A DNA stretch of 64,000 bases from an uncultured Bacteroidales bacterium. Lineage in GTDB: Bacteria; Bacteroidota; Bacteroidia; Bacteroidales; Paludibacteraceae. The position numbers and the translations under genes are program-made. The notes beneath the pieces are model-generated. The model had not been told where the DNA came from. It did no database searches and saw nothing but the letters and a program-made list of their open reading frames with translations. Location: NCBI GenBank assembly GCA_903911085.1, contig CAIWCC010000230.1:1-64000 (forward strand), read 5' to 3'. Below are positions 1-64,000 of the stretch, piece after piece; the first letter of the stretch is position 1; every line of letters begins with the position of its first letter.

Positions 1-240
1 AATCATTATCCAATACACAAATTCGGACATCCAAACCACTGCAACTGAACTTGGATTGATAATGGCTGTATAATAAACGTAACTGATATAGAAAAACAAT
101 GTTACGAATTCCATAAAAAATGCTGTTCTGGTGTTTCCAGTGCCTGATACACCATTAAAAATTATAAAACTTATCGCAAAAAGTAGGTTTGCAATTGACA
201 CTATTCTCATTACTGGAATACTGGCCAAAATAAGTCCTTC
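1..240 (-). pseudogene. C-terminal-region fragment of a MATE-family efflux transporter, truncated at the IS3 remnant and continuing off the window edge
   Basis: Reverse-strand reading gives EGLILASIPVMRIVSIANLLFAISFIIFNGVSGTGNTRTAFFMEFVTLFFYISYVYYTAIINPSSVAVVWMSEFVYWIMI with no stops; the NGxxxGxGNTRTA block and hydrophobic segments are MATE-like. Confidence 0.65.
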
Positions 241-893
241 ATGTTTTGGATTCCCTAAAAATAGTTTGCCAATTTACCAACTTCATTAATCGCCGAACTC
301 GCTTTACAATAACTGGATACCCTACAATTTGGAGCAAGGCGGTTAAAAGCAAAGCACCGTAGAATGGTACCGACATAAATTGTTCGTCAAGAAAACGCAT
401 AATCTCCAAATTCTGTTCTGATTCGCCAACCGGAACATAATAAAAACTACTCCTTGGAATTGAAAGTAACTCGATTTGGGTTGAGATCTTCAAGGTATTG
501 TGATCGCTATCAACCATACTTTTACGTTTAGGAAAACCTCTCAACGCATTTCTTTTTTTAAAAATTCGTTCTCAACTTTTAATTGACCGATTTGAGTATA
601 TAGAATTTGAGTGTCGACATCACTTTCTTTATCCTGGGAACTCTCCGAACTGAAAACTTTCCCAAAATTCTTCATCGCAAGACCACGCCAGATTGAAATT
701 TGAGTTGGTGTAAGTTCATACTTTTTGGCTAAACTCTCTAAGGTTTCTCGTTCTTTTAATGACTCTAAAACCACTTTTGATTTGAATTCTTTACTGAATT
801 TTCTCCTTGATGTTGATATGATTTTTTTGTTTAAAGATAATACTTTTTTTTATCTTAACTTCATGTCCAAGATTTGGGGAGTATCATAATTTT
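239..893 (-). mobile_element. Degenerate IS3-family insertion sequence remnant (orfA plus N-terminal part of orfB; DDE core missing)
   Basis: 541..774 (reads upstream as KKIISTSRRKFSKEFKSKVVLESLKERETLESLAKKYELTPTQISIWR) is IS3 OrfA; 239..544 is OrfB N-terminus (SIPRSSFYY, FYG, KRVRRLMKLVNWQTIF). CCCCAAATCTTGGACA near 870-886 resembles IS3-type end sequence. Confidence 0.75.
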
Positions 894-952
894 TGACGTT
901 TCCCAGAATCCAACGAATTATTTGTAAATTTTAATTCGATGGTTTGTAAAAA

Positions 953-990
953 AAGCTCCAAACAAATGCAAATTGCATTTGTTCGAGCTT
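953..990 (-). terminator. Rho-independent terminator downstream of the 1013..3373 gene
   Basis: Inverted repeat aagctc..aacaaatgca/tgcatttgtt..gagctt followed on the minus strand by a T-run. Confidence 0.6.
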
Positions 991-1012
991 CATAAAATAA
1001 TAAAATTGTTAA

Positions 1013-3373
1013 CTAAAGCAATACCACCTTTTTTACCGAATTTTGAATGCGAACCAAATAAATTCCTTTATTTGCCAAAGCAATGCTTACTAATTCAGAA
1101 CCATTGCTATTCAATGATTTAATTACAGCCCCTTTTGTATCAATAATTGAAATGATTGTAGTCTCTTTTATAGTTGATAAATCAATCATGATTTGACCGT
1201 TTAGACTGTATATTTTAGCAGAAGTTTCATTTGGTTTTGATATAGAGGTTATATATCTATCAAACTCATAAGCACCCATATCAGGTTTAAACTCACTGCG
1301 TGCATTTCCAACTCTATCAGTAGTAACACTTGCTAGTACTTTTCCAGTATTATTTGCAGTAGAAAAAACATCTGTGATGGTTAAATCGCTTACACCTGTA
1401 AACTTAGGATCACCTGTTACCGAGTTTTGCTCATTGGTTGTAGCTAACATAGCAGCTTTAAAACTAGCTAAAGTTGGATATATGGCTTTTGCAGGATCAA
1501 AAACAAACATTGATGCAGATTCAGGATAATACAGATTATTATCTGATGTAGCATCAATCCTTGATGTAGATAATAACGAAGAGTATACAACGAAATTATT
1601 AGTTCCGCCTGTACTTACATTTGTACCACCACCTGTGGAATTGTTTACAAATATATTATTCACTAAGTTCACAGTGATTAAGTCGGAACCACCTCCGTTC
1701 AGCTCCAAAGCAGCTGTTTTAGTGCCACCAGCAGGAGTAATCTGTGCTAAATTTACAGAATTATTCCAAACAGAATATGCTGGAGTATAAGTTGTTCCAC
1801 CCGCTTTTAAAGTGATTCCGGTACTTGTACCACCGGTATTGACAGTTGCACTCTCAGCTTTTAGATTGGTAACCACATTGTTGTAAATCTTTACCACATC
1901 TGCAATAACATTTATACCTATTACAGTTGCATTTGCTGATACTGTACCTGTACCGGCATTTGTAACATTTTTAATCACATTGTTATAACATTCGATAGTA
2001 CCATAATTACGGTAATAGGTTCCTTGAATGGCAGTTACTGCTGCATTCATTGCAACTGTACTCCCTGATCCATCCAATGTATTGTTGTAAATTTTGGTGT
2101 CTTTGCAATAGCCAATGCCAATACCGCCTTGCTCTGTGCCAAAGTTGCCGGTAATGACGTTATTGTAAATTTCATTGTTTGAGTCCCATACCAATGGAGC
2201 TGTGGATGGTTGTGTAGCATTGATACATACACCTCCAGCTACATTGGAGATAATATTGTCGTGAATTTTATTGAAATTGTTTGCTCCTGCAGCTATTTGT
2301 CCTACCATACCATCGCGTGCCAAAATCATAACACCAGCTCCACGATTATTTGAAACCAAATTGCCCATGTCAATTTTACAGTTTTTTACTTCGTTGGACC
2401 AACAGCCATCGTCGTAAACGGCAACAAATAGAATACCATACTCGAAACGGTTTCCTCCACCAGTTCCAGCGGTAACACCGTTAGCTATAAACTCAATACT
2501 ATCTACCGTCATATAATCTACTCCATACCCACCAAAGCAAGCATCGCTTGTACCTGAAGTATTTGTTGTAGTTACTTTAGGTCTGACACCTGCTATACCT
2601 TTTCCTTTAAAAACGATTGGATTAAGTGCAGTACCCGTTTGACGCACTAAATTGGAAGTGGTACCAAAACCACCACCGGTTGTTGCTGAATTTCCAACAT
2701 AATTAGCATCTTCCAAAATAAAAGTCACACCACCTGTTCCGAGTACATCTGGTTGAACACCAGCACAATTAAATGCTTTTACAGCATCGTTTAAAGTTGC
2801 ATAATCACCTCCAGCTTTAATGGTTTTTGTTCCAGTCATATTGGCGGATACCTTTGCCGTTTTGTTACTGGTAGGAGCAGCAGGTACAGTATTGTTAACC
2901 ACCCCGCTAACTGTAACATTAGCATTACTACAATTAACATCTAAAACAGCACCAAGAGTGGCTGTGGGTTTAATATTCACTACTACCCAAAGTGTTTGAG
3001 CAGAAGTGGCAGATGTGAATGTGTATCCGCCTGAAATAGTAACCGAAGCTCCCGGATTATCCACTGCTGTCCCAAACCTATTGTTGAGATCAAGAAACGA
3101 AGCACGAAGCACTGTAATTTTTGAAATTTCAGCTGAACCGGTGATATCAAAAGTGAAGCTGTTAATTATATCACCAGCAGTAACACCATTTGGAGTAACT
3201 GTAAGTTTAAGTAACATTTGATTCTTTGTACCCAAACCGTAACCTTGCAAATCGATTAAATCAGTTTGGCTTTGTACAACACCATACGCAGCAGATGCCT
3301 GTTGGGCAAATCCCAGCATTAGAACTAGGGCACATAAGCCCATTAATTTTGAGAAAGTAGTTTTTGTTTTCAT
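1013..3373 (-). CDS. Secreted right-handed beta-helix protein with T9SS C-terminal sorting domain
   Basis: Signal peptide (MKTKTTFSKLMGLCALVLMLGFAQQASA); repeated NxIxxNxI beta-helix motifs; C-terminal domain ending GIYLVRIQNSVKKVVLL. Confidence 0.7.
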   Translation of the reverse strand: MKTKTTFSKLMGLCALVLMLGFAQQASAAYGVVQSQTDLIDLQGYGLGTKNQMLLKLTVTPNGVTAGDIINSFTFDITGSAEISKITVLRASFLDLNNRFGTAVDNPGASVTISGGYTFTSATSAQTLWVVVNIKPTATLGAVLDVNCSNANVTVSGVVNNTVPAAPTSNKTAKVSANMTGTKTIKAGGDYATLNDAVKAFNCAGVQPDVLGTGGVTFILEDANYVGNSATTGGGFGTTSNLVRQTGTALNPIVFKGKGIAGVRPKVTTTNTSGTSDACFGGYGVDYMTVDSIEFIANGVTAGTGGGNRFEYGILFVAVYDDGCWSNEVKNCKIDMGNLVSNNRGAGVMILARDGMVGQIAAGANNFNKIHDNIISNVAGGVCINATQPSTAPLVWDSNNEIYNNVITGNFGTEQGGIGIGYCKDTKIYNNTLDGSGSTVAMNAAVTAIQGTYYRNYGTIECYNNVIKNVTNAGTGTVSANATVIGINVIADVVKIYNNVVTNLKAESATVNTGGTSTGITLKAGGTTYTPAYSVWNNSVNLAQITPAGGTKTAALELNGGGSDLITVNLVNNIFVNNSTGGGTNVSTGGTNNFVVYSSLLSTSRIDATSDNNLYYPESASMFVFDPAKAIYPTLASFKAAMLATTNEQNSVTGDPKFTGVSDLTITDVFSTANNTGKVLASVTTDRVGNARSEFKPDMGAYEFDRYITSISKPNETSAKIYSLNGQIMIDLSTIKETTIISIIDTKGAVIKSLNSNGSELVSIALANKGIYLVRIQNSVKKVVLL

Positions 3374-3460
3374 TGGTAAAATATTTATTAGTTATTGATT
3401 AAATTTAAGTGGTTTGAAAGTAACTATTTGAAAATGAATTTTGTGCCTGTATTTTTGAGG

Positions 3461-3525
3461 TAAAATTACTACTTGTATCTTTATAAAAAGCATATTTTTA
3501 TATCAAAAGTTGATACTTTATCGAC
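3461..3525 (-). promoter_or_regulatory. PUL operator-promoter module, copy A (upstream of 1013..3373)
   Basis: Minus-strand GTCGATAAAGTATCA-N6-GATATAAAAATATGC, then TAATTTTA exactly 42 nt after GTATCA. Confidence 0.75.
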
Positions 3526-3575
3526 ATAGTAACAACCTATATTTAAGGTTAGAACTTATAAACATCGAAGACTTT

Positions 3576-3642
3576 AAAACGTTTCTTTTGGAAATGTAGC
3601 TTCGAAATTGTTAGTCTACTTCTTTCTTCAAAGAAACGTTTT
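3576..3642. terminator. Long-loop inverted repeat downstream of 3676..6921
   Basis: aaaacgtttcttt (3576-3588) / aaagaaacgtttt (3630-3642), perfect 13-bp arms, 41-nt loop. Confidence 0.45.
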
Positions 3643-3683
3643 AGTGTCTCGGATACTCGACGTCTAAAAGTGTTTTTACAAAT
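3641..3683 (-). repeat. Repeated 3'-UTR element, copy 1
   Basis: Minus-strand TTTGTAAAAACACTTTTAGACGTCGAGTATCCGAGACACTA, about 40 nt nearly identical to 61742..61782 (+). Confidence 0.6.
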
Positions 3684-6600
3684 TTGAAATTTTTACGGTA
3701 TATGTTTCTGAAGCCGATTTTACTACACAAAGTAATAATCCTTTGGGAAGTGATGCGCTGCTAATTTTTTGATTACCAGTTACTTTTCCGGCCTTGTAAA
3801 CCAATACTCCGGTTTGTGTGTAAATGGAAACCTGAACTGGTGTTGAAATGTCGGAATTTTCAACCACTAAATCTTGTCCATTGCTTAAAAAAGTTGGATA
3901 CACTTGACTAGAAGATGATTTCGTAATTTCTGCTACTCCTGAATTTACATCTTCGGCAATTTCTACACTGGAAATAATGGCAGTAGAACCACTTGTAATT
4001 TTTAATCGTATGGCTTGCAACATGCTTGGTGTAGCATCGAAAGTAAACCATTCGGTGGTTTTAACTTTACTTGTAAATACCGGACTTGCAATCAATGTTG
4101 AGCCGCTGTAAATAGCAAACACGCCTGATCCGGAAGCTGAATAGTTGATTCTGACACGATATTTTGCTGTTTTATTCACATTGAAATGGTACGAAATCCA
4201 AGTGTTTAAAGTTGAAAGAGCAGCAGCAGTATTTGAACGCGAAGTATTCATAAAATCAATTGCCGATTTATTACACAAGCGCCATTGATTTCCAGGAATA
4301 ACTGTTAGCGTGGTTGTAGTAACCGTAAAACCAGTTGTAATTGCAGGGCGAGGCTGATTGTACAACTGTACTATGCCATCGTATTTTTTATTAGTTACGG
4401 TAGGATGTTGGCAAAATCCCCAGCGTTCATCGCCACCTAAGCAGAAATAAGAAAATGCATTTCCACCCGCTTTGTACCATTCGTTTTGGTGTTCGATAAT
4501 TTCCAACCCGATGCGGTCGTCGAGCATAGCAGCGGGCGAAACTACTTCCATACCTGCGCCACCAAGTACGTCGCCAAATGACGGACCACCTTCGTAAACC
4601 ACGCGGCGCAAACCATAAGCCGATGTGAAATAAGCTGCATATTCCTGACTTTCGTACGTCCAAGCTATTGGATCCATGCCACAACCTCCCCAAACATTAT
4701 CGATGGTTGCACCTGCACACGGATTAAAGTAGGCAGAACATCCACCACCCCATACGTAGTAGTCGAGTGGTTGGGTATAATTTTTTTCGTACCAAAACAG
4801 ACGTGTTGAGCCTGTATTATTACCATTTCCATACATATCCAAGCCAGCTTTCATCCATTCCAAAAGTGGTCGAACTCTAGTCATCATTTCGCTATCGCCA
4901 AATACCTGACGGAAAATGGTACTTATTTCTACCGTTCTTTTTACGTAATATTCGTTTTGTCCTGGTAATCCCAATGCTTTGCCCACCGAGTCGGCATAAG
5001 CCGTTTGACTGAATGGTCCGGCTGTATTCCAAATTTCATTACTATACTCTACCATCAGTTTGAGCGAAGGGTCGAGTGGTGGATATTTGGGGTTAGCTTG
5101 CGGGCTGGTATAAGGATTCACACCGTCGCTACCAAATTTGAATAATTGTGCCAACTTGGTAATGTAATCATCATTTACTTTTGCCGGAACGCATATCCAA
5201 AGGTCTTTTTTTGTTTGGTTGGCTAGGAGAGCCAAATACTCCCAAGCTCCACCGTTTATTTTTTTTGTATTGACTATTTTACGTTGAGCACGTTGACCTA
5301 TAATGTTTCTTTCAGCCCAAACTACTTGATTGTTTCCGTTGGTAGATGTAAAATCCATCGCGCGGAGGAAGTTGAACTTTGATAATATTTTCAAAGTCTC
5401 GCGATGAAAAACCTCAGTAGTGTCGTGCGATTCATTAGCACCAGGATAGATTGGGCGATAAATTTTGAAGTTTCTCATACCTACTCCACCTGTATTTCTT
5501 ACTCTGGCTGTAAGATTCATTTTCCCACTATTGGTAACATCCACGTAATAAGAAGTTTCGTTACGTACAGGGTCGTACGTTCTACTTCCAGTTACTTCTG
5601 TTCCATTGGATAAGGTGATAGTCCCAATGTTCCCTTTGAATATAATTCGATATCTTCCATGCTGATTTGATATATTTTCGCCCACAATCAAGTCGCAGTT
5701 ATCGTTGGCAGGCCAGTCGTCTACGGTAGTTAAAAATCCAGTGCCAAGATATTCATCTCTACTATTTACCACACAATTGGCATATAGAAAAACAGGTTCC
5801 CAGTCGGCTTGACTGCTTAAGCCAATTCCCATATAGTTTTTTGTTTCGTCGTTGGTTAATTCTTGTACTAATGTTGATACATTTATTGCATCACTTATCG
5901 TTGAAAAGTTACCAACAGCATCAAACGCTTTTATAGTAATGCTATATGAAGTGTTTGGCAATAAGCCCACAATTATTCTATTTGGTACAATCGATGTTCC
6001 TTTAGATATGCTATTGGCAAAAATTTCATAATGGTCAATGCCCACATTATCAGTAGAAGCAGTCCACGAAAGTAAAAATGCATTGGTACCAATACCCGAA
6101 GCTATAAGTGCAGTGGGTGGTGTTGGATTTTGCAAATCGCCCAATGTTGTGGTTACTGCAAGTGGGGCGCTGGCATCGGATACATTTCCCGAAGCATCTT
6201 TTGCAGTAACAGTCATTTTATATAATGTCTCGGGTGTTAAGTTCTTTAGATCCATTGTAGTAATGGCGGTTGTTCCTTTCGAAACTCCATTTGCAAACAC
6301 TTCGTACAAACTAACACCTTTGTTATCGGTGGATGCTGTCCAGGTGAGTGTAAATGAGCTTTGTTTTAAATTAGTTGCTGCTAAATTGATGGGAATGGAC
6401 GGTTTTTCGGTGTCGGGTACAACTTGGGTGAATTGTAATTTATCCACGTTTGGACCACCCGCTGTAGTATTCGCCGTAACTCGAAGGGTATTGCTCCCCG
6501 CATTAAGCACTATAGCCGGAAATACGATGGTTCCCCAAGTGTCCCAAGTGCCTGTTGGAGCAAAGTTGCCTGTACTTGCTACAATACCATTGATGGTCAA

Positions 6601-6921
6601 TTCGCAGGGACGATTGGTTGATCCGCCATTGCCATAAGTAACTATTAATTCGTAAGTTCCTGCTGTGGTAACAGTCACATTATTCAATTCGAACCATGTA
6701 CCATTTGCGCCCATATCTACAAAGCCAGTACCCGAAAAACCAAGTTTATCAGTGGCGATAACGCAACCGCTTGTTCCAGTAAATGTTTCACATTCAAAAG
6801 ATTGAGCAAACAATAAAGTTGAAAAAGAAGAAAGGAAGAAGGTGATTCCTATTAATAATAAACCTTTGCATTTAAAATTAAACGAATGGCTTTTTGTTGG
6901 GGTGAGAAGTTGTTTTTTCAT
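3676..6921 (-). CDS. Secreted multidomain protein: CBM6/35-like N-terminus, two FN3 domains, putative clan GH-A-like catalytic core of unassigned family, C-terminal CBM-like domain, T9SS sorting domain (paralogue of 9253..12456)
   Basis: Signal peptide; FN3 repeats (SFTLTWTASTDNKGVSLYEVFANG..); VEYSNEIWN and RVVYEGGPSFGDV motifs; C-terminal KISSASLPKGLLLCVVKSASETYTVKISNL. Confidence 0.65.
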   Translation of the reverse strand: MKKQLLTPTKSHSFNFKCKGLLLIGITFFLSSFSTLLFAQSFECETFTGTSGCVIATDKLGFSGTGFVDMGANGTWFELNNVTVTTAGTYELIVTYGNGGSTNRPCELTINGIVASTGNFAPTGTWDTWGTIVFPAIVLNAGSNTLRVTANTTAGGPNVDKLQFTQVVPDTEKPSIPINLAATNLKQSSFTLTWTASTDNKGVSLYEVFANGVSKGTTAITTMDLKNLTPETLYKMTVTAKDASGNVSDASAPLAVTTTLGDLQNPTPPTALIASGIGTNAFLLSWTASTDNVGIDHYEIFANSISKGTSIVPNRIIVGLLPNTSYSITIKAFDAVGNFSTISDAINVSTLVQELTNDETKNYMGIGLSSQADWEPVFLYANCVVNSRDEYLGTGFLTTVDDWPANDNCDLIVGENISNQHGRYRIIFKGNIGTITLSNGTEVTGSRTYDPVRNETSYYVDVTNSGKMNLTARVRNTGGVGMRNFKIYRPIYPGANESHDTTEVFHRETLKILSKFNFLRAMDFTSTNGNNQVVWAERNIIGQRAQRKIVNTKKINGGAWEYLALLANQTKKDLWICVPAKVNDDYITKLAQLFKFGSDGVNPYTSPQANPKYPPLDPSLKLMVEYSNEIWNTAGPFSQTAYADSVGKALGLPGQNEYYVKRTVEISTIFRQVFGDSEMMTRVRPLLEWMKAGLDMYGNGNNTGSTRLFWYEKNYTQPLDYYVWGGGCSAYFNPCAGATIDNVWGGCGMDPIAWTYESQEYAAYFTSAYGLRRVVYEGGPSFGDVLGGAGMEVVSPAAMLDDRIGLEIIEHQNEWYKAGGNAFSYFCLGGDERWGFCQHPTVTNKKYDGIVQLYNQPRPAITTGFTVTTTTLTVIPGNQWRLCNKSAIDFMNTSRSNTAAALSTLNTWISYHFNVNKTAKYRVRINYSASGSGVFAIYSGSTLIASPVFTSKVKTTEWFTFDATPSMLQAIRLKITSGSTAIISSVEIAEDVNSGVAEITKSSSSQVYPTFLSNGQDLVVENSDISTPVQVSIYTQTGVLVYKAGKVTGNQKISSASLPKGLLLCVVKSASETYTVKISNL

Positions 6922-6948
6922 TAGAGTATTATTAAATAATTTTCGCTA

Positions 6949-7013
6949 CAAATTTAGATAGTATTTGATTGCAAAAATGATATTTTAATATCTAATAATG
7001 ATACTTTTTCGAC
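6949..7013 (-). promoter_or_regulatory. PUL operator-promoter module, copy B (upstream of 3676..6921)
   Basis: Minus-strand GTCGAAAAAGTATCA-N6-GATATTAAAATATCA, TAAATTTG exactly 42 nt after GTATCA. Confidence 0.85.
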
Positions 7014-7046
7014 AAGGGTGATGGCTGGAGATGTACTACAATTAAA

Positions 7047-8921
7047 TTAATTTTTCAGCAATTTCTCAACAATGAAGCTTTTATCTTTATTGATTATCTT
7101 TACAAAATAAATCCCGGAATTCAAATTAGAAACATTAATGTTAGCAGTGGATGGCTGAATGATTCGAATGCTACGTCCGGCAATATCGGTAATCGAAAGG
7201 CTCGAAGTATTATTGACATCCCGAAGCGTGATAATATCGTTAGCCGGATTGGGGTAGAAAAATTGAGTTGAAACTGTAGAATTTGTGTTGTGCAGTCCCG
7301 AGAATGGTGCGTAATCCAATGCATGTGCGCCAATAATAAATTCATCAAATTCCACATTTCCCACCATATTCTCACCAGGGCTGAAATTAAAATATATTTT
7401 TTGAATCATCGAAGGCGTTGTGCTGGTAGTAATAAACCGTTGGCTGAAATCGAAAAATTTCCATTGCCAACTGTTGTCGCCCATCACATTGTAAGTACCT
7501 CCGCCCGTTCCTACATTTGCATAAGGTTCTCGATTTATATTTCCACTTACCCCAAACTGCACAGGCCCAAGCTGTAACAGAAAATTAGTGTTCGACTTTA
7601 CTTTTACAGCCATGTATGGATTGGATGTCATATCCACATAAAAACTGTCGGTAAGGGTTTTTGGCTCAAAATAAATGGCACTGAAGAATTTGTTAGCGCG
7701 ATTTTTGGTTACATTTATCTTCATGGTTCCTGCACTTTCGGTAAGGGCGTAATCCAGAGCATTTTCAATTTTATAATAGGAGCTCACATTCGAGGCATCG
7801 AAAAGGTCTTCGTAAGTTCCTACAATTGAGAGTGTCTCATTCAGCACCGAGCTGATGCATGTCATTGAATAGGAAGTTGTTAATGCCGTGGAACTGATTG
7901 TGAAAGTTGTGCGTTTCACCAATGCCGCATTTGCATTCATGGTAATGTCAACCATTTTTTTTTCGGCAGGTGCCAATGTGAAATTAGTGCTGGCAATGCT
8001 AAAATCACTGTTATTTTGAGTAATGGAAATTGGCATTTCTCCTGCGGTCAGGTTTTCGAAAAAGAATTGTTTAACGATGGTTTCGTTTTTAATATTCTTA
8101 CCAAAAGATACAAAGCTGGTTGCCGGAAGGTTTACCGAACCATAGCCGCAATTCAGTTTTGGGCTGTCGTAGGTATAAAGTTTGAAATTTTTAAAGGTCA
8201 ATCCAGGTTGGGTAGCGGTGTATTTTCCGCTGCTACCGGGAGCGCATCCCAGCCATATTTTCATATCGCGGGGTGTAAAATCGCACCCCAGCGTTGTTCC
8301 CCACACCTGATTGCCATCCACCGTAACCGTGTATTTTTTGGCCTTCCAGTCCACCTTTACTTTATACCATTTGGCGGCATTCCACACTACCGCCGAACCG
8401 TTGGGCTCATTCAAACATTGTGCATCCAAGCCATAATCAGCACCTTGAAACACTGCTTTGTCGCGGGTATCTTTTTCTTCGTTGTTGGCCGCCGTCTGAA
8501 TTTTGCATTTAAACAAGCCGTTATCGCCTCTGAAATGCACGTTCCAACGATAACAATTCTGCTTAAAATCATTAAAATACAGAATTGGTTCGTTGATGCC
8601 TCTTCCATCATACAGCGCGCACAAAGCAGGGTCGTAATCTATTGATGAAGGCGTTGAAAGTCCTTTTACTTCAAATTCGAGGTAACCTTCTTTAAACATA
8701 AAAGGTACGTCATACAAAATGTGATTTTGATTTTGAAACGAAGCTCCAGGTTGCCAACCTTCAGCGGTGAATGCAGCTGTAGCATCGGCTGTGCTCACAT
8801 CAATTACTCCTTTGGAAGTGCCATCGGTAAGTGGGTCTGAAATAACTAAGGTTTGCGTATTTGCTGCAAAACCAAACACTAAAAATAAAACTATTGTAAC
8901 GATTGCTGTACGATTTTCCAT
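7047..8921 (-). CDS. Secreted T9SS-sorted protein with concanavalin-A-like (laminin-G/GH16-like) N-terminal domain; function unknown
   Basis: Signal peptide; GYLEFEVKG...WYKVKVDWKAKKYTVTVDGNQVWG pattern; C-terminal FYPNPANDIITLRDVNN...NSGIYFVKIINKDKSFIVEKLLKN. Confidence 0.6.
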   Translation of the reverse strand: MENRTAIVTIVLFLVFGFAANTQTLVISDPLTDGTSKGVIDVSTADATAAFTAEGWQPGASFQNQNHILYDVPFMFKEGYLEFEVKGLSTPSSIDYDPALCALYDGRGINEPILYFNDFKQNCYRWNVHFRGDNGLFKCKIQTAANNEEKDTRDKAVFQGADYGLDAQCLNEPNGSAVVWNAAKWYKVKVDWKAKKYTVTVDGNQVWGTTLGCDFTPRDMKIWLGCAPGSSGKYTATQPGLTFKNFKLYTYDSPKLNCGYGSVNLPATSFVSFGKNIKNETIVKQFFFENLTAGEMPISITQNNSDFSIASTNFTLAPAEKKMVDITMNANAALVKRTTFTISSTALTTSYSMTCISSVLNETLSIVGTYEDLFDASNVSSYYKIENALDYALTESAGTMKINVTKNRANKFFSAIYFEPKTLTDSFYVDMTSNPYMAVKVKSNTNFLLQLGPVQFGVSGNINREPYANVGTGGGTYNVMGDNSWQWKFFDFSQRFITTSTTPSMIQKIYFNFSPGENMVGNVEFDEFIIGAHALDYAPFSGLHNTNSTVSTQFFYPNPANDIITLRDVNNTSSLSITDIAGRSIRIIQPSTANINVSNLNSGIYFVKIINKDKSFIVEKLLKN

Positions 8922-8981
8922 GGGTAATAAATTGATTTATAAGAATTTTAAAAAGAATAGATTCTACTACTTTTTTACAAT

Positions 8982-9186
8982 CTATTGTTCATTCACTAGT
9001 TCACCATTTTTCAATAATTGAACAAAATAAATATTCGAGTTTAAAGTTGATACATCATTACTTCCTTTTGATGAAAGTGTTGTAATGATTTTTTGAACAC
9101 CAATTATGTCGTAAATAATTACTATTTCAATATCAATGAGTTATTTAAAATAAAGAGTAGATTTTGAACTGAATTTGGATAATGCG
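8982..9186 (-). pseudogene. Frameshifted orphan remnant of a T9SS C-terminal sorting domain
   Basis: Minus strand reads HYPNSVQNLLFILNNSLI then, in another frame, DIEIVIIYDIIGVQKIITTLSSKGSNDVSTLNSNIYFVQLLKNGELVNEQ*. Confidence 0.6.
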
Positions 9187-9252
9187 AAAACATTTATAAT
9201 TGACTTTGAAATAGGTATTAGAGGTGACAGTGATTTTTCAGCATTAACACTT

Positions 9253-12200
9253 CTATAAATTTATGATTTTCACCGTATTGGTTTCTAGTACCGATTTCGC
9301 TACACAAATCAAAATTCCTTTTGGGAGTTTAGAATTGCTAATTTCTAAATCGCCAACAATTTTAGTTACATTATAAACCAATGCGCCTGTTTGAGAATAA
9401 ATGCATACCTGGACTGGAAGTGCATTACTTGAATTGTTTATATGAAGCATTTTCCCTTCAGTTAAACAAGTTGGATATACATTTAATGTAGATTGTTTGG
9501 TGTTTTGAGATGTTCCAGTACTTATTTCTTCAGCCACTTCCACACTGGTTATAGTTGGAAGTGTGCCACTAACTACTTTTATTCTAACTGCTTGTAACAT
9601 GTACGGATTTGCATCAAAAGAATACCAAACAGTAGAATTAGTTCCTGTTGTTATGGCTGGCCTTGCCAATAGCCTTGAACCTAGATAAAGTGCAAAAACG
9701 CCAGTACCAGTAGATGAATAATTTAATTTTACGCGATATTTTGTCGTTTTGTTTACATTAAAATGGTACGAATGCCACAAATCGACAGCAGTAATTTTGT
9801 ATGTTCCATTTGTACGAGCAGTATTTCGAAAGGTATATCCATTTTTATTGTACAATCGCCATTGATTGCCCGGAATTATTGTTGGCGTAGTAGAAGTTAC
9901 AGCATAACCATTGGTGATGGCTGGACGTGGTTGATTGTACAACATGGTGATGGCATCAAACTTTTTGTTGGTAATGGTGGGTTCTTGACAAAATCCCCAA
10001 CGTTCATCCCCAGACAGACAGAAATAAGCAAATGCATTTCCACCTGTTTTATACCATTCGTTTTGGTGTTCTACAATTTCTAAACCTATACGTTCGTCCA
10101 ACATCGCTGCCGGTGCTACCGCTTCCATTCCAGTTCCACCATTTACATCGCCAAACGACGGTCCACCCTCGTAAACTACACGGCGTAAGCCATAAGCCGA
10201 GGTAAAATAAGCCGTATATTCCTGACTTTCATACGCCCATGTTATTGGATCCATACCGCAACCAGCCCATACATTGTCGATGGTGGCTCCGGCGCAGGGG
10301 TTAAAATATCCCGAACATCCACCGCCCCACACATAATAATCTGCTGGCTGAGGGTAATTTTTTTCGATATGAAACAACCTAGAAGTGGCAGTGCTGCTGC
10401 CATTTCCGTAAGCATCTAAACCTGCTTTTTGCCATTCGAGCAATGGACGAACTCGTGTCATCATTTCCGAATCACCAAATACGGTACGAAATATGTTGCT
10501 GATTTCGACTGTTCTTTTTACATAATATTCGTTGTGACCAGCCAATCCCAATGATTTACCAACAGAATCTGCATAAGCTGTTTGATTAAATGCTGAACCA
10601 AAATTCCAAATTTCGTTGCTATATTCCACCATTAATTTCAAAGATGGGTCAAGTGGTGGATATTTTGGCTTGGCTTGGATGCTGGTATAAGGGTTTACAC
10701 CGTCGCTGCCGTATTTGAATAATTGTGCCAATTTGATAATGTAATCATCGTTTACCTTAGCTGGGACACATATCCATAAATCTTTTTGGGTCTGGTTGGC
10801 AAGAAGTGTCAAATATTCCCAGGCGCCCCCATAAATTTTCTTCGAATTCAAAACCTTGTATTGGGTTCGTTGCCCTATAATGTTTCTTTCAGTCCAATCA
10901 ACTTGATTGTTCCCGTTGGTAGATGTAAAATCCATCGCGCGGAGGAAGTTGAATTTGGACAAAATTTCTAAGGTTTTTCGATGAAATATCTCGGTTGTGT
11001 CTTGTGCTTCATTGGCTCCTGGGTAGATGGGGCGGTAAATTTTGAAATTTTTCATTCCAACGCCACCAGTATTTCGTACCCGAGCTACTAAATTCATAGC
11101 TCCACTGTTGGTAACATCTACAAAATAGGATGTTTCATTTCTTTTAGAATCATAAATCCTACTTCCTGCTACTTCAGTGCCATTTGATAAAGTAATTGTG
11201 CCAATATTTCCTTTGAAAATAACTCGGTATCTTCCATGCTGATTTGAAACGTTTTCCCCCATAATTATGTCGCATTTATCATTGGCAGGCCAGTCGTCAG
11301 GAGTAGTTAAAAATCCTGTACCCAGATAAGAATCTCTACTATTTACCATTCCATTGGCATACAAAAAAACTGATTCCCAATCGGCTTGACTGCTTAATCC
11401 AATTCCGAGATAATTCTTGCTTTCGTCCCAAGCAGGTGTCAAAGCGGTAGTGAGGGTTGTATAAGGATTACTCAACCCAGAGTAATTACCTACAGCATCA
11501 TAAGCTTTTATTGTAATAGAGTTTGAACTGGATGGAGTCAAACCTAAAATGATTTTTGATGTTCCGTAAGCTATGCCTTTAGAAATATTGTTGACAAACA
11601 CCTCATAACCAGCCACACTTACATTGTCGGTAGAAGGACTCCAAGTGAGCAAATAGGATGTTGCGCCAATATTCGTTGCACTTAAACCAGTTGGTTTCAA
11701 AGGACTTATTATGTCGGCAATGGTTGTAGTAACTGGCAGAGCAATGCCACCTAACGATAAATTTTCGCTGTAATCTTTTGCTACTACAGTCATTTGATAT
11801 AAGGTAAATGGTGTAAGCCCCTTAATATCTAAACTTAATTCAGCTGTAATTCCTTTAGAAAGTCCATTTGCAAACACTTCGTACGACATAATGCCAGCAT
11901 TGTCTGTAGAAGCTGCCCAAGAAAGTGTAAACGAACTTTGAAGTAACGCAGACACTGCAAGGGCTGTAGGCGCAGATGGCTTTTGAGTATCATCGGCCAC
12001 TTTTGTGAGTATAAAATTATCAAAATTAGGTCCGCCATCGCTACTTGTTGCGGTGAGTCTAATGGTGTTATTTCCTGCATTCAGCTTCAATGTGGGGAAT
12101 GATTGCGTTCCGAAAGTAGTAAAACTGGCAGTAGCAGGAAAATCAATAGAACTCATAGCGACACCATTTACCAGCAAATCGCACGGGCGAAGTGGCGATT

Positions 12201-12456
12201 TTCCATTGGCATAAGTCATTGTTAACTGGTAAGTGCCAGCCGTGGCTAGGTTAATGTTGGCCATTTCGAACCAAGAGCCAACATTACCCATGTCCGCATA
12301 ACCAGGCATTGAACCAGCCGCAGCTATTATTACACAACCATTTGTTGAAGTATAAGTCTCACAATCAAAAGTTTGTGCATAATTGAGTATTGAAATAAAT
12401 AAGAATAAACTGACTAAAAGAGGTTTTAGAACACCAAAATTGAATCGATTTTTCAT
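9253..12456 (-). CDS. Secreted multidomain protein, paralogue of 3676..6921 (CBM-like, two FN3, putative GH-A-like core, T9SS sorting domain)
   Basis: Same domain order and long near-identical blocks (PPLDPSLKLMVEYSNEIWN, YVWGGGCS.YFNPCAGATIDNVW, AYGLRRVVYEGGPSFGDV). Confidence 0.65.
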   Translation of the reverse strand: MKNRFNFGVLKPLLVSLFLFISILNYAQTFDCETYTSTNGCVIIAAAGSMPGYADMGNVGSWFEMANINLATAGTYQLTMTYANGKSPLRPCDLLVNGVAMSSIDFPATASFTTFGTQSFPTLKLNAGNNTIRLTATSSDGGPNFDNFILTKVADDTQKPSAPTALAVSALLQSSFTLSWAASTDNAGIMSYEVFANGLSKGITAELSLDIKGLTPFTLYQMTVVAKDYSENLSLGGIALPVTTTIADIISPLKPTGLSATNIGATSYLLTWSPSTDNVSVAGYEVFVNNISKGIAYGTSKIILGLTPSSSNSITIKAYDAVGNYSGLSNPYTTLTTALTPAWDESKNYLGIGLSSQADWESVFLYANGMVNSRDSYLGTGFLTTPDDWPANDKCDIIMGENVSNQHGRYRVIFKGNIGTITLSNGTEVAGSRIYDSKRNETSYFVDVTNSGAMNLVARVRNTGGVGMKNFKIYRPIYPGANEAQDTTEIFHRKTLEILSKFNFLRAMDFTSTNGNNQVDWTERNIIGQRTQYKVLNSKKIYGGAWEYLTLLANQTQKDLWICVPAKVNDDYIIKLAQLFKYGSDGVNPYTSIQAKPKYPPLDPSLKLMVEYSNEIWNFGSAFNQTAYADSVGKSLGLAGHNEYYVKRTVEISNIFRTVFGDSEMMTRVRPLLEWQKAGLDAYGNGSSTATSRLFHIEKNYPQPADYYVWGGGCSGYFNPCAGATIDNVWAGCGMDPITWAYESQEYTAYFTSAYGLRRVVYEGGPSFGDVNGGTGMEAVAPAAMLDERIGLEIVEHQNEWYKTGGNAFAYFCLSGDERWGFCQEPTITNKKFDAITMLYNQPRPAITNGYAVTSTTPTIIPGNQWRLYNKNGYTFRNTARTNGTYKITAVDLWHSYHFNVNKTTKYRVKLNYSSTGTGVFALYLGSRLLARPAITTGTNSTVWYSFDANPYMLQAVRIKVVSGTLPTITSVEVAEEISTGTSQNTKQSTLNVYPTCLTEGKMLHINNSSNALPVQVCIYSQTGALVYNVTKIVGDLEISNSKLPKGILICVAKSVLETNTVKIINL

Positions 12457-12485
12457 TTGAAGATTATAAGAATGTTTTATTAGGA

Positions 12486-13925
12486 TTATTTTATTGTTAT
12501 ACCTTCGCTAAACTCACTGTAAAGTCGAAGATCTTTTAAATTATTGATTTTTTTGCCGTGTATGGTCAGGTTTTCAATCATGATATTTTTCACTTTATGA
12601 TTTTCGTCGTAGCCACTAAACAAGGAATATGGAAAGATTCCATCGGTTACTGAAATATTTTTGAAGGTGATATTCTCTATTGTACCTCTATATTTTGCTT
12701 GCGCTTTTCTTTCGTTGGGGTTTAAATAAAGCACACCGTCCCACGCACCATGCAGGTATCGTTTGTCAATTTCTGCCTGTGTTTTTGGTTTGTCCACGCT
12801 GTATTGCGTATAAAAAACAGCTAAATCGAATAGCTTTTGGTTGCAATCTTCAATCCTTATATCTTCGAACAACACATTCGACACTTTGGCATCATCACCA
12901 TTATGAATGCTAATGGCTGCACCTTTATCCACATGAATAATATCACAATTTCGGAACACAATATCTGTCACTTCATCGCATTGCAGCTCAAAACCAATTT
13001 CAATACCATTTCCCCACTCGGCATTCCAAAAGGTGCAATCCGATACTTTAATGTTGGAAGAGATGACATTGTCAGCATAGTTTAAATGCCCTTTAATAGC
13101 CACACAATCATCTTTTACACGGATAAAGCAATTTTTAACGGTTACATTTCTACTACGCACAATGTCAATTCCATCGTCGCTCGGATTGCCTGCCAATAAG
13201 CGGATGCCGTTGATGTCAACATTATCGCAATTTTCAGTTACAACCTGCCATGTAAAAGCATCCACCAACATTATATCGTTGATGGTAATGTTCTTACAAC
13301 TTTTAAAATGCACAAATTTATGTTTTTTCCAATCGCTCCATTGCTTATTGTTGGTGCCCAATAAAACGCCTCGTCCGCAAACCTTAATGTTTTCGGCATT
13401 TTCAGAATATATAAAACCATCCACTACTGCACCTGCGCCAATATAAACGGTCTGATTCGATTTGGGCTGTATTAAACCTGCTTTGTGTACTTTTCCCGCT
13501 TCAAAATAAATTACGTTGGGGTCGGTTGCACTAGGAATCTTAGTTTCAAGCGGATTAGCAAAAAGGAATAAAGGAAATTCGAGTGGCGCGCCATTGAGCT
13601 CAATGCTCAAATTGCAGGGCTTATCAATGCTGAAATGTATGGTACTATCGGCACTCCAAGTGGGTATGATGTTCAAACTTTTTGGGCGAATATCCACCCA
13701 TTTTACATCACGGTTGGCTTTGATTTTGATGGTTACTTTGCCTTGCATGTCGAAAGCTGCATAACTCACAATGGGCGAATCGTACGTGCCAATTTGCTGA
13801 TTGTTAGCCATTACTGTATATTTTACAGATTGACTTACGCCTTCAGTTTTTGGGTAGATAGTTACTTGAGCGTAAATTGAATTTAAGACGAATAAACTGA
13901 TAATTAGAAGTTTGATTTTTTTCAT
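12486..13925 (-). CDS. GH28-like (GH28/GH49-type) right-handed beta-helix glycoside hydrolase with N-terminal beta-sandwich
   Basis: Signal peptide; GNPSDDGIDIVRSRNVTVKNCFIRVKDDCVAIKG resembles GH28 D..DGIDI / DDCVA motifs. Confidence 0.65.
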   Translation of the reverse strand: MKKIKLLIISLFVLNSIYAQVTIYPKTEGVSQSVKYTVMANNQQIGTYDSPIVSYAAFDMQGKVTIKIKANRDVKWVDIRPKSLNIIPTWSADSTIHFSIDKPCNLSIELNGAPLEFPLFLFANPLETKIPSATDPNVIYFEAGKVHKAGLIQPKSNQTVYIGAGAVVDGFIYSENAENIKVCGRGVLLGTNNKQWSDWKKHKFVHFKSCKNITINDIMLVDAFTWQVVTENCDNVDINGIRLLAGNPSDDGIDIVRSRNVTVKNCFIRVKDDCVAIKGHLNYADNVISSNIKVSDCTFWNAEWGNGIEIGFELQCDEVTDIVFRNCDIIHVDKGAAISIHNGDDAKVSNVLFEDIRIEDCNQKLFDLAVFYTQYSVDKPKTQAEIDKRYLHGAWDGVLYLNPNERKAQAKYRGTIENITFKNISVTDGIFPYSLFSGYDENHKVKNIMIENLTIHGKKINNLKDLRLYSEFSEGITIK

Positions 13926-13984
13926 TTTTAAAAATTATATTTATATCGGTTTGCGTGTGAATATTATCAATAAAAAATATGGTG

Positions 13985-14049
13985 CAAAAATATATTTATC
14001 AATTCATTAATAATGATATTTTTATATCTAACTTTGATACTTAGTTTAC
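13985..14049 (-). promoter_or_regulatory. PUL operator-promoter module, copy E (upstream of 12486..13925)
   Basis: Minus-strand GTAAACTAAGTATCA-N6-GATATAAAAATATCA, TATTTTTG exactly 42 nt after GTATCA. Confidence 0.85.
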
Positions 14050-14153
14050 ATTCAAATAAATAACATATATTTCAGTTTCAATGAAGTAAATTGCTTCTAA
14101 AACTATTAAAAGGCAGATTGCTGTATTTTTTGAATGTTTTTTCATTATTAATT

Positions 14154-14197
14154 GTCGAAATAGTATCACTTAAGATACTAATAAATAGCTAATTTTG
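14154..14197 (+). promoter_or_regulatory. PUL operator-promoter module, copy F (proximal half-site only; upstream of 14229..15782)
   Basis: GTCGAAATAGTATCA, TAATTTTG 21 nt after GTATCA; distal half-site weak or absent. Confidence 0.7.
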
Positions 14198-14228
14198 CGC
14201 AATTCTGATTTTTAAATTTTTGTATAAC

Positions 14229-15782
14229 ATGAAAATCCAACCTACTAAACTGGCATTAAGTTTCTTTTCAATTTTGATTTCGGCGCCAATGATTTTTGCT
14301 AATGAATCTTTTTATAATGTAAAAAATTATGGTGCTCTTGGCGATGGAAAAAACTTGGATAGCAAAGCCATTAATCTTGCCATAGAAGCTGCCGAAAAAA
14401 CTGGAGGTGGAACGGTTTATATTCCCGCTGGTAATTATTGGAGTGGTTCTATTCGGCTCAAAAGTAATATTCATTTGTTCATCGACCAAGGTGCAACTAT
14501 CATAGCAGCAACTGTGAACAAAGAAAACGATTACGACGATGCTGAACGCTCCGTTAGTGAAAAATTTCAGGATTACGGTCATAGCCATTTTAAAAATAGT
14601 CTGATTTGGGGCAGTGATTTGGTAAATGTATCCATTACCGGAACTGGCCTTATCAATGGTAAAAATTTATATCACGGTTTGAAAGGCAAAAAAGGCGATT
14701 ATATTGACAGTACCGATGTAGATACTCAAACTGCCAACAAAGCCATCTGCCTATACCGTTGCCGAAACGTAATCATGCGCGATATTACCATTCTTAGTGG
14801 TGGTTGGTTTGCAATTTTGGCTACCGGAGTAGATAATCTCACCATCGACAACATCAAAATTGACACTAACCGCGATGGCATGGACATAGATTGCTGTAAA
14901 AATGTACGCATCAACAATTGCCATGTAAACTCGCCTACCGACGATGGTATTTGTTTGAAGAGCTCTTTTGCATTGGGTTATGCCCGCGATACCGAAAACA
15001 TAACCATCACGAACTGTATTGTTTCGGGTTTTGTGGAAGGGTCGATGCTCGATGGTACTTTTCAGAAATCGGAAACCAACAAACGACCTTTTGGCAGAAT
15101 TAAATTTGGAACAGAAACCAATGGTGGCTTTAAAAACATTACTATCAGCAATTGTGTATTTAATTATTGCAAAGGTTTGGCTATAATGACTGTTGATGGT
15201 GGTAGTATTGAAGATGTTAGCATTTCCAACATCACCATGCGCGATGTGGTAAATGACCCCATTTTTATACGGATAGGTTCGCGGTTGCGTGGTCCGAAAG
15301 GAACGACGGTTGGCAGTATTAAACGTATAAAAATCAGCAACTTAATTGCTTCTAATGTAAACCCTGAATATGTAAACACCATTGCTGGAATTGCTGGACA
15401 TGCTATTGAAGATGTGGAACTTAGCAATGTGAGTTTTTACTACAAAGGTGGTGGCGAAAAAGGAGATTTCGCTAAATTCATTCCCGAAAATGATGGCGGA
15501 TATCCTGAACCCGGATTGTTTGGCAAAGACTTGCCTGTTTATGGCTTGTTTGTTCGCCATGCCAACAACCTCAGCCTGAACAATGTAAATTTCTATTATT
15601 TGAATGAAGATGCCCGCATGCCTATTCTTTTTGATGATGTGCAAGGTGCAGATTTTCGTTTTGTAAATGCTCAAAAAGTAAAAAATACCGATGCCTTGGT
15701 ACTTAAAAATTGTTCGGATATACGGGTTTTCGAATCGCTTGGAATGAAAAATAAAGTGCTGCAAAAAACAAAATTTAAATAA
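14229..15782 (+). CDS. GH28 family (polygalacturonase / rhamnogalacturonan hydrolase-like)
   Basis: NVKNYGALGDGKNLDSKAINLAIEAAEKTGGGTVYIPAGNYWSGSIRLKSNI; TDDGICLKSS; ATG at 14229 preferred over TTG at 14220. Confidence 0.85.
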   Translation: MKIQPTKLALSFFSILISAPMIFANESFYNVKNYGALGDGKNLDSKAINLAIEAAEKTGGGTVYIPAGNYWSGSIRLKSNIHLFIDQGATIIAATVNKENDYDDAERSVSEKFQDYGHSHFKNSLIWGSDLVNVSITGTGLINGKNLYHGLKGKKGDYIDSTDVDTQTANKAICLYRCRNVIMRDITILSGGWFAILATGVDNLTIDNIKIDTNRDGMDIDCCKNVRINNCHVNSPTDDGICLKSSFALGYARDTENITITNCIVSGFVEGSMLDGTFQKSETNKRPFGRIKFGTETNGGFKNITISNCVFNYCKGLAIMTVDGGSIEDVSISNITMRDVVNDPIFIRIGSRLRGPKGTTVGSIKRIKISNLIASNVNPEYVNTIAGIAGHAIEDVELSNVSFYYKGGGEKGDFAKFIPENDGGYPEPGLFGKDLPVYGLFVRHANNLSLNNVNFYYLNEDARMPILFDDVQGADFRFVNAQKVKNTDALVLKNCSDIRVFESLGMKNKVLQKTKFK

Positions 15783-15812
15783 AAAATTTCGTATAAACAT
15801 TAGAATAATACA

Positions 15813-15877
15813 GTCGTAATTATCATACTAATAGATAGAATAGTATCATTTTCGGTATTTTAATTCAACTATTTTTG
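15813..15877 (+). promoter_or_regulatory. PUL operator-promoter module, copy G (upstream of 15953..19783)
   Basis: GTCGTAATTATCATA (distal, imperfect)-N6-GATAGAATAGTATCA, TATTTTTG 21 nt after the proximal GTATCA. Confidence 0.75.
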
Positions 15878-15952
15878 TGAAGTTAAAATGGAAGTGGTTT
15901 TTTTTAGTATTTTAACTCAGTTACTACATTCACCTTATAAATTCAAAATTAC

Positions 15953-18900
15953 ATGAAGAGATTAAAGCTCGCTCTCGGAATCCTTTTTTTTGTTTCTAGT
16001 TTCTCGGCAAATGCAGCTACTGTAACAGCATTTACCGAAAATTTTAACGGGACTTCGCTTCCATCCGGTTGGACACAAACCACTCAATACCTATTGGGAG
16101 TTTCCAATGGTGAATTAGTAATCAATGTCAATAAAACAAAGGGATGGCAGTCTTTTGTTTTTACACCAACTAACACCATCGATTTTTCGACAAATCCTTA
16201 TGTTGCGCTAAAAGTTAGAGCTACTCAGCCTGTTAGACTTATGGTTTATTTGGTAGATGCAGCTAACAATGTTGTAAAACAAGCCAATGTGCGCTATGCT
16301 GGCGGCAAATCTACCAATGTATTGTTGGATTTTACTTCCGCAGGAAGCGTTAATTTAAGTGCCGTAACTAAATTGTACATTGGTGTTAACGGCGAAGCAT
16401 TAACATGGAGCGGCAAAGTATATATTGATGAAATTAATTTGGCAGGTGCAGCGGTTAAAAAAGCAACGCTATCAAGTATCGAGGATAAAACTTATTATCA
16501 AGGTACTTCAGCAAATTCATTTCTTGTTTCGGATATTTCTAATGCCTCATCAATTGAATTGGTCGGCGCTGAATCACTTATTGGGAATACGATTATTTTG
16601 ACAGATTTATTTACTATAAATGGTGTAACAAGTGGTTTTTCTACTATTACTTTTAATGCAAAAGCAGGTGTAAGTGGCACGGCAGTTGCCAAAATAATTA
16701 CACAAGCAAATGCAGGATTTGTAAATGATACCGCATTATTTAATCTGACTGTTGAAGGCAATTTACCCCCAACCGCCACAGTGCCAGCAACGCTTGATAT
16801 AAAAACCGGCAATGCATTGGCATTTAGTATTACTAATATTTCAGATGGGAATAGTTCTGTAGATCAATCAATTACTTACACATTTACAAAAATTTCGGGC
16901 ACAAGTATAGGTTCCATTACAAGTACTTATGACAAACAGAAAGCAGCAATAAATATTACGGGGCAAGCCGTTTCAGCTGGTATTAGTACTTACAAATTGG
17001 TGATAAAAGATGATGGCGGCGGACTCGATTCGTTGGTTAAAATAGTAAATGTGGTTGCTTATGCTAATTATAACAATCCGCCCACCTGCGAAATTAAAAA
17101 CGAGAACGAAATGTTTATCAATGATGGAACCATTGAAATACCCATTATAAACTCGAAAGATGGAAACACCGGATCTCAAAGTCTTTCCTATCAGGTAACA
17201 AGTTTAAATACCGACATTATTAGTAACGCCACTATAGGATTTGTAAATGGAAATCCTATGGAGCCAAAAGTGGTCTGCACAGCTTTGGTTACTGGAAAGG
17301 CAACCCTTGAACTCACTATTTCCGACGATGATTTTGGTTTTGATAATGGTGTAAAATCTTCCACACAAAAATTTACGATATTGGTAAAACCCACACCAAC
17401 CTATGGATTTGATGTGAATATTAGTAATTTTGCAAACGATACTACTAATCAGCTTTATAAATTGGAGGCGACCACTTCACAAACATTTACAAGTACTGTA
17501 TTTGATGGTAGCCCTTGTTTAAAAATTGATTGTAGCAACAAAGGTCAATGGTCGGGTTTTTGGTATCGCAACCCCGAAATGGATATTTCGGCAAACCCAT
17601 TGCTCGAATATGAAATTTATTGTGTTGATAAAAGTATTGAAACACATGCTTATTTTTGGGATTCAAAGAATTTACGAAATACCGATGGAGCCCACGCACA
17701 GCGGAAAACAGTATCTGCTAATACTTGGACAAAAGTGCTGATGGATTTTAGAGGAGCTGGCATGATGGTAACTGGTTCGGGTGTTGCGCTTAATGCAAAT
17801 GCCATTGATAGTGTGCTGTTTAATTACAATGGTTCGTTTCCTTTTCCGACCGAAACCTTTACTGGTACAATTTATATTCGCTCGATAAAAGCAGGAAATG
17901 CGGTTACCAATGTTCCTTCACTCACACCAATAGCCACTATAAATAATCCAGGTAATGCAACATACTTTAAGAACGAGGGAGCTAAAAAAATCAGAATTAA
18001 TAATATTAGTTGTGGTGCTGGTTGTTCCGAAGTGCCCATTGTTTCGATTAAAACTAATTCCAACGCTGCGCTATTAACCGGAGTAAGTCTTTCGCCATTA
18101 ACGGCTGGAAGTGTAGATCTTAATTTTACCGTAGGTGCTACAACTGGAAAAACAAATATTACCTTGGAAGTAATGGCAACTGGTTCAACCACAACCACCA
18201 AAATGTTTTCGATTGAGGTGCTGAACAATGCTATTTCTACTACCACTTTTAGCATTGATACCATCGCAAAAAAGCAAGTTATTGCTGGACTTGGAGCCGC
18301 TTCGCCAAAAATAGATTTGATTAACCAATTTATGAGTACGGGTTCATCTGTAATTAGAATGTTTTTCCTTGGTGATGAAATTGAGCCAGTTAACGACAAT
18401 TGCTCTCCTTTTGCCATTGACCAAACTAAATTTCTTTCCAGTGGATTAAATGTGGATTATATAAAAGCTGCACATCTAGCCGGAATTAATGATTTTGTGG
18501 TCACAGTATTGAGTCCACCATCGTGGATGAAACAAAATTTGAGTGAAACCTACAACATGTCACTTGCACCTACATGGGCTGCAACCACCAATAAAGTGGA
18601 TCCCATTTACTACGATGAGTATGTAGAATTTATGGTTGGAATAGTTCAATTAGTAAAAGTAAGAACCGGCGTAGAATTGATGGGAATTTGTCCACAAAAT
18701 GAACCTGCATTTTGCCAACCTTATGGCTCTGCCATACTTGACCCTGTACACATGGCTACTGTTTGTGGAATGTTAGGTAAAAAGCTGAGCACCCTGGGCT
18801 ATAAAACCAAAGTAATAGCCGCCGAACAAGTTTTTGCACAGAATGTGAATGCTTTCACCGATGCTATTCAAGCAGATACAGATGCTAACAAATACACATC

Positions 18901-19783
18901 GGTAATTGGCATGCACTATCCAAAACTGGATGCCGTTGCTTACGCTTCGCAATATAACAATACTCAGGAAGGTGCTTATCCCAAAGAATATTGGGGAATG
19001 GAAATGAATGCAATTGGTAACGATTGGACAAAAGTTATGGCTGAAATGCAAATATTTGCACTTGGGTTGAACAATGGCGTTGGGCTATGGGCAATTTATG
19101 GCTGGAATGGTAATGCGCTGATGAACAATAGCCAAAATGCAGTTGGTAGCCAGTTGGCTATGGTGTATGGCAATGTACCCTCGAAACATTTTTATGCCGC
19201 AAAAAATGTGTACAAACACTTTAAACCAGGGTCGAAAATTGTAACAACTGCACTTAGCGTCGCAAATGCAAATGTAAGTATGGTGGGTAATTTAAACAAT
19301 AAAGATTCAGTGATTAATATTGTTTGGGTAAATATTGGAACAACGAATGTGGTAGGCACGTTGGCTTCATCTATACTCCCAAATAGTGGATCAAAAGCGT
19401 ATCGCACTTCCGAATTTGAGGATTACCAAATAGTTACACCAATCCTGGGCGATAAAATAATACTTCCAGCAAAAAGTGTAACCACATTGGCAATTCCATA
19501 TAATAAGAAATCGATATTACCAAGTGCTTTGCCTGCAACTCAGGCAGCTAATGAGGACGACTATAAGCTTTTTCCAAATCCAGCTTTGAACGAATTGTGG
19601 GTTTCATCAACTACTGATAAGGAATTTAATATTTCAATTATTGACCTGACTGGAAGAATATTAGTTACAAAATCAAAACTGAATGCCGGCGAAGCTATCA
19701 ATATCAGTATGCTGAAATCGGGCCTATACAATGTATTAATTCAATCGGACAAAACGGCTGTTAAAAAGTTGTTTGTCAAATAA
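15953..19783 (+). CDS. Large secreted GH30-like glycosidase with N-terminal CBM/cadherin-like domains and T9SS sorting domain
   Basis: QVIAGLGAASP..., SPPSWMKQN, CPQNEPAF and YWGMEMNAIG motifs; C-terminal LFPNPALNELWVSS...SGLYNVLIQSDKTAVKKLFVK. Confidence 0.7.
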   Translation: MKRLKLALGILFFVSSFSANAATVTAFTENFNGTSLPSGWTQTTQYLLGVSNGELVINVNKTKGWQSFVFTPTNTIDFSTNPYVALKVRATQPVRLMVYLVDAANNVVKQANVRYAGGKSTNVLLDFTSAGSVNLSAVTKLYIGVNGEALTWSGKVYIDEINLAGAAVKKATLSSIEDKTYYQGTSANSFLVSDISNASSIELVGAESLIGNTIILTDLFTINGVTSGFSTITFNAKAGVSGTAVAKIITQANAGFVNDTALFNLTVEGNLPPTATVPATLDIKTGNALAFSITNISDGNSSVDQSITYTFTKISGTSIGSITSTYDKQKAAINITGQAVSAGISTYKLVIKDDGGGLDSLVKIVNVVAYANYNNPPTCEIKNENEMFINDGTIEIPIINSKDGNTGSQSLSYQVTSLNTDIISNATIGFVNGNPMEPKVVCTALVTGKATLELTISDDDFGFDNGVKSSTQKFTILVKPTPTYGFDVNISNFANDTTNQLYKLEATTSQTFTSTVFDGSPCLKIDCSNKGQWSGFWYRNPEMDISANPLLEYEIYCVDKSIETHAYFWDSKNLRNTDGAHAQRKTVSANTWTKVLMDFRGAGMMVTGSGVALNANAIDSVLFNYNGSFPFPTETFTGTIYIRSIKAGNAVTNVPSLTPIATINNPGNATYFKNEGAKKIRINNISCGAGCSEVPIVSIKTNSNAALLTGVSLSPLTAGSVDLNFTVGATTGKTNITLEVMATGSTTTTKMFSIEVLNNAISTTTFSIDTIAKKQVIAGLGAASPKIDLINQFMSTGSSVIRMFFLGDEIEPVNDNCSPFAIDQTKFLSSGLNVDYIKAAHLAGINDFVVTVLSPPSWMKQNLSETYNMSLAPTWAATTNKVDPIYYDEYVEFMVGIVQLVKVRTGVELMGICPQNEPAFCQPYGSAILDPVHMATVCGMLGKKLSTLGYKTKVIAAEQVFAQNVNAFTDAIQADTDANKYTSVIGMHYPKLDAVAYASQYNNTQEGAYPKEYWGMEMNAIGNDWTKVMAEMQIFALGLNNGVGLWAIYGWNGNALMNNSQNAVGSQLAMVYGNVPSKHFYAAKNVYKHFKPGSKIVTTALSVANANVSMVGNLNNKDSVINIVWVNIGTTNVVGTLASSILPNSGSKAYRTSEFEDYQIVTPILGDKIILPAKSVTTLAIPYNKKSILPSALPATQAANEDDYKLFPNPALNELWVSSTTDKEFNISIIDLTGRILVTKSKLNAGEAINISMLKSGLYNVLIQSDKTAVKKLFVK

Positions 19784-19802
19784 TTATCAAGTTTAATTAT
19801 TG

Positions 19803-19842
19803 AAGGAGTTTGTTTTGTGAGTTCAGGACAAACTCCTTTTGA
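19803..19842 (+). terminator. Rho-independent terminator after 15953..19783
   Basis: aaggagtttgt / acaaactcctt perfect 11-bp stem, followed by tttt. Confidence 0.75.
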
Positions 19843-19855
19843 TTAAAAAAATATG

Positions 19856-19863
19856 TAACTTTG
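19856..19863 (+). promoter_or_regulatory. Bacteroidota -7 element TAACTTTG upstream of 19903..22299, without the locus operator
   Basis: TAnnTTTG match just after the terminator and 40 nt before the ATG; the position 27 nt upstream reads caaact, not RTATCA. Confidence 0.5.
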
Positions 19864-19902
19864 TAGTTGCTGATTTAAAAATCAGATAAAAATTTATTAA
19901 AC

Positions 19903-22299
19903 ATGAAAAAATCCAATTTACTTATTTTTTGCCTTGCAATTATTTTCAGTCTTTCAATGAGTGTAAATGCTCAACCTGAAAAATCTGAAAAAATTACACC
20001 CGATAAAGATACCGAAGTATTGAACTCTTCACTGGCAATGAATGCTTCGCAATATGGTGCAAAATCGCCGGAGAAATTCATACTCCTTCAAAACCGCATG
20101 GGATTGCGATTTGAATATTGCATCGACCGCAGCGCCATTCAAATTTGGATTTCGCCACAAGCAGGAAAATCGATGCTCGGTACCGACCGTAACTTTTCCA
20201 ATCGCGATGACCATTGTGATGTTTTCGAGCGCATTACGCTTAGCAATGTCAGCTTTGGCGATTTTCTTGGATGTGACTATGATGCCAACCATAGTGTCTT
20301 GAATTTCAAAAAACAAAAAGTCCATTTCGCTACAGCCTATGATAAACCTGTTATTTTAGTTTGGTTCGAGAAAGCCGATTTGATTGACATCAAGAGTGGT
20401 AGATTGGCAAAATTGGAAGTACAGGATGCCAATAAATTTGTGGTCGAATACGCTGAGCGTGGTAAGACATTCAATTTTGCTGCAATTTTAGGTGCTGGCA
20501 CTGGCAAATTCCGTCACCAAACACGCTTGGAAGTTGGGCGAAGCGTTTATACCCGTGCCGAAATGGCTGCTGGTCAGGTGTTGGCAATTGGTGCTGAACT
20601 CAAAACTGAACAAGTAGTAAAATTTACCGAGGAAATTGCCAATACTCCGGTTGATAAATTTCTTGCTGCCAACGAAGCCAAAGTAGCTAAAGCATTGGAT
20701 TATGGCAAATTTACCATGCGTAATCGTCCCGAAATGCAAAAACTATTGGACATTAACAAGCGCATTGCTTTGAATATGCAAGACGAAAAAGGACCTATGC
20801 GCTCCACCAATCAATACATTTATTACTTGATATGGACGCGCGATGGCGGGTTGAACACTTCTCATTTTTGTTTGGGCGGCTGGGCTAACCCCGCAAAATG
20901 GCAGGCCGATATTCAAATTCAGAATCCTGTTACCAGCCTCGAAGAACCGAAAGGAACTTTCTACGGACAACTTTTATCGCCTGTCATTAATAAGTTTGAA
21001 GAAGATGGCCTATTTTATACGCTTTGGCCGGCTTTTTTGTATTGGACACAAACTGGCGATGATGTATTTACGAAAGGCAATTATATTATAAACCTCGAAG
21101 CAGCAATGGATTGGCTGGAACGCTATAGTTTCGACAAAGAAAAACAACTTTTTTTCCGTTATTACTTCTGCGAGGCACCCATGGTAAAAAGTCGCGAATG
21201 GGGATTTGATCAAGCCAACGGAGCACCATCCAACTACAACAATTCGAACTACAAAGGCGATTCGATTGTAAAATCGTACGATGTGTATATCAATTCTATC
21301 AACGCTTCTTGTTACTGGATGTTGTCGGCAATGGAAACTGGGGCAAAAGCTGATGAGTATGCTAAAAAAGCCAAAAAGTTAGAAGAAAAAATCAAAGTCT
21401 TTTATGAATTTAAGAATGCGTTACCTTCTTACGGGCAATTGTTAACCGCAGATGGTAGGATGATTACGGCCGAACCTTATGGCATGGATTTGACTGATTA
21501 TCAATGGGGATTGTCATTACCACCATTCAAAGTAAATCTCCACAAAAAGAATATTGAAGTACAAAATGCACTTTACGATGGGTTAAGAAAAAAGCCAAAA
21601 GGCATGTTCTTATGTGGGTACAATTCTATTTTAACAAGTATGGATAACGATATTTTCGACGAAGACAGCATCATGGCTGCACTCGATTATTTGGTTCCAC
21701 AAAGTGTAAGAGCTGGAAAATTCTTACCTATGGCTAACACCATTCCTGAAATAGTGGACGAAAAAGATGGTGACCCATTCCATGATGTACGTCCGTTGAT
21801 TTTCTCATCGGCACCTTGGTATTCGGCAGTTACTAATTTAGGCGTGCGTCGAATGCCTTTTGGAATTGCTGCCCGCGCTACCAAATACCTTGAGAAATTA
21901 GAAAACTACGAATTTCGTGGAGCGTTGATTGATTTTAGTTATAAAGGCGAAGGTAAAATCAGCAAATTACTCGTAAATGGAAAAGAGCTAAAAGGTATTT
22001 ACCAATTGCCCGAAGACATGCTGTTGAAAGGCGATAATAAAGTGGAAGTAGTGATGACTGCAAAAGCCCAACCGCAAAATGTACTTGTTTCTTCCACTGC
22101 ACGCTTGCTTTCTGCAAAAAATGGAGTTTTTAAATTGCAAACTTACGGTAAAAACACGCTCTGCTTCCGTGGCTTGAACAAAAAAATGAGTATCACCGAC
22201 GAAAAGGGCAAGGCTATTATTGCCTCAAAAACTAATGTGGACGGACTTACCTGGTTTGATTTTGATGGAAGAGGTGTTTACAATGTTACCGTAAAATAA
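19903..22299 (+). CDS. Secreted (alpha/alpha)6-barrel glycoside hydrolase (GH15/GH63/debranching-like)
   Basis: Signal peptide; YLIWTRDGGLNTSH, FFRYYFCEAPM, YGMDLTDYQWGLSLPPF six-hairpin-like pattern. Confidence 0.55.
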   Translation: MKKSNLLIFCLAIIFSLSMSVNAQPEKSEKITPDKDTEVLNSSLAMNASQYGAKSPEKFILLQNRMGLRFEYCIDRSAIQIWISPQAGKSMLGTDRNFSNRDDHCDVFERITLSNVSFGDFLGCDYDANHSVLNFKKQKVHFATAYDKPVILVWFEKADLIDIKSGRLAKLEVQDANKFVVEYAERGKTFNFAAILGAGTGKFRHQTRLEVGRSVYTRAEMAAGQVLAIGAELKTEQVVKFTEEIANTPVDKFLAANEAKVAKALDYGKFTMRNRPEMQKLLDINKRIALNMQDEKGPMRSTNQYIYYLIWTRDGGLNTSHFCLGGWANPAKWQADIQIQNPVTSLEEPKGTFYGQLLSPVINKFEEDGLFYTLWPAFLYWTQTGDDVFTKGNYIINLEAAMDWLERYSFDKEKQLFFRYYFCEAPMVKSREWGFDQANGAPSNYNNSNYKGDSIVKSYDVYINSINASCYWMLSAMETGAKADEYAKKAKKLEEKIKVFYEFKNALPSYGQLLTADGRMITAEPYGMDLTDYQWGLSLPPFKVNLHKKNIEVQNALYDGLRKKPKGMFLCGYNSILTSMDNDIFDEDSIMAALDYLVPQSVRAGKFLPMANTIPEIVDEKDGDPFHDVRPLIFSSAPWYSAVTNLGVRRMPFGIAARATKYLEKLENYEFRGALIDFSYKGEGKISKLLVNGKELKGIYQLPEDMLLKGDNKVEVVMTAKAQPQNVLVSSTARLLSAKNGVFKLQTYGKNTLCFRGLNKKMSITDEKGKAIIASKTNVDGLTWFDFDGRGVYNVTVK

Positions 22300-22305
22300 A
22301 CAGCG

Positions 22306-23715
22306 ATGAATAAAAAAACATTTTTTCTTCTATTATCTATCTCTTTTTCATTGGGTTGTTTTGCAAAAAACACTTGCAAATACAATGAATATGAAAAGAA
22401 CTGGAAAGACGTAGAAACATATATTCATCAAAATTGGCATACATCAATTATTGATAGTTCCAAGGTTTTGTGGTTAGGTAAAATGGGCATTATACCTCCA
22501 AAGCCTTATATGACAGTGTCTGATGAGCACAAATTAATCTATTATTGGGACAGCTATTTTACCAATAAGGGATTGTTGCTTATTGATTCTTTGAGTCAAT
22601 ATGCACAAAACTCTACCGATGACCTCTTGTGGATGGTAGATACACTTGGTTTTGTTCCTAATTCCAATATGAATTGGGGCATGAACCGCAGTCAACCACC
22701 ATTTTTGGCAATGATGGTAAACGATGTTTATCAAAAAAACAAGGATAAAAAATGGTTGGAACATTCCTATAAAACACTAAAAAAAGAGTATCACTTTTGG
22801 ACGGATACTTCGGCAAATGCAATAGAAAATCACACTACAAGCATTTCCGGCTTGCAACGATTTTACCATCATGCCACAACCAATGATTTGATAAAACTTT
22901 ACTCAGAATGTTTCCACCGTGGACTATTAAAAGTACATCCCGATTCTATTGACTTGAAGCAAAAACTCGAAATTGCAGCACATTTGGCATCAGAAGCTGC
23001 CACCGGTATGGATTTTAATCCAAGATTTGAGAACCGATGCGCCGACTTTATTCCTGTAGAACTCAATAGTAATTTGTACCAATATGAGATGTTGCTAAGC
23101 AAAATGGTGGATGAATTGGGATTCAAAAACGAACCAGATTGGAAATTAATGGCTCAGCAGCGTAAAGAATTGATGAACAAATACCTTTGGAACGAGAAAC
23201 GAGGGATGTATATGGATTATGACTTTGTAAACAAACGTCTTTCGCCAGTGGCAAGTGTTGTTTGCTTTTATCCATTATTAGCAGGAATAGCCACAAAAGC
23301 TCAAGTCGCTCGAACCGTAAAAAATCTAGCACTTTTTGAATATGAATTTGGCGTTGCTGTTTGCGAAAAAACGCAGCAAAGCATTCATTATCAATGGGAT
23401 TATCCTGCTGGTTGGCCACCAATGTACCTTCAAACGGTAGAAGCTTTAGACAAGTATGGCTACAAAAAAGATGCTCGAAGAGTAGCTGGAAAATACCTCA
23501 ACATTGTTACAAAAAATTACCTTGTGCCCATTCCTGCTACGTTTTCAGGTAAAAAAGGCATTGTTACACGTGCGCCTCACAAAGTTTACGAAAAATACAA
23601 TGTAGTTACTGGAGGAATAAATGATTTGGAATACAATGCCCGTGAATTTCTCGGTTGGAGTGCCGGAGTATATGTTTGGTGCTTTGATTATATAATGAAT
23701 AAACAGAAAAAATGA
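22306..23715 (+). CDS. GH37 trehalase-like protein
   Basis: QWDYPAGWPP matches trehalase signature 2 (QWDxPx[GAV]W[PAS]P); LIYYWDSYF and NRSQPPFLAMM are GH37-like. Confidence 0.7.
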   Translation: MNKKTFFLLLSISFSLGCFAKNTCKYNEYEKNWKDVETYIHQNWHTSIIDSSKVLWLGKMGIIPPKPYMTVSDEHKLIYYWDSYFTNKGLLLIDSLSQYAQNSTDDLLWMVDTLGFVPNSNMNWGMNRSQPPFLAMMVNDVYQKNKDKKWLEHSYKTLKKEYHFWTDTSANAIENHTTSISGLQRFYHHATTNDLIKLYSECFHRGLLKVHPDSIDLKQKLEIAAHLASEAATGMDFNPRFENRCADFIPVELNSNLYQYEMLLSKMVDELGFKNEPDWKLMAQQRKELMNKYLWNEKRGMYMDYDFVNKRLSPVASVVCFYPLLAGIATKAQVARTVKNLALFEYEFGVAVCEKTQQSIHYQWDYPAGWPPMYLQTVEALDKYGYKKDARRVAGKYLNIVTKNYLVPIPATFSGKKGIVTRAPHKVYEKYNVVTGGINDLEYNAREFLGWSAGVYVWCFDYIMNKQKK

Positions 23716-24410
23716 TACAAATATTTTTCATGCGAAAGAACACATTTACAATCATTTGCGTACTATTTGTATGCATAAAATTGGTCGGACAAGTTAGCCC
23801 CAGCGATACTGTTATTGATAACAGAACAGGATTGAAATATCCTACTGTCAATATTAACGGAACAATTTGGATGGCCAAAAATATGGACATTGGAGTGATG
23901 GTGCAAAATACCAATCAAATAAACAATAAGATAATAGAAAAAACTTGTTATGACAATGACAGTGCTAATTGTAAGATTTATGGCGGACTCTATACTTATG
24001 ATGAAGCAATGAAGTACGATAGTTTGTCGGGGCAAGGAATTTGTCCTGATTGCTGGCATGTAGCCACCAAGGAAGATTGGGAAGAGTTATACAAATTATC
24101 GGAAAATCAGGATTTAATGCAACAACTGAAGGTTGGCAAAAACAATATACCATCTTGGGACGGTAACAATTCGACGGGCTTTAGTGCTTTGCCTGGCGGA
24201 CTGGCTTACGATAATGTGTTTGGGCGAAAAGGTGACTGGGCAACGTTCTGGACTTCGAGTTCGGCTGGAAAAAATTATGCTTGGAGCATTGAAATGGATA
24301 ATTACTATCCAATTTTAAGTGGCAATTCTCATTTAATAATTTCCAATGTTTATCTTAAACGCAATGCGTTTTCGGTTAGATGTGTGAAAAATAAAGTTGT
24401 AAAAAAGTAA
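23712..24410 (+). CDS. FISUMP-domain (Fibrobacter succinogenes major paralogous domain) secreted protein
   Basis: NINGTIWMAKNMDIG, YGGLYTYDEAM, GICPDCWHVATKEDWEEL, FSALPGG, WTSSS...VRCVK; likely true start at 23742. Confidence 0.8.
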   Translation: MIQIFFMRKNTFTIICVLFVCIKLVGQVSPSDTVIDNRTGLKYPTVNINGTIWMAKNMDIGVMVQNTNQINNKIIEKTCYDNDSANCKIYGGLYTYDEAMKYDSLSGQGICPDCWHVATKEDWEELYKLSENQDLMQQLKVGKNNIPSWDGNNSTGFSALPGGLAYDNVFGRKGDWATFWTSSSAGKNYAWSIEMDNYYPILSGNSHLIISNVYLKRNAFSVRCVKNKVVKK

Positions 24411-24432
24411 CAATCCCAATTAGATAAAAAAA

Positions 24433-26067
24433 ATGATACTTACAAACAGGTTCAATTTGTCAATGGGTAGCCTTTTAGTACTCGGTTCGACTCAGGCTCA
24501 GAAAGATATAAATATTCCTTTCCATACCAATATTGTCATTATATCCTGCGAAGATATTTCGCCTGATTTAGGATGTTATGGTAACACGGTAATTAAAACT
24601 CCCAATTTGGACGCATTGGCAAATGATGCCGTTTTGTTCGAAAATGCCTATTCTACGGCTGGAGTTTCTGCGCCAAGTCGTTGTGGATTAATTACTGGGA
24701 TGTATGCCAACTCCATTGGTGGTGGCAATATGCGTACTGGTGCCAAGGATGTGAAAGGCATTTCGCCTTATCAGGCAGTACCACCAGCAGAAGTAAAATG
24801 TTACAGCGAACTGATGCGGGCAGCTGGATATTTTGCCACTAACAACGATAAAACAGATTATCAGTTCAATGCGCCTTTGTCGGCTTGGGATGATTGCAGC
24901 AAAACAGCACTATGGGAAAATAGACCAGAAAAAAGTCCATTTTTTTCCATTTTTAATATTATGACTTCGCACGAATCACAGATTTCATATCGCAAAAACA
25001 GTCCCATATCGTATTTCGACAAAGATGTAATTGTACCGCCTTATTATCCTGAAGATTCGATAATTAGAAGAGATATTGTGAGAAATTACTCCAACATTAC
25101 GGTAATGGACAGAGAGGCTGGCGAAATTATCCAAAAACTCAAAGCGCAAGGATTGTACGACGATGCCATTATCATTTTCTACTCAGACCATGGCGGGCCA
25201 TTGCCTCGGCAAAAAAGAGAGATTATTGCTTCTGGAACGCATGTGCCGCTACTGATAAAATTACCTAAAAATCAATACGCAGGCTCCCACAATACTGAGT
25301 TAGTAAGCCTTTTGGATATTCCCGCCACCGTACTTTCATTGGCAGGTGTAAAAGTGCCGAACTATATGCAAGGGCAGGTATTGATAGGCAAACAAAAGGA
25401 TAAAGTACGCAAATATGTTCATGCCAGTCGCGACAGGATGGATACCGAAGTGGATATGGTGCGCATGACTTTCGACAATAAATTTATGTATATTCGCAAC
25501 TATTATCCCGAAAAACCATATTATCAGGATATTCAGTTTAGAGTAAACTCACTTCCGTCCATGGCTCGTCTTTTGGAACTGAAAGCTCAAAATAAACTCG
25601 ACTCAGTGCAAATGATTTGGTTTTCCACTACAAAACCCAAAGAGCAATTGTATGTGATGGATAAAGACCCACATAACCTTTACGATGTGGCACAAAATCC
25701 GCTTTATAAAAAAGAATTAATAAGGCTTCGCAATGAGAATGACAGGTGGGTTAAAGCAATTCACGACCAGGGACTAAAAAAGGATGGCACAATAAAAACG
25801 GAAAAAGAGCTAATAAACGAGTTGTGGCCAAATGGTGTACAACCTCAAGTGGAAACTCCAATATTCATTCAAAAAAATGGCATTTTGAAATTTAAAACTC
25901 CTACAAAAGGCACTTCTATTGTGTATCAACTAAATGGCAAAGGGAACAATTCTCAGCATTGGATACTTTACAATGACAATGGAATAAAAGTGAAAGCGGG
26001 TGATACCATAGCTATTATTGCCAGCAGATTAGGATACAAAAATGCGACTTTGAATCAAAAATTTTAA
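24433..26067 (+). CDS. S1-family sulfatase, Ser-type (formylglycine precursor SAPSR), with a C-terminal beta-sandwich tail
   Basis: SAPSRCGLITG matches [C/S]xPSRxxx[LM]TG; IVIISCEDISPDLGCYGN; FYSDHGGPLPRQK. Confidence 0.9.
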   Translation: MILTNRFNLSMGSLLVLGSTQAQKDINIPFHTNIVIISCEDISPDLGCYGNTVIKTPNLDALANDAVLFENAYSTAGVSAPSRCGLITGMYANSIGGGNMRTGAKDVKGISPYQAVPPAEVKCYSELMRAAGYFATNNDKTDYQFNAPLSAWDDCSKTALWENRPEKSPFFSIFNIMTSHESQISYRKNSPISYFDKDVIVPPYYPEDSIIRRDIVRNYSNITVMDREAGEIIQKLKAQGLYDDAIIIFYSDHGGPLPRQKREIIASGTHVPLLIKLPKNQYAGSHNTELVSLLDIPATVLSLAGVKVPNYMQGQVLIGKQKDKVRKYVHASRDRMDTEVDMVRMTFDNKFMYIRNYYPEKPYYQDIQFRVNSLPSMARLLELKAQNKLDSVQMIWFSTTKPKEQLYVMDKDPHNLYDVAQNPLYKKELIRLRNENDRWVKAIHDQGLKKDGTIKTEKELINELWPNGVQPQVETPIFIQKNGILKFKTPTKGTSIVYQLNGKGNNSQHWILYNDNGIKVKAGDTIAIIASRLGYKNATLNQKF

Positions 26068-26079
26068 AATTAAAGTACT

Positions 26080-29019
26080 TTGAAAATATTATTTTTTAAC
26101 ACCAAAAACCGTTCAATTCTACTCTTTATTGGATTGATGAGCATTTCGCAATTGATTTTTGCTCAACAAGTTTCGTTCACAAAATCGGCCAATTCTTTCC
26201 CGATAGTTAGCAATGGTGAAGCCACAACCATAGTGGTGGATGCCAACGATTTTGAGGTAGTAAAAACAGTAGCCGGTCACTTCCAGAGCGATGTTTCAAT
26301 GGTTACCAAAGTGAAACCTGAGCTTCAAAATTCGCTACCAACCAAAACCATGATTCTTGTTGGAAGTATCGAAAAAAGCAGTTTTATTAAACAACTGATT
26401 GCCGAAAAGAAACTCGACGTAAAAGCCGTTGAAGGTCAGTGGGAACGCTATATATATCAAGTGGTAAGCAATCCATTCCCTGGCGTAGAAAGTGCGTTGG
26501 TAGTGTGTGGCAGCGACCGCCGTGGAACTGCTTTTGGGCTTTTCGACCTTTCGAAACAAATGGGCGTTTCGCCATTGTACTGGTGGTCGGATATTCCAGT
26601 AAAGCAACACAAAGATGTATTTGTAAACACTGCATCCTATCTCTCTCATGCTCCCGATGTAAAATACCGAGGCATATTTATTAACGACGAACAATGGGGC
26701 ATTGGACCTTGGGCTGGCAAAATTTTTGAACCCGAAGTAGGAACTTTGGGACCAAAAACCTACGCCAAAGTGTTTGAAATGATGTTGCGTTTAAAATCCA
26801 ACTATATTTGGCCATCTATGAAGATGAAAAAAGCATTTTATCAAGTGTCAGGCAACAAAGAAATGGCCGATAAGTATGCCATTGTTATGGGTTCGTCGCA
26901 TCATGAGCCATTGCATGTAAATACCTCCCTTGAATGGAACAAAAAAGTCAATGGTCCTTGGCAATACGATATTAACAAACAGCAGATTGACAATGCATGG
27001 AATGCTCGTGTGAAAGAATCGGCTGATTATGAGAATATTTACACCATGGGAATGCGTGGTGCCGAAGACAAAGGCATGGAGGGCGATTTTAGTGTTGATG
27101 AAAAGGCGAAACTATTGAGCAATATCATTGCTAACCAACGCGAAATTCTAAAAAAATACCACAAACAAGCATTGACCGATGTTCCGGAGGTGCTTACCGT
27201 TTACAAAGAAGTGCTTAAACTATATAACGAAGGACTTGAAGTGCCCGATGATATTACAATTGTTTGGACAGATGATAATTACGGTTATATTCAGCAACTC
27301 AATTCGTGGAAAGAAAAAGGCCGAAAAGGCGGAACGGGCGTATATTATCACTTGGATTATTTGGGTCGTCCACAATCGTATGTATGGCTTGCCACCGTGC
27401 ATCCCATGCTGATTTGGAAAGAACTAAACAAAGCCATTAATACGGGTGCTAACAGACTTTGGGTATTTAATGTAGGCGATATTAAACCACACGAACAGCA
27501 AATAGAATACTGCATGGATTTGGCTTGGGACTTCCCTGCCAACAAGCCAGAAATGGCACTCGACAGGATGAAAAATTGGTACACAACTTATTTGGGCGAG
27601 AGCGTAGGTGAAGCATCCTGTCAGTTGATGATGGAATATTATCAACTGGCTTTTGAGCGCAAACCAGAATTTATGGGCTGGGACAGATTAGAACCTGCAA
27701 CACCAGTTATAAACTCAGAATACAGTTATCACAATTATGGAGAACTTAACCGTAGAATGCAACGATTCAATATGTTAGCGGAAAAAACTCAAGCCATTTA
27801 TGCCAAAGTTCCTGCCGAAAGCAAATCTTCGTTTTACGAACTGGCTTATTACCATGTTTTGGGAAGTAAGCTTATGAACGACAAAATGCTTTATGCTCAA
27901 ATAAATAGAATGTATGCCAAACAAGGGCGGGCATTGACAAATGAATATGCTGTGAAATCTAAACTTGCATTCGATAGCATCAAATTAATCACCGAAGATT
28001 TCCGAAAATTGGAGAACGGAAAATGGAATGAAATGATGTCGTGGTGGAGTTTCAATTATTCGTATATGCCTCCTGTGGATTCAATTAGCATTCCCAACAA
28101 AGCACTTATGGGTGTTGATTTTGACGGAAACGATCCCGATAATGGAACAAAATCCATCAATTCGCTGCCATTGATGAGCAATATTTTTTCGGACACTTAT
28201 TCTTTTGAGGTTTATAACAAAGGAACTGTTCCGTTTAAATGGCAAGCTAACACGGACAGTAAATGGCTGAAAATTGAGAAATCGAAAGGCATTTGCAATA
28301 AACAAGTACGCATCAAAGTTTCGGTAGATTGGGCAAATGCTCCTATTGGAAATAGCTTGGGCAAAATAACGGTAAAAGGTGCTGGTTCATCGGTTTTACT
28401 ACAAGTTCCAGTATTCAATTGTTCACAAAACGAGCTGGATTCTTTGCGAGGTCGCTTTGTAGAAAAAGACGGTGTAATAGCCATTAATGCTGCTAATTTT
28501 AGCAAAGAAAATCCTAAAAACGAGTACAAATGGACGGTTATGGATTATTTCGGTCAGGCTGGAAAAATGGTCACAATATTGCCCGATACCTTGCGCAGAA
28601 TTGGTCACGATTGGGATTTGACAAAAAATGCTCCAAGTTTGGAATATAATTTTTACACCTTTAGCACCGGTTGGGTAAATGCATTGACATACACATTACC
28701 AAATCATCCTATTAACAAACAAAGAGGCTGTTTGTATGCTGTTGCCATTGACAACCAACCACCAAAAATCATTGATTTCAGCACACGTGAACTCAGCGAA
28801 ACATGGAAGCAAAACGTACAATGCAATTCAGCCATTGGCGAAAGCAAACATTTTATTTCCAAACCCGGCAAGCACGTTTTCAAGGTTTGGGCTATTGACC
28901 CCGATGTGGTTTTCGACCGATTTATAATAAATTTAGGAGGGTTGCGCAAATCGTATTTGGGACCATTGGAAACAAAAGTTGGAATAGAAATTCAAGAAAA
29001 ATCATGCAGCAGAAAATAG
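26080..29019 (+). CDS. GH115 family alpha-glucuronidase-like
   Basis: GSDRRGTAFGLFDLSKQMGVSPLYWWSDIPVKQ, YRGIFINDEQWGIGPWAGKIF, LRLKSNYIWPSMKMKKAF; TTG start. Confidence 0.9.
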   Translation: MKILFFNTKNRSILLFIGLMSISQLIFAQQVSFTKSANSFPIVSNGEATTIVVDANDFEVVKTVAGHFQSDVSMVTKVKPELQNSLPTKTMILVGSIEKSSFIKQLIAEKKLDVKAVEGQWERYIYQVVSNPFPGVESALVVCGSDRRGTAFGLFDLSKQMGVSPLYWWSDIPVKQHKDVFVNTASYLSHAPDVKYRGIFINDEQWGIGPWAGKIFEPEVGTLGPKTYAKVFEMMLRLKSNYIWPSMKMKKAFYQVSGNKEMADKYAIVMGSSHHEPLHVNTSLEWNKKVNGPWQYDINKQQIDNAWNARVKESADYENIYTMGMRGAEDKGMEGDFSVDEKAKLLSNIIANQREILKKYHKQALTDVPEVLTVYKEVLKLYNEGLEVPDDITIVWTDDNYGYIQQLNSWKEKGRKGGTGVYYHLDYLGRPQSYVWLATVHPMLIWKELNKAINTGANRLWVFNVGDIKPHEQQIEYCMDLAWDFPANKPEMALDRMKNWYTTYLGESVGEASCQLMMEYYQLAFERKPEFMGWDRLEPATPVINSEYSYHNYGELNRRMQRFNMLAEKTQAIYAKVPAESKSSFYELAYYHVLGSKLMNDKMLYAQINRMYAKQGRALTNEYAVKSKLAFDSIKLITEDFRKLENGKWNEMMSWWSFNYSYMPPVDSISIPNKALMGVDFDGNDPDNGTKSINSLPLMSNIFSDTYSFEVYNKGTVPFKWQANTDSKWLKIEKSKGICNKQVRIKVSVDWANAPIGNSLGKITVKGAGSSVLLQVPVFNCSQNELDSLRGRFVEKDGVIAINAANFSKENPKNEYKWTVMDYFGQAGKMVTILPDTLRRIGHDWDLTKNAPSLEYNFYTFSTGWVNALTYTLPNHPINKQRGCLYAVAIDNQPPKIIDFSTRELSETWKQNVQCNSAIGESKHFISKPGKHVFKVWAIDPDVVFDRFIINLGGLRKSYLGPLETKVGIEIQEKSCSRK

Positions 29020-30446
29020 CAATAACCATTTCTGGAAGTGTAATTGTTGGGGGATTATTTGCTCAGCAACAAGAGAATAGCAATCCTAAAAAGCCAAACA
29101 TCGTCATATTTATTGCCGACGATGCAGGTATGGATTTAGGTTGCTATGGAAATAAAGTGATACAAACGCCAAACATTGATGCATTGGCGGCTAATGGATT
29201 GCGTTTTTCCGAAGCTTATGTAACTTCGCCTCAAAGTAGCCCTTCACGAACAAGTATGTTAACTGGTTCTTTTGCTCATACCATTGGCACTGAAGATTTG
29301 CATGCTCCACTAAATGATACAACAAAAATCATTACATCCTATTTGCAAAATGCTGGTTATTATACTGGTTTGATGCTTAAAAGTCATATAGGCAACAATG
29401 GGATGAAGCAAATCAACTGGTTCGACAATGGATTTGAAAGTTGGCAAAAAGGAGAATGGCACGACAAATGCATTGGAAATCTCAATACATTTCTTGATAA
29501 AAAGGAGAAAAATCCATTCTTTTTATGGGTTGCATTTGTTGATCCTCATCGTCCGTATGTAGAAGATAAAATTGCTGCCAACCGTGCGCCTGAAATTCAT
29601 AACCCTGCAAAGATTACAATACCTCCATACTTAGCAAATACAAAAAACACCAAAATTGACATAGCCCATTATTATGATGAAATAGCTCGCATGGACAAGT
29701 ACATCGGTTTGATGATGGCCGAATTGAAACGAAGGGGCGAATTGGAAAATACCATCATTATTTTTATGTCTGACAATGGGATGCCTTTTCCACGCTGCAA
29801 AGGAACACTATATGACAAAGGGATACAAACTCCGTTTATCGTTAGTTGGCCTGGCGTAATTAAGGCTGGAACAAACTACAACAATCAATTTTCTACCGTT
29901 GATTTAGCACCTACATTACTAGATGTGGCAGGTGTAAAGAAACCTGTTCAAATGTATGGACAGAGTGTTTCGAAAATTTTTTCAAATCAATCTATTGATG
30001 GTCGTAAGTATATTTTTGCAGAACGAAACTGGCACAATACCGACGAACATATCCGTTGCGTAAGAACCGACAAATACAAACTCATTGTTAATTCTTACAT
30101 AGAATTACCCCACGGCTCACCCGCCGATGTGGCTTCCAGTTTGAGCTGGTATGATTTGTGCAAAATAAAAAACAAGAAAGTTACTGCTGCTCAACTACGC
30201 TTATTCGAATGTCCCCGACCAGTTATTGAACTATACGACCATGAAAAAGATCCTTACGAATTGGTAAATCTGGCTGACAATCCTGATTATATTAATATTG
30301 GGAAGCAACTTGCTGCCGAGCTTTCAAAATGGATGAAAGAAACCAATGATTTCAGTCCACATAAACGTCGTCTCGACGATAATATAGATCGAGTTACAGG
30401 ATTTCCTTATAACGGTTTGATAAATAAGGAATATTGGGAGGATTAA
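29004..30446 (+). CDS. S1-family sulfatase, Ser-type (SSPSR)
   Basis: PNIVIFIADDAGMDLGCYGN, SSPSRTSMLTG, FMSDNGMPFPRCKGTLYDKGI. Confidence 0.92.
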   Translation: MQQKIAITISGSVIVGGLFAQQQENSNPKKPNIVIFIADDAGMDLGCYGNKVIQTPNIDALAANGLRFSEAYVTSPQSSPSRTSMLTGSFAHTIGTEDLHAPLNDTTKIITSYLQNAGYYTGLMLKSHIGNNGMKQINWFDNGFESWQKGEWHDKCIGNLNTFLDKKEKNPFFLWVAFVDPHRPYVEDKIAANRAPEIHNPAKITIPPYLANTKNTKIDIAHYYDEIARMDKYIGLMMAELKRRGELENTIIIFMSDNGMPFPRCKGTLYDKGIQTPFIVSWPGVIKAGTNYNNQFSTVDLAPTLLDVAGVKKPVQMYGQSVSKIFSNQSIDGRKYIFAERNWHNTDEHIRCVRTDKYKLIVNSYIELPHGSPADVASSLSWYDLCKIKNKKVTAAQLRLFECPRPVIELYDHEKDPYELVNLADNPDYINIGKQLAAELSKWMKETNDFSPHKRRLDDNIDRVTGFPYNGLINKEYWED

Positions 30447-30568
30447 ATCATGTCTAATTACACAATTATCGTTCGCAAAATGAAACGAGCACGACAAACA
30501 AATTCTAACACACAAGGGAATGTTTATGTGCGAGTTCCATCTGACAAATAAAAAACAATTATAAACAG

Positions 30569-31900
30569 ATGAAATCCCTTTTATTAGTCACATTCATTTG
30601 TTGCATTTCGCTAGTGTTACCACTTTCGGCAGCAACAAAAACACGTTCATTTAGCCCTCTTTATTCATCAGTGTATAGGGTTGATCCTTTGTATCCCAAC
30701 CAGTTGGTAAATGCTGAAGGCAAACATTTGTTTCTGCTGAATCGGACGGCATGGACTTATTTTGCTTGTTCGTATCCCGAGAATGTGATTAGAAAAGCCA
30801 AAGCACAAGGAGCCACCATTATTCGGGTTGCCATGGAAGGAACGCCTTACAAAACGGTGTTGAAATACGATTTATGGCCTTGGGGTGGAACGCGCGAAAA
30901 ACCTGATTATTCAAAAATCAATGAACCGTATTGGACAGAAGTCGAAAACCGCATACGATTGGCTGGTGCGAATGGAATTGGCATCAATTTTACACTTTAT
31001 TTTACTTTAGAACCTACGACGGCTGATATTCCATCCCAACGGTTTTATTGGAAAACGATTCTAAAACGACTCGCAAAATACCCCAATATTATTTGTTGGG
31101 AAATCATGAATGAATGCATCAAAAACGAGGATTTTCAAGACGCAGCGGGAGATTACTTTTATAAAAACGACCCCTTCAAACGTCCTGTCATCTCGTCGGA
31201 CGGGACAACGGATGATGCACTTTGGCCTGAGAAACAATGGATGGGAATGGCCATTGTACACACTTGCACTGGCTCAGTACCTGAATACGATTTGCAAAAT
31301 TGGTACAACGCCGTGGCTCGTAATACCCGCTCACACAACAAACCTGCATTTAATAATGAAAGTGGACGCGAAAAACGCCATAAAAACGACGACGGTGTGC
31401 ATCGCCGGAAACAAGCGTGGATAGCCAATTCGGCCGGCTGCTTTTGGACGCACCACACATGGGATGGATGCGAAGGCATCAACGACACCACTTACGTTTC
31501 GCCCGGACAGGAATTTCTGAAACCGCTTTCCGACTTTTTTCAGTCTATTCCATTTTGGACTTTGCATCCCAATTATTCCGTTTGTCAGCCAAGTGCCGAT
31601 TCGTTGATAGTAAATACAATGTGCGATTCGGGAAGAAATAATGGCATAACATATATTTGTACACGCACAACGAATGCCGAAATAAAGGCGTTGCAAGCAA
31701 AATTCAGATTTCCAAACGGAACCTTTCGGGTCGAGTTCATCAATCCTGCTACGAATCAGAAAATATCCGAACAAACAGTCATATCAAGCAATTTGCGAAA
31801 TCAATATGCTATTATTTTGCCTGATTTTAAGGATGACATTTTGCTGAAATTTACAAAAGTAAAAAAGGAGACAAAAGCTATTATTCCAGGAACTGAATAG
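30569..31900 (+). CDS. DUF4038/apiosidase-like clan GH-A glycoside hydrolase
   Basis: Signal peptide; GKHLFLLNRTAWTYF, CWEIMNEC (acid/base), AFNNESGRE (nucleophile) arrangement. Confidence 0.6.
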   Translation: MKSLLLVTFICCISLVLPLSAATKTRSFSPLYSSVYRVDPLYPNQLVNAEGKHLFLLNRTAWTYFACSYPENVIRKAKAQGATIIRVAMEGTPYKTVLKYDLWPWGGTREKPDYSKINEPYWTEVENRIRLAGANGIGINFTLYFTLEPTTADIPSQRFYWKTILKRLAKYPNIICWEIMNECIKNEDFQDAAGDYFYKNDPFKRPVISSDGTTDDALWPEKQWMGMAIVHTCTGSVPEYDLQNWYNAVARNTRSHNKPAFNNESGREKRHKNDDGVHRRKQAWIANSAGCFWTHHTWDGCEGINDTTYVSPGQEFLKPLSDFFQSIPFWTLHPNYSVCQPSADSLIVNTMCDSGRNNGITYICTRTTNAEIKALQAKFRFPNGTFRVEFINPATNQKISEQTVISSNLRNQYAIILPDFKDDILLKFTKVKKETKAIIPGTE

Positions 31901-31905
31901 TATTC

Positions 31906-31934
31906 AATTAAGAATTTAAAATTAAGAATTAAAA
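31906..31934. repeat. Short AT-rich tandem intergenic repeat (attaagaattt-aaa units)
   Basis: attaagaatttaaaattaagaattaaaa read directly. Confidence 0.5.
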
Positions 31935-33545
31935 ATGAAAAAAAATAGAAAACTTAGGTCTTTCAACTTTCTTACTGTAGCAATAATTAATGGATTTGCA
32001 CTGATATTTTTCTCTAGTACAATTTCTGCTAAAGATAAAAATGTGGATAAATCCATTTCAGATATTGTAGCGTCCATCCAAACGCCGATTATTCCCAATC
32101 GAACCATCAATCTTTGTCAATTTTCCGGTCATAATGCCGACGAAACTGGAAGTTATGATTTTCAGGATGATATCCGCCGTGCCATTGATTCGCTTTCGGC
32201 AAAAGGTGGTGGCACTTTGCTTTTCACTCATACTCGAGGAGTGGATACATGGGTAAAACAAACTGAAATTTATCGAATTAAAGGTCCTATTATTCTCAAA
32301 AGTAATATTGAACTTAAATTTCAACCCAATGTAAAATTATCGTTTGAATTTGCGCCAGCAAGCTATTTGCCCAATGGTAAACCAGTATTGAGCCGTTACG
32401 AAGGAACAAGCGTATATACTTATTGTCCATTGATTTATGCTTTCAATTGTTCCAATATTGCAATTACAGTAACTGGCGGAAACGGTGCTATGCCTGTGTT
32501 GGATGGCAATGGGGAAAAATGGCAGAAATGGGCGGATCAGGGCGATTGGCGTTTGATTTCAAAAGGTTTATTACCAACATTTAAAATGCTCAGAAATGAA
32601 GGTATGTATAATGCAAAAGATACCCCCATTGCAGAACGGATATGTGCCGATACCAGCGTGAATTTTTTACGCCCACCATTGATGCAATTTATTCATTGTC
32701 AGAAAATTAACGTAGAAGGGGTTAAACTCGTTAATTCTCCATTTTGGGTGGTGCATCCAGTTTTTACCACCGACTTTACGCTCCGCAACGTGATGTACGA
32801 CTGCCAGGTAGTGAACAACGATGGCGTGGATATTGAAAGTTCGAGCCGTGTGTTGATTGAAAATGTTACTTTCGATAATCACGACGATAATGTGGTGATA
32901 AAATCGGGACGTGACCGCGAAGGACGTGAAGGGGCGCTGGTTGCTGGAACAGAATACGAAAAAATCAACTCACCGTTTGTGAAAAATGGTCGTATCACCG
33001 CACCAACCAGCGATGTTGTCGTTCGCAATTGCGCCTTCAAAGGACATTACGCATTCTGCGTGGGGAGCGAAATTGCGGGGGGCGCACATAATTTGTATGT
33101 AACGGATTGCACTTCGCCCATGGAAGTAATGATGGGTGTGTTTTTAAAATCGAACCGAAAACGGGGAGGCGAAGTAAAAGATATTTATGTACAGAACTTG
33201 AATTTTCAAAATATTAAATTTGATGCTATTTGTATGATTCCCAATTACGACAACGATACTATAAGTCCTTACCCTACTCGTTTTAGCAATATTTATATCA
33301 GCAATATTAAGGTAAAAAGTGCTGGCATTGGTATCCGTATTTTTGGTTGGGAAGATGCACCCATAAAAAATGTGCGTTTGCAAAATATTAATATTGAGAA
33401 AGTTACCAACACCAATCCTGCTAAAATACTTTTAATCAATCAGGTTGAGAATGTGCAACTCCAAAGTGTAAAAATCAACAATAAAACCTATAAGGGAAAA
33501 ATCAATAAATTAGAGAAAAATGTTATTCCTCCGAAGCAAAATTAG
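31935..33545 (+). CDS. GH28 family beta-helix glycoside hydrolase
   Basis: GPIILKSNIELKFQPNVKLSFEF, NNDGVDIESSSRVLIENVTFDNHDDNVVIKSGRD. Confidence 0.85.
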   Translation: MKKNRKLRSFNFLTVAIINGFALIFFSSTISAKDKNVDKSISDIVASIQTPIIPNRTINLCQFSGHNADETGSYDFQDDIRRAIDSLSAKGGGTLLFTHTRGVDTWVKQTEIYRIKGPIILKSNIELKFQPNVKLSFEFAPASYLPNGKPVLSRYEGTSVYTYCPLIYAFNCSNIAITVTGGNGAMPVLDGNGEKWQKWADQGDWRLISKGLLPTFKMLRNEGMYNAKDTPIAERICADTSVNFLRPPLMQFIHCQKINVEGVKLVNSPFWVVHPVFTTDFTLRNVMYDCQVVNNDGVDIESSSRVLIENVTFDNHDDNVVIKSGRDREGREGALVAGTEYEKINSPFVKNGRITAPTSDVVVRNCAFKGHYAFCVGSEIAGGAHNLYVTDCTSPMEVMMGVFLKSNRKRGGEVKDIYVQNLNFQNIKFDAICMIPNYDNDTISPYPTRFSNIYISNIKVKSAGIGIRIFGWEDAPIKNVRLQNINIEKVTNTNPAKILLINQVENVQLQSVKINNKTYKGKINKLEKNVIPPKQN

Positions 33546-33616
33546 CGATTTCGAAAGTTTAAATTCATCTGAATTTTGCCAAAAGTTTTTTTAATAGTGT
33601 TTGAATTCTAAACAAA

Positions 33617-33651
33617 AACAGCAATAAGAAATTTGAATTCCTATTGCTGTT
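33617..33651. terminator. Bidirectional terminator between convergent genes
   Basis: aacagcaataagaa / ttcctattgctgtt, 14-bp stem with one mismatch, 7-nt loop. Confidence 0.7.
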
Positions 33652-33678
33652 AGTATTATTCTAAATCAATCTAAAATC

Positions 33679-35523
33679 TTATTTCAAACCCTTTTTTTCC
33701 ATTTCGTTGTAAAAGTTTTTCAGCACAAAAAATGCTTTCTTTTTTGTACCGTTTTCGCCAATAACGCCTTTGCGGTTCCAACCATCCTGCACGTTTGGTA
33801 ACATCCTACGTGGTGAGCGGAAATCGTACAAAATCCATGGCGAAACACCTCTGAATTGTGGAATTTTCGACAGCATTTTCAAGGTGCGGTCGTACAAATC
33901 TTCCTGAAATTCTTCGCTGAAACGGGTCAAAGCATCACCATGTTTGCCTTGCAAGGCACTACCTCCAAATTCGCTTATCATTACTGGTTTGTCGTATTTT
34001 ATTGTCCATTTTACTTTATCGCACAATTCGGGTAAACCATCGTACCAACCAATATATTGGTTAAAATTCACAATATCAACATATTCTGCAAAAGGGTCTT
34101 GCACAATCCGTTCATTGGGGTCTTTCTCTGAATGAATTTCCAGGGCAGCCGAAATAAGGCGTGTTCCATCTAAATTTCTAGCCACGGCAGCCAGATTTTT
34201 CAAGAAATTGGTGCGCACTTCGCTCACCGGCGTTTCGTTTGCCATGGACCAAATAATAACGCTTGCACGGTTTTTATCGCGGGTAATTACATCGGTAAGT
34301 TGCTGCTTGGCGTTTTCGTAGGTTTCGGGATTGTTCCATTGAATTGTCCAATACACCGGATTTTCTTCCCAAACCAAAATACCCATTTCGTCGGCAAGTT
34401 TCACCATGTTTTCGCTGTGTGGATAATGTGCCAACCGTACATAATTGCAGTTCAGCTCTTTGGCCGAGTTCAACAACATTTGAGCATCGGACATAGAATA
34501 AGCCCTACCACCGCGCAATGCATTTTCTTCGTGAATACATATTCCACGTAGGAAAATGGATTTGCCATTCAATAAAATATCCGTTCCTTTGGTTTCGATA
34601 GTACGGAAACCAATTTTGTCGGTAATCGTGTTGTCATTGTTAGAAATTTCAACCGCATAAAGTTTTGGATTTTCGGGACACCAATAGTCTATTTTCTTCG
34701 CTTTTAGGCTAAATTCCGCTTTCCCTGTGGAATCAGCTTTTGCGTCAACGGTCAGTTTAAGCTCTGGAATAGTGATTTTCACAGTCGCATTTTTGGCGCT
34801 TCCATTCAATTGTACAAAACCTGCAATTTCATTTTTGCCTCCTTTTTTCAATTGCACCGAATAATCCTGAATAAAAGTTTCGGGCACTTCCACCAAATTT
34901 ACATCGCGTGTAATACCACCATAATTCCACCAATCGGTATTTACAGTGGGTACAGCTTCTTTTTTGCGTTTATTATCCACTTTTACTACCAACGAATTAC
35001 CTTCATCTTTCAGTAAATCAGTTATTTCATAATTAAAAGGCGTAAAACCACCAATGTGTTTCCCCAGTTTTTTGCCGTTCAAATACACATGACTTTCGTA
35101 GTTAGCTGCTCCAAAATGCACAAAAACACGGTTGTTTTTTGCCATTTTTTTATAGCCGAATAGGCGGCGATACCAAACTGTTCCTTCGTAATAAAACAGT
35201 TTTTCTTCCTGCGAATTCCAATCACCGGGCACATTGAGCGTTGGCGAATCGTAGAACGAATATTCTATCAACTCACTTTTGTCGGTTTGCTTTTTATCCA
35301 TAAAAAATGCACCATTTCCGGGATTTTCTGTTTCATCAAACGGTATTAAGCGGTAGTTGTAAAAGCCATTTTCGTAAGGGTCAACAATGTAATTCCATTT
35401 GCCGTTCAACGATTGGGTGTTTCTGCCCGAAACATTTTGAATAATAAATCCATTGTTTGCCGAAAAAACTTGTCCCGAAAAGAGGACAAAAAATAAAGTG
35501 ATTAACTGTTTGAAAGTTTTCAT
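33679..35523 (-). CDS. GH2 family beta-glucuronidase/beta-galactosidase-like
   Basis: FLRGICIHEENALRGGRAYSMSDAQMLLNSAKELNCNYVRLAHYPH, WSMANETP, ISEFGGSA; start set at MKTFKQLITLFFVLFSGQVFS. Confidence 0.9.
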   Translation of the reverse strand: MKTFKQLITLFFVLFSGQVFSANNGFIIQNVSGRNTQSLNGKWNYIVDPYENGFYNYRLIPFDETENPGNGAFFMDKKQTDKSELIEYSFYDSPTLNVPGDWNSQEEKLFYYEGTVWYRRLFGYKKMAKNNRVFVHFGAANYESHVYLNGKKLGKHIGGFTPFNYEITDLLKDEGNSLVVKVDNKRKKEAVPTVNTDWWNYGGITRDVNLVEVPETFIQDYSVQLKKGGKNEIAGFVQLNGSAKNATVKITIPELKLTVDAKADSTGKAEFSLKAKKIDYWCPENPKLYAVEISNNDNTITDKIGFRTIETKGTDILLNGKSIFLRGICIHEENALRGGRAYSMSDAQMLLNSAKELNCNYVRLAHYPHSENMVKLADEMGILVWEENPVYWTIQWNNPETYENAKQQLTDVITRDKNRASVIIWSMANETPVSEVRTNFLKNLAAVARNLDGTRLISAALEIHSEKDPNERIVQDPFAEYVDIVNFNQYIGWYDGLPELCDKVKWTIKYDKPVMISEFGGSALQGKHGDALTRFSEEFQEDLYDRTLKMLSKIPQFRGVSPWILYDFRSPRRMLPNVQDGWNRKGVIGENGTKKKAFFVLKNFYNEMEKKGLK

Positions 35524-35620
35524 TGATATATTATTTTGATTTGATTTATATTTCTTAGTTTTTAAGCCACGCCATTTATCCCGATTCTTATATCGGGAGG
35601 GGTTTGGGGCTGTTTTCTTC

Positions 35621-37945
35621 TTATTCCACAATCACATACATTGCATTTGCCGGCAAAACCAGTTGAATGCCCTTGTCCGATTTTTCAATTTTCAATGCTT
35701 CAATGGCATAACCCGCTGCATTCAATAATGTGGCTTTAGTGAGTTTAGGGTTTTTAATGCTAATTGTTGCGTTCACATTTTGACCTTGCCACGGCATTGT
35801 ACCCACATCGTTAATCACCAAACCACTTACTTTTTTCTTGTTTACCGTAAACTCCGCAGCTGTATCGCTCCAATTGGTTGGTAAAAATATTGTTCCAATT
35901 TGTATTAATATTTTACCCGAAATGGCAATTGGTTTTTTGTCCATCGAAACCACCTGAATGCTTGCAAACTCATTGTTGGAAGTAATATTGACAGTTTTGA
36001 ATGTAAAGTCACGCTTTTGGTTCAAAAATCCACAAACACCTTGTGCATAAGGTGAATTTACCGTTGCAATGCCCTTTCCATAATCCAAATCCAATTCTCC
36101 GGTATTGCTCAATACCCTTTTATTGTTGGTGTTTATCAGTCTTTGAAGGTCTTTCGAGACGTATGAACTGTTTTTGGTTGCACCGTAATTTGCCGTTACT
36201 TTTCCCACCAAAAATGCCAAAGGAGTAATACCCACTTTTTCCGATTTGTCGAATTTTACAAATTCGGTATCACGGTTGGGGTCAAAAGGCGTATCCTCAT
36301 TAATTATAGGCAGTTCACGGTTAAATAAACTCGCTTTCGTTCTGTTTTCGGATATCACCGTTTTGCCTTGTTTTACATAGCCAAGCCTGTACGACAAAGC
36401 ATTTGCTGGCATCATATTCACCGTTCCCGGCGAAGACAAGTTCCACCGATGCATTTTCGACACCGAATCTGTTGCCGATTTAATATTAAAATAGGGTTTG
36501 GGGTTGATACCAATATCGTCGATGCTAAACCAATAAAAACCATCAACGCCGTTCAACGATTGGTAATTTGAAATCATAAACGGACCTTCCACTTGGTATT
36601 TATTGGGCATATTCCAGCCGCTTTCGGTTATTAGCATTGGTTTCCCAACGATTTGCTTCACATTTATCGGCAATTGGTCGGGCGATTTGAGCACCGAAGC
36701 ACTTTTATAATAATGTCCTGCTTTTATTTGCCAACCCGAATTTTCGCCCACATGTCCTTGGTCCATATAGCGGTTGGTGGCTATCACTTCACAGGCTGCA
36801 TTTGTCCAGCGTTCTAAGTCGTCGAGATGTGGCGTGTTGGCCGTGCGCCAGTTGTTAGGGTTGATTAACTGTTTGCATCCCAATTCATTTCTATAAAAAT
36901 CATGTATTTCCTTATAAAAATTCCGTTGCGTTTCGGCGTAAAATTGCACCTGCTCTTTCAATCTTTTGGCTTTATTACCCGTTTGATTGATAGTCATTTC
37001 GTAGGTATTGTACAACTCCACTTTGCCATTGGCAATATCATCGCCTTCCACTTTTTCATTTCCCCATTGCAAATAAGCTGTTGATAATGAGCCGTATTTA
37101 GATGTTAACCAATTTGCGAATTTCTGTTGAATAATTTTTCGTAAGCTGGGATTCATATTTTGCATGGTCCAGAAAAACACACCATCTTCGTTCTTTATCT
37201 GAATAATTGCCACAGCTGGTTCGTCTTTGAGAGCAATGCCGGTATAAATATTGGGTTTGGTATAAAGTTCGCGCACCCACGCTTTGTAAGCATTTTTTAG
37301 TTTGTCGTTAAAATACATCGCGCCCCACAACGCTTCTTTTTCTGAATAACCATCCATGCCCCATTCCTTGCGAATGTGTCCGCCCATGTGTCCGTTGTGT
37401 GCCCAAAAAGGCGAAATGGTGGCATAAATACCTTGTTTTTTCATAGCTGCCACAAATCGCCAAATCCGATGAATTTCAGCACTGTCCGGCTCTTCCAATT
37501 TGCTTCCTTCTGCTTTCGGATTTATGCGCCCGTGGTAGCGCACCATGTTAAAACCAATTTTGGCTAAATACCTCGCCATACTATCTAAATGATTCATGCC
37601 TTTTTTGGCAGTTTGATCCGAAACATTGGCTGCCCAAAATCGTATCGATTTTCCGTCGGCAGTAGCAAACGATTCTCCGTTTTTTGACTGACGAATAAAA
37701 CCGTGTTCGCCAGCAAAACGCTCATTCAAAAATCGCAAATCAAGCATTGCATCAGCTGTAAATTTATCTTTTGGATACACTACATTCCATTTTGAAGTAC
37801 CAATGTCATCGCAATCGGTCAAATTACCATCGTGACTTATAGCAATGCGCTCTTTATAAATGGATTGCTGCTGGGCAGAAGCTGTTGAGATGAGAAAAAA
37901 GAAGATAATTATTGGCATCGACTTTAAACATAATTGTGTACTCAT
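35621..37945 (-). CDS. Putative clan GH-A glycoside hydrolase (GH5/GH42-like), family unassigned
   Basis: Signal peptide from MSTQLCLKSMPIIIFFFLISTASA; GKSIRFWAANVSD, IQIKNEDG (acid/base), MLITESGWN (nucleophile). Confidence 0.6.
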   Translation of the reverse strand: MSTQLCLKSMPIIIFFFLISTASAQQQSIYKERIAISHDGNLTDCDDIGTSKWNVVYPKDKFTADAMLDLRFLNERFAGEHGFIRQSKNGESFATADGKSIRFWAANVSDQTAKKGMNHLDSMARYLAKIGFNMVRYHGRINPKAEGSKLEEPDSAEIHRIWRFVAAMKKQGIYATISPFWAHNGHMGGHIRKEWGMDGYSEKEALWGAMYFNDKLKNAYKAWVRELYTKPNIYTGIALKDEPAVAIIQIKNEDGVFFWTMQNMNPSLRKIIQQKFANWLTSKYGSLSTAYLQWGNEKVEGDDIANGKVELYNTYEMTINQTGNKAKRLKEQVQFYAETQRNFYKEIHDFYRNELGCKQLINPNNWRTANTPHLDDLERWTNAACEVIATNRYMDQGHVGENSGWQIKAGHYYKSASVLKSPDQLPINVKQIVGKPMLITESGWNMPNKYQVEGPFMISNYQSLNGVDGFYWFSIDDIGINPKPYFNIKSATDSVSKMHRWNLSSPGTVNMMPANALSYRLGYVKQGKTVISENRTKASLFNRELPIINEDTPFDPNRDTEFVKFDKSEKVGITPLAFLVGKVTANYGATKNSSYVSKDLQRLINTNNKRVLSNTGELDLDYGKGIATVNSPYAQGVCGFLNQKRDFTFKTVNITSNNEFASIQVVSMDKKPIAISGKILIQIGTIFLPTNWSDTAAEFTVNKKKVSGLVINDVGTMPWQGQNVNATISIKNPKLTKATLLNAAGYAIEALKIEKSDKGIQLVLPANAMYVIVE

Positions 37946-38190
37946 AAAGTTGATTTTATATTCGATGTTTAGTGGTTGTTTTAATGCTACTTTAAATGTA
38001 AGTTGTAAGAAATACGTCATTTATTGAAATTGACAATTTCTAATTATCGAACAGCTATTGTTCCAAATAATTTTATCTTTTTTATCGCAAAGATATATTT
38101 ATTTTAGATATAAGCCAAGTATGTGTAATTTTTGCATTATCTTTATATATTTGATATTCAGACTATAAGATAAATTTAAGATATTAAGGT

Positions 38191-38255
38191 GTCGAAATAG
38201 TATCAGTATTTGATAGATTAATATGATTTTTGTATTATAAAAATAAATACATTTG
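38191..38255 (+). promoter_or_regulatory. PUL operator-promoter module, copy I (upstream of GH116-AraC unit)
   Basis: GTCGAAATAGTATCA-N6-GATAGATTAATATGA, TACATTTG exactly 42 nt after GTATCA. Confidence 0.85.
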
Positions 38256-38328
38256 CACAATGAAATGAATTAGTAAGAAAAGTATTAGTTTTTTTTCTGA
38301 AGAATAATTATTGAATCAAATTAAGTCT

Positions 38329-40986
38329 ATGCAAATCAAATTCAAGTTTTCAAAATTAATGCTAGTTGCATTTTTATTTCTAAATATTCTTAGTTATTCT
38401 CAACAGAACAATGAACCAATTACGGAGACATATTTGTCCAGTTCGCGCGTTCGCAGTGGAATTGCTATGGGCGGCATTGGCACTGGTAGCATTGAATTAC
38501 GCAAGGATGGGAATTTTTACAATTGGACAATATTTAATAATTATCCACTGAGTTGCGGTCCAGCTTTTGAACTTCCGTCCATACCAAAAACTTCACTAGA
38601 TCAATCGCTACTGTTTTTTCTGGTACGTTATCAGGTGGAAGGACAAAAACCGAAGCTAAAACTGCTCCAACTCAATAATAGTTTGCAGGAAGGAGCTCAA
38701 GAAGGCATTATCTATTATTATCCGTGGATGACTGCCGTTGACAAAATTGAATACCAAGCGCGTTTTCCATTTACCAATATCACTTTTTCGGACGCAGAAA
38801 TGCCTTTCGATATTCAGTTGGAAGCTTTCTCGCCTTTTATACCTCACGATGTAAAAAACTCGTCGTTGCCCGGAGCTTATTTTAATTTTACGGTAAAATC
38901 GAAAACCGATAAAAAAGTTGAGGTAATGTTGCTCGGATCGCTCCGTAATTTGGTGGGTTACGATAATATTGAGAAGGCTTTTGAGTCGAGAATAATCAAT
39001 AAACAGGGCTATAAATTTTTTATTCAAAGCGTTTCCGGCCTCGATTCGTTAAGCACTAGTAATGGTCAAATGGGACTTGGAGTTATTGGAGGCAATGAGG
39101 TTTCGTACTATTTGGGATGGGAGCACAAACATCCTTATTACGAAAAATTATTGGTTGAAAATAAATTGGCAAATGTGGATGATACGCACAACCGAAACAC
39201 CAAAATGAAAGATGGAAAATTGGTCGGGCATTTTAGTGGTACTGGAAACGACCAACGCTGTTTTAGTTCCATAGCTGTTTCGCACCAATTGAATGGAAAA
39301 GCCGAATTTAAGGCTAGCTTTTTTATGAACTGGAATTTCCCTAATAAATACGGTGCAATAAGCTACAAAGAAGATAATTCGTTGGAAAAAAGGAAGGAAA
39401 GAGATTATAAAATCAAGCTAAAACCCACCAAAATTATTGGTCATTATTATCAAAATTATTTTTCAGGAATTGATTCAATAGCATCTTATTTCTCAGCTAA
39501 TCAGACCGATTTAACTGGTAGAAGTCACCAGTTTGTGGACGATATGTATTCGTCGTCGCTGGACCAGTATGTGTTGGATCAGGTCAATTCCAACCTCAAT
39601 ACTTTCGTAACCTCGTCCACCTTAACCAAATCCGGACAATTTGGCATTCGTGAAGGAATGACTTCTTCACAACCTTGGGGGCCAAACTCCACCTTGGATG
39701 TGGCACTGTATGGTTCGCCCATGATTGTTGCGCTTTATCCTGAATTACAAAAATCGATGATGCGCGAACACAGTCAGTTGCAAACGCCCGATGGTGAGGT
39801 AAATCACGGTTTGGGTTTTGACCTCGATTTTAACCAGAATGGAACTTGGGGTGTTTTCGACCGGGTGGATTTAGTTCCTAATTACATTCAAATGGTGCTG
39901 CGCGATTATATGTACACCAACGACAAAAGCTACATCAAAGAAATGTGGCCTACCGTAAAATTGGGCATTGAATACATCCTTACCAAGCGCGATAAAGATT
40001 GTGACCAAATGCCTGATATGACAGGGGTTATGTGTAGTTATGACAATTTCCCCATGTATGGGTTGGCATCTTATATTCAGTCGCAATGGATAGCAGCACT
40101 TACCATGGCATCCAAAGTGGCTACCGATTTGGGCGACAAAGAATTAGCCAAAAAATACCAAGCCATTGCCACCAAAGGTTCTCAATTGATGGAAAGCAAG
40201 ATTTGGAATGGTTCGTATTACAATCTATCCAACGATTATTTGGGCAAAAAAGGCATTGACAATGGCTGCCTTACCGACCAACTGATGGGACAATGGGTGG
40301 CGCATAATGCCGGAATGGGTTACATTTTCGATAAAGAACACGTGCAAAAATCGCTTCAATCTATTTTAGAAAAATCGTTTATCGACAATTCATTTTTGCG
40401 CAACTGCTCGTGGCCAGCTACGCCCGAACTTTTCCCCATTCATGCCTCCGATTTGTGGGTAGATCAGGCCAACACCCCCTGGACTGGTGTGGAACTTGCT
40501 TTTGCTTCTTTTTTGATTTACGAAAATCAGGTAACAGAAGGATTAAAAGTAATAAAAGGAGTGGAAGATCGCTACCGAAAGGCCGGACTTTATTTCGACC
40601 AGCAGGAGTTTGGTGGGCATTATTTCCGCCCCATGTCGGCTTGGTCTATTCTGAATGCTTTTTTGGGATATTCGGTCAATTGCGGAAAGTTCACTTTCAA
40701 TCCGAAATTAACGACCGAAAGTTTCAATCTGTTTTTTGCAACGCCTGAAGGCACTGCATTGTACAAAAAAACGGCAGCAAGTGTGAGCATTGTAATCAAA
40801 ACGGGTGAAATGAATTTTAATCAACTAAGGTTTCAAAATTCAGGCGTGTCCAATGCAAAAGCACTACTGTATTTAGACAATAAAATAGTAAAGAATGCCA
40901 AAATAAAATCTGAATTTGAAGGTTTTAACATAACACTACCCAACACTTTAAATATCAAAAAAGGTTCAGTTTTAGTTTTCAAGTAA
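38329..40986 (+). CDS. GH116 family (GBA2-type beta-glucosidase/beta-xylosidase-like)
   Basis: SGIAMGGIGTGSIELRKDGNFYNWTIFNNYP; HGLGFDLDFNQNGTWGVFDRVDLVPNYIQMVLRDY; DGCLTDQLMGQW-like segment. Confidence 0.9.
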   Translation: MQIKFKFSKLMLVAFLFLNILSYSQQNNEPITETYLSSSRVRSGIAMGGIGTGSIELRKDGNFYNWTIFNNYPLSCGPAFELPSIPKTSLDQSLLFFLVRYQVEGQKPKLKLLQLNNSLQEGAQEGIIYYYPWMTAVDKIEYQARFPFTNITFSDAEMPFDIQLEAFSPFIPHDVKNSSLPGAYFNFTVKSKTDKKVEVMLLGSLRNLVGYDNIEKAFESRIINKQGYKFFIQSVSGLDSLSTSNGQMGLGVIGGNEVSYYLGWEHKHPYYEKLLVENKLANVDDTHNRNTKMKDGKLVGHFSGTGNDQRCFSSIAVSHQLNGKAEFKASFFMNWNFPNKYGAISYKEDNSLEKRKERDYKIKLKPTKIIGHYYQNYFSGIDSIASYFSANQTDLTGRSHQFVDDMYSSSLDQYVLDQVNSNLNTFVTSSTLTKSGQFGIREGMTSSQPWGPNSTLDVALYGSPMIVALYPELQKSMMREHSQLQTPDGEVNHGLGFDLDFNQNGTWGVFDRVDLVPNYIQMVLRDYMYTNDKSYIKEMWPTVKLGIEYILTKRDKDCDQMPDMTGVMCSYDNFPMYGLASYIQSQWIAALTMASKVATDLGDKELAKKYQAIATKGSQLMESKIWNGSYYNLSNDYLGKKGIDNGCLTDQLMGQWVAHNAGMGYIFDKEHVQKSLQSILEKSFIDNSFLRNCSWPATPELFPIHASDLWVDQANTPWTGVELAFASFLIYENQVTEGLKVIKGVEDRYRKAGLYFDQQEFGGHYFRPMSAWSILNAFLGYSVNCGKFTFNPKLTTESFNLFFATPEGTALYKKTAASVSIVIKTGEMNFNQLRFQNSGVSNAKALLYLDNKIVKNAKIKSEFEGFNITLPNTLNIKKGSVLVFK

Positions 40987-41043
40987 AAGATTTTTTCAAA
41001 CTCTCAAACTCTCAAACTTTTTAAACTCTTTAAATTAAATAAT

Positions 41044-41934
41044 ATGGAACCAACGAATATTTTCAGAGAAATCACACCACTTTCAAATCACGATTGCTTT
41101 TTAATTATCGACCGAACAAAAAATAAGTTTAGTTATCCTGTTCACGTACATCCCGAAATAGAACTCAATTTTATAGAAAATGCAAAAGGTGCAAAGCGAA
41201 TAATGGGTGATTCGATAGAAGAAATTGATGATTTAGAATTGTGTTTAATTGGAAGTGAAAAACTCGAACATGGATGGGTTGATTTTGAATCAGAATCAGA
41301 AATTAGTCCCATTCATGAAATCACAATACAGTTTCACAGCGATTTGTTTATTGGTAGTTTACTGACCAAAAAGCAATTTCACTCTTTGGCAGTCATGTTT
41401 GAAAATGCAAAAAAAGGGTTGGTATTTTCGCAACCCGCCATTGGTCTTGTGAAAGAAAAGCTGAAGACATTGGCCAATAATAAAAATGATTTTTTCTCAG
41501 TATTAGATTTATTGTACATTTTATATGAATTATCAATTGACAACGATGCCAGAATTCTGTGTAACTCTACATTTGTTGATGAAATTGAAGTATCTGAGAG
41601 CAAACGGGTTCAGAAGTTGATAAACTATATTGAAGCTAATTATAAAAATGTATTGCGTTTGGGTGAAATTGCTACTAAGTTTGGTTTCTCGGAAGTTTCT
41701 TTTAGTCGTTTTATTAAGAAAAGAACTGGCAAAAACTTTGTAGAATATGTAAATGATTTGCGATTGGGTATGGCTTCTAGCAAGTTGGTCAATTCAAATA
41801 GTTCCATTGCTGAAATTTGCTATGAATGCGGATTTAACAACTTGTCCAATTTCAATAGGATTTTCAAAAACAGAAAAGGTTGTTCGCCAAAAGAATTTAG
41901 AGACAACTATACAAAAATTAGAAAGTTTATTTGA
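41044..41934 (+). CDS. AraC-family transcriptional regulator with N-terminal cupin-like sensor
   Basis: HVHPEIELNFIENAKGAKRIMGD cupin; double HTH LGEIATKFGFSEVSFSRFIKKRTGKNFVEYVNDLRL...IAEICYECGFNNLSNFNRIFKNRKGCSPKEFR. Confidence 0.93.
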   Translation: MEPTNIFREITPLSNHDCFLIIDRTKNKFSYPVHVHPEIELNFIENAKGAKRIMGDSIEEIDDLELCLIGSEKLEHGWVDFESESEISPIHEITIQFHSDLFIGSLLTKKQFHSLAVMFENAKKGLVFSQPAIGLVKEKLKTLANNKNDFFSVLDLLYILYELSIDNDARILCNSTFVDEIEVSESKRVQKLINYIEANYKNVLRLGEIATKFGFSEVSFSRFIKKRTGKNFVEYVNDLRLGMASSKLVNSNSSIAEICYECGFNNLSNFNRIFKNRKGCSPKEFRDNYTKIRKFI

Positions 41935-42053
41935 TTTTCCGATTTTAATAATTCATTTGTAAAATGAATTATACTAAAAATAGTCATACTATTTAGTCTT
42001 TAGAGTTCTTTTATCTAAAATAAAAACCTTCAATTTGAAAATAATGAACAAGT

Positions 42054-42118
42054 GTAGGAAAAGTATCATTTTTCGATAGAAAAATATCGTTAATGTAAGA
42101 CTCTATAAATTACTTTTG
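42054..42118 (+). promoter_or_regulatory. PUL operator-promoter module, copy J (upstream of susC)
   Basis: GTAGGAAAAGTATCA-N6-GATAGAAAAATATCG, TACTTTTG exactly 42 nt after GTATCA. Confidence 0.88.
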
Positions 42119-42239
42119 CATTGTGATATTTTACAAGAAAATCTTTTTAAAATACTTCTAGAAGAATATTTTTTAAAAGCAGTCCTTTTAATAAATCAGA
42201 AAAAACATCCATGTTTTTTTATCTTTAAAAAAAATATTT

Positions 42240-45200
42240 ATGAATAATCGCTTTCTTCACAGGGTAACAATAAGTTTATTTGTGTTTTTTGTATTAGCTG
42301 TGCAAACTCTTTTTGCTCAAAAAACCATTATTGGAACGGTTACCGAAGCTTCAACAAATGAATCTTTGATTGGCGTTAATGTAATGGTTAAAGGTAAAAA
42401 AGTAGGTACAATTACTGATTTGAATGGCAAATATAGTATTAACGCTTTACCTTCGGATCAACTAATTTTTTCTTATATTGGGCTTGAAAAGCAAGAAATT
42501 GTCGTTGGCAGTAAATCAACAATCAATATAAGTCTCCTTCCAAATGCAAATCAATTACAGGAGGTTGTAGCCATTGGTTACGGTACAGTAAAAAAATCGG
42601 ACTTAACAGGTTCGGTTGCAGTAGTTTCGGCAAAAGATTTAACAAAAATACCATCGGCAAGTGCTGCCATGGCACTTCAAGGACGTGCTACTGGAGTGTT
42701 GGTAACTCAAAGTGGAGAGCCTGGTGGTACAGCTACCATTCGAGTTCGTGGAGTTGGTTCTATCAGTAAATCAGCAGACCCGATTGTAATAGTTGATGGC
42801 GTCAGAGGTAGTATTGATGGACTTCAACCACAAGATATTGAAACAATGCAAGTATTGAAAGATGCTTCAGCTTCGGCTATTTATGGTGCTGATGGATCAA
42901 ATGGAGTTATTATTGTTACCACCAAACGTGGAAAATCAGGTAAAATTCAGGTAAACTTAAATTCGTATGCAAGTTATACATTATCTCCTAAAAGATACGA
43001 TGTAATGGATGCAGATGAATATGCAAATTTTTACAAACAAGTAAGCTTACCAAATCTGGCGTTCGAACAAGCATTTCGCCAAAGATATTATGGTGAAGGT
43101 TGGCAACAAGGAACAGACTGGCAAAATGAAATGTTTCACAATGCAGTATCTCAAAACCACAGTCTTTCATTAGCCGGTGGTGGCGAAAAAAGTAATTTCA
43201 ATGTGTCGTTGGGATACAATAATGAAGATGGAACTGTTTTAAAAAGTAATGCCGATAAGCTCAGTATTCGTGCAAATTCTGATTTTATATTAAGTAAATA
43301 TATTAAAGTAGGCGAAAATCTGAATGTTAGAAGAAGTAGTAGTCAAAAACCGATTACTATTCAAACAGATGTATGGGATTTGCGAGCGTCACCTTTGATG
43401 CGAATTGACAATTCAAATCTCAAAGGTGGATTTGAGTCTTACCAACAACTTTATTCCGATGCAGCTGATGGCTCCTTGATTTATGGTGTGCCAACCGGAT
43501 ATACTGGAGTTACCTATACTAATACAGTTGGCAATGACAAACCAAATCCTTTGGCAGCACCTTCACTTGGCAGCGACCAATCATTCAGTAATAATATTAG
43601 CGGTAGCGTTTACGTTCAGATAGATTTTACGAATTGGTTGATGTTTAAAAGCACACCTTCGCTCGAGTTAGTCAATAATAGATCAAGGTATTGGCTACCA
43701 GGTTTTGTTGGAAATCGCTCGGATGGAAATGCCCAACTAAACGAAAGTTTCACTCAAACTTCAGTACTTAATTTCGAAAATCAAATAGCATTCAAAAAAC
43801 TATTTAACAAAACCCATAATGTACAAGCTACTGCAGTAATGGAGAGTTATAATTCCAACTCAAATTCGATTGGTGGTAAAAGTAAAGGTTTCGATTTTGA
43901 AAGTTTAAATACATTGACAAACGGTGGTACAATTTCGGAAGACCTTACTGGTTCTGCTTCAATAGCTCGCCGTATTTCTTACCTCGGACGTTTAATGTAC
44001 GATTACAAATCCAAGTATTTCCTGACGGGTTCATATCGTTCGGATGGCGTAAGCAAATTTGCACCAAAGTTTCGTCGAGGCAATTTCTTGTCGGGTTCGC
44101 TAGCATGGAAAATTACCGAAGATTTTTTCAAAGATGTAAAACAATTGGATTTTCTCAAACTCCGTTTGGGTTGGGGTCAAACTGGCAATTCAAATATTGG
44201 AGGTGGTTTTCAGTATTTAGATCAAATTTCAGGCATCAACAATTTCAACCCAGTTTTTGGTGATAATCAGCAGATTGCGCGTGCCCAATATGCATTCTAC
44301 GGCATGGCTTCTGCCGAGGTACATTGGGAATCGTCCGAAATGTACAATGCTGGTTTAGACGCATCACTTTTTAATAGTCGATTACAATTAACTGCCGAAT
44401 ATTATTTGAAAATAAATAACGGGCTATTGGTACAAGTTCCAACTTCGGCAATTTTTGGTAGAATAGATGACGGTGGAAATCCTGCAAAACCATGGTACAA
44501 TATTGCTGATATTCAAAACAAAGGTATTGAACTGTCAGCTCAATGGAGAGACAAAGTTGGAGGTTTTGAATATGGTATTAGTTCAAATTTGACAACTATA
44601 AAAAACAGCGTTGATTACTTACCTGTACCCAATATTACGTCAACTAATAACCGAACAATCGTTGGCCATTCCATTGGTGCACTTTACGGATTTATTTCCG
44701 AAGGAATTGTTCAAAAGTCTGATTTTACGGGGGCACCTGTTAGCGGAGTTTATACAGCCGCATCGGGTTACAAATACAATACGCATAGTGGAAATATCCC
44801 ACAACCCGGCGATTTGCGATTCAAAGATTTGAATGGCGATGGTGATGTAACCGACTTAGACAAAACGATTATAGGTAAAACTATACCATCGTTGACATAC
44901 ACTTTTAGTTTTGATTGTTCATACAAAAATTTTGATCTCAATGTGTTTTTGTTCGGCGTAAGTGACTTTCAAATTTATAACCAACAGAGAGCAAGTTTAA
45001 TGAGTATGAATTCGCAAGATACACAAAATAACAAATTAACTGATTTTGCTCAAAATCATTGGACAGCAGAAAACCAATCGACCACACATCTTCGAGTTGA
45101 TGTGGCAAACACCAATTTGAATGACAGAATTTCCACATTCTGGATTGAAGACGGTTCATTCTTGCGTGTAAAAGACCTTCAAATTGGCTATAAACTACCA

Positions 45201-45395
45201 TCGAGCGGTACTAAATTATTAGGAATACAGAGTTTAAGAGTATATGTAAGTGCTGCCAATTTACTGAATATTAGTAAATATAAAGGACGTGATCCTGAGC
45301 CGTTTATATCGAGCAATCCTCTTAGCTCAGGTGTAGATAATGGTCAGTACGAAATTCCTCGTCAATTTACTGGCGGCTTGCAAATTTCATTTTAA
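42240..45395 (+). CDS. susC: SusC/RagA-type TonB-dependent outer-membrane receptor
   Basis: Carboxypeptidase-like N-domain (IIGTVTEASTNESLIGVNVMVKG), GYGTVKKSDLTGSV plug, ASAIYGADGSNGVIIVTTKRG. Confidence 0.96.
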   Translation: MNNRFLHRVTISLFVFFVLAVQTLFAQKTIIGTVTEASTNESLIGVNVMVKGKKVGTITDLNGKYSINALPSDQLIFSYIGLEKQEIVVGSKSTINISLLPNANQLQEVVAIGYGTVKKSDLTGSVAVVSAKDLTKIPSASAAMALQGRATGVLVTQSGEPGGTATIRVRGVGSISKSADPIVIVDGVRGSIDGLQPQDIETMQVLKDASASAIYGADGSNGVIIVTTKRGKSGKIQVNLNSYASYTLSPKRYDVMDADEYANFYKQVSLPNLAFEQAFRQRYYGEGWQQGTDWQNEMFHNAVSQNHSLSLAGGGEKSNFNVSLGYNNEDGTVLKSNADKLSIRANSDFILSKYIKVGENLNVRRSSSQKPITIQTDVWDLRASPLMRIDNSNLKGGFESYQQLYSDAADGSLIYGVPTGYTGVTYTNTVGNDKPNPLAAPSLGSDQSFSNNISGSVYVQIDFTNWLMFKSTPSLELVNNRSRYWLPGFVGNRSDGNAQLNESFTQTSVLNFENQIAFKKLFNKTHNVQATAVMESYNSNSNSIGGKSKGFDFESLNTLTNGGTISEDLTGSASIARRISYLGRLMYDYKSKYFLTGSYRSDGVSKFAPKFRRGNFLSGSLAWKITEDFFKDVKQLDFLKLRLGWGQTGNSNIGGGFQYLDQISGINNFNPVFGDNQQIARAQYAFYGMASAEVHWESSEMYNAGLDASLFNSRLQLTAEYYLKINNGLLVQVPTSAIFGRIDDGGNPAKPWYNIADIQNKGIELSAQWRDKVGGFEYGISSNLTTIKNSVDYLPVPNITSTNNRTIVGHSIGALYGFISEGIVQKSDFTGAPVSGVYTAASGYKYNTHSGNIPQPGDLRFKDLNGDGDVTDLDKTIIGKTIPSLTYTFSFDCSYKNFDLNVFLFGVSDFQIYNQQRASLMSMNSQDTQNNKLTDFAQNHWTAENQSTTHLRVDVANTNLNDRISTFWIEDGSFLRVKDLQIGYKLPSSGTKLLGIQSLRVYVSAANLLNISKYKGRDPEPFISSNPLSSGVDNGQYEIPRQFTGGLQISF

Positions 45396-45413
45396 TTTAT
45401 ATAAATACGAAAA

Positions 45414-47081
45414 TTGAAAACAATGAAAAAAAATATTTTAATACTTATTGCAATAATATCATTGAATAGCTGTTCCGATAACTGGCTTGAATTCAATAAT
45501 AAAAATGCCTTGGATGTAAGTTCATTTCTTACCACCGAGAATGATTTGAATCTGGCAGTAAATGCTGCATATACTCCACTTGCTCATAATGGAATGTTTG
45601 GTGAGAGATATTTCTATATCATCAATACATTGGATCCATATATTTGGTTTGAAAATCCAAAAGCAGGTTACGATATTTTTGCATTTACCCCCAACGATTT
45701 TAAAAATACATGGAGAGATTTATATTTAGGTGTTTACAGAACTTCTGATATTTTAGCTAATGCATATCGCGTAGAAGGTACAGTAACACCCGAAAAATTG
45801 AATGTTTATAAAGGACAGCTGAGAGCATTGCGAGGAATGTATTATTTTTATTTGGTAAGCTGGTTTAATAAACCCATTTTCTACGATGAAACAAGTTTGC
45901 CAACTAATCCGCTTGGTTCTTATACAAATAACGAACCCGATTTATTTTGGAATAAGTTAGAAGAAGACCTTCTTTTTGCTGCCAATAATTTACCTGCTAC
46001 ATGGGCTTCGTCCGAAACAGGTCGTATAACCAAAGGTGCTGCCAATGCACAACTTGGAAAGGCATTGCTTTACAAACACTACCATTATTATCTTCGTTTT
46101 GGCAAAGGTGGAACGCCCGAAGCAAAAGCCAATTTAGAGGCTGCAAAAGCGGCATTTAAACGTGTGATTAACAGTAACGATTATGAATTAATCAAACCTG
46201 TGATCAAAACGAAAGCGCATTATCAGGCGGCATTGTTATCAAATTTCTCATACTTAGACATTCCTGTTGGAGGCACTTCTTATAATTCAGAAAATAATAA
46301 AGAATCGGTTTGGGAAGTACAATACAATGACCAACCAAACAATAATTATTATTTACCAGCTTGGTTATGTGGTGGTAATCGGAATTATGAATACTTTGGA
46401 GTTCATAAATTTGGATACAAAAACCACGAAATTGACCCAACACTATGGTTTGAATTTGAGCAAGTATCTGGTCATCCTGGAGGTTATACAATTGATCCAC
46501 GTGCTAATGCCACATGTTTTTTGGAAGGTGATACCATGGATTGGCGACCAGAATCGGGCTACAACAATGGTTATGTAGGCAGTGTAAATGGTAAGGAAGT
46601 AGTGAAAAACTATAAATTATATGCTGGCACTCTTGCCCCTCCAAGTGTAACTATTGGATTAAAAAAATACAGTTATCCACAGTTTACTACCAACAGTGCC
46701 CCTTATTCAGCTCCGTTCAATGTACGTGTTATACGCTACGCCGATGTATTATTGATGTATGCCGAAGCATGTTATCAGGCTGACAATGACGCAGATGGAA
46801 GTGGATTAGCAGCACTCAATCTAGTGAGGGCACGTGTAGATATGCCAGCTGTAACAACACTTAACCCTACAGCCATTAAACATGAACGCACGGTAGAATT
46901 AGCTACTGAAGGACATCAGTATAATGATTTAATTCGCTGGTCATTCGATCCCAATTTTGGAATTGATTTAGGTACTATTTTCAGAGGATTCTTTATTTCG
47001 CCTAAAAACCTTTATTTCCCAATTCCACAAATAGATATTGATGCCAATAAAGGTAATTTGAAACAAAACCCAGGTTGGTAA
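45414..47081 (+). CDS. susD: SusD/RagB-family surface glycan-binding lipoprotein
   Basis: Lipobox LNSCSDNW; LRGMYYFYLVSWFNKPIFYD; YADVLLMYAEA; ERTVELATEGHQYNDLIRW. Confidence 0.96.
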   Translation: MKTMKKNILILIAIISLNSCSDNWLEFNNKNALDVSSFLTTENDLNLAVNAAYTPLAHNGMFGERYFYIINTLDPYIWFENPKAGYDIFAFTPNDFKNTWRDLYLGVYRTSDILANAYRVEGTVTPEKLNVYKGQLRALRGMYYFYLVSWFNKPIFYDETSLPTNPLGSYTNNEPDLFWNKLEEDLLFAANNLPATWASSETGRITKGAANAQLGKALLYKHYHYYLRFGKGGTPEAKANLEAAKAAFKRVINSNDYELIKPVIKTKAHYQAALLSNFSYLDIPVGGTSYNSENNKESVWEVQYNDQPNNNYYLPAWLCGGNRNYEYFGVHKFGYKNHEIDPTLWFEFEQVSGHPGGYTIDPRANATCFLEGDTMDWRPESGYNNGYVGSVNGKEVVKNYKLYAGTLAPPSVTIGLKKYSYPQFTTNSAPYSAPFNVRVIRYADVLLMYAEACYQADNDADGSGLAALNLVRARVDMPAVTTLNPTAIKHERTVELATEGHQYNDLIRWSFDPNFGIDLGTIFRGFFISPKNLYFPIPQIDIDANKGNLKQNPGW

Positions 47082-47112
47082 TTATTTAATTATAAAATAA
47101 ATTTAAGATATT

Positions 47113-48390
47113 ATGAAAATCATATTCGTTAAAATAATTGCATTTATTATTCTTGCATTTTCATTTGCAGCTTGTCAGCAATATGAGGTTATGAAGCCAT
47201 TAAAGTCTGATTTTAAGTTCTCATATGAACGGAGTGGCTCAACCACAGCTATAGCAGGTACTCCTTTTAACGTTATTTTTACTGGTTCGGGTGAGTTTGT
47301 AACCTTGTATAGTGGATTAGATTCTTTGAGTACTTGGGGAAATAAAGGTGCAAAAGGTGTAGATTTTAATAATGCTGATTCACTTCAATTAAGCTTCAGT
47401 AATGTAGGAACATATAAAGTTACTGTGGTTGTAACAAGTACTGGTGAATTTGGAAATGTAGTAGAAAGAGATTCTTTGACCAAAGAAGTTAAGGTAATTG
47501 ACAACAGAAATCTTTTCACATCCTTTACTATTAATGGTGTATCTGGAATAATTAGCAAGGATAATGAAATTCAATTTTCGGAGCCTGATGCCACAACTGA
47601 TTTCAATTTTAAGGCTACTTTTGCTTTGAATTCATCATTGGCAAAGGTTTATGTATTAAATGGAACTGACAAAATTGAGCAAAAATCAGGCACTACAGTC
47701 AACGATTTTAACCCTTCCAAAGCACCTGTAAAATACATTGTAAAATCGGCTAATGGAGAAGAAAACCAATACACAGTAAAATTTAGCACTTTTGTATCCT
47801 CTTCCGAAAAGAAAATAACAAAATTTGTTCTTAAAAAGGTTGATACTTTTGGAAATGGCGAAGTTGGTGTAATTGACGAAGCGAATAAAACTATTAACGT
47901 AGTAGCTAATTATGGTTCGCCCATCAAAGCTTTACGCTTGGATATTGAAAGTTCTTATGGAAGTAGAATATTGCTCAATGGCACTGAGGCATTTCCAAGC
48001 TCAGACGCTACGCAGAATTATAACATTGCTACAACGATTAAAACTATCAAAGTAGTTGCACAAAATAATACGGAACAAGTTTATACACTTAATGTATCGC
48101 AACCATTGTTCCCGGTTGAATCATTTGTGCTATTAGGTTTAGTGCCAGCACCTACAGGTGTAATTGACAATATTGCTAAGACAATTACTATCAATGTGTT
48201 GAGCGGCTCTGACATTACAAAGTTAACGCCAAAATGGAATGGCACTGTAGGTAAAGTAATGGTAACAGGGCTTGTTGGGAATCAGATAAACGGAGTAAGT
48301 GTTATCAACTTCACAGCCCCAAAGTCTTATAAATTTTATTCAGGTAGTACTTCTTTTGTTACTTATGTGGTAACGGTAGTTGTTAAATAA
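47113..48390 (+). CDS. SusE-like lipoprotein with DUF5018/Ig-like repeats
   Basis: Lipobox FAACQQYE; repeated ITKFVLK...IDEANKTINVVA and YTVKFS/YTLNVS units. Confidence 0.65.
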   Translation: MKIIFVKIIAFIILAFSFAACQQYEVMKPLKSDFKFSYERSGSTTAIAGTPFNVIFTGSGEFVTLYSGLDSLSTWGNKGAKGVDFNNADSLQLSFSNVGTYKVTVVVTSTGEFGNVVERDSLTKEVKVIDNRNLFTSFTINGVSGIISKDNEIQFSEPDATTDFNFKATFALNSSLAKVYVLNGTDKIEQKSGTTVNDFNPSKAPVKYIVKSANGEENQYTVKFSTFVSSSEKKITKFVLKKVDTFGNGEVGVIDEANKTINVVANYGSPIKALRLDIESSYGSRILLNGTEAFPSSDATQNYNIATTIKTIKVVAQNNTEQVYTLNVSQPLFPVESFVLLGLVPAPTGVIDNIAKTITINVLSGSDITKLTPKWNGTVGKVMVTGLVGNQINGVSVINFTAPKSYKFYSGSTSFVTYVVTVVVK

Positions 48391-48460
48391 TAAAATATTT
48401 TTCTGATTTTATTTTTTTAATATATACTTTTCTATTATAAACAATTTAATTTTATTTATT

Positions 48461-49705
48461 ATGAAGACAAAGATTACTCTTTTAGCTGCTACACTACTTA
48501 TTGTAACTAGCGCATTTTGTGCTGCACCTTTTGCTGATGCAGAATTTGTAAAAGGTTGGAGTTGGGAAAATGTTGGTACTATGCAGAACAGATGTGGAAA
48601 GCCAGTTCTTGGACAAGACGTAGATGCAGCTGTAGTAAAGAAAACTACTGTGGCTGTTTTAAAAACAGGATTAGCTCCTGCAAGTTTAGATTTTGATGCC
48701 GTATATGCTACACTTGGCACTGCCAATGTTTTTGAATCAAAAGCAAATGGAAAAGTATGTAACGAACGTCCTTGGAATGACATCAATGCAACCGACTTTG
48801 TGGGTGAATGGAAGGCTGCTTACGATGATGGCTTTCTGTATGTTTTTCTAAAATATGCCGATGATATTGATACTGGAGCTGAAACGGTTGAAGTGATGTG
48901 GTCGAATGCATTTAAAATTGATGCGCCTGATACCATCACCACTGTACGTAATCTTGCTGGTAGTACCCCTTCAGTTATAAATGGTAGATATCAGTTGAAT
49001 TCTACAGATTCTACAGCTTTGTTTTGGCGTTTTGCACAATTTGGTGGTTATAAAGCTGCTTTTACAGTAACCAATGGATTTAAAGATGCAATGGAAGTAG
49101 TAGGTGGACCTAAGGGAGCAAGTACTTCTTCATATACAGCAAGACCAGATATTTTGGTAAACAACTTGGCTTTCTTTAATAAAACAGATGTTGCAACTCC
49201 ACTTTTAAAAAAACACATTATGAAAATTGGTTTCGGTGCATTTACAGGTATTTATCGTCCTGATTTTAATAATGATATTTGGAATACATTGAACAACAAC
49301 AGAGGCCTTTCTTTTGAAATTTCGGTAAAAGACTTGGACAATGACGAAGTGATTGATCCAGCATTACCAACTTCAACCAAAAAGGAAGCAGCTGGTTATT
49401 TCTGGAATAACAAAATGGGTTATTTGAATTCACCTGATGTGTGGTACACAAATCAATATGCAGGTTTCTTGAAAAATGATGTTGTTTCTGGCTTAAAAAA
49501 TACGATAGGAACTGCCAATAGCATTTTCAGCAAGCAAACTTCAGAACGTATTGATTTGAATAGAAATGCAAATGTTATTATATTCAATGCTTTAGGCAAG
49601 TCAGTTAAAAGTATTAATAACACAAATTTTGTGAATCTTTCTTCATTATCAAAAGGTGTTTATGTAATTCGTGCCAACAATGAAGTAGTGAAAATTGTAC
49701 GTTAA
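48461..49705 (+). CDS. Secreted CBM9-like domain protein with T9SS sorting domain
   Basis: DFVGEWKAAYDDGFLYVFLKYADDIDTGAETVEVMWSN; C-terminal NVIIFNALGKSVKSINN...LSKGVYVIRANNEVVKIVR. Confidence 0.6.
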   Translation: MKTKITLLAATLLIVTSAFCAAPFADAEFVKGWSWENVGTMQNRCGKPVLGQDVDAAVVKKTTVAVLKTGLAPASLDFDAVYATLGTANVFESKANGKVCNERPWNDINATDFVGEWKAAYDDGFLYVFLKYADDIDTGAETVEVMWSNAFKIDAPDTITTVRNLAGSTPSVINGRYQLNSTDSTALFWRFAQFGGYKAAFTVTNGFKDAMEVVGGPKGASTSSYTARPDILVNNLAFFNKTDVATPLLKKHIMKIGFGAFTGIYRPDFNNDIWNTLNNNRGLSFEISVKDLDNDEVIDPALPTSTKKEAAGYFWNNKMGYLNSPDVWYTNQYAGFLKNDVVSGLKNTIGTANSIFSKQTSERIDLNRNANVIIFNALGKSVKSINNTNFVNLSSLSKGVYVIRANNEVVKIVR

Positions 49706-49741
49706 TTTCTATTTGAGTTTTTATAAAATAATTTTTACAAA

Positions 49742-49779
49742 AAACGAGGTTGATTGGTAGTATTCAATCAACCTCGTTT
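49742..49779 (+). terminator. Rho-independent terminator after the SusCDE-CBM unit
   Basis: aaacgaggttgattg / caatcaacctcgttt, perfect 15-bp stem, 8-nt loop. Confidence 0.8.
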
Positions 49780-49813
49780 CATTAAATTATACATTAAAAT
49801 AAAGATTCTCGAA

Positions 49814-49878
49814 GTAGGAAAAGTATCATATTGCGACAGAATTATATTGTTTTATTGGCGATATTGTTTATATTTTTG
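49814..49878 (+). promoter_or_regulatory. PUL operator-promoter module, copy K (upstream of GH130)
   Basis: GTAGGAAAAGTATCA-N6-GACAGAATTATATTG, TATTTTTG exactly 42 nt after GTATCA. Confidence 0.82.
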
Positions 49879-49923
49879 TGTTGTAAATTTTCCATTAGGT
49901 ATTTAAAATAAATTGAGATTGAT

Positions 49924-51141
49924 ATGAGTGATTACAGCAAAAAAATGAAAGAATTGATAAAAAATCAAGAAGTTTTACTTTCAAAGGTAAATGAAAAAAA
50001 ACTATCAGGAAATGGTTTTTTTGATAGATATATTAACCCAATAATTACTGCAAATCATACTCCTTTAAATTGGCGTTATGACTTCAATCCCGAAACGAAT
50101 CCGTATTTAATGGAACGAATAGGGATAAACTCAACATTAAATGCCGGAGCTATAAAGTGGGATGACAATTATTTATTGGTAGTGCGCGTTGAAGGTGCAG
50201 ACCGTAAATCATTCTTTGCAATAGCCGAAAGTCACAACGGTGTTGATAATTTCCGTTTCAGAGAAGATCCATTGGTCATTCCCGAAACTGAAAATCCCGA
50301 CACCAATGTTTATGATATGCGATTAACGGCTCACGAAGATGGTTGGATTTACGGCATATTTTGTACCGAGCGCAAAGACCCAACTGCAGCAGATGGCGAT
50401 TTATCTTCGGCAGTGGCGGCGGCAGGTATCGTTCGCACAAAAAACATGAACAAGTGGGAAAGATTACCCGATTTAATTTCAAAGTCGCAACAAAGAAATG
50501 TAGTGCTTCACCCCGAATTTGTTGATGGAAAATACGCATTATACACTCGTCCGCAAGATGGATTTATCGAAACTGGAAAAGGTGGTGGCATTGGGTGGGC
50601 ATTAATCGACAATATAGAAAAAGCCGAGATTAAAACAGAAATAATCATTAATTTTCGCTATTATCACACCGTTAAAGAGCTTAAAAACGGCGAAGGTCCA
50701 CAACCAATTAAAACTACAATGGGCTGGTTGCATTTAGCGCACGGAGTTCGTAATTGCGCTGCAGGACTTCGTTATGTTTTATATCTCTATCTTACCGATT
50801 TACAAGACCCTACCATAGTGATTGCCGAACCTGCAGGGTATTTTATGGCACCTGTAGGCAAAGAGCGGGTTGGAGATGTTTCCAATGTTTTATTCTCCAA
50901 CGGGTGGATTGTGGATGAAGATGGAACGGTTTTTATTTATTATGCTTCGTCAGATACACGCATGCATGTAGCTACTACTACTATTGATAAATTGTTAGAC
51001 TACTGTACAAATAGTCCTGCCGATGGATATAGAACCTACAAGTCGGTACTTGCAATAAAAGAATTAGTGAAAAAGAACAAAACATATTTGAACGAAAAAG
51101 CAGAATTGCTAAATAATTATTCTAAGGTTGAATCTGTATAA
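49924..51141 (+). CDS. GH130 phosphorylase (mannosylglucose / beta-mannoside phosphorylase-like), cytoplasmic
   Basis: No signal peptide; [59 protein letters not shown]. Confidence 0.9.
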
Positions 51142-51166
51142 GACTTCAAACTAACGTTAATAACTT

Positions 51167-51210
51167 CCTCTGCTTTTCAGTTTTCCAATAATTGTAAGCA
51201 GAGGTTTTTT
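51167..51210 (+). terminator. Rho-independent terminator after GH130
   Basis: cctctgctt / aagcagagg, 9-bp stem plus T-run. Confidence 0.7.
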
Positions 51211-51288
51211 ATATTCGTTTTTTTTTCTAAAATATATATTTAATTATTTCACCCATTATATTCGATATCAGCACTTAAGAATCATATT

Positions 51289-53079
51289 ATGAGAAATCCT
51301 CTACTTATTTTTTCAATTATTTTTTTCTTATCTTTTCCTTCAAATGCCCAATACATTGTAAAATCTGCGAATATTCTTACACCAGATTTGAACATTGAAT
51401 ATGTGCGCAGCAATGCCGAATTTTGGATAAAGTATGCATACGATCCTATTTTGGGAGGTTTTTTTTCGAGTGTAAATAGAAATGGAAGTTTGAAAGATGC
51501 CAATCAAAAGTCACTTATTTCGCAAACCCGTCATGGTTATGGTTTTACCAGAGCATTTATGCTTACAGGCGACGAAAAATACCTCACTTATGCCAAAAGT
51601 GCCTTGGACTTTTTGTGCAATAATGGTTGGGATAAAGTGAATGGTGGCTGGTATTGTTTTGCCAATAAAGATGGCTCGCTGGATAGTAGGGTTGGAGGAT
51701 GGAATGCCAATAAAACAAAATGGGGTTTTCAACAACAGTATGCTCTTGTTGGTATTATTGCCAATTACGAAGCAACACGCGATGCCACGGTTAAAGGTTT
51801 TATGGACAAGGGTATAAGCTCATTATACACTAATGTTTGGGATGCAAGAGTAGGAATGGAAGGCTACTATGAGGATGCAGCAATTAACTGGTCGACAAAA
51901 TCTGGAAAAGGTTTTACTTCCACGGTTGATGCCATTACTACCAATGCCGAACTCAGTTATTTGGTCACTCAAAAGCCTGAATACAAAGCCCGATTGATGG
52001 ATTTGGCAGGTGTAATTGTGAAGCGATTTATTCCCACAATGGATAATGCGAGTGTAAAAGTGCTTTATCCCGAAACTTTTAGTTCGGATTGGGTGCCAAC
52101 GTACAGTTCGGGTGGAAGTATAGGTCATTTTATTAAAACATCGTGGGTACTTGGCAGGGCGTATTTATGTGATACAACACGTAAAGAATTTAAAGATGCA
52201 GCCATTCGTATTTTAGACGAAACCTGGACTTATAAAAACGGAGTAAATTCCGTGTGGGATCATGTAAATGGTGGACCGTTCAACGAAATAAATGTAGCCA
52301 CAGGAGTGTTTAAAACCAACGGCGATAGTAAGGATTATTGGACATTGGAACAAGGTTTTACAAGCCCAATGATGAATTATTATATCACAAAAAATCCTAT
52401 CTATTTACAAATGGCAGATGAATCACTTGGTTTTTTTATGAAATATTTGGTGGATAAAGAAAATGGTGAAATTTTCATGCAAACCGACCCAAGTGGTTTA
52501 ATTGTTCGAAATGAAACCAAAGGTGATGACTTTAAAGCTTCGTATCACTCCATTGAACTGGGTTATTACGCCTATTTGTACAGCAATTTGTATTATTTAC
52601 ATCAACCAGCATCGCTATATTATAAATTTGCTGCAAGTACATCTGCCCAAAGTATTTCTTTAAGCCCTATTCCAATGGAAGATAATTTGTTGCTTATCAA
52701 ATCGGTAACGCTCAATGGGGCTGATTTTACAACCTTTGATGCAAAAACCCGTACTTTGAATATTGCTGCCAATCAGGGTGGAAAATTCAAAGTTACCTAC
52801 CAATCAATTCCAAAAACTCAAACCGCTTTACTTGATTTGGCTTCAGAACAAATCAGTGTTTATCCAAATCCAACAAAAGATAGGATTCAGATAGACAAAA
52901 CGAATGGAATTAAGCTAATTCAGATTGTTGATTTGGCGGGCAAAATTCTTTATTCTAAAATAAATAATGGTAGTAGTTCAACAAATATCGATTTGCAGGC
53001 ATTGAATTCTGGAATTTACTTTGTAGTTTTGTATAATAATGTGGGACAAAAAATTACTAAGAAAATTGTAAAGCTGTAA
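51289..53079 (+). CDS. Secreted AGE-family (N-acylglucosamine 2-epimerase / cellobiose 2-epimerase-like) protein with T9SS sorting domain
   Basis: Signal peptide; GGFFSSVNRNGSLKDANQKSLISQTRHGYGFTRAFMLTGDEKYL; C-terminal VYPNPTKDRIQID...SGIYFVVLYNNVGQKITKKIVKL. Confidence 0.8.
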   Translation: MRNPLLIFSIIFFLSFPSNAQYIVKSANILTPDLNIEYVRSNAEFWIKYAYDPILGGFFSSVNRNGSLKDANQKSLISQTRHGYGFTRAFMLTGDEKYLTYAKSALDFLCNNGWDKVNGGWYCFANKDGSLDSRVGGWNANKTKWGFQQQYALVGIIANYEATRDATVKGFMDKGISSLYTNVWDARVGMEGYYEDAAINWSTKSGKGFTSTVDAITTNAELSYLVTQKPEYKARLMDLAGVIVKRFIPTMDNASVKVLYPETFSSDWVPTYSSGGSIGHFIKTSWVLGRAYLCDTTRKEFKDAAIRILDETWTYKNGVNSVWDHVNGGPFNEINVATGVFKTNGDSKDYWTLEQGFTSPMMNYYITKNPIYLQMADESLGFFMKYLVDKENGEIFMQTDPSGLIVRNETKGDDFKASYHSIELGYYAYLYSNLYYLHQPASLYYKFAASTSAQSISLSPIPMEDNLLLIKSVTLNGADFTTFDAKTRTLNIAANQGGKFKVTYQSIPKTQTALLDLASEQISVYPNPTKDRIQIDKTNGIKLIQIVDLAGKILYSKINNGSSSTNIDLQALNSGIYFVVLYNNVGQKITKKIVKL

Positions 53080-53092
53080 CTTATAACTGAAA

Positions 53093-53130
53093 TACTGAAA
53101 CCCCAACTGTTGGCAGTAGGGGTTTCAGTA
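53093..53130 (+). terminator. Hairpin terminator after the AGE-family gene
   Basis: tactgaaacccc / ggggtttcagta, perfect 12-bp stem. Confidence 0.65.
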
Positions 53131-53161
53131 ACTAATTCAATCATAACTAATTATCAAGCTA

Positions 53162-55519
53162 GTGAAAAAATCAACGTTCATATTTATCTTTTCGATAGGA
53201 ATATTTCTAACTGTTTTTTCTCAAAATCTGCTTTCATCGCCTTGGATTTCCTATCCTTCTGCCAATCAGACCGAATATGGCGTTTATCATTTCCGAAAAA
53301 CAATTTCAATAGAAAAACTGCCAACTAAATTCGTCATTCAGGTATCGGCTGATAATAGGTACAATCTATTTGTAAATGGCTTAAGGGTTTGTTATGGTCC
53401 TGCCAAAGGCGATTTAAAAACCTATAAATATGATGTGATTGACATTGCACCTTTTTTAAAAGCTGGCAAAAATGTGTTGGCGGCATTGGTTTACAATGGT
53501 GGCGCTGATAGACCGTTGGCTTTTGTGGGCGCACAAACTGCTTTTTTGCTGCGTGCTGAAAATGCAGCTGATAGTATTGTAAATACCAATGCATCGTGGA
53601 AAGTGCTGAAAAACAATGCCTACAAACCGATTTCGATGTACGAAATGATTTATAAAACTCCTTGGTTTTACGGTTTTTATGCTTGTGGTGCAGGCGATAA
53701 TGTAAATGCAAAGCAATATCCGTGGGATTGGGAAAAAGCTGACTTTGACGATAGCCAATGGGAAAATGCTGAACTTCTCGAATTTAATGGCAATGAACCT
53801 TGGAAATTGGTGCCTCGCAACATTGCTTTTTTGGATAATCATTTGGTGCAACCAGTTTGTATTCGAAAAGTTACAGGTGTGAATATTCCCCTCAGCAAAT
53901 GGGATGGAACTTCCAAATTGTCTATTCCAGCCAATACAGAAGCGACTATTTTAGTCGATTTTGAGAATTTTACCATGGGTTATCCTGAATTGAAAGTGGC
54001 AGGTGGCGAAAATAGCAGCATTAAAGTAAAATATGCCGAAGCATTGTACGAAAAAGTACACCTCAAAGGCCATCGCGATTCGGTCAATAATTTAACCATG
54101 AACGGCGTTTGGGATATTTTTCACCCAGATGGCAAGGCAGTTCGTACCTTCAGACCTCTTTGGCAACGGACTTTCCGTTATGTAGAGTTTGTGGTGCAAA
54201 CCAAAGATGAGCCGGTGGATATTCTGTCGTATAAGCTTGAATATTCAGGTTATCCGTATCCTGAAATGTCAACTTTTGTGAGTAATGATAAAAAGCTCAA
54301 CGAAGTTTTCGATATGTGTTTGCGCACATTTCAGCTTTGTTCTGCCGAAACTTACTACGACACACCCTATTACGAGCAATTGAGCTACGGTGGCGATAAT
54401 CGACCTATTTCGGGCGTGTCGTTTTACAATTCCAACGACGACCGCCTGCTTCGGGAGGCGATGCGACTTTATGCGCAGTCCGAAAATAAATCTACCGGAT
54501 TAATGAAATCGGCTTATCCTTCGCGATTTGATTTCGACCATGGCACGTGGGGCTTGGCTTGGATTCAAAGTTTGCACGATTATTACCTGATGCGTGGCGA
54601 TACGGCGTATGTTTCGCAGTTTACAAAAAGCTTCGACCGCACATTGGCTTTTTACGAACGATACATTGATAAAAAATCGGGATTGATTGGTAAAATTAGA
54701 ACTAACTCGTTTATTGATTGGAGTATAACCAAAGGTGCAGTTCCTAGAGAAAATAAGGATAAGGAAGTGTTACCTTCGTCTATGCTAAGTTTGTATTATG
54801 CTCATACGCTGGATTGTACGGTGAAAATATACGAAGCATTGGGATTAACAGAGAAGGCTGCTAAATATGAAAAAATATCAAAAGACATTAAAGTGGCAGT
54901 GTTTGTTACTTGTTGGAATGCTGATAAACAGTTGTTTAAAGATGGTCCCGAACAAGAAATTTATTCACAACACACTAACTTATTAGCCATACTTTGCGAT
55001 GTGGTTACGCCAGCCATGCAAAAGGAACTGCTCAAACGAATTGTTACTTACGATAAGTTTGACGAAGTAGCCAGTACTTATTTCGACTTTTTTCTGTTTA
55101 AAGCAATGGAAAAAACGGACCAGGAAGATTTGTTTTTGGATAATTTAGGTCCTTGGTACAAGTATATCGACAGAGGATTTACCACTTGTGGAGAAACTGG
55201 TTTTGCCTCACACGACCGTTCCGACTGTCATGCATGGAGTGCTCACCCAGCATTTTATATACTGAGTTCTGTGTGTGGAATAAAACCAATGGATGTGGGT
55301 TTTAATGATGTGATAATTACACCACATTTGGGTAAATTGACTTCTATTAAAGCTTCAATGCCACATTTAAAAGGTAGAATAAGTGTTGATTATAAGCTTA
55401 ATAAAGGAAAATTACAGGCAATAATTACTTTGTCAACAGCAATGAAAGGCACTTTCAATTATGGCAAAAGTGTGATTGCGCTGAAAGAAGGGGTTAATAA
55501 ATTAATAATTAATAATTAA
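53162..55519 (+). CDS. GH78 family alpha-L-rhamnosidase-like
   Basis: VSADNRYNLFVNGLRVCYGPAKGDLKTYKYDVIDIAPFLKAGKNVLAALVYNGG; YYDTPYYEQLSYGGDNR; GTG start. Confidence 0.88.
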   Translation: MKKSTFIFIFSIGIFLTVFSQNLLSSPWISYPSANQTEYGVYHFRKTISIEKLPTKFVIQVSADNRYNLFVNGLRVCYGPAKGDLKTYKYDVIDIAPFLKAGKNVLAALVYNGGADRPLAFVGAQTAFLLRAENAADSIVNTNASWKVLKNNAYKPISMYEMIYKTPWFYGFYACGAGDNVNAKQYPWDWEKADFDDSQWENAELLEFNGNEPWKLVPRNIAFLDNHLVQPVCIRKVTGVNIPLSKWDGTSKLSIPANTEATILVDFENFTMGYPELKVAGGENSSIKVKYAEALYEKVHLKGHRDSVNNLTMNGVWDIFHPDGKAVRTFRPLWQRTFRYVEFVVQTKDEPVDILSYKLEYSGYPYPEMSTFVSNDKKLNEVFDMCLRTFQLCSAETYYDTPYYEQLSYGGDNRPISGVSFYNSNDDRLLREAMRLYAQSENKSTGLMKSAYPSRFDFDHGTWGLAWIQSLHDYYLMRGDTAYVSQFTKSFDRTLAFYERYIDKKSGLIGKIRTNSFIDWSITKGAVPRENKDKEVLPSSMLSLYYAHTLDCTVKIYEALGLTEKAAKYEKISKDIKVAVFVTCWNADKQLFKDGPEQEIYSQHTNLLAILCDVVTPAMQKELLKRIVTYDKFDEVASTYFDFFLFKAMEKTDQEDLFLDNLGPWYKYIDRGFTTCGETGFASHDRSDCHAWSAHPAFYILSSVCGIKPMDVGFNDVIITPHLGKLTSIKASMPHLKGRISVDYKLNKGKLQAIITLSTAMKGTFNYGKSVIALKEGVNKLIINN

Positions 55520-55605
55520 AAATTCTCAATTCATAGTCAATTTCGTTAAGTTAAGTTTTCTGTTTTCATTTATTCCATTAAAAAATTAGCTCAAATAAAA
55601 TATCA

Positions 55606-57021
55606 ATGAATTCACAATCAGGGAAAATTTCTGTCGTTGAAAAAACGGCTTATGGTTTGGGCGATATGGCGTCAAATCTTTTCTATCAAACTTTCACCAT
55701 GTTTTTGTTGTATTTTTATACCGATGTGTTTGGTATTTCGGCAGCAGCGGCAGGAACCATGTTTTTGGTAGTGCGTATGTTGGATACATTTTACGATCCG
55801 CTGGTGGGAATAATGGCCGACCGTACGAAATCAAAGTATGGTAAATTTCGCCCTTGGATACTTTATACTGTGGTGCCTTTTGGTGTGATTGGGTTTTTAT
55901 GCTTTTTTACGCCTGAGTTGGCAACCAGTGCCAAATTGGTGTATGCTTACGTTACCTACACTGCCATGATGTTTATTTATTCCACTATCAATGTGCCTTA
56001 TGGCGCGCTGATGGCTGTGATGACAAATAACTCCTTGGAACGTACCAGTTTATCGGCTTTTCGCTCTATTTCTGCCTTTGTGGGTGGATTGATAGTACAA
56101 GGTTTTACGTTGAAAATTGTTAGTTATTTTGGACTACTCAAAGCGCATACCGATGGCTCTGCCAACGAACAATTTGGTTTTTCGGTAGCTATGGGAATTT
56201 ATTCATTGCTGGCTGTTATGATGTTTCTCACTACTTTTTTCTTTTGCAAAGAGCGGGTGCAGCCCGTGTCGGATGAGAAAACTTCACTTCGCCGTGATGT
56301 AAAAGATTTATTCTCCAATGTGCCTTGGTTGATACTTACTTTGGTGGGCGTTATGACTTGTTTATACGTGGCAATACGCAATGGCTCTATCATTTATTAT
56401 TTTAAATATTATGTAAATAATGCCGGTACAGCCGATTTGTTTGGGTTTAAAATTGGTGCTGAAGCATTAGTTTCAACCTTTATGGTGGTAGGTACGGCAT
56501 GTAGTATTATTGGCACAATACTATTAAAACCTATGGCTGCATGGGTTGGAAAGAAACGTGTGTATATGGGTTCTATGGCTATTGGAACGTTGTTGAGCGT
56601 GGCGTATTATTTTTTGGAGAAAGACCAAATTTCGTTGATGTTTTTGTTTCAGGCATTGTGTAATTTGGTGGTCGGCCCAGCTATGGCTATGATGTGGAGT
56701 ATGTATGCCGACACAGCCGACTATTCCGAATGGAAAACCGGTCGCCGAGCTACGGGCTTGATTTATTCGTCGGCAAATTTTGCACAAAAATTTGGTTGGT
56801 CTATCGGTGGTGCTATTGCGGGCTATCTACTTGCCTATTACGGTTTTGTGGCAAATGCACCTGCTACTACCGAAACCGAAAATGGGGTGCGTGTACTTTT
56901 TGCAATAATGCCAGCATTCTGGAGTTTAATTGCCGTGATGGCTTTGTTTTTCTATAAACTCGATGAACAAAAAGTGATAGATATTAACAAAGAATTGGCA
57001 GAAATGGCAACTGAAAAATAA
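55606..57021 (+). CDS. GPH-family (MelB-type) MFS sugar:cation symporter
   Basis: EKTAYGLGDMASNLFYQTFTMFLLYFYTDVFGI; FYDPLVGIMADRTKSKYGKFRPWIL; DYSEWKTGRRATGLIYS. Confidence 0.93.
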   Translation: MNSQSGKISVVEKTAYGLGDMASNLFYQTFTMFLLYFYTDVFGISAAAAGTMFLVVRMLDTFYDPLVGIMADRTKSKYGKFRPWILYTVVPFGVIGFLCFFTPELATSAKLVYAYVTYTAMMFIYSTINVPYGALMAVMTNNSLERTSLSAFRSISAFVGGLIVQGFTLKIVSYFGLLKAHTDGSANEQFGFSVAMGIYSLLAVMMFLTTFFFCKERVQPVSDEKTSLRRDVKDLFSNVPWLILTLVGVMTCLYVAIRNGSIIYYFKYYVNNAGTADLFGFKIGAEALVSTFMVVGTACSIIGTILLKPMAAWVGKKRVYMGSMAIGTLLSVAYYFLEKDQISLMFLFQALCNLVVGPAMAMMWSMYADTADYSEWKTGRRATGLIYSSANFAQKFGWSIGGAIAGYLLAYYGFVANAPATTETENGVRVLFAIMPAFWSLIAVMALFFYKLDEQKVIDINKELAEMATEK

Positions 57022-57050
57022 TATGAATTTTGATTTCAATCTTTAAATTT

Positions 57051-59303
57051 ATGAACAAAAAATTGATTCTTTCTGTCTTCATACTTCTTACACTGAGTTT
57101 TACTTTTCAGGTGCAAAGTAAAAGCAAACCTGTTATAAAGAACACCTATATCCAAAAAAGTTTAGCTGAACGTGTCGATTCTGTGCTTGCCTTAATGACA
57201 CTGGATGAAAAAGTGGGTCAGTTGAATCAATATTCAAGCTCGTGGGCAACGGGTCCTGTGTCGCTGGATACCACTAAGTTACAAGATCTGAAAGATGGAA
57301 AAGTCGGATCTATGCTCAATGTGAGAGGTGTTGATAAAACAACGACTATTCAAAAAATGGCCATGGAATCTCGCTTGAAAATACCCTTGATTTTTGGGTT
57401 AGATGTTATTCACGGCTACAAAACCACTTTCCCAATTCCGTTGGCTGAGGCTTGCAGTTGGGATTTGGCGGCTATGGAGCAATCTGCTCATTTTGCAGCC
57501 ATCGAAGCCGCTGCATCGGGCATTCACTGGACATTTGCACCGATGGTTGACATTGCTCGCGACCCTCGTTGGGGACGTGTAATGGAAGGTGCCGGCGAGG
57601 ATACCTACTTGGGTTGTACCATTGCTAAAGCCCGTGTGAAAGGTTTTCAGGGCAATGGTTTGGGAAATACGGATGCAGTAATGGCTTGAGCCAAACATTT
57701 TGCGGCTTACGGCGCAGCCATTGGTGGTCGCGATTATAACTCAGTGGATATGAGTGAACGCACTTTGCTCGAAGTGTATTTGCCACCTTTCAAAGCCGCT
57801 TTAGATGCTGGAGCTGCTACATTTATGAATAGTTTTAACGATATAAATGGTGTGCCCGCTACAGGAAATGCATATTTGCAACGTAATATTTTAAAAGGCA
57901 AATGGGGTTTCAAAGGTTTTGTGGTGAGCGACTGGGGTTCGATTGGTGAAATTGAGAAACACGGTTTTGCCAAAAATTCCAAAGAATCTGCTTTTATTGC
58001 CATAAATGCAGGGAGCGATATGGACATGGAAAGTCGTGCTTATAAAAAAAACTTAGCTGAATTGGTGAAACAAGGCAAGGTGTCTTTAACCATTGTGGAC
58101 GAAGCTGTAAAACGTATTTTGCTAAAAAAGTTTGAATTAGGATTATTCGATAATCCTTTCAAATTTTGCGATTTGAAACGTGAAAAACAAGCAATGGAAA
58201 ATCCTCAACACCGAATTATTGCCAAAGAAATGGCTCAAAAAAGTATTGTTCTGTTGAAAAATCAAAATAATATTTTGCCGCTCAATAAAAATCAAAAAAT
58301 TGCACTGATAGGCCCTTTGGCTAAATCGGAAAAAGATATGCTGGGATTTTGGAATGTAGAATGGCCAGATAATAGCGATGTGGTTTCGCAATACGAAGGG
58401 TTGGAACTTAAAATTGGTAAAAATAATTTGTTGTACGCCAAAGGGTGCGAAGTGAATGACTCGTCGGAAACTGGTTTTGCCGAAGCCATAGCCATTGCCA
58501 AACAAGCCGATGTGGTGATTTTGAGCGTGGGCGAGGCAAGAGACATGAGTGGCGAAGCGCACAGTAGAACCAATATTCATTTGCCGGGCGTGCAAGAAAA
58601 CCTGATTAAAGCCATTGCAGCTACCGGAAAGCCGATAGTAGTGTTGATAAATGCGGGTCGCCCGTTGGTATTTAACTGGACTGCCGACAATATTCCAGCC
58701 ATCCTTTACACTTGGTGGTTGGGTAGCGAAGCTGGTAATGCGATTGCCGACGTGCTCTATGGCGATTATAATCCGTCGGGTAAACTGACCATGACCTTCC
58801 CAAGAAATGAAGGTCAAATTCCACTGTATTATAACCATTTCAATACAGGTCGACCTCGATATAATGATATTGACAATTATGTAACTGGTTACAGAGATTC
58901 GCCTTCAACTCCAAAATTTTCGTTTGGATATGGATTGAGCTATACCAGTTTTGAGTATTCCGATTTGAAATTGAGCGCAAAACAAATGAAGGCTGATGGA
59001 ACAATTGATATTTCGTTTACGCTTAAAAATACTGGCAAAGTAAAAGGTGAAGAAGTCGTTCAGCTTTATTTAAGAGACGATGTGGCTTCGCTTATTCGCC
59101 CTATTAAAGAACTGAAAGGCTTTGAAAAAGTAATGCTCCAAGCTGGCGAAAGTAAGGAAATTCACTTCACCATTGACAAAGAAAAGCTTTCGTTTTTCAA
59201 TAATAAATTAGACTGGACTGTCGAATCTGGCACGTTTCAAATCATGATTGGTGCATCGTCGGAAGACATCAAACTAAAAAGCTCAATTGAACTGATCGAC
59301 TAA
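57051..59303 (+). pseudogene. GH3 family beta-glycosidase (BglX-like), interrupted by one in-frame TGA at 57687..57689
   Basis: Frame is the same on both sides: ...GLGNTDAVMA-TGA-AKHFAAYGAAIGGRDYNSVDMSERTLLEVYLPPFKAALDAG...; catalytic VVSDWGSIGEI present. Confidence 0.85.
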
Positions 59304-59340
59304 ACTCTTCAAACCTTTCAAACTCTCAAACAATTCCCCT

Positions 59341-61737
59341 ATGCAATACGGACATTTCGACGACGAAAAAAAAGAATACGTAATCACATCGCCCAACACG
59401 CCAAAATCGTGGAGCAATTACTTAGGTTCAACCGAATACGGAGCTATTATCACCAACAATGCTGGAGGTTATAGTTTTTACAAATCGGGCGGACAAGGAC
59501 GATTTACCCGTATGCGTTTTAATTCAGTGCCGCTGGATCAGCCGGGAAGATATCTGTACTTGCGCGATAAAGAAACGGCTGATTATTGGTCAGCATCTTG
59601 GCAACCAGTGGGAAAACCGCTCGACAAATACAAAAGTGTCTGTCGTCACGGTTCGGCTTACACCATTATCGAGTCCGAATATACCGGTATTAAAACAGAA
59701 ACACGCTACTTTGTACCACTCGGTCAAAGTTTCGAAGTGTGGCATTTGAAAGTGACCAACGATTGCGATAAAGTGCGTGAATTGAGCCTATTTACTTTTG
59801 TGGAATATGCCAATAACTGGAATGCCATAGACGATTTATTGAATCTTCAATACACACAATATATTGGAAAAATGGATGTGGTAGATGGAGTTATCAGCCA
59901 TGGTACCAATGTGCATATACCGATGATGCCTGACAATTTCAACGAAAAAGATCAAGGGCGTTATTCTTTTCTAGCCTTTGTGGGTGGCGAAATTGTTGGT
60001 TACGAAACTGATTTGGAGCGTTTTTTAGGAAATTATCGCACCTACGCTAATCCTGAAACCATTGAAAAAGGTGTATGTTCCAATTTCAAAGCTGCGGCCG
60101 ATAATTTATGCGGTGTGCTTCAAATTGATGCTACGCTTCAACCAGGTGAAAGCAAAGATTACTTTGTTCTGATGGGTGTGGGACAAGCTCAAGTAGAAGG
60201 AAAAGCAACCGTCTCCAACTACGGTAACATTGAAACCATTGATGCTGAATTTAATAAATTGGTGAACCATTGGCACAACCGCATTGATGGATTGACAGTG
60301 AAAACGCCAGATGCTGAGTTCGACAGCATGATAAATATGTGGAGTCCGTACAACTGCCTCATAACGTATGCGTGGAGCAGGGCAGCCAGTTTGGTGTATT
60401 CGGCAAGTGAGCGCGACGGGCTTGGTTACCGCGATAGCGTTCAGGATTTATTGGGTGTGATGCACTCCATTACCGACGAAGCTGGTGCTCGTTTAGAATT
60501 AATGATTACTGGACAAGTGGCTACTGGTGGCGCAATGCCAGTTATCAATAAAGTATCGCACGCACCAGGCAGCGAAACTGCACCTACCGAAAATCAATAC
60601 CGCTCCGACGATTGTTTATGGTTGTTCAATACTGTTCCGGCTTATGTCAACGAAACAGGTAATGTGGATTTTTATAATAAAATTTTGCCTTATGCCGATA
60701 AAGGTGAAGCCACTGTATTAGGACATTTACGCTCAGCCATTCAGTTTAATTTAGACCGTTCTGGGAATCATGGTTTACCTTTCGGATTGCATGCCGACTG
60801 GAACGATTGTTTGAAATTTGGACACGACGGTGAAACTACTTTTGTGGCCATGCAATTGCGTTTTGCATTGAAAACCTATATTGACATTTGTCAATTATTG
60901 GGCAATAAAACCGAAGAAACTTGGGCAAGTCCATTGTTGGTAACTTTGGATGAAAATATCCAGAAATATGCTTGGGATGGCGAATGGTTTTTGCGTGGTT
61001 ATCGTGCCGATGGTTTTAAATTTGGCTCAAAAGAGTCAGAAGAAGGTCAGATATTTATGAACCCGCAAGTGTGGGCAATTATAAGTGGAGCAGCTACTGA
61101 TGAGCAAAAACAATTGGCACTCAAGAGTATGGGCGAACGACTTTCTACCGATTATGGCGTTATGCTTTGTGACCCGCCTTACACCGAAACCGATTACAAT
61201 ATTGTACGAGCTGCACTTTTCAATACAGGCATGAAAGAGAATGGTGGGATTTTTATGCACACACAAGGATGGGCTGTAATGGCAGAAGCGATGTGTGGAA
61301 ATGGAAATAGAGCGTACGAGTATTTCCGACAATATATGCCATCGGCTTACAATACCAAAGCTGAAATTCGCCAAATAGAACCTTATGTATATTGCCAATC
61401 CACTCATAGCAAAACAAGTCCTCGTTATGGAAACTCGCGTGTTCCATGGTTAAGTGGCTCAGCAACTTGGTCGTTTGTAGCAGCTTCACAATACATTTTG
61501 GGATTACAGCCAGTTGTGGAAGGATTAAAAATTGACCCATGTATTCCATCAACTTGGGATGAATTTGAAATTACCCGCCGTTTTAGAAATAAAATGTTGA
61601 ATATCAAAGTATCAAACCCGAATGCTGTTGAAAAAGGTGTGAAAAGCATTTTGTTGAATGGAAAAACTATAGAAGGAAATGTAATTCCATTTGATTTAAT
61701 GGAAGTACAAAATGTTATTGAAGTAGTAATGGGTTAA
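59341..61737 (+). CDS. GH94 family phosphorylase (cellobiose phosphorylase-like), cytoplasmic
   Basis: MQYGHFDDEKKEYVITSPNTPKSWSNYLGSTEYGAIITNNAGGYSFYK; SERDGLGYRDSVQDLLGV; HADWNDCLKFG; no signal peptide. Confidence 0.9.
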   Translation: MQYGHFDDEKKEYVITSPNTPKSWSNYLGSTEYGAIITNNAGGYSFYKSGGQGRFTRMRFNSVPLDQPGRYLYLRDKETADYWSASWQPVGKPLDKYKSVCRHGSAYTIIESEYTGIKTETRYFVPLGQSFEVWHLKVTNDCDKVRELSLFTFVEYANNWNAIDDLLNLQYTQYIGKMDVVDGVISHGTNVHIPMMPDNFNEKDQGRYSFLAFVGGEIVGYETDLERFLGNYRTYANPETIEKGVCSNFKAAADNLCGVLQIDATLQPGESKDYFVLMGVGQAQVEGKATVSNYGNIETIDAEFNKLVNHWHNRIDGLTVKTPDAEFDSMINMWSPYNCLITYAWSRAASLVYSASERDGLGYRDSVQDLLGVMHSITDEAGARLELMITGQVATGGAMPVINKVSHAPGSETAPTENQYRSDDCLWLFNTVPAYVNETGNVDFYNKILPYADKGEATVLGHLRSAIQFNLDRSGNHGLPFGLHADWNDCLKFGHDGETTFVAMQLRFALKTYIDICQLLGNKTEETWASPLLVTLDENIQKYAWDGEWFLRGYRADGFKFGSKESEEGQIFMNPQVWAIISGAATDEQKQLALKSMGERLSTDYGVMLCDPPYTETDYNIVRAALFNTGMKENGGIFMHTQGWAVMAEAMCGNGNRAYEYFRQYMPSAYNTKAEIRQIEPYVYCQSTHSKTSPRYGNSRVPWLSGSATWSFVAASQYILGLQPVVEGLKIDPCIPSTWDEFEITRRFRNKMLNIKVSNPNAVEKGVKSILLNGKTIEGNVIPFDLMEVQNVIEVVMG

Positions 61738-61741
61738 TATT

Positions 61742-61783
61742 TTTTGTAAAACTTTTAGTAGTCGAGTATTCCGAGACACTATA
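61742..61783 (+). repeat. Repeated 3'-UTR element, copy 2
   Basis: ttttgtaaaacttttagtagtcgagtattccgagacactat, near-identical to the minus strand of 3641..3683. Confidence 0.6.
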
Positions 61784-61808
61784 GCCTTTTTATAAGAGCC
61801 TGTAAGTT

Positions 61809-61861
61809 AGCAAAAAAAAACGTTCAAAACGTCGTAGACGTTTTGAACGTTTTTTTTTGCT
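61809..61861. terminator. Perfect 25-bp hairpin, bidirectional terminator-like
   Basis: AGC-A9-CGTTCAAAACGTC / GTA / GACGTTTTGAACG-T9-GCT. Confidence 0.9.
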
Positions 61862-61926
61862 GTCGAAAAAGTATCATTCTTTGATATAAAAACAGAAGTT
61901 TTTTGAATTTATTCCCTCTAATTTTG
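61862..61926 (+). promoter_or_regulatory. PUL operator-promoter module, copy L (upstream of 62119..)
   Basis: GTCGAAAAAGTATCA-N6-GATATAAAAACAGAA, TAATTTTG exactly 42 nt after GTATCA. Confidence 0.82.
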
Positions 61927-62118
61927 CCCAAAACATTTTTGTAGTAATTAAATGCGTATTCTGCTAGATGATTATCTGCTTATTATGACTTTTTTCTGTC
62001 ATAATTTGTACATTTAGTACTACAATAGTTTTTCTAGTTTTATTGGCACATTTTATTTTAGCTCATCAATGATGCTTTATTTTCAATGTTTAACTATTAA
62101 TTTAAATTTAATATCACA

Positions 62119-64000
62119 ATGAAAAAACTAATTCTTTCACTTCTTTGTGCGGTGCTCTATTCCACCGGACTTATGGCAACTACAGTTTTAACTGTTGGTA
62201 GTGGTACTGCTACCGGAGGTACTCATTATGCAACCCTTAAAGAAGCATTTGCTGCAATTAATGGGGGTTTAGCCGGAACTCCTTTCGACATTCAAATCAT
62301 TAACAGTACATCCGAAACGAGTCCTGCTCAAATTACTAAAACAAGCGTGGTAGTAAATGTTTATCCTACCGTTACGGGTAAAACAATTTCGATGTCTGGC
62401 GTAGTTGGTGCAACTATCGAAATTTCAAACGCTGATAATATTACAATTGATGGACGTTTACGTAATTCAAGTGGAGTGTTGACAGCTGGCGATGTTATTG
62501 ATTTAACGATAGAAAACACCTATACAGCTGCTTCAAATAATACAAATTGTGTAGTAGCTTTTTTGAAACCATCTAATACTGCTACAAATGATAAAGTTAC
62601 ATATTGTAATCTGAAAGGTTCAAACGCTGCTATCGTTTATTTCAATAACAATACTACTGGCAGTGGAACCGCCACTTCAAATGTCATAAGTTACAATAAA
62701 TTTATGCCTTCTACCGCTACCAGACCTACAGTAGGAATTTTTATAAGTAAAGGTGAAAATTCAACCCTCATTACACGCAATAGCTTCGAAAACGTGGTGG
62801 GTACTTACGGTATTCAAGTGAGTAGTGATATGGCAAGTACTGAGATAAGCTATAATAGCTTTTACGAAACTACTCCTTTTACTCCCACTGTTTCACCTAT
62901 TTATATATTATTGGGGGGTGGAACCTCTTTGACCAACACAATGAAAAATAATACCATTAAAAATAATTGGATTGGAGGTACAGCATCTGAATGTGGCGTT
63001 GGTACTGGCAATGGCATAATGACAGCGAATGCTTCAACTAAATCATTTATTGGAATTCAGTTAAAAAATGCTGCTACTCTAAACACAGTAAGTGCAAATA
63101 TTATTAAGAATATCTCATGGACAGCTACTTCATCAAGTCCTACCTTTACAGGAATCTCAATAAGCACAAATAATTTACAATTTTACAATACGGTAAATGG
63201 AAACTTTATAGGCGAAATAACTTATTTGAATAATGCTTCAGGTGGTGTTGGAACAGTAATAGGTATTGACAAAGGATCTGAAGGCACACTAACTGCAGGC
63301 GGTTCTTATACAGCACCAACTGTTATTTCGAATAATATTATTAATTTGGGGGGTGACAATGTCAACACCATACGCGGAATACGTGAAACAGGTATTGCAG
63401 AATACAATACAAGTGTATTATACAATACGGTTTATATTAGTGGTTCTCCGACTTCGGGTAGTGCGGCAAGTTATTGCTTCACAAGTCTTGTCAGCACCAA
63501 CGCCCGCGATATTCGCAATAATATTTTTGTGAATACACGTTTAAATACATCAGCAGCGACTGGCAAACATTATGGTTCATATATTACTGCTGCTGGTGGT
63601 ACAATTACTTCTGACTGCAACGACTATTATGTAACAGATGCTTCTTATGGCTTTTCAGGTTTTGATGGAACCGCAGATGTAGCAAAAACAAGTAAAGTCA
63701 TTGTTTCTGGTCAAGATGCTAACAGTTCAGTTCTTACTCCTGGCATAACTGCCGGCACTACTCCAGCAAGCTTCAAAGGAACAGAGATTCTTACTGGTGT
63801 TGCAATTACCGGAACAACAAAAGACTACGATGGTACAGACCGCGCATCTGCTAATATGGGAGCGTATTATATTGCTGCGAGCGGTTCTCCTACTATTTCT
63901 ACTACAGGAACACCATCAGCACTTACAACAACTTACGGCACCGCATCGACTCATTCTACTTTCAATGTATCGGGAGCTAATATTACTGGAGGCATTTTGG
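62119..64000 (+). CDS. Large secreted beta-helix protein (runs off window; related to 1013..3373)
   Basis: MKKLILSLLCAVLYSTGLMATTVLTVGSGTATGGTHYATLKEAFAAINGG...; open reading frame read by eye to the window end, not listed in the ORF track because it lacks a stop here. Confidence 0.75.
   Translation, partial: MKKLILSLLCAVLYSTGLMATTVLTVGSGTATGGTHYATLKEAFAAINGGLAGTPFDIQIINSTSETSPAQITKTSVVVNVYPTVTGKTISMSGVVGATIEISNADNITIDGRLRNSSGVLTAGDVIDLTIENTYTAASNNTNCVVAFLKPSNTATNDKVTYCNLKGSNAAIVYFNNNTTGSGTATSNVISYNKFMPSTATRPTVGIFISKGENSTLITRNSFENVVGTYGIQVSSDMASTEISYNSFYETTPFTPTVSPIYILLGGGTSLTNTMKNNTIKNNWIGGTASECGVGTGNGIMTANASTKSFIGIQLKNAATLNTVSANIIKNISWTATSSSPTFTGISISTNNLQFYNTVNGNFIGEITYLNNASGGVGTVIGIDKGSEGTLTAGGSYTAPTVISNNIINLGGDNVNTIRGIRETGIAEYNTSVLYNTVYISGSPTSGSAASYCFTSLVSTNARDIRNNIFVNTRLNTSAATGKHYGSYITAAGGTITSDCNDYYVTDASYGFSGFDGTADVAKTSKVIVSGQDANSSVLTPGITAGTTPASFKGTEILTGVAITGTTKDYDGTDRASANMGAYYIAASGSPTISTTGTPSALTTTYGTASTHSTFNVSGANITGGIL

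Follow-up and report, generated by a model that had tools for sequence, protein, structure and literature searches.

The AraC-family gene at positions 41044-41934 of the 64,000-nucleotide stretch of DNA analysed here (the window) very probably encodes a one-component activator of the AraC/XylS type that is dedicated to the surrounding polysaccharide utilisation locus (PUL) and acts through nine promoters, including that of its own gene. In the mechanism we propose, a dimer of the protein would occupy, on one face of the DNA, the two tandem copies of a 21-bp direct repeat and, with a sugar effector bound by its cupin domain, would recruit sigma-A polymerase by class II activation. Nine PUL promoters would thereby be switched on, among them the one serving the GH116 gene and the regulator, with positive feedback as the consequence. 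The computed basis of this proposal consists of the domain anatomy of the protein, the operator, its fixed phase relative to the promoter, its confinement to the locus, its co-occurrence with AraC orthologs, and the lack of a -7 box belonging to the regulator gene itself.

The window begins at base 1 of its contig (G000:C230), which ends at position 67842 (67.8 kb), and the genome searched comprises 6.25 Mb. The enzymes encoded include three GH28 proteins as identified by Pfam, one of them closer to RHGA, together with GH2, GH3, GH78, GH94, GH115, GH116, GH130 and a GH140-like apiosidase, accompanied by SusC/SusD, two sulfatases, an MFS transporter and several proteins with type IX sorting tails. 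Pfam detected no GH26 or GH5 in the window PUL, although GH130 is present; the GH26/GH5/GH130 neighbourhood of a beta-mannan PUL, which surrounds orthologs of the regulator (as in genome G001), is not that of the window AraC. The genes around the regulator and the GH130 gene are arranged as follows:

38329-40986, + strand: GH116-type glycosidase, ATG at 38329 (TTG at 38311 in the ORF list), first gene of the proposed GH116-AraC operon
40987-41043, + strand: GH116-AraC gap of 57 nt, with neither a terminator nor a TAnnTTTG box
41044-41934, + strand: AraC regulator, with a predicted cupin-like sensor (residues ~19-97), linker/dimerisation helices and a double HTH (~187-293)
42240-47081, + strand: susC/susD pair, 3' of the operator at 42062; SusC start at 42240
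49924-51141, + strand: GH130, best solved relative 3was, a 4-O-beta-D-mannosyl-D-glucose phosphorylase; linked to AraC orthologs

Elsewhere in the window, an in-frame stop divides the GH3 gene into two ORFs in the same frame (57030-57689 and 57744-59303, + strand); the gene is intact in relatives (e.g. G209, L160; 83% identical), and the window copy is either a pseudogene or an assembly error. At the contig edge, short ORFs and a broken frame (239-1012, - strand) resemble by eye the remnant of an IS3-type transposase OrfA, the ORFs at 239-544 and 541-774 having no Pfam match. The gene at 51289-53079 (+ strand) encodes a GlcNAc-2-epimerase-like (alpha/alpha)6-barrel that ends in a type IX secretion tail and shares 61-64% identity with its counterparts in sister PULs; the epimerase fold is normally cytosolic, so this secreted relative is possibly a hydrolase or lyase.

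The regulator ORF (+ strand) is a complete AraC-family gene with an ATG start and a product of 296 aa. Its double-HTH region is recognized by Pfam (HTH_18, E=1.2e-21; HTH_AraC, E=1e-14), and the N-terminal half gave no match in the Pfam scan. In an AlphaFold model built with 31 relatives (pLDDT 83.6), residues 19-97 are predicted to form the strands of a beta-barrel, followed by helices and then by the double HTH. Foldseek matched the modelled barrel to the sensor domains of RhaR (5u93), AraC (2arc) and BgaR (6nwh), and the modelled DNA-binding part to MarA, the AraC DBD and AdpA. The protein has the C-terminal double helix-turn-helix of the AraC/XylS family and, as judged from the AlphaFold and Foldseek results, its N-terminal effector and dimerisation cupin barrel as well; the label 'cupin-AraC', assigned earlier in a reading of the DNA by itself (the sequence-only reading), is thus fair. 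Five residues, P32, H34, H36, E40 and H76, are invariant across the 31-sequence alignment and are candidate ligand or metal residues.

HTCS proteins, in which a sensor, a histidine kinase and a receiver are fused to an AraC HTH, run to ~1300-1400 aa; the window protein, at 296 aa and with the HTH domain alone by Pfam, does not belong to this class. A genome-wide search for AraC-type HTH proteins placed no second one on the 67.8-kb contig, and Pfam scans of the main window ORFs revealed no HTCS, ECF sigma factor or other regulator, which bears out the earlier description of this protein as the only transcription factor in the window.

Comparison of the intergenic regions by hand yielded the operator TGTCGAAAAAGTATCATTNTTNGATATAAAAATATCATT, a 21-bp direct repeat (…AAAAGTATCATT…N…AAAATATCATT) found before nine promoters. 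Copies had previously been proposed before GH116 and susC, and both are present (cores at 38199 and 42062):

3485-3526, - strand: operator before gene 1013-3373; core 3517, -7 box one mismatch off the consensus
6973-7014, - strand: operator before gene 3676-6921; core 7005
14009-14050, - strand: operator before the GH28 gene 12486-13925; core 14041
14132-14173, + strand: operator before the GH28/RHGA gene 14220-15782; first core 14141, with only the proximal half-site strong (AGTATCA at 14162)
15812-15853, + strand: operator before gene 15953-19783; strong proximal AGTATCA at 15842, weaker distal TTATCA at 15821
38190-38231, + strand: operator before GH116-AraC; distal core 38199, -7 box ends at 38255
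42053-42094, + strand: operator before susC; distal core 42062, -7 box ends at 42118
49813-49854, + strand: operator before GH130; core 49822, -7 box ends at 49878
61861-61902, + strand: operator before the 1664-aa ORF (start at contig position 62119); core 61870, -7 box ends at 61926

The self-match of the operator peaks at a shift of 21 bp (0.50, against 0.43 for the next best shift and ~0.30 for most others). Exact matches to AGTATCA-N6-GATA-N4-AATA number five in 6.25 Mb, all five inside the window, and a 39-position model trained on seven window copies recovers, at E<=0.01, those seven and no further copy genome-wide. No strong copy was detected outside this locus across the 6.25-Mb genome, and the surroundings of an AraC paralog on contig C11 (41% identity) hold no operator except a weak match within an ORF. 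Since the locus contains every strong copy in the genome, we reject a genome-wide role: the 'master regulator' of the sequence-only reading is better described as a local regulator.

The position of the operator relative to the promoter is nearly invariant. The Bacteroidota -7 box has the consensus TAnnTTTG (PMC7366714), and, with the A of the distal AGTATCA taken as nt 1, a perfect box ends at nt 57 in eight of the nine copies, with one mismatch in the ninth. For the copies at 14162 and 15842, the strong core lies 36 nt from the end of the box; as 36 = 57-21, these cores are the proximal half-sites, and their interpretation as degenerate modules at a wrong promoter distance was rejected. The two strands of the window carry 80 TAnnTTTG boxes. 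In eight of these, a half-site core matching at 7/8 or better occupies the position set by the phase, and these eight are the boxes before genes to which operator copies had already been assigned. A perfect TAnnTTTG without an operator precedes gene 19903 (in 19784-19902, + strand) and gene 38020 (- strand), and the corresponding parts of the PUL may lie outside AraC control.

With the box set at -12 to -5 (PMC9723704), the half-sites fall at ~-70/-50 and ~-49/-29. The proximal half-site therefore overlies the -33 region, in which the main sigma factor otherwise recognises its upstream element. Class II activators of the AraC family usually have a half-site next to the -33 region, and the arrangement seen here is as expected for class II activation by an AraC-type dimer. 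The same overlap could, in principle, serve the opposite end: a bound apo-protein covering the -33 region could also block polymerase, and as relatives of AraC are capable of both modes, the regulator might bind the module but mainly repress in the absence of sugar, or act both ways like E. coli AraC. We consider this unlikely given the activator geometry, and given the positive action of the nearest functional precedents, CgrA (PMC5698469) and RhaR (PMC3878776).

The assignment of the operator to the AraC protein was explored in 48 genomes of the genus, with a cut-off of at least 60% identity for AraC orthologs. Matches to the operator model occur in 12 of the 19 genomes that encode such an ortholog and in 4 of the 29 that do not (Fisher p=6e-4). 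Of 34 matches in the AraC-bearing genomes, 19 lie within ~35 kb of the AraC gene; matches inside one locus are not independent, and the p-value for co-location overstates the case. Among the four matching genomes without such an ortholog, G178 and G156 have matches that lie within ORFs, lack a phase-locked -7 box and were discarded as chance. The remaining two, G186 (L173, L174) and G207 (L175), which are 82% and 85% complete, have phase-locked operators with no detected AraC ortholog.

The phase is retained in two types of gene cluster. In the related PUL of G174, G188, G209 and G211, the operator stands at an offset of 57-58 before homologs of GH116, SusC and GH130, and in beta-mannan-type clusters of G001, G136, G094 and G204 it stands at the same offset before SusC; the G001 cluster is a mannan PUL by Pfam content (GH26, GH5, GH27, GH130, GH94, epimerase, SASA esterase). 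The genus AraC orthologs associated with a window-type operator at the 57-nt phase are 60-75% identical to the window protein. Relatives at 48-54% identity are accompanied by a diverged operator, AGTATCA-N6-GATAA-N3-ATACTTGA, still phased at 57-58 nt, and a relative at 43% identity (L217) has a diverged copy, in the same phase, just downstream of its AraC gene. A regular expression combining core and phase matched 33 times in 1.84 Mb of fetched sequence and 0 times in the same sequence reversed; this control, together with the phase and the confinement of exact and model matches, rules out a chance repeat as the origin of the operator. Several AraC orthologs (e.g. L077, L082, L085) have no operator within the stretches fetched. 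An early impression that orthologs lacked operators was abandoned, as the 10-kb flanks used were too short and the starts of the mannan operons carry operators. In a tree of the regulators, the AraCs of the window PUL type group apart from, and beside, those of the mannan type, within a wider group that is poorly supported. Two AraC genes duplicated in tandem, with 65% and 63% identity to the window protein, occur at the end of a mannan-type cluster (G148:C1:277833-279796, L079).

It is this tracking of AraC orthologs between species at fixed phase, and not the repeat spacing, that argues for the AraC-operator pairing and makes the pairing proposed in the sequence-only reading probable. That reading had taken a spacing of about 21 bp as a match to AraC; the repeat is real, but such a spacing does not single out a one-component AraC, as the operators of HTCS also average 21 bp (PMC3878776). 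An HTCS encoded elsewhere, sharing the same double-HTH domain and direct-repeat preference (PMC3878776), could accordingly be the protein that binds the operator, leaving the local AraC with another target or a modulating role. Many HTCS-sized proteins with an AraC-type HTH are encoded elsewhere in the genome; a Muricauda mannan PUL holds both an AraC and an HTCS (PMC9860051); in G136 an HTCS adjoins the operator-bearing susC (L115: 12623-, 15278-19531+), where dual AraC/HTCS control of the mannan PUL is possible; and, with the contig ending 0 bp before and ~3.8 kb after the window, a regulator gene could lie just beyond. Against this, the operator follows the AraC orthologs not only between species but between two PUL types, no HTCS is found on the 67.8-kb contig, and no HTCS-sized ORF is present in the stretches fetched around G174:C7, G209:C30 and the G001 mannan PUL, the lone candidate of that size in the last (1265 aa) being DNA polymerase III alpha. 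Control by a distant HTCS is quite improbable on these grounds, and the local AraC remains the preferred partner of the operator.

The regulator gene itself appears to belong to the regulon. As noted previously, it starts 57 nt after the GH116 gene (GH116 stop at 40986, AraC start at 41044). The intervening gap contains no terminator, and a TAnnTTTG box is absent from the 320 nt that precede AraC. The TAnnTTTG scan thus offers no separate araC promoter, and a sigma-70 scan was uninformative (9 found versus 8.1 expected). Since neither a terminator nor a box of its own is present, araC is most likely transcribed from the operator-bearing GH116 promoter, and the two genes are likely co-transcribed. 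The adjacency is retained in G174, with a gap of 42 nt, and in the mannan clusters AraC lies downstream in a codirectional run of genes whose susC promoter bears the operator. Judged by this architecture, positive feedback of AraC on its own gene is likely, and the autoregulatory layout suggested earlier gains support from the two features on which it depends, an araC gene without its own sigma-A box and a GH116 promoter with the operator.

GH130 is linked to this AraC more often than any other enzyme, frequently within 3 kb, and the linkage extends to other families of the class; identity among the GH130 proteins is 72-77% for both PUL types across the genus and 62-69% for some other families of the class. 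Because the recurrent linked enzyme is a GH130 mannosylglucose phosphorylase, we propose a beta-mannosyl disaccharide such as Man-beta-1,4-Glc as the inducer, a proposal about evenly balanced with some other product of the polymer. The GH28, GH78, GH115, GH140-like and sulfatase enzymes of the window point to a complex polymer, and the window-type AraCs, forming a group of their own, may have changed ligand; another unit released by the PUL, for instance a rhamnose-, GalA- or GlcA-containing oligosaccharide, is accordingly only slightly short of an even chance. What speaks for the mannosyl signal instead is that the GH130, at 72-77% identity, is common to the window PUL type and to mannan PULs with AraCs at 60-66% identity, and that its linkage holds in other families of the class. 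If so, one AraC clade and its phase-locked operator might constitute a portable module of beta-mannan PULs and an unrelated complex PUL (pectin-like, sulfated, glucuronic-acid-containing), joined by a shared cytosolic signal, the Man-beta-1,4-Glc or mannobiose consumed by GH130. We advance this tentatively, as somewhat doubtful; were it true, a minor mannosyl-glucose unit of the polymer, rather than its dominant sugars, would induce the PUL. A literature search found no description of a mannobiose-responsive AraC in Bacteroidota.

E. coli AraC offers a parallel in operator geometry: it has a cupin sensor, and at araI1-I2 its half-sites are arranged in tandem with a spacing of 21 bp, the proximal half-site lying at the -35 element. 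The window system resembles it in its 21-bp tandem half-sites, in the placement of the proximal one at the upstream element of the promoter and in its predicted cupin sensor, and differs in that its promoters are of the Bacteroidota sigma-A type (-7 TAnnTTTG) and there is no evidence of DNA looping here. The Bacteroides HTCS likewise combine an AraC-type double HTH with direct-repeat operators in the control of PULs (PMC3878776), but they are inner-membrane sensor kinase fusions; the window protein, by contrast, consists of 296 aa, carries a cupin-like domain and has neither kinase nor receiver. The same HTH fold and repeat spacing are thus coupled here to a small cupin sensor in the cytosol, an arrangement that suggests a transported disaccharide, and not a periplasmic oligosaccharide, as the signal.

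Within the Bacteroidota, RhaR (BT3768) of B. thetaiotaomicron is an AraC-family, sugar-responsive, positive regulator (PMC3878776, its refs 39, 40) of a single rhamnose operon, whereas nine promoters, including that of SusC/D, are predicted for the window AraC. CgrA (ZGAL_3159), the AraC-family regulator of the Zobellia galactanivorans carrageenan regulon, is likewise a one-component AraC within a polysaccharide locus; according to the accessible text of PMC5698469, its deletion impairs growth on the substrate, from which a positive action follows, its substrate is a different one, and no operator is described in that text. The beta-mannan PUL of Muricauda sp. MAR_2010_75 expresses the AraC-type FG28_RS02325, and its GH26/GH27/GH130 content is the neighbourhood of the genus orthologs studied here, but that PUL also has an HTCS, and the accessible part of PMC9860051 gives no operator for FG28_RS02325. 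The 'distinctive wiring' of the sequence-only reading is less distinctive in the light of CgrA (PMC5698469) and the Muricauda AraC (PMC9860051). AraC activators of Bacteroidota glycan genes are already known from CgrA, RhaR and the Muricauda protein; what is new is the operator, its phase-locking and the regulon, in a system that is not of a new kind but whose predicted operator is unusually well defined. For most PUL regulators of environmental Bacteroidota no operator is known. The exact geometry described here, a 21-bp repeat and a -7 box that ends at nt 57, leads to a predicted regulon of nine promoters, allows its members to be recognised even in an assembly that breaks up the locus, and can be tested directly by binding.
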